Source: Gemmatimonadota bacterium
Lineage (GTDB): Bacteria > GCA-2686955
Direction of reading: 5' to 3'
DNA length: 17,936 bases
Assembly: GCA_002686955.1 (NCBI GenBank)
Contig: NYZA01000032.1
Span: forward strand, 1 to 17,936
A program made the translations under genes and the position numbers. The notes below the pieces were generated by a model. That model was given only the letters and a program-made list of their open reading frames with translations. It was not told the DNA's origin and did no database searches. This document shows positions 1-17,936 of the stretch, piece after piece. Numbering within the stretch: position 1 is the stretch's first letter; each line of letters opens with the position of its first letter.

Positions 1-111
1 CTCTGCGGGGCGCACAATCGCCGGAGACAAGCAACAAGTTGATGGAGAATCGCTGACGTTTCGATATGCCCGCAAGCTCGCGAGTGCCCCGACGACGAGC
101 CGATCCTCAGC

Positions 112-219
112 GACTGGATTGTCTTCGGCGCGCAGGCCAGCGATCTGTCGTTCGGGCGTTATCCGGACGGTCTCGAATCGTTGGTCACGCTCGATGCGGC
201 GTCGCCGGATGGCGTGAAT
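112..219 (+). pseudogene. relic of a lamin-tail (LTD) domain, C-terminal part
   Basis: Read on the plus strand in the frame beginning at 112, this stretch gives DWIVFGAQASDLSFGRYPDG (112-171), then a short linker and SPDGVN (202-219). This is the usual end of a bacterial lamin-tail domain (PF00932), where an FGPQ-x-x-DVS-x-GR-x-PDG segment is followed by TPG-x-x-N. The frame has a stop at 40-42 and no ATG between that stop and the domain, and I cannot recognise the N-terminal half of the domain in any of the three plus frames upstream, so the gene looks truncated or frameshifted. The frame stays open to a TAA at 421-423, antisense to the 3' end of the beta-helix gene, but the residues after 219 look unlike any domain. 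Similarity is judged by eye. Nothing else was recognised in 1-111. Confidence 0.5.
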
Positions 220-1889
220 TTGTACGTACCTCCCTGGAAGCGGGAAGCGCCCTCCGATCCCGATCCCAACCAACGCCAGTTCCCCGGCCCCCCGTACGCA
301 CCCATGTCGGAGCGGGCGTCGTTCGGGTATCGCGCCGGCCACAGGGGATGCCAATCGGAGACGCCGTCGGCGATGCTCGGGTCCCCTGCATCGACGCAAG
401 GGGATGATGGGGCGAGGAGGTAATCGTACCCGGCCCGGGAGCGAAAAAGGGGAGCGGCGTCGATATTGCCTTCGCCGGCCCAACCGCCCACGACATCGCT
501 GTAGCGGATGCTCGGCGCGCCGACGATGATGCCGATCTGGTTCGGGGTGTTGCCCCAGAACACGCAGTTCAAGAGGGTCGGAGATCCGCCATCGCAATCG
601 ATGCCGCCACCTCCATAGAGGCAATCGTTGTCGGCGAATGTGCAGTTTCTGACGAGGACACTGTCGGACCCTTCGTAGAAGACCATGCCGGCGCCTCGCT
701 CGGCGGCGGTGTTGTCGGTGATGAGGCAGTTGCGGATGGTGGCGGATGCGTTCTCGCAGACGACCCCTCCGCCGCGATAGGTGGCGTGGTTGTCTCGGAT
801 CCAGGTGTTTTCGATGATGGGGGGCGTAGTGGTATTCGACCAGCAAGAGATGCCGGCGCCGCGAGGAGCTGTGTTGCCGGCGATGAGACAGTCTCGGACC
901 AGGGTTTTGCTCCCTAATAGACCGCTCCCGCCAAGGACGAGTCCGCCGCGCTCGACGGCCGCAGAGTTGTTCAGTATGTGGCAATTGAGCATGATCCCGG
1001 CACCGCGTAAGTACAGCCCTCCAAGGAGCTCTGCGTGGTTGCTCGCTACTACCGAGTCACTCATTTGGAAATCACATCCGTCCAGAACCACGCCACCTCC
1101 CCACCAAGCCGCAGTATTCCCTTCCACCGTACATTGCTCCATTCGGATCGATGCATCTTCGGCATACAATCCTCCGCCGGTCGATGCTGCCGCCACGTTG
1201 TTCGTCACATGACAGCTCTCAAGATTCAAAGTTCCATGAGGGTACACATATATACCGCCGCCTGCAAGCAACTCCACGTCATTCCCCCGAATCACACAAT
1301 TGATAAAGGTCGCGGAAGCCAACGAGTCGACGTAGACGCCACCGCCGTACCTTTCGGCGACATTTCCTTCGATGGTGCAGTTGACAAACAAGGGCGTTGT
1401 GCCAACCCCACAAAACACTCCACCTCCGTGCCTGTCCGCGTAACTGTCCAGGATTCGGCAATTGACGAAGCTGGGCGCGGATTTGGTGAAGACATCGATC
1501 CCGCCTCCAGTACTCCAGTAGGTCGATTCGTACCCTCTCGTGAATGTGAGTCCCGCCAAGGTGACGCCTTGAGGTTCGTATCCGCCTACGGCGAGTACCT
1601 GTACCGAGTCGCCGCCGTCCACGACTGTCTCCTTGACCGTGGTCGAGTCGTTCGGATTCGTGCTCTCAACGGTCAAGGACTTTTCGACCAGGCGGAAATG
1701 TGGATATGTGCCGGGCCGCACGATGATCTTGTCGCCGTCTTCCGCCGCATCAACCGCCCCCTGAATCGTCTCATAGTCGTCCGGCACGTAGATGGACTCG
1801 GGCAAGGGCGAGGTCGAAGCGCTTCCTCGTCCAGTGGCGCAGATCATCGGGAAGAGTAGGAGGACGAACGTACTCTGATGTGAAGTCAT
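159..1889 (-). CDS. exported right-handed parallel beta-helix repeat protein
   Basis: The 576-aa product begins with a signal peptide (hydrophobic core about residues 8-17, likely cleavage in the 20-25 region). The segment SIYVPDDYETIQGAVDAAEDG (from about 32), followed by IIVRPGTY, is the typical N-terminal cap of pectin-lyase-fold proteins. Twelve coils follow, each marked by a GGG(I/V/L) or close variant near residues 128, 155, 182, 210, 238, 264, 290, 315, 344, 373, 399 and 427, a period of 26-29 residues. Many also carry an NC-x-I-x-x-N step. The C-terminal SPCVDAGDP (496-504) and DMGAYG (528-533) are common closing motifs of such proteins. No catalytic residues are evident, so a surface or secreted structural or adhesive role is an inference. 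The ATG at 1889 has a GAGGTG ribosome site 9 bases upstream and lies 24 bp after the previous gene, so it is probably the last gene of the operon. The 38 residues after GPGNW (538) resemble nothing and run antisense through a lamin-tail relic. Confidence 0.85.
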   Translation of the reverse strand: MTSHQSTFVLLLFPMICATGRGSASTSPLPESIYVPDDYETIQGAVDAAEDGDKIIVRPGTYPHFRLVEKSLTVESTNPNDSTTVKETVVDGGDSVQVLAVGGYEPQGVTLAGLTFTRGYESTYWSTGGGIDVFTKSAPSFVNCRILDSYADRHGGGVFCGVGTTPLFVNCTIEGNVAERYGGGVYVDSLASATFINCVIRGNDVELLAGGGIYVYPHGTLNLESCHVTNNVAAASTGGGLYAEDASIRMEQCTVEGNTAAWWGGGVVLDGCDFQMSDSVVASNHAELLGGLYLRGAGIMLNCHILNNSAAVERGGLVLGGSGLLGSKTLVRDCLIAGNTAPRGAGISCWSNTTTPPIIENTWIRDNHATYRGGGVVCENASATIRNCLITDNTAAERGAGMVFYEGSDSVLVRNCTFADNDCLYGGGGIDCDGGSPTLLNCVFWGNTPNQIGIIVGAPSIRYSDVVGGWAGEGNIDAAPLFRSRAGYDYLLAPSSPCVDAGDPSIADGVSDWHPLWPARYPNDARSDMGAYGGPGNWRWLGSGSEGASRFQGGTYKFTPSGDAASSVTNDSRPSG

Positions 1890-1913
1890 TGGGTACTACA
1901 CCTCGATGTCGGA

Positions 1914-4385
1914 CTAGTCCAACCGTCGCTCCCGCTTCACCGGTACTGCGCAGCAATCCGGCTCAGGTGGCGCCAGCGGCGGAAGATCGTTCGACTCCGA
2001 TCGGCTCATGCCGGCGATCATCTCGACAACGCGGGAGGGCTGTTGTGGAATGCTCCATGCGAGTACCGGCGATAGCCGGCAGAAGATGGGGTCGGTCTCG
2101 TGTTCCATGAACTCGATCGCCTGCAAGTACAGCTTCTTGGTGTTCTCCGGGAGAGACGCCACATCGAGAGCGAACTCCGCCTCCCCCTCTCCAAAGCCAT
2201 CGTCCTCCGCGATCTCGCAGCTCTCGCTGATCTGAAGATCCTCCGGTCTCAGCTCCCACGCGACGATGTTCTCACATTGAGCTGTACACGGTTCGCCGAC
2301 CGGAGCGGTCCCTTCGCCCAAGCTCCACGCGAGCCGAATACTGCTCCCGATATGGGCCTTCGATACCATCACGGTGTAGATGCTCAGGCTTTGGGGCTGC
2401 GAAGGCTCTCTCACCAGGAGCGGCCACCCGTCGGTGGCGCCGAGGTCGGGGCCTCCGCCTCTGAAAGGCTCACGTCCGAAGGCGTATGAGCGCGGATGCG
2501 GTGCGGCGTCGTAGCCATGCTCCTTCACTTCGACATCGACCGCGCGATCGAGCACCCATCGCGCGGAGGCCGGCCCGCCTTTTCGCACGCCTTCCGATCT
2601 GAGATCGGCGCGAACGGAGTTTAGATCTCCCGGCTTCGGGCTATCGTCGCCGACGATGCCCCAGTTCGCCGTTCGGCGCTGACCGCCCGGATCGAAGGGG
2701 ATGTGGTCCAAAACCACCGAATGGCAATCGCCGCCGATCGCCGTCTGCCAGCGGCAGAGACTCTCCCAGGGGCCGAGAGCTGCATCCCAATGGCCGAATC
2801 GTCTGTACTCCGTCGATGTCTGGTACAGATTGTAGTCGACATCAAAGGTGCCGGTGCCCACTACCGCGCCCTTCGCGAAGCTGAAGAGCTTGTCGACGAG
2901 CGGTTTGCATGCGGAGTTCGGGATTTGGGGGCAAAACCCTGGTGGTGCGCCGCCAGACTCACAGACGCACCATCGGTTCGAGAGATTTTGAATGATGTTG
3001 TTCTTGATGTAGATGTCTCGGTTCAATAGATGCTGTTCGTTTCCCTCTTCCGGAGTGGAGCAATAGCGGTCCCCGCTGTTGAAGACGCAGTACGTCGTGT
3101 TGCAGTTCTCGCCATTGTCGCCGGCCAGGTCCTCCTCACATTGATAGATCACATCTCCGAACGTGAATACCATTCCACCATTTATCAACGTGTTGTTGTA
3201 GATGTGGGCATTCGAGACGCTCTGCCCGCGAATGGCGCTGCCTCGAGTGGCGCCATCACCATCGATGCGGCAAACGACGACGTTGTTGTAAACCCACACA
3301 TCTTCAAGCTGGTAAGGATACATCACATAATCGGGGTCCCTCCCGGATACCCCCGACCCACCGCCGAGCATGATTCCGCCATCATCGGCATGATACACAT
3401 AGTTGTCATGAATCGCCCAGTCGCTCGCCTCCAGCTTGACCATGATGCCATCCAGGCGCGTATGATAGAAACGGTTGTGGCGCACCGTCCCACCGTCGAT
3501 CCCCACTGAATCGAAGCCGTGCTCGCCGCACTGTGAAACGATGCAATGCTCGACGATCGTATCGTCGCCACCTCCGAGCACGCGGATACAATCGTCGGCG
3601 AAGTACACATCGGCCCCCGCCGGCCGGTTTTGATCCCAAACGCGGCCGGAAAAGCCGACGACCAGACGGCTCAAGATGTCGCGGGCGCCGGCGGCGTGAA
3701 CCATCTGGAGTAGACGCGTGGTCTTGCCACCCTTGACGCGCGGGGTGAACTGATCGATGTGACGTTCGAGAGTGAAGTCTCGGGCTGTGACGTCATCGCC
3801 GGCGACGACGAGGGGGGAGACTTGGGGGATGTTGATGGCCTCGCCTTCGTCACAGAGGTATTCGGGCGGGCACGGCTCCTCCGCCGGCACCACATCGAGA
3901 ATCGACGCCGCAGCATCCGGCACATCCCCGCGCCAAGTGGTATTCGCCTCGGTGATCCACAGCCCCGGCTCACCGCCGGTGATGGTGTGGGAGCCGGCCA
4001 GGTAGACCACATCGCCGGGGCCGATCGACTCGGCGCCGTCAAGGCAGTCGTTGGGCGGAGTGTCGACCGCGTCGTACCACCTGTCGCAGTCTCCCCCCCA
4101 AGCCCTCTGAAACTGAAACGCATTCACCCCACAGAGCCCCGCGCACTCGTCGATCTGGTCGTAGCACACGATCTCCATCTCGCCCCTCAAACCGAGGTCA
4201 TCGGCCAGGATCCAACACGGGCTCTCTTCGCTGCCGCAATCCGGGAAATCCTCCAGCTCGAAGCACCATGTCGTGGGCGGATCCACGCCGACTTCGCCCG
4301 GCGACTCAGCCGATTGGGCGCGAGAACCACCACCGATCAGAATGGCCCAGATCGCCGTCACGAGCAACCCGCCCCCGCCCCTCAT
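1914..4385 (-). CDS. exported cysteine-rich parallel beta-helix protein
   Basis: The 823-aa product starts at the ATG 4385-4383. That codon overlaps the TGA of the upstream gene (ATGA) and is preceded by GGGGAGG. An in-frame extension to 4727 only duplicates the upstream gene in another frame. Residues 1-25 form a signal peptide. The middle third carries beta-helix (PbH1-type) steps such as DDTIVEHCIVSQCGEHGFDS, GTVRHNRFYHTRLDGIMV, WAIHDNYVYHADDGGIML and VYNNVVVCRIDG, with a longer 'right-handed helix' region between about residues 150 and 550. GAxDG near the end of the helix resembles the closing DxGAxxG of the family. The C-terminal 150 residues look like a separate beta-rich domain ending with a double cysteine (DCC). 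I count about 30 cysteines, many in close pairs, which suggests disulfide bonding outside the cytoplasm. No enzymatic motif was recognised. It sits between the paralog pair and the other beta-helix gene, and the four probably form one transcript. Confidence 0.8.
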   Translation of the reverse strand: MRGGGGLLVTAIWAILIGGGSRAQSAESPGEVGVDPPTTWCFELEDFPDCGSEESPCWILADDLGLRGEMEIVCYDQIDECAGLCGVNAFQFQRAWGGDCDRWYDAVDTPPNDCLDGAESIGPGDVVYLAGSHTITGGEPGLWITEANTTWRGDVPDAAASILDVVPAEEPCPPEYLCDEGEAINIPQVSPLVVAGDDVTARDFTLERHIDQFTPRVKGGKTTRLLQMVHAAGARDILSRLVVGFSGRVWDQNRPAGADVYFADDCIRVLGGGDDTIVEHCIVSQCGEHGFDSVGIDGGTVRHNRFYHTRLDGIMVKLEASDWAIHDNYVYHADDGGIMLGGGSGVSGRDPDYVMYPYQLEDVWVYNNVVVCRIDGDGATRGSAIRGQSVSNAHIYNNTLINGGMVFTFGDVIYQCEEDLAGDNGENCNTTYCVFNSGDRYCSTPEEGNEQHLLNRDIYIKNNIIQNLSNRWCVCESGGAPPGFCPQIPNSACKPLVDKLFSFAKGAVVGTGTFDVDYNLYQTSTEYRRFGHWDAALGPWESLCRWQTAIGGDCHSVVLDHIPFDPGGQRRTANWGIVGDDSPKPGDLNSVRADLRSEGVRKGGPASARWVLDRAVDVEVKEHGYDAAPHPRSYAFGREPFRGGGPDLGATDGWPLLVREPSQPQSLSIYTVMVSKAHIGSSIRLAWSLGEGTAPVGEPCTAQCENIVAWELRPEDLQISESCEIAEDDGFGEGEAEFALDVASLPENTKKLYLQAIEFMEHETDPIFCRLSPVLAWSIPQQPSRVVEMIAGMSRSESNDLPPLAPPEPDCCAVPVKRERRLD

Positions 4386-4819
4386 GGCCTCCCCACCAGC
4401 TCGGCCCCGAACACCACGTACTGTGTCGAAAGCGTGTCTTGAAACTCCACCTCCCAGCGAACGAATCGGCCCAGAGGCACGTTCGAATTGGTCGAGAGCA
4501 GCGCGTGCTCTCCCTTCGGTGTGGTGTCGCTTGCTTCGTTGAAGACCAGAGAGAGCACCGTCTCGAAATCGGTTTCGGCCAATGTGTTGGCGGTCTGGGC
4601 GTGGAGCTTCACCCAGCGATTGCTCGCCAGGCTCACCTCGCTGATCCTGATGTCGATCACGACATCGCGGTCGAAGCAGAAGTCCCAGATCTCGTCTTGG
4701 GGTTGAGCGACGTGCCGAGTCGTGCAATGGACCTTGATCCCAGGCTCACGATGAATCGTGGCGCCCAACGTGGCCCCGACCAGGAGAACGAACGCTCCCA
4801 CCTCGATCGAGCGTGACAC
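4382..4819 (-). CDS. small exported protein, second copy of a tandem paralog pair
   Basis: The 145-aa product has a hydrophobic N terminus (about residues 8-20, GAFVLLVGATLGA) consistent with a signal peptide. The mature part resembles the product of the gene just upstream: both have QPQD(D/E)(L/I)WD (39-46 here), an RD(I/V) a few residues later, and NS-x-PLGRF(L/V)RW-x-V-x-F-x-DT-x-S-x-Q near the C terminus (PLGRFVRW at 115-122 here). The alternating polar/hydrophobic pattern suggests a small beta-sandwich. I do not recognise the family and assign no function. The start is a GTG at 4819, three bases after the upstream stop (TGA 4825-4823), with only a weak ribosome site. The stop overlaps the ATG of the downstream beta-helix gene by 4 bases, pointing to translational coupling. 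It has two cysteines after the signal peptide region (32 and 48). Confidence 0.75.
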   Translation of the reverse strand: MSRSIEVGAFVLLVGATLGATIHREPGIKVHCTTRHVAQPQDEIWDFCFDRDVVIDIRISEVSLASNRWVKLHAQTANTLAETDFETVLSLVFNEASDTTPKGEHALLSTNSNVPLGRFVRWEVEFQDTLSTQYVVFGAELVGRP

Positions 4820-4822
4820 CGC

Positions 4823-5278
4823 TCAGTCCCGGCAGGCGCCGGAGGCCTGGAACGCGATGTGCTGCTCGCTGGAGGTGTCGGAGAAACGGACCTGCCAGCG
4901 TAGAAAGCGCCCCAGAGGCGTGCTGTTGTCTTCGACCGTGAGTCGAAGGTGCTTTCTGAGCGGCAGGGAATCTCCGTCGGTAACTTGGAGAGAATCCAGG
5001 GTTTCCCAGTCCTGGCCGGGCCGCACATTGGAGGTTTGCAGGGTCACGGTGGCCTTCGTGCTGCTGCTGAGCTCCTCCTCGGTGATCTTCAGTTGTACGG
5101 TGATGTCACGGCAGGCGAGCACATCCCAAAGATCGTCCTGAGGTTGGACGACGAACTCGCTGGTTCGGTAGATCCGGGTCTCCGGCTGGACCACCATGCC
5201 GGCGGCGAGAGCGCAGGGTGCGGAGACTGTGAGCGCGGCGATCAGAATCGGTGCGGCGAAAGGGTGTGGGCGGATCAT
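4823..5278 (-). CDS. small exported protein, first copy of a tandem paralog pair
   Basis: The 151-aa product starts at the ATG 5278-5276, with GGAG about 9 bases upstream. A longer open frame to 5785 lacks coding character and runs antisense through the antitoxin gene, so the shorter start is preferred. Residues 1-26 (hydrophobic core PILIAALTVSAPCALA, cleavage after ALA-A) form a signal peptide. Key segments are QPQDDLWD (45-52), ATVTLQTSN (76-84), WETLDSL (91-97) and PLGRFLRWQVRFSDT (121-135). The 'LQTS...W..L' and 'PLGRFLRW' phrases are of a type found in small beta-sandwich domains, but no named family was recognised. It heads the four-gene exported-protein operon. The upstream gap 5279-5381 should hold the promoter, but I see no convincing -35/-10 pair on the minus strand. 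Confidence 0.78.
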   Translation of the reverse strand: MIRPHPFAAPILIAALTVSAPCALAAGMVVQPETRIYRTSEFVVQPQDDLWDVLACRDITVQLKITEEELSSSTKATVTLQTSNVRPGQDWETLDSLQVTDGDSLPLRKHLRLTVEDNSTPLGRFLRWQVRFSDTSSEQHIAFQASGACRD

Positions 5279-5381
5279 GGGTGGATCTCCTTCGTTGCGG
5301 CCGAAATGGAAGACCCCACGCGCCCGGCGACCCCACCCTCTTCTTTCACTCCCATTGCCGAGAGTCGAGAGCTGGAGATCG

Positions 5382-5416
5382 TTGACCTGGTCATATGACC
5401 AGGATATTCTTCGGTC
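5382..5416 (+). promoter_or_regulatory. toxin-antitoxin promoter with an 18-bp palindromic operator
   Basis: A -35 box TTGACC (5382-5387), a 17-base spacer and a -10 box TATTCT (5405-5410) point at the antitoxin gene. The spacer is almost filled by a perfect 18-bp palindrome, CCTGGTCATATGACCAGG (5386-5403), which overlaps the -35 box by two bases. Phd/YefM antitoxins, alone or with their toxin, repress their own operon through such palindromes. The expected start of transcription, about 7 bases after the -10 box, falls on the ATG at 5417, so the message would be leaderless. No ribosome site is seen before that ATG. The palindrome also lies in the gap to the divergent exported-protein operon and could affect it. 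Confidence 0.7.
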
Positions 5417-5650
5417 ATGGAACAGATGACAATCACGGAGTTCAAGGCTCGCTGCATCGCCGTGCTCAAGGAGGTTCAGGCCAGCGGGCGGCCCTTGGTC
5501 GTCACGCTGCGGGGGCGTCCTTTGGCCCGCGTGGAGCCGGCGGGCACGGACCCGGATGGGCCGCGTCTCGGTGTTCGTGAGGGCGACATGAAGATCCGGG
5601 GGGATATCGTCTCGTGCGATTTCACGGATGAGTGGGAGATGGAGCGTTGA
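5417..5650 (+). CDS. Phd/YefM-family antitoxin
   Basis: The 77-aa product matches type II antitoxins of the Phd/YefM family. The N-terminal DNA-binding and dimerisation part (about 1-42) reads MTITEFKARCIAVLKEVQ and then PLVVTLRGRPLARVEPA, with the typical 'vTk-r-grP-arv' hairpin. The C-terminal tail (about 50-77), GVREGDMKIRGDIV followed by an acidic FTDEWEME, is the kind of flexible arm that threads into the toxin. It should neutralise the PIN toxin encoded next and repress the shared promoter through the palindrome at 5386-5403. The ATG at 5417 coincides with the predicted transcription start. The ATG at 5426 is an alternative but has no better ribosome site. The stop overlaps the toxin start. 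Confidence 0.88.
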   Translation: MEQMTITEFKARCIAVLKEVQASGRPLVVTLRGRPLARVEPAGTDPDGPRLGVREGDMKIRGDIVSCDFTDEWEMER

Positions 5651-6048
5651 ATCTGCTCCTCGACACCCATGTATGGGTCTGGACCCAGGAACTCTCGACG
5701 GGATTGGGCGCCCGCGCGCGGGCATTGATCGGGGACCGCGACAACAGCTTGGCGGTGGCGACTGTCTCCACTCTCGAGATTGCACGGCTCATCGAGTCGG
5801 ATCGAATCTCGCTCGAAGGAACACTTCAATCGTGGATTCGTGACACGCTCACCGCTCTTCGGGCCCGAACGATTGAGCTCTCCCACGAGGTCGCCGCTTT
5901 GGCCTATGCGCTCCCGGGGCGGTTCCATCGAGATCCTGCGGATCGAGTTCTCGTGGCTACCGCGATGCACGAGGGGCTCACGGTGCTGACCGGGGATCGT
6001 CGCATACTGGATTATCGACGGGTCTCGTCGGTGGATGCGCGGAAGTAG
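5647..6048 (+). CDS. PIN-domain toxin (VapC-like ribonuclease)
   Basis: The 133-aa product is a compact PIN domain. It begins MNLLLDTHVWVW, as in many toxins paired with Phd/YefM antitoxins. The acidic metal-binding residues are visible: D6 (LLDTH), E44 (STLEIA), D99 (in RDPADR, with D96 nearby) and D117 (TGDRR). Such toxins are Mg-dependent endoribonucleases that cut tRNA, rRNA or mRNA; the target cannot be read from sequence. I chose the TTG at 5647 because it overlaps the antitoxin stop (TTGA) and has GGGAG (5634-5638) 8 bases upstream. A GTG at 5632 would lie inside the antitoxin gene and would leave that ribosome site unused. All four key acidic positions are present, so the toxin looks intact. 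Confidence 0.88.
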   Translation: MNLLLDTHVWVWTQELSTGLGARARALIGDRDNSLAVATVSTLEIARLIESDRISLEGTLQSWIRDTLTALRARTIELSHEVAALAYALPGRFHRDPADRVLVATAMHEGLTVLTGDRRILDYRRVSSVDARK

Positions 6049-6113
6049 AGGGGGCGGGCGGGTTCGATCGGCGGCGTGCCGGGCCACGAATGGGTGGGGG
6101 CGACCTCTAGCGC

Positions 6114-6130
6114 CGACCCTAAGCGGGTCG
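6114..6130. terminator. possible stem-loop between convergent toxin-antitoxin modules
   Basis: CGACCC (6114-6119) pairs perfectly with GGGTCG (6125-6130) around a 5-base loop. It lies in the 113-bp gap between the ends of the PIN toxin and AbiEii genes, where a terminator for either strand would be expected. There is no T-run on either side, so intrinsic termination is not convincing. Nothing else was recognised in 6049-6161. Confidence 0.25.
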
Positions 6131-6161
6131 CGCGCCCCTATCCACTCGGAGATCGAGGATC

Positions 6162-7025
6162 TCAGGCCCGCAGATACTCCTCCATACGCGCCAGCTGCTG
6201 GCGGAAGAAATCGACGCCCCAAGCGTCCAGGCTGGGCTGGTCTCGAAGGGGCAGGAAACGAGCGATGTCAGCGCGGGCGAGCGGCCAATCGATCGCATCG
6301 ACACGCTGGCGCATCGCCTCCAGAAACCACTGGGCTCCGACCGGTGGACTGAGATTCGCCCATGGCCCTTGTTGCGCCAGCGCGTTTGCCAGCAGCTCGA
6401 AGCTCGGCTCGAGCCGCCGGCGGATGTACCAGGCCAGGTCCCACCAGTCGCGGCCCTTGGTGTAGCTGCGGCAGAGCAACGCATGGGATTTCAGGGCGAA
6501 GCTCGACTCCAGGGTTTGGGTGGCGATCGGGGATGTCACCGGAAAGTCGAGGTAGCGAATTTCGCCCAGCGAACCGGCAGGCGGGTTGGTGTCGATCTCG
6601 AGCTTGATACGGATTTTCCCTCGTGCGGGTCTGGAGTAGGGTAGGTCGAGCAGCAGCAGTTTGCCGATCGAGTCGGTCTTGAGAAACGCCGTCTTCACGG
6701 CGCTTCCGGCGCGCGAGCGGTCCTGGGCCTCAAAACCGATCCCCTGGGCGAGACAGTCTTCACGGACCTGAGCCGCGATCGACTTCCAGTCAAACGAGGT
6801 TTCCGGCTCGTTCAAGAGGAAGTCGAGATCCTCGGAGAATCGGTCGGTGCCGTAGAGCAGTCGCAGGCAAGTTCCGCCGTGGAAGAGGGCGCGCGAGAAC
6901 AAGCCGCTCTTCGCCAGGCTCACGAGCACGAGCTGTTGCAGCAACTCGTGGATCACCAACTCCTGTTCGAAGGCATTTCGCGGACCGTACTCGGCGATGC
7001 GCGCCTCGAATCGTCGTTCGATCAC
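6162..7025 (-). CDS. AbiEii/AbiGii-family nucleotidyltransferase toxin
   Basis: The 287-aa product is a type IV toxin-antitoxin nucleotidyltransferase (PF08843). The nucleotidyltransferase signature is HGGTCLRLLYG followed by RFSEDLDF (49-69), with the metal-binding pair D66 and D68. Later family motifs are KIRIKLEIDTN (137-147) and KGRDWWDLAWY (190-200). In the AbiE phage-exclusion system the toxin is bacteriostatic and uses NTPs to modify its target; related enzymes (MenT) modify tRNA. The start is a GTG at 7025-7023 that overlaps the antitoxin stop (GTGA), with AGG 8 bases upstream. The reading frame continues upstream to 7250 but only antisense to nothing useful and within the antitoxin gene, so that extension is rejected. 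The toxin looks full length with the active site intact. Confidence 0.88.
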   Translation of the reverse strand: MIERRFEARIAEYGPRNAFEQELVIHELLQQLVLVSLAKSGLFSRALFHGGTCLRLLYGTDRFSEDLDFLLNEPETSFDWKSIAAQVREDCLAQGIGFEAQDRSRAGSAVKTAFLKTDSIGKLLLLDLPYSRPARGKIRIKLEIDTNPPAGSLGEIRYLDFPVTSPIATQTLESSFALKSHALLCRSYTKGRDWWDLAWYIRRRLEPSFELLANALAQQGPWANLSPPVGAQWFLEAMRQRVDAIDWPLARADIARFLPLRDQPSLDAWGVDFFRQQLARMEEYLRA

Positions 7026-7675
7026 GACTCGATCCTCTCCACGAGATCGGTAAGCAGGTGGCGAGCTTTCCGGCTTCGAAGCGCGGAAACGACCTCCGCG
7101 AGATCGCTGCAGTCGAGTGCCGCGAGATCTTCGTGGTCGACTCGCATCGAATCGGTCAGAAACTCGAGCCCCCGTCCGGCGTTGATTTCGCGCTTGCGCA
7201 GGTAGAAGAGATCGGCGATCGCTCGTAGCGGCGTGGCGACGAAGGCCCACTCGCCGCGCCCGAGCTTCAGCGCCCGGACTCCGGCCATCGGATCGTTGCT
7301 GGGCACCCGGGTGTACGAGTAGTGCCCCAGCACCGTTCGGTACTCACGCGAGCGCCGCGCGGTCACGCTCGATACGCCGAGCACCGCTTCGGGGATCATC
7401 CCGTGATGAGCGAGCGCCGCCTCCAGGCTGATATGAGAGGGCCAGTGGAGCATGGCGGCCAGGGCGAAAGGGTGCGTGTGGGAGTGGCGGAAGGCCTCAT
7501 CGAGACAGTAGAGCCCAGCCTTCACGCGGTGCACCTCTCCGCGGCGGGTGGCGCGGTGCACGAGAGCCCTCCGGGCGCCCACCCTCAGGTCGGCGAAGAG
7601 CACACGCAGCACCGCCTCGTCGAACAGGCCGCCGGGCGGAGAGAGGTCGTGGACGCGCCGTGTGAGAGTCTGCAT
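7022..7675 (-). CDS. AbiEi-family antitoxin / transcriptional regulator
   Basis: The 217-aa product precedes and overlaps the AbiEii toxin, the usual order in type IV AbiE modules. The N-terminal part, about 17-60, contains VLFADLRVG and then VHRATRRGEVHRVKAGLYCLD, a winged-helix-like segment with the 'G-x-l-x-rv-x-xGlY' phrase of these antitoxins. The middle reads HPFALAAMLHWPSHISLEAALAHHG and later FVATPLRAIADLFYLR, matching the C-terminal AbiEi domain pattern ('ATPEKAL-D'). AbiEi proteins repress their own promoter by binding inverted repeats and neutralise the toxin. I chose the ATG at 7675; an in-frame start at 7714 would place the inverted repeat at 7688-7704 inside the gene. No ribosome site precedes 7675, which fits a very short or absent leader. 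Confidence 0.8.
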   Translation of the reverse strand: MQTLTRRVHDLSPPGGLFDEAVLRVLFADLRVGARRALVHRATRRGEVHRVKAGLYCLDEAFRHSHTHPFALAAMLHWPSHISLEAALAHHGMIPEAVLGVSSVTARRSREYRTVLGHYSYTRVPSNDPMAGVRALKLGRGEWAFVATPLRAIADLFYLRKREINAGRGLEFLTDSMRVDHEDLAALDCSDLAEVVSALRSRKARHLLTDLVERIES

Positions 7676-7685
7676 TTCTGCACGG

Positions 7686-7714
7686 AAATTACGAGATTCG
7701 TAATCGCCGCGCAA
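7686..7714 (-). promoter_or_regulatory. probable AbiE promoter with inverted-repeat operator
   Basis: On the minus strand, TTGCGC (7714-7709), a 17-base spacer and TAATTT (7691-7686) form a weak promoter pair, each box matching three of six consensus bases. ATTACGA (7688-7694) and TCGTAAT (7698-7704) are perfect 7-base inverted arms around GAT, spanning the spacer and part of the -10 box. AbiEi antitoxins bind inverted repeats in this position. Transcription would start about 7679, four bases before the ATG. The boxes are weak; the inverted repeat is the stronger evidence. Confidence 0.5.
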
Positions 7715-8009
7715 GTTTTTCCCGGGCGCTCGGCGTTTCGACCTGACGCTCTCGGCCGGTGCACCGCGCGGTCATTCACGCGCCCGATCCAGGCACGGAT
7801 ACCACGGCGGTACCGGAGGGGTATTCCGACGCGTTCTGGCGACCTCGAGAAGATGGGCGCCCGAGGATGTGCCGGCCGTGCCTCGGTCGAGCGCGCGACG
7901 CACTGTCTCATGGTGAAGATCGAGCCGGGACGCACTCGTCCCCACTGGAACAAATGCAGCATAAGAAAAGTGTCTACGAAAACGGGGGAACATCGATATT
8001 ATCTACTCG
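7715..8009. other. intergenic region between divergent AbiE and LolA-like genes
   Basis: This 295-bp stretch shows no credible gene on either strand. The open frames crossing it are Arg/Pro-rich shadows. Its right end is distinctly AT-richer (about 7960-8008). It contains a near-consensus -10 box TATTAT at 7997-8002 pointing at the ATG at 8010, with only a poor -35 candidate. A G-rich GGGGGAA at 7984-7990 is too far (19 bases) from that ATG for a ribosome site. Confidence 0.4.
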
Positions 8010-8681
8010 ATGTTTCCATCTTCGCAGAAGAAGCGTTCTTCGGGTCCCGCCACTGTTTTCTTGGCGGCTCTGCTCGGCGTATCGATCGCGGTCGTGTTGC
8101 CGGCGGGCTCCACGGCGGAGGAATCCACGGAGTCCAACAAGAGGATTCGCCTTGCGCTCGACGATCTGGTGGCGAAGAGTCGAAGCGCAACCTGGTTTCA
8201 GCGCACCTGGGAACGCAAGGGCGATGAAGAGGAGCGGACGGAATCGGATGCGTACTGGGCCGGCCAGGATCGGATACGACTCGACATTCATGAGGGCCGC
8301 GGAGCCGGCAGCACGGCGATTCTACGAGGAAACAAGGTCACGGGGTTCAAACGCGGTTGGTTGAGCTTCGCGAAGATGAGCTTCGACGTCGACGCCGAGC
8401 GAGTTCTCTCCTTGCGCGGCCACTCGATGGCCAAGGCCGGGTTTTTTGATGATTGCAGCTACGTGTTGGAACACTGGGACGAGATCGAATCGAAAACGGA
8501 CAGCGCCGGAGTGGTGCTGAGATATCGAAACGCCGCCGGCAATCGCACCGATCTCTGGCTAGATCTGGACAACTTCGTTCCGATGCGCATGGAGGTCAGA
8601 GTGAACGAGACCGTCGTCGCGCGCACAGCATACGAGCGGGTGGTGCTCAACCCGCTCCTGGACGACGATCTCTTCGAGTAG
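8010..8681 (+). CDS. exported LolA-fold-like protein (DUF1571-like)
   Basis: The 223-aa product has a positively charged start and a hydrophobic stretch (about 14-31, PATVFLAALLGVSIAVVL) ending in AGSTAEE, which is a signal peptide or membrane anchor. The body has repeated beta-strand pairs: SATWFQRTWERKG (59-71), DRIRLDIHEGRGAGSTAIL (about 87-105), a GWLSF-x-KMSFD segment, and DLWLDLDNFVPMRMEVRVN near the end. This layout fits the half-barrel of periplasmic lipid-carrier proteins such as LolA and resembles DUF1571 proteins. The match is by pattern only; an undefined periplasmic lipid-binding role is an inference. It ends against the convergent lipid-transport operon, which encodes another LolA-like protein. 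The ATG at 8010 lies 8 bases after a TATTAT box and lacks a ribosome site, so it may be leaderless. Confidence 0.6.
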   Translation: MFPSSQKKRSSGPATVFLAALLGVSIAVVLPAGSTAEESTESNKRIRLALDDLVAKSRSATWFQRTWERKGDEEERTESDAYWAGQDRIRLDIHEGRGAGSTAILRGNKVTGFKRGWLSFAKMSFDVDAERVLSLRGHSMAKAGFFDDCSYVLEHWDEIESKTDSAGVVLRYRNAAGNRTDLWLDLDNFVPMRMEVRVNETVVARTAYERVVLNPLLDDDLFE

Positions 8682-8682
8682 T

Positions 8683-8723
8683 GGGGGTCGGCGCAAGAGC
8701 AGCTTGTCATTTTGCGCGCCCCC
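8683..8723. terminator. shared stem-loop terminator between convergent genes
   Basis: GGGGG (8683-8687) pairs with CCCCC (8719-8723), and GCGCAA (8691-8696) pairs with TTGCGC (8712-8717). The helix has a small internal loop (TCG against G) and a 15-base apical loop. It fills almost the whole 42-bp gap between the LolA-like gene (stop ends at 8681) and the SDR gene (stop begins at 8726). No strong T-run follows on either strand, so this may act as a two-way terminator or as a 3'-end stabiliser. Confidence 0.5.
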
Positions 8724-9701
8724 TTACACCATTCCGGCACTCTCGAAGAACGCAATCGTGTCTCGAATCGTCTCTTGCATGGGGCGCGGATCGTGGCCGA
8801 GCTCGGCGCGCGATTTCTCGAGCGAGATGCGCGGGTTGTCGCCGAGGATTCGAACCGCTTCGCTCGTGTAGATCGGTTCGACGCCGATGCGTGCGCTGAG
8901 CCATTCGACCGCGGGAGCGGTCGCGAGAGCGACCCACCGCGGAACCGCGAGCCGTGCTCCGCGACCACCGGTGAGCTCGGCCACCGCGTTCGAGAGATCG
9001 AGCACCGAGCTGACGTGCCCCCCCAGCAGGTAGCGTTCGCCGCGACGGCCCCTCTCGCTCGCGTCGACCGCGGATGTGGCCACATCTCGCGCGTCCACGA
9101 AATTGTAGGCCCCATCGATGAGCGCGGGCAGCTTGCCTTGCCGCAGCCAAAGCAAAGTCCTCCCGAAGAGCGAAGGACCGAAATCGTTGGGACCGAAGAG
9201 CCCGGAGGGATTGACTATCACTGCATCCAGCCCCGCCTCTACACCGGCGAGCACCTCTCTCTCACCCGCGGCCTTGGAGAGTGCGTAGGCAGAGTGTTGC
9301 GTCCCGTGGACCAGTGCGCGGCCCTCGTCGATCGGCTCGTCGTCCGGATCTGGCACTAGAGAATGAACCGAGCTGACATGAACCAGACGCTTGACTGAGC
9401 GCGCCATTGCCGCGCGCACCACATTGCGCACTCCCCCGATGTTGATTCGCTCAACCAATCCGCCCTGATTGCCGGCGATCGACACTACGGCGGCGCAATG
9501 GAAGATCAGCTCGGCCCCGTCGAACGCCGACTCGAGGGAGGCGGAATCGAGCACATCTCCGCGTACGACCTCGAGATCGAGTCCATCGATCGCTTCTGTG
9601 CCAGCGAAGACCATGGCGCGCGTGGGAATCCCGCGACCAAGCAGCTCCCGAACCAGATTGCAGCCCAGGAACCCTTCCGCACCGGTAACGACTGCAAGCA
9701 T
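8724..9701 (-). CDS. NAD(P)-dependent extended SDR (HpnA / 3-beta-HSD-like)
   Basis: The 325-aa product is an extended short-chain dehydrogenase/reductase. The Rossmann motif TGAEGFLG is at 6-13 and the GDV adenine-ring site at 48-50. HCAA lies at 68-71, the active-site serines in VHVSSVHS (107-114), and the catalytic YxxxK at Y139/K143 (SAYALSK). VIVNPSGLFGPND and GERYLLGG follow, as in HpnA, dihydroflavonol-reductase and 3-beta-hydroxysteroid dehydrogenase-like enzymes. The C-terminal ISLEKSRAELGHDPRPMQETIRDT also fits that group. It probably oxidises or reduces a hydroxyl or keto group on a hydrophobic cyclic substrate; the exact substrate cannot be read. It is the last gene of the lipid-transport operon, with its ATG 7 bases after the stop of the PRISE reductase gene and only a short AGGA as ribosome site. 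Confidence 0.8.
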   Translation of the reverse strand: MLAVVTGAEGFLGCNLVRELLGRGIPTRAMVFAGTEAIDGLDLEVVRGDVLDSASLESAFDGAELIFHCAAVVSIAGNQGGLVERINIGGVRNVVRAAMARSVKRLVHVSSVHSLVPDPDDEPIDEGRALVHGTQHSAYALSKAAGEREVLAGVEAGLDAVIVNPSGLFGPNDFGPSLFGRTLLWLRQGKLPALIDGAYNFVDARDVATSAVDASERGRRGERYLLGGHVSSVLDLSNAVAELTGGRGARLAVPRWVALATAPAVEWLSARIGVEPIYTSEAVRILGDNPRISLEKSRAELGHDPRPMQETIRDTIAFFESAGMV

Positions 9702-9708
9702 ATCCTGC

Positions 9709-10938
9709 CTACTTTGGAATGACGCCCGTGTCGCGCAGCTCCTGGAAGAGAGCCGTGAAAGTCTCCGCGGCGCTCGGGTAATGATCGAAGCCGGCCGAGT
9801 GCGCTTTGCTCATGTCGTAAACCGCGTCCCAGTCGATCGCCATGGAGCGGTCGATGAAGTCTCCCGATGCCAACTCGTGCAGAGGATCGGTGCGCAGCCC
9901 ATGCCTCGCGACAAGTTTCTCCCACAGCGGCCGGTGCTCAGCAAAGAAGCGGGTCATCGAAACACCCTTCTTGGGCCATGCCGGCTCGAGCTCGAACCAG
10001 GCAGCGATCTCGGGCCACAGATCTCGCCACTGGAAAGGCTCCAATCCCGTACAGTTGAATGCCTGGTTGGCTGCCGCCGGAGCTCGAGATGCCCAGATCA
10101 TCATCCTCGCCAGCTGCTTTGCCGATGTCACGCACCAACGACAGTTCGCGTTTCGCTCGTCGCCGAAGAAAGCAAGCGGCATCTCGAGCGCCCTGCAAAG
10201 CGCTGCGTAGGCAGCCAGACTGCAACCGAAATTGTATGGAGAGCCAAGTCCATAACCAACAATGAACGATGGACGGAAGATGGTCCAGGTCCATTGCCCC
10301 GCCCATCTTCTCAGCATGTCCTCATTCTCGTAGTACCAATTCGGACCGGGGCAGCGCGGACTCTCGTCTTCCCGATACGGTGTCTCGTGTTCCTTGAAGA
10401 GCCTGGGACCGAGGTGCATTCCGTAGTGCTTGCCTCCGGTCACTACGCAGACATGTCGCAGCGCGTGCGATTTCCCCTCCAGTGCGGTCAAGAGGTTCTC
10501 CAGCATCGCCCGATTCCGCCCCTCGGGATCCGCGGCGCCCGATTCTAGGGCCGCCTTGGCGTAGAGGGCCCGAGCGGCTGGGGGCACAAGCTCGAGCAGA
10601 GGCAAAGCGCGAGCCGCCAGGCGAACTTGTCGGCGCAGACTGCGCACATTGGGCGGGCGGCGATCGAGCGGTCGCCATGACTGGTACTGAACGGTATAGA
10701 AAAGGTGACTAATCGAGAAGGGAGCGAGACGTTCTCGCACTAGGTTCCCCTCGAGCAGATCGGCGGCGACCGTGTGCACGTCGACGCGCTCGTCGGGCAC
10801 CGGCCGCACGTCCAGAGCTACCACTTTCCAGCCATCTGCAGCCAAAGCATCCACGGCTGCCCGGCCCGCTATCCCGGCGCTTCCGGCTACTAGGGCGGTG
10901 GGCGCCGCACCGTGTCGATCGGACTGTGCTCCATCCAT
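9709..10938 (-). CDS. PRISE-family enone reductase (SDR, progesterone 5-beta-reductase/iridoid synthase-like)
   Basis: The 409-aa product carries the distinctive motifs of the PRISE group of SDRs. These are an unusual nucleotide loop VAGSAGIAG (17-25), VVTGGKHYG (165-173), the NWYY-x-x-ED segment (200-207) and WTWTIFRPSFIVGYG (216-230). In this group Lys and the first Tyr of NFYY are catalytic; here K170 and Y202 are 32 residues apart, the same spacing as K147/Y179 of the Digitalis enzyme. These enzymes use NADPH to reduce the C=C bond of activated enones such as progesterone or 8-oxogeranial. About 50 residues between 88 and 137, rich in Arg, Ala and Leu, look like an insertion relative to the plant enzymes. 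The gene starts 2 bases after the RND permease stop, so it is cotranscribed with the transport genes. Confidence 0.82.
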   Translation of the reverse strand: MDGAQSDRHGAAPTALVAGSAGIAGRAAVDALAADGWKVVALDVRPVPDERVDVHTVAADLLEGNLVRERLAPFSISHLFYTVQYQSWRPLDRRPPNVRSLRRQVRLAARALPLLELVPPAARALYAKAALESGAADPEGRNRAMLENLLTALEGKSHALRHVCVVTGGKHYGMHLGPRLFKEHETPYREDESPRCPGPNWYYENEDMLRRWAGQWTWTIFRPSFIVGYGLGSPYNFGCSLAAYAALCRALEMPLAFFGDERNANCRWCVTSAKQLARMMIWASRAPAAANQAFNCTGLEPFQWRDLWPEIAAWFELEPAWPKKGVSMTRFFAEHRPLWEKLVARHGLRTDPLHELASGDFIDRSMAIDWDAVYDMSKAHSAGFDHYPSAAETFTALFQELRDTGVIPK

Positions 10939-10940
10939 GG

Positions 10941-13244
10941 CTACTTGCCCCGGCGCCGGCTCAGGATCGCGGGCACGAGAGTTGCATTCGTCGCCAAAGC
11001 CACGAGCAAGATGAACGCAACCATGGTGCCGAAGTACCGATTCGGAATGAACGAAGCTGCCGCGAACACGCCGAAGCCGCTAACGAGAATCACTGTCGTT
11101 ACTACCAAGGGTGGCAGGGTATGAGTGAACACTTCGGCGATCGCTTCTTCCGGCTCGCGCCCCGTATTGCGAACACGGTTGAAATTGGTGAGGAAGTGAA
11201 TCGTGTAGTCTACGGCAATTCCCAGGCAAGTACTGAACACTACTACGGTGCCGATATCGAGCGGGCGACCGATCGCCACGAGAAGCCCCGCGCCGATCAG
11301 CAGCGGAACGGCGTTCGAGATCATCGCCATGCCTCCAAGATAGAGGGAACGATAGACGCCGATGAGAAGTACGCTCATCAGCAACACCGCTGAGCATATC
11401 GATGCGACGAATGCACGAACCACGTACGGATTCATGCGTTGATATAGCTGGTTCTTGCCGGTGATGTGGGCATCGAGGCCAATCGCTTCCGCCTCTTTCT
11501 CAATCGTCTCGATCTCGCGGAGAACGCTTCGTGAATCATGTATGTTCCACATGGTCGTGATTCGAAGCGCATCGTTGCGTACCGACACTCTGTCGTTCAG
11601 GTCCATTCCCTGCGGCAGACTCAGCGTGTAGAGGAGATACTGCTGCGCAACCCCTTCTCTAGTGGCAGGTATGGCGTAGGCGGTCGGGTCATCTCCGTGC
11701 AAGGACCGATTCGTCGCTTTGAGGATGTCGATGAGTGAGAGCGCGCTGGTCACATAGGGCTTCGCCGCTACCCACGCCTGGAGCTCGTCCGCGCGCCGCA
11801 AGAAGGCTGGAGCTAATGCTCCTTCCGGCTCACCGGAATCGACGACGATCTCGATCGCGATCGAGCCGCCCACATGCTTCTCCAGAAAACTCGAGGCGAT
11901 GTTGAGGGGGGAGTCGTCCGGGAAATAGCCCAGGGGGTCGGAGTTGACCTCGGTTTGCGTCACGAGCGTAAAGGCGAGGGCGGTGACGAGGCAGAACGCG
12001 CTCAGGATCGATCGGCGACGGCGGCCGATGAGCGCGGCATTTCGCAGGCCTCGGGCCGACGCGGTCTGGAGGTCGCCCGCTCGCGAGATCTTTCGATTCC
12101 GCGCGGGCACGAGCACCAGAAGCGGCCCCAAAACGAGGTATGTGATCAGCCACGCGATCAGCGTTCCGAGACCAGCCATGGTCCCCATTTGACCGATCGG
12201 TACTACGTCGGCGGTCGAGAAGCTGAAGAAACCGATCGCCGTGCTGACACTGGTGAGAAGTGTCGGTTGAAAGTTCTTCAGAAGTGCATGGTGGGCGGCC
12301 TCCGAGTTTCCCGCTCCTCTCCCTCGCGCTCGATGATGTGTTGCCAAGATGTGGACGGAATCGGCCACGGCGATCGCCAACAATATCTGGGGAACGGCCG
12401 ATGTGATGTTGTTGATTGAGATGCCGAGCCAGCCGGCCGCGGCCATCGTTGCCGTGATCGACAGAGTGATGACGGCAAAGGGGAGCAAGACGCCGGGCGC
12501 ACTTCGGAAAAAGAGCAGCAGGAAGAGAACGGTCAGACCGATCGTCAACGGCAGCAGACGCAGGATGTCGACCTCCATGGCCTCTTTGAAGCTGTGCGAG
12601 ATCGCCGGGGAACCGGCCTGCATGAGCGTGTGGTCGCCGCGACCTTCGAACTCGACGATCAGATCGCGCGTTGCGGTCACAACCGTTTCGTAGGCGGTGC
12701 CGCTCTCCTTCAGGGCCGGCCGCAGCTTGGCGACCAGGAGCGCCGTGCGTGCGTCCGCGCTCACCAAGTTGCCCGGAATGGTCTCATGGGCAAGCGCAAC
12801 CGCGCGCCGTTCATCGAGCAGCCCCTGAGTGAGCTCCATATCGTCGGGGATCAAGGGCTCGACCACGAGCTCGTCGTGGTCCGCGTGCACCCAGTTGAAG
12901 TTCGACAGGGATTCAACGCGGAGTACCTCCGGCACGCGCCACAGGCGATCGGTCAGCTCCATGAGCAGCTCGGCGGAGTCGACATCGAAGACACCCGAAG
13001 GACTGTGGACGATGACCAGGACCGCCTCGTCGTTGCCAAAGCGACGCTCGAAGGAGTCGAACTCCAGCAGCAGGGGATCGTCGTCGTTGAACCAAATCCG
13101 ATAGCTGAAATCTGTTTCGAGCCTCGCCCCGCCCGGTAGCAACAGGGCGACGATCGCCAACCCGAGGCAGAGGGCCCGCCACGGCCGATCCAACACCCAC
13201 GACACGAATCGTTCGGAAAGGGCGCGACGCTCCGAAGGGCTCAT
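10941..13244 (-). CDS. RND-superfamily permease, HAE3/MMPL-type
   Basis: The 767-aa inner-membrane protein has the duplicated RND layout: one TM (22-37), a large periplasmic loop, five TMs (about 228-380), then again one TM (412-430), a loop and five TMs (about 608-762). The two halves carry the intramembrane acidic residues expected for proton coupling, IAVADSVHIL (D295) and LGIAVDYTIHF (D679). IWFNDDDP and FERRFGNDEAVLVIV (51-80) are typical of the HAE3 group, which is linked to hopanoid, lipid and other hydrophobe transport (HpnN and mycobacterial MMPL are relatives). I chose the ATG at 13244, with GGGGGA 10 bases upstream, over a TTG at 13280 that would overlap the barrel gene. It sits between genes for an outer-membrane barrel and two SDRs, so it probably works with the barrel and LolA-like proteins. 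Confidence 0.88.
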   Translation of the reverse strand: MSPSERRALSERFVSWVLDRPWRALCLGLAIVALLLPGGARLETDFSYRIWFNDDDPLLLEFDSFERRFGNDEAVLVIVHSPSGVFDVDSAELLMELTDRLWRVPEVLRVESLSNFNWVHADHDELVVEPLIPDDMELTQGLLDERRAVALAHETIPGNLVSADARTALLVAKLRPALKESGTAYETVVTATRDLIVEFEGRGDHTLMQAGSPAISHSFKEAMEVDILRLLPLTIGLTVLFLLLFFRSAPGVLLPFAVITLSITATMAAAGWLGISINNITSAVPQILLAIAVADSVHILATHHRARGRGAGNSEAAHHALLKNFQPTLLTSVSTAIGFFSFSTADVVPIGQMGTMAGLGTLIAWLITYLVLGPLLVLVPARNRKISRAGDLQTASARGLRNAALIGRRRRSILSAFCLVTALAFTLVTQTEVNSDPLGYFPDDSPLNIASSFLEKHVGGSIAIEIVVDSGEPEGALAPAFLRRADELQAWVAAKPYVTSALSLIDILKATNRSLHGDDPTAYAIPATREGVAQQYLLYTLSLPQGMDLNDRVSVRNDALRITTMWNIHDSRSVLREIETIEKEAEAIGLDAHITGKNQLYQRMNPYVVRAFVASICSAVLLMSVLLIGVYRSLYLGGMAMISNAVPLLIGAGLLVAIGRPLDIGTVVVFSTCLGIAVDYTIHFLTNFNRVRNTGREPEEAIAEVFTHTLPPLVVTTVILVSGFGVFAAASFIPNRYFGTMVAFILLVALATNATLVPAILSRRRGK

Positions 13245-13263
13245 CTTCGTGGATTCCCCCGTG

Positions 13264-14520
13264 TCAGAAGTGACGAGCAAAAGTGACCTCGAACGAATGA
13301 TCGCCGTCCAGAGCGCGGAGACCGTCGCCGTCTTCGGAATCGGCGCGGATCGCGCGTAGCGCCCCTTGCGCGCGCCAGGTATCGGAGAGTCTCTGCGCGT
13401 AGCTCAAATAGGCGAGCGCCTCCGATCGACCGTCGACGTCTATGATCGCTCCGGCAGCGAGCTCCCTGCCATGCAAGTCGTTGAACCCATGGTAGTAACC
13501 GATCAGAAGATCGCGCTGAAAAGGGTGCAGCCGTGCTCGTTCGCGGGCGGAGGTTCCCGCGATCGCCTGCCCCTCGAACACCACGGTGGCGTCGTGCCCA
13601 TTGGAGTATGACCAGCCGTGCTCCAGTCCGAAGGCCATTTGGTCGTGGTCAATCCCCGCCTGATCCTCAAGTGGTTGGAATGACCCCAAATCGACGGGGG
13701 AATCAAGATCGCTGTGCGCGTATTCGGCCTTCAGCAACCAGTCTCCGATCGCCTGAGCATAGGAGCCTCCGACCTGTGCCACGCCGTGGTGGAGCGGCCG
13801 AAGGGTGGCGCTCGAAGGGTCGATTACGAAGGTCGGGTGCGATCGATCGTGGTGCCTGAGCGCGTGCACTGCGATGTCGGCGCTCCCGATGGTCTGTAGG
13901 ATTCGCACCGCCCATCCATGCGTGAATCGATCGGAGGAAACCGACCCGTCGGCTTCGATCCACAGCGGCCGGCCCAAAGGCGCGGGGAAAAGGCTCAAGC
14001 GTGACACGGGATCCGGAAAACGGTGCTCGATGCGCAGCGGCATGTAGTAGACGGTCATGCCGCCCGTGCCGATGGCAACCCGAGCCGAGAACACCGGTTC
14101 ACCGATCTTCTCGGCGTCTTCCAAGTCGGAATCGAAATTGCGCGCATTCATCACGTCGGCTGGATGAAAGGCATCCGTCGCCGTCCAACTGAGCAGCTGA
14201 GCGCCGGCTCGAATGCGGAAGCGACCGCCGCGAAGCCCCACCCAGGCCTCTTCAACCACGAGATCCGCACGTGTCGAATCGATCGCGCCGACCCGCCCGA
14301 AGATCCGGAGCTTCGTTCGCCATGGACGGTTTCTGCTCTTCAGCTCGAGTCGGGCGGAAAGCGCCAAACCCTGGTCTTTGGTGGCGGCGACACCGTCCGG
14401 AAGGAAAGCGCGACCTTCGAGCGCGAGTGAACCTTGACTCGAGAGCTCCCCGCGAGCGGTACCTGCTGCCAATGCCAGCGCAACGGCCGACGCGATCGAA
14501 CGAACGCCCAATCTACTCAA
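13264..14520 (-). CDS. outer-membrane beta-barrel protein (DUF1302-like partner of RND permease)
   Basis: The 418-aa product has a signal peptide (about 6-24, ending ARG-ELSS). It is rich in short alternating strands with turns and ends in the sequence FARHF, the terminal Phe recognised by the BAM complex. The segment GAQLLSWTATDAFHPADVMN, followed by RNFDSDLED, is of the type seen in DUF1302-like barrels that sit beside HAE3 RND permeases and LolA-like proteins. A channel or docking role for a hydrophobic substrate at the outer membrane is inferred. The TTG at 14520 overlaps the upstream stop (TTGA). A second in-frame TTG at 14511 has better spacing (about 8 bases) to GGGGA and may be the true start, giving 415 aa. 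Nineteen bases separate its stop from the permease start. Confidence 0.75.
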   Translation of the reverse strand: MSRLGVRSIASAVALALAAGTARGELSSQGSLALEGRAFLPDGVAATKDQGLALSARLELKSRNRPWRTKLRIFGRVGAIDSTRADLVVEEAWVGLRGGRFRIRAGAQLLSWTATDAFHPADVMNARNFDSDLEDAEKIGEPVFSARVAIGTGGMTVYYMPLRIEHRFPDPVSRLSLFPAPLGRPLWIEADGSVSSDRFTHGWAVRILQTIGSADIAVHALRHHDRSHPTFVIDPSSATLRPLHHGVAQVGGSYAQAIGDWLLKAEYAHSDLDSPVDLGSFQPLEDQAGIDHDQMAFGLEHGWSYSNGHDATVVFEGQAIAGTSARERARLHPFQRDLLIGYYHGFNDLHGRELAAGAIIDVDGRSEALAYLSYAQRLSDTWRAQGALRAIRADSEDGDGLRALDGDHSFEVTFARHF

Positions 14521-15302
14521 TCCCCGAGATTCTCGCTCTCGAACTCATCGTCGTCGAGCTTCGCGCCCAACCGCCGCTCCTGCCAGGTCAGGATCGATCG
14601 TTTCGCGGTCTGGTGGTTCTCCACATCGATCCTGCCGGGGCGGAACCACCGCCCGTATCTACCGTAATCGGAAAAGAGCATGGTCTTCAGTAGCTCGTTC
14701 TTGCGATCGTAGAACTCGATCTTGATCGGCGCGTGATACTCCTGATCGGTCCAGACGATCTGTCGCCTGTAGCCGGAACGCTCGTCTCTCGGTACCTGCT
14801 CCGTCACCCACGTCGCACGCCCCTCGATCATCTCGTCACGTAGATAGCCGTGTTCGTACTTCTCGACCTCTCGACTCCCCAGATCTTCGAAGGCGAACTC
14901 GCTGCCCATGAATGCACCTGATCTGCTACGCGAGCTGATCCGCCTGACCCGGTGTAGCGATGGAAGGTACAGCCACTGGTCATCGTCTCTCTCCAAATGC
15001 CCCCAAGTGAGCAGGCGTGTGCCCTTCACATCGGCCGGCCATTCGAAGGTCATCACGGATTGATCACCGTCGCCCTCCGTCTCTCTCATCTTGGTGCTCA
15101 TCCGCCGGACCATCCGGTCACCCCGAGCGTTGATCAAGACCATTTCCATCCGCGAGATCTCGCTCTCGTAGCCCGCGTTGAAGCGGTCGACCTCTGTGGC
15201 GATCTCGAGTCCCCGGCTCTCTGGCGCAGGCGTCTGGGCGCAGGCGACATCGAGCAGGATTGATGCTTGAACGCAGAGAAGGGCCGGCAACGTGCGGGTC
15301 AT
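14517..15302 (-). CDS. LolA-like periplasmic 'outer membrane lipoprotein-sorting' protein
   Basis: The 261-aa product has a signal peptide (about 1-22) and the clear family pattern of PF17131-type LolA-like proteins. The markers are VKGTRLLTWGHLERDDDQWLY (from about 92), LPSLHRVRRISSRSRSGAFMGS, EFAFEDLGSREVEKY, then WTDQEYHAPIKIEFYDRKNELLKTM and the closing ENHQTAKRSILTW. These proteins are usually encoded next to HAE3 RND permeases and DUF1302-type barrels. They are thought to carry a lipid or other hydrophobe through the periplasm, rather than lipoproteins as LolA does. Here the gene is followed with a 4-base overlap by the barrel gene and preceded by a FadL-type gene 14 bases away. Length and motifs are complete. 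Confidence 0.88.
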   Translation of the reverse strand: MTRTLPALLCVQASILLDVACAQTPAPESRGLEIATEVDRFNAGYESEISRMEMVLINARGDRMVRRMSTKMRETEGDGDQSVMTFEWPADVKGTRLLTWGHLERDDDQWLYLPSLHRVRRISSRSRSGAFMGSEFAFEDLGSREVEKYEHGYLRDEMIEGRATWVTEQVPRDERSGYRRQIVWTDQEYHAPIKIEFYDRKNELLKTMLFSDYGRYGRWFRPGRIDVENHQTAKRSILTWQERRLGAKLDDDEFESENLGD

Positions 15303-15316
15303 GTCGATTCTCGATC

Positions 15317-16675
15317 CTATTGCCGGTATCTCAATCCAGCGATCACGATATTGTAAGCGGCGCTATAGCGCCCGTTGGCGACTTGAGTTGTTTCGAAAGG
15401 CCCCAATGCTACGGCTTCGGGCCGCAACACCGAATCCTCCACGATCACATCATCTTGGAGGAAATGGGCGGCCGCGAGCTCGAAGCTCCAATGATCGCCT
15501 AGTCCGTACGACAACCCGCCAGTGAGACCGATACGATTGTTGTCTGGCGTGCCTACGTTGTAGGTCTTGGTAGGTACTGACGGTGTCTCGTAGAAGACGC
15601 CCGCGCGCCATCCAAGGCGATTGCCTGGAGGATGATAACGGACCCCCAACCGAATCGACCACGCATCGTCGAGCAGCTGCGGCAGAGCGACCGTCGCGAG
15701 CTCCTCTGTCATGGCGGAGCTATCGGCCTCGTCAGCGCCGATTCGCACGACGATGTTCGTGGGTTCCAGGCGCAGACTGTCGGCGACACTCCACAGCTCG
15801 ACATGAAAGGCGCTCTCGATCCAGACGCCTTCCGACAGTTCGTATGCCACGCCGCTGCGCAGCAGCCATGGCAGCTCCAGCTCGAATCGGGCGGAATCGC
15901 CTTCGATGGTCAGGCCGAACATGTTGGCGATATCCGGCATGTCGAGATACAGATTAATGTCGTCTCTATCGCGCACGGGGCTCTGCGCCGAAGCCGCGAT
16001 CCGGAATCGTTCCGCCGGCACCCAAGTCACGCCGGCATTCCAGGTATAGTCGATGCCGAATGAGTCTAGCGTGGCGTCGATATCTTGCCCGAGCAAAGAA
16101 AAAGGCGAGAGCAGTTTGAAGCGGGCTCGCAGCCCCAACGCGACGGCCTGCGCTCCGGCACCGATCCGCAGCCAGGAAGAGGGGCTCCAGGACAGGGCTC
16201 CTCCAAGATAGTACGTGAAGCTCGTATTGTCGACGAAAGTGTAGCGCGTCGGGCCGTCGGGATCGTAGCGAAACCGGCCCTGATACGGACTGAATGTGCC
16301 GGCGGCGACAGCCCAGTCCCCCACATCCCAAACGCCTGCCAGAGTTGGAATGAAGACAGGGCCGTGGATGTTCTTGGCGGGCGCATGATCGAACGACCTG
16401 GAGTTCTCCAGATCAAGGAAACCGGTGGGCTCACGATAGAAAGTATGTAGCGTGTGAACCCCGGCCACATCGACCGCGAAATGGCGCCCCTCGCCAAGGT
16501 CGACCAGGTTGGCCGGGTTGTGCCAGATCGCGGTCGGGTCGATTCCGGCGGCCACGAATGCACCACCCGACCCGAGCGCCTGCGTGCCGTTGGATGGCAC
16601 ATAGTAGCCCGAAGCAGCCGAGCGCGAGGGCGCGGCGCATATCAGGGCGAGGCCGATCCAGAGAAGCACTATCAT
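15317..16675 (-). CDS. FadL/OmpP1-family outer-membrane hydrophobe transporter
   Basis: The 452-aa product has a signal peptide (1-20). The mature N terminus SGYYVPSNGTQALGSGGAFVAA, with DPTAIWHNPANL soon after (about 46-57), is the hatch-domain signature of the FadL family ('G-GGA...D-sA...NPAgl'). The rest alternates beta strands and loops, including LSWSPSSWLRIGAGAQ, RIAASAQSPV and WSIRLGVRYHPPG, as in a 14-strand barrel. FadL proteins let long-chain fatty acids and other hydrophobic compounds (toluene, steroids in some bacteria) cross the outer membrane by lateral diffusion. The ATG at 16675 has GGGGGA 5-6 bases upstream. It is the first gene of the six-gene operon. No promoter is evident in the 62 bp (16676-16737) to the kinase gene, so transcription may start further upstream. 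Confidence 0.88.
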   Translation of the reverse strand: MIVLLWIGLALICAAPSRSAASGYYVPSNGTQALGSGGAFVAAGIDPTAIWHNPANLVDLGEGRHFAVDVAGVHTLHTFYREPTGFLDLENSRSFDHAPAKNIHGPVFIPTLAGVWDVGDWAVAAGTFSPYQGRFRYDPDGPTRYTFVDNTSFTYYLGGALSWSPSSWLRIGAGAQAVALGLRARFKLLSPFSLLGQDIDATLDSFGIDYTWNAGVTWVPAERFRIAASAQSPVRDRDDINLYLDMPDIANMFGLTIEGDSARFELELPWLLRSGVAYELSEGVWIESAFHVELWSVADSLRLEPTNIVVRIGADEADSSAMTEELATVALPQLLDDAWSIRLGVRYHPPGNRLGWRAGVFYETPSVPTKTYNVGTPDNNRIGLTGGLSYGLGDHWSFELAAAHFLQDDVIVEDSVLRPEAVALGPFETTQVANGRYSAAYNIVIAGLRYRQ

Positions 16676-16737
16676 GTCGATCCCCCGACGGGTGGTGGGC
16701 TGGACGCGGGGATCGTAGCCGGTCGGGCGATCGATCT

Positions 16738-17936
16738 CTAGTCGATCCAGCGCTGTAGCAGTGCTTCCAGCTCGTCGCTCGTGAAGGGCTTGCTCAGATA
16801 GTCGTCCATGTCGGCTGCCAGCGCGCGCTCTCGATCTTCAGAGGTTGCGCCCGCGGTCAGAGCGAGAATGGGGATGCGGCCGGCCTCCATGGCGCGAATC
16901 CGGCGGGTCGCCGCGAGTCCGTCGAGAACCGGCATCTGGCAGTCCATGAGCACCGCGTCGAAAATTTGCTCCTGAATCGCTTGAATCGCCTGCTCCCCAT
17001 CTCCTACGACGTGCGATTCATAGCCGAGCTTGGTCAATAGGCCGACCGCGACCCGTTGGTTGATAGCGTTGTCTTCGGCGACCAGAACTCGTCCGCGGCG
17101 CGCCGCTTCGCTCGCTGCCGTGCGCTCACGCGGGGAGACCGTGATCGGCTCCGCTTCAGCGCAAAGTAAGGAGATCAGCGTCGACGCCAGATGCTCGCGG
17201 CGAACCGGCTTTCGCAGATAGGCGAGGATTCCGCCGTGGCGAGCAAGATCCCGGTTCCGCGCGGTTCCGGCCGATGTGAGCATCAAGCACTTCGTGCGTG
17301 CGATCGCGGGGTCGGACTGGATACGTGTTGCGAGCTCGATGCCGTCCATGTCGGGCATGCAGTGGTCGAGCAGTGCCAGCTCGAATGAACAGGAGTCGGC
17401 CGCGCCGGCGCGCAAGGCGCGCAGGGCATCGGGTCCGGACGCGGCGGTGTGAACGAACAGTCCCCAGCGCCGCAGCAGGGTCTCCAGAATCGTTCGGTTC
17501 GTGGCGTTGTCATCGACGATCAAGGCGCGGAGCCCTTCGAGCTGCTCCACTCCGCGCGGGTGGGGCCGTGGCCCCCCAGAAACCTCGAAGACCGCCGTGA
17601 ACCAGAAGCGGCTCCCTGATCCCGGCTCGCTCTCGGCGCCGATTCGCCCTCCCATCAACTCCACTAGGCGTTTGGCGATCGAGAGGCCCAATCCAGTGCC
17701 GCCGAAGCGACGGGTCGTCGAGCCGTCGGCCTGGGCAAACGCCTCGAATATCTGGTCGAGGTCGGCGGCCGCGATGCCGATCCCCGTGTCTCGCACCTCG
17801 AAGAGGAACTCGCTACCGCTCTCTGTCGACCCTGTTTCAGTGCACGAAATGCACACTTCGCCGCCCGGCTCGGTGAATTTGAGCGCGTTGCCGACCAGAT
17901 TCAGCAGTACTTGTCGCAGCCGAATCGGATCGCCCC
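16738..17936 (-). CDS. hybrid histidine kinase, C-terminal part (cut by the right edge)
   Basis: The visible 398 residues are open to the window edge, so the N-terminal sensor and the phosphoacceptor His domain lie outside. The fragment starts inside the HATPase domain at the N box GDPIRLRQVLLNLVGNALKF, followed by DTGIGI (49-54), FEAFAQAD (63-70) and GGTGLGLS (78-85). Two receiver domains follow. Receiver 1 has VDDN, phospho-Asp D190 (LLDHCMPDMDG), MLTSAG and LRKP. Receiver 2 has AEDN, D331 (LMDCQMPVLDG), LTAGA and LSKP. Both look competent. No HPt domain follows; the protein ends RWID, so a separate HPt or response regulator is expected. The architecture is that of BarA/RpfC-type kinases. 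It is on the same strand as and 62 bp upstream of the FadL gene; whether it controls that operon is unknown. Confidence 0.92.
   Translation of the reverse strand, partial: GDPIRLRQVLLNLVGNALKFTEPGGEVCISCTETGSTESGSEFLFEVRDTGIGIAAADLDQIFEAFAQADGSTTRRFGGTGLGLSIAKRLVELMGGRIGAESEPGSGSRFWFTAVFEVSGGPRPHPRGVEQLEGLRALIVDDNATNRTILETLLRRWGLFVHTAASGPDALRALRAGAADSCSFELALLDHCMPDMDGIELATRIQSDPAIARTKCLMLTSAGTARNRDLARHGGILAYLRKPVRREHLASTLISLLCAEAEPITVSPRERTAASEAARRGRVLVAEDNAINQRVAVGLLTKLGYESHVVGDGEQAIQAIQEQIFDAVLMDCQMPVLDGLAATRRIRAMEAGRIPILALTAGATSEDRERALAADMDDYLSKPFTSDELEALLQRWID

Follow-up and report, generated by a model that had tools for sequence, protein, structure and literature searches.

A LolA-like carrier, DUF1302-type barrel and RND permease trio set between a FadL-type channel gene and two SDR genes in a Gemmatimonadota genome

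Results

Six closely spaced genes on one strand

The window we analysed (17,936 nucleotides) is a whole contig (C32) of a draft genome of 4.28 Mb in 270 contigs that is 84.5% complete. An earlier sequence-only reading of this DNA had described six genes on one strand, spaced -4 to +19 bases apart, and we found all six open reading frames, running on the minus strand from position 16675 to 8724:

15317..16675, minus strand: FadL/TodX-type outer-membrane barrel, 452 aa, first gene of the operon (PF03349)
14517..15302, minus strand: LolA-like periplasmic carrier, 261 aa, core gene (PF17131)
13264..14520, minus strand: predicted DUF1302-type outer-membrane barrel (P0003), 418 aa, TTG start, core gene (iterated profile and relatives)
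10941..13244, minus strand: HAE3-like/MMPL RND permease, 767 aa counted from an ATG, core gene (MMPL, TIGR00921)
9709..10938, minus strand: PRISE-family reductase (P0005), 409 aa (PF22917)
8724..9701, minus strand: extended SDR, HpnA/SdmB-like (P0006), 325 aa (Epimerase, TIGR03466)

In that order the gaps are 14, -4, 19, 2 and 7 bases, the negative value being a 4-base overlap of the LolA-like and barrel genes; a TTG at 13280 is a possible alternative start for the RND gene. All six genes have high GC at codon position 3, and no internal promoter or terminator within the operon stood out above shuffles. The tight spacing of all six genes suggests that they form one transcript in this genome.

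Family assignment of the transport proteins

The genes for carrier, barrel and permease adjoin one another on one strand and form a trio. The carrier matched PF17131 with an E-value of 3e-58 and DUF1329 at 37.7 bits, its solved relatives were 3bk5, 9tp6 and 4z48, and both it and the FadL protein begin with a clear hydrophobic stretch resembling a signal peptide. P0003 had no Pfam match of its own; since its relatives by iterated profile are placed likewise in other genomes, and DUF1302 is matched by 13 of the 27 family members, P0003 is predicted to be the DUF1302-type barrel of the trio. The permease matched MMPL (E-value 1.5e-28), and its best RND model was TIGR00921 (HAE3), at 178 bits against a cut-off of 352; its hydropathy profile fits about 12 transmembrane segments, one of them below threshold, in agreement with the 12-segment permease described earlier. 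The first protein belongs to the FadL family (PF03349, E-value 1.5e-22, 80.1 bits against a gathering score of 29.7), and the only solved relative we found for it, thus also its nearest, was the toluene channel TbuX (3bry, E-value 3.9e-10).

The two SDR-family enzymes

P0005 scored above threshold for PF22917 (E-value 2.5e-20, 73.3 bits against a gathering score of 27) and matched iridoid synthase 5dcu with an E-value of 4e-38. It keeps the GxxGxxG motif (from residue 19), Asn142, Lys170 and Tyr202, the last two being the counterparts of the catalytic Lys147 and Tyr179 (Digitalis numbering). In the loop that follows the second strand, ALDVRP, Asp43-Val44 replace the Ser/Ala and NADPH-binding Arg of the family; that arginine (Arg63) was strictly conserved in the proteins of the VEP1 study (PMC3144213), and all seven bacterial PRISEs we aligned have Arg where P0005 has Val44. 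From Asp43 and Val44 it is a reasonable inference that P0005 uses NADH. P0005 also has an insertion of ~40 residues (about 86-125), rich in Arg, Leu and Ala, before the conserved Asn. We considered that this might be a frameshift, for which GC by codon position was not decisive, and took it as real, as two other PRISEs, from a second phylum (L150 and L153), share it. Since neither of those two has transporters nearby, the insertion marks a PRISE subgroup and not an adaptation to this operon. P0005 thus shares with its PRISE relatives the PF22917 profile, the Lys and the Tyr, but differs from them in the missing Arg, the insertion and its place in a transporter operon.

P0006 matched Epimerase with an E-value of 2.7e-28 and, more weakly than this general model, PF01073 (3Beta_HSD) at 76 bits. 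It scored 237 bits against HpnA (TIGR03466, cut-off 368) and 214 bits against SdmB (NF052578, cut-off 600); its nearest solved relative was 3wj7, and its motif residues are Ser110, Tyr139 and Lys143. Hydropathy profiles showed no transmembrane segments in P0005 or P0006, and both look cytoplasmic. Of the names given in the sequence-only reading, HAE3, HpnA and 3-beta-HSD proved to be distant resemblances, those to NCBIfam models falling below curated cut-offs.

That reading had also likened the operon to bacterial sterol trafficking by BstABC. The permease gave 116 bits against the HpnN model (cut-off 752), the BstA model gave 32 bits (cut-off 1400), and a search of this genome, which at 84.5% completeness makes the result suggestive only, found no squalene or oxidosqualene cyclase and no SQHop cyclase. 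With no cyclase found, the operon is unlikely to belong to a route to sterols or hopanoids, and the comparison with BstABC holds at the level of the idea.

A trio recurs in other genomes

Our collection represented the source phylum by two genomes, and with one other genome in family and phylum we tested conservation in other phyla. That family-mate has a diverged RND-LolA-barrel trio with no SDR genes beside it, and PRISE was not found there. In a first search with the RND permease, 115 of 386 genomes had a relative at an E-value of 1e-30 or better. We then looked at 62 further RND loci, of which the family-mate genome supplied two, and found looser relatives of the core: the RND gene was adjoined by a LolA-like gene in 34 and a barrel gene was present too in 28, with RND-LolA-barrel as the commonest order. 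The co-occurrence of these three kinds of gene, put forward in the earlier reading, is recurrent. Neither PRISE nor FadL was found at the 62 loci, and P0006-like SDRs occurred at only two, which had no LolA-like gene and where the SDR lay 2 kb or more from the RND gene. When 115 ORFs near trios were tallied by Pfam family, TetR regulators came first and fatty-acid enzymes were included; no SDR, PRISE or FadL family was among the 25 families listed, which puts the maximum for each at two members in that tally.

The closest RND relatives (44-50% identical) came from four genomes of the second phylum, and these four grouped with our protein in a five-member clade that had full support. Three of them (L175, L176 and L177) have a LolA-barrel-RND order identical to that of the operon, and the fourth (L174) has the RND gene without LolA-like gene or barrel. 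Our carrier is 51% identical to that of L175, and P0003 is 40% identical to the barrel of L175 and 34% to that of L176. In the fetched ~6-9 kb on either side of the four RND genes we found no FadL, PRISE or P0006-like SDR, nor was a PRISE found genome-wide in these four genomes (E-value 1e-20). Three further genomes with a trio (G375, G293 and G205) do have P0006-like SDRs, but elsewhere in the genome. Searching from the PRISE side, we found no LolA-barrel-RND trio near 32 PRISE loci elsewhere (25 from the second phylum, three on annotated plasmids and four others), although at one of them a weak RND match lies at a distance of 2 kb. A scan of named genomes with PRISE returned one relative, in Asaia, which was unlinked. 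These absences apply to the fetched stretches and draft assemblies, at the E-value limits given.

The six-gene order, proposed earlier as a thing to look for, was therefore not conserved in the other genomes examined, where FadL, PRISE and P0006-like SDR genes were not found beside trios. The sequence-only reading had named SDR genes missing beside the trio in related genomes as a result that would refute it; we obtained that result, which refutes conservation of the set but not its co-function here. The comparison shows the conserved unit to be the LolA-barrel-RND trio, which is smaller than six genes. The operon is a local elaboration of a known, widespread module, to which FadL and two enzyme genes are joined here.

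Discussion

Likeness to known systems

Published work on relatives links such trios to hydrophobic compounds (PMC6394551, PMC6304351, PMC10866462). One of the closest known systems is AmeABCD of Castellaniella defragrans, a cassette near terpene-chemistry genes that is tied to hydrophobe efflux; when it is deleted, monoterpenes are tolerated less well and more Nile Red accumulates (PMC6394551). Like our operon it joins an HAE3-like RND permease, a LolA-superfamily carrier and a DUF1302-type barrel, a likeness drawn from family models and the published description, in which our permease reaches 178 of 352 bits for TIGR00921 and P0003 matches DUF1302 through its relatives only. However, AmeABCD has a second periplasmic protein, AmeC (BNR/YCF48), with no counterpart in this operon; its order is barrel, LolA, AmeC, RND and ours LolA-barrel-RND; our carrier matches PF17131 better than DUF1329; and FadL and the two SDRs lie inside our operon only. 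In Thalassolituus oleivorans, TOL_3187/TOL_3188 and the FadL protein TOL_1625 rise on the alkane n-C28 (PMC6304351). The parts raised there, namely MMPL/RND, a LolA-like domain, FadL and a barrel in which no known domain is recognised, again resemble ours, but RND and LolA are fused, FadL is encoded elsewhere and no PRISE or SDR is described in the unit. Pseudomonas putida needs PP_0765/PP_0766 and PP_2018/PP_2019 on Tween 20 (PMC10866462); among their products are a DUF1302 barrel, a DUF1329 carrier and a transporter of the multidrug type, whose phenotypes on this lipid-like substrate are linked, but the genes lie at two loci, with an extra periplasmic protein and no FadL or SDRs described alongside. 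On a Sulfitobacter plasmid an RND-LolA pair follows a type I polyketide synthase. Across these four cases substrate and direction vary or are unsettled, and although such DUF1302/LolA-like/RND trios are widespread, their substrates are mostly without assignment.

A tentative role for the operon

Our preferred reading, to which we give a probability of about 0.4, is that a conserved cassette has been extended in this lineage to handle a hydrophobic carbonyl compound from outside. The LolA-like/barrel/RND cassette would take a hydrophobic molecule out of the inner membrane and carry it over the periplasm, either as far as the outer membrane or beyond it, and here it would have gained a FadL/TbuX-type channel in front and two cytoplasmic SDR genes behind. 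A terpenoid-, steroid- or aromatic-like carbonyl compound may enter by way of the FadL channel. Its activated C=C bond may be reduced by the PRISE reductase, and a carbonyl or hydroxyl group reduced or oxidised by the second SDR, while the RND/LolA-like/barrel line would use the proton gradient to clear the membrane of the product or of the toxic parent compound. We favour a compound from outside since no squalene or oxidosqualene cyclase was detected in this 84.5% complete genome and TbuX was the one solved relative that we found for the FadL protein. The one linked pathway of the sequence-only reading stands in part: its transport trio is real, recurrent and tied to hydrophobes in the literature, but the linkage of FadL and the two SDRs to it lacks comparative support. 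It is the spacing that suggests a common pathway for all six genes. The two enzymes in the apparent shared transcript offer a handle on the substrate of a trio, since candidate ketones and enones can be offered to them in assays.

As FadL and the SDRs were unlinked to the trio in all other genomes examined, their joining may be accidental: the trio would have its own job, and the other three genes, placed alongside by rearrangement, would share only transcription with it. PRISE genes are indeed spread patchily by lateral transfer (PMC3144213) and occur in unrelated settings. Against this stand the close packing of the six genes, which overlap or lie 2-19 bases apart, and a compatible chemistry, in which channels for hydrophobes accompany carbonyl/enone enzymes, and we regard a loose grouping as somewhat unlikely.

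The trio might instead deliver a lipid made by the cell itself to the outer membrane, the SDRs tailoring that lipid and FadL serving as a further channel for it or as a passenger. The Sulfitobacter arrangement suggests export of a home-made lipid and not clearance of an imported compound, P0006 is nearest to HpnA and SdmB, from hopanoid and sterol synthesis loci (PMC10942540), and the distant relatives of the permease, HpnN and MmpL proteins, export lipids or siderophores. However, that no squalene/oxidosqualene cyclase was found in the 84.5% complete genome speaks against a home-made triterpenoid, the operon has no synthase gene, and FadL is usually an uptake channel. We regard this account as unlikely.

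A more far-reaching reading, in which the operon is a self-contained unit for uptake, transformation and export of an enone-type hydrophobe, strikes us as distinctly improbable; here an unusual PRISE, possibly using NADH and with a membrane-seeking inserted helix, would work at the inner membrane and hand the product straight to the RND/LolA-like/barrel line. Least probable is a pathway for steroids or sterols resembling that of Methylococcus capsulatus (BstABC/SdmAB, PMC10942540), where an RND protein with an SdmB-like SDR nearby serves envelope transport of a hydrophobe as might be the case here, and in which P0006 as a 3-beta-HSD would make an enone that the PRISE, a relative of progesterone 5-beta-reductases and iridoid synthases, would reduce to the 5-beta form: the 3Beta_HSD and SdmB matches of P0006 speak for it, but the latter is far under its cut-off and the former weaker than Epimerase, BstA, BstB and BstC are of other families, sterol synthesis genes accompany them where no cyclase was found here, and PRISEs are promiscuous on small enones (PMC3144213).

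Flanking genes

The convergent gene at 8010-8681 (223 aa) was considered as a second LolA-like carrier, which was unsupported (probability 1.5%, no solved relative found). Alignment-free structure prediction gave models of no use for its product (pLDDT 34) and for the P0003 barrel (pLDDT 31). On the other side, a hybrid histidine-kinase/receiver gene, which was not part of the earlier finding, lies on the same strand and ends 62 bases upstream of the operon.

Genes flanking the operon

16738-17856 (-), hybrid histidine-kinase/receiver gene with HATPase and two receiver domains
8010-8681 (+), secreted-looking 223-aa protein, convergent to the operon
6162-7714 (-), AbiEii nucleotidyltransferase toxin (PF08843, 2.4e-31)
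5632-6048 (+), PIN-domain (VapC-like) toxin (PF01850, 2.7e-12)
159-4727 (-), genes for two large proteins of the right-handed beta-helix type (PF13229)

The hybrid histidine-kinase/receiver gene is incomplete, being truncated at the contig end, and the FadL gene starts 62 bases beyond its stop on the same strand; we regard the kinase as a possible regulator of the operon. At the operon's other end, the stops of the SDR gene and the convergent gene lie 42 bases apart. The 223-aa product was without a match in Pfam or PDB, and its gene was not detected in the surroundings of the other RND-LolA-barrel trios that we examined. Further downstream, a gene upstream of, and overlapping, the AbiEii toxin gene occupies the AbiEi antitoxin position.

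Related genes at other loci

L150, 7469-8740 (-), PRISE of a second phylum
L153, 1305-2684 (+), PRISE of the same second phylum
L115, 2535-4680, LolA-like and barrel-like pair, the window's own genome (contig C267)
L118, 2718-4763, LolA-like and barrel-like pair, the family mate
L124, 1-8957, type I polyketide synthase, RND and LolA-like genes, Sulfitobacter plasmid

The PRISE encoded in the window shares an insertion of ~40 residues with those of L150 and L153, in both of which the catalytic lysine motif TGGK is replaced by TGGR. Both genomes of the window's phylum carry a separate LolA-like and barrel-like pair with no adjoining RND gene. On the Sulfitobacter plasmid the RND and LolA-like genes directly follow the polyketide synthase, and they are likely an export set for its product.
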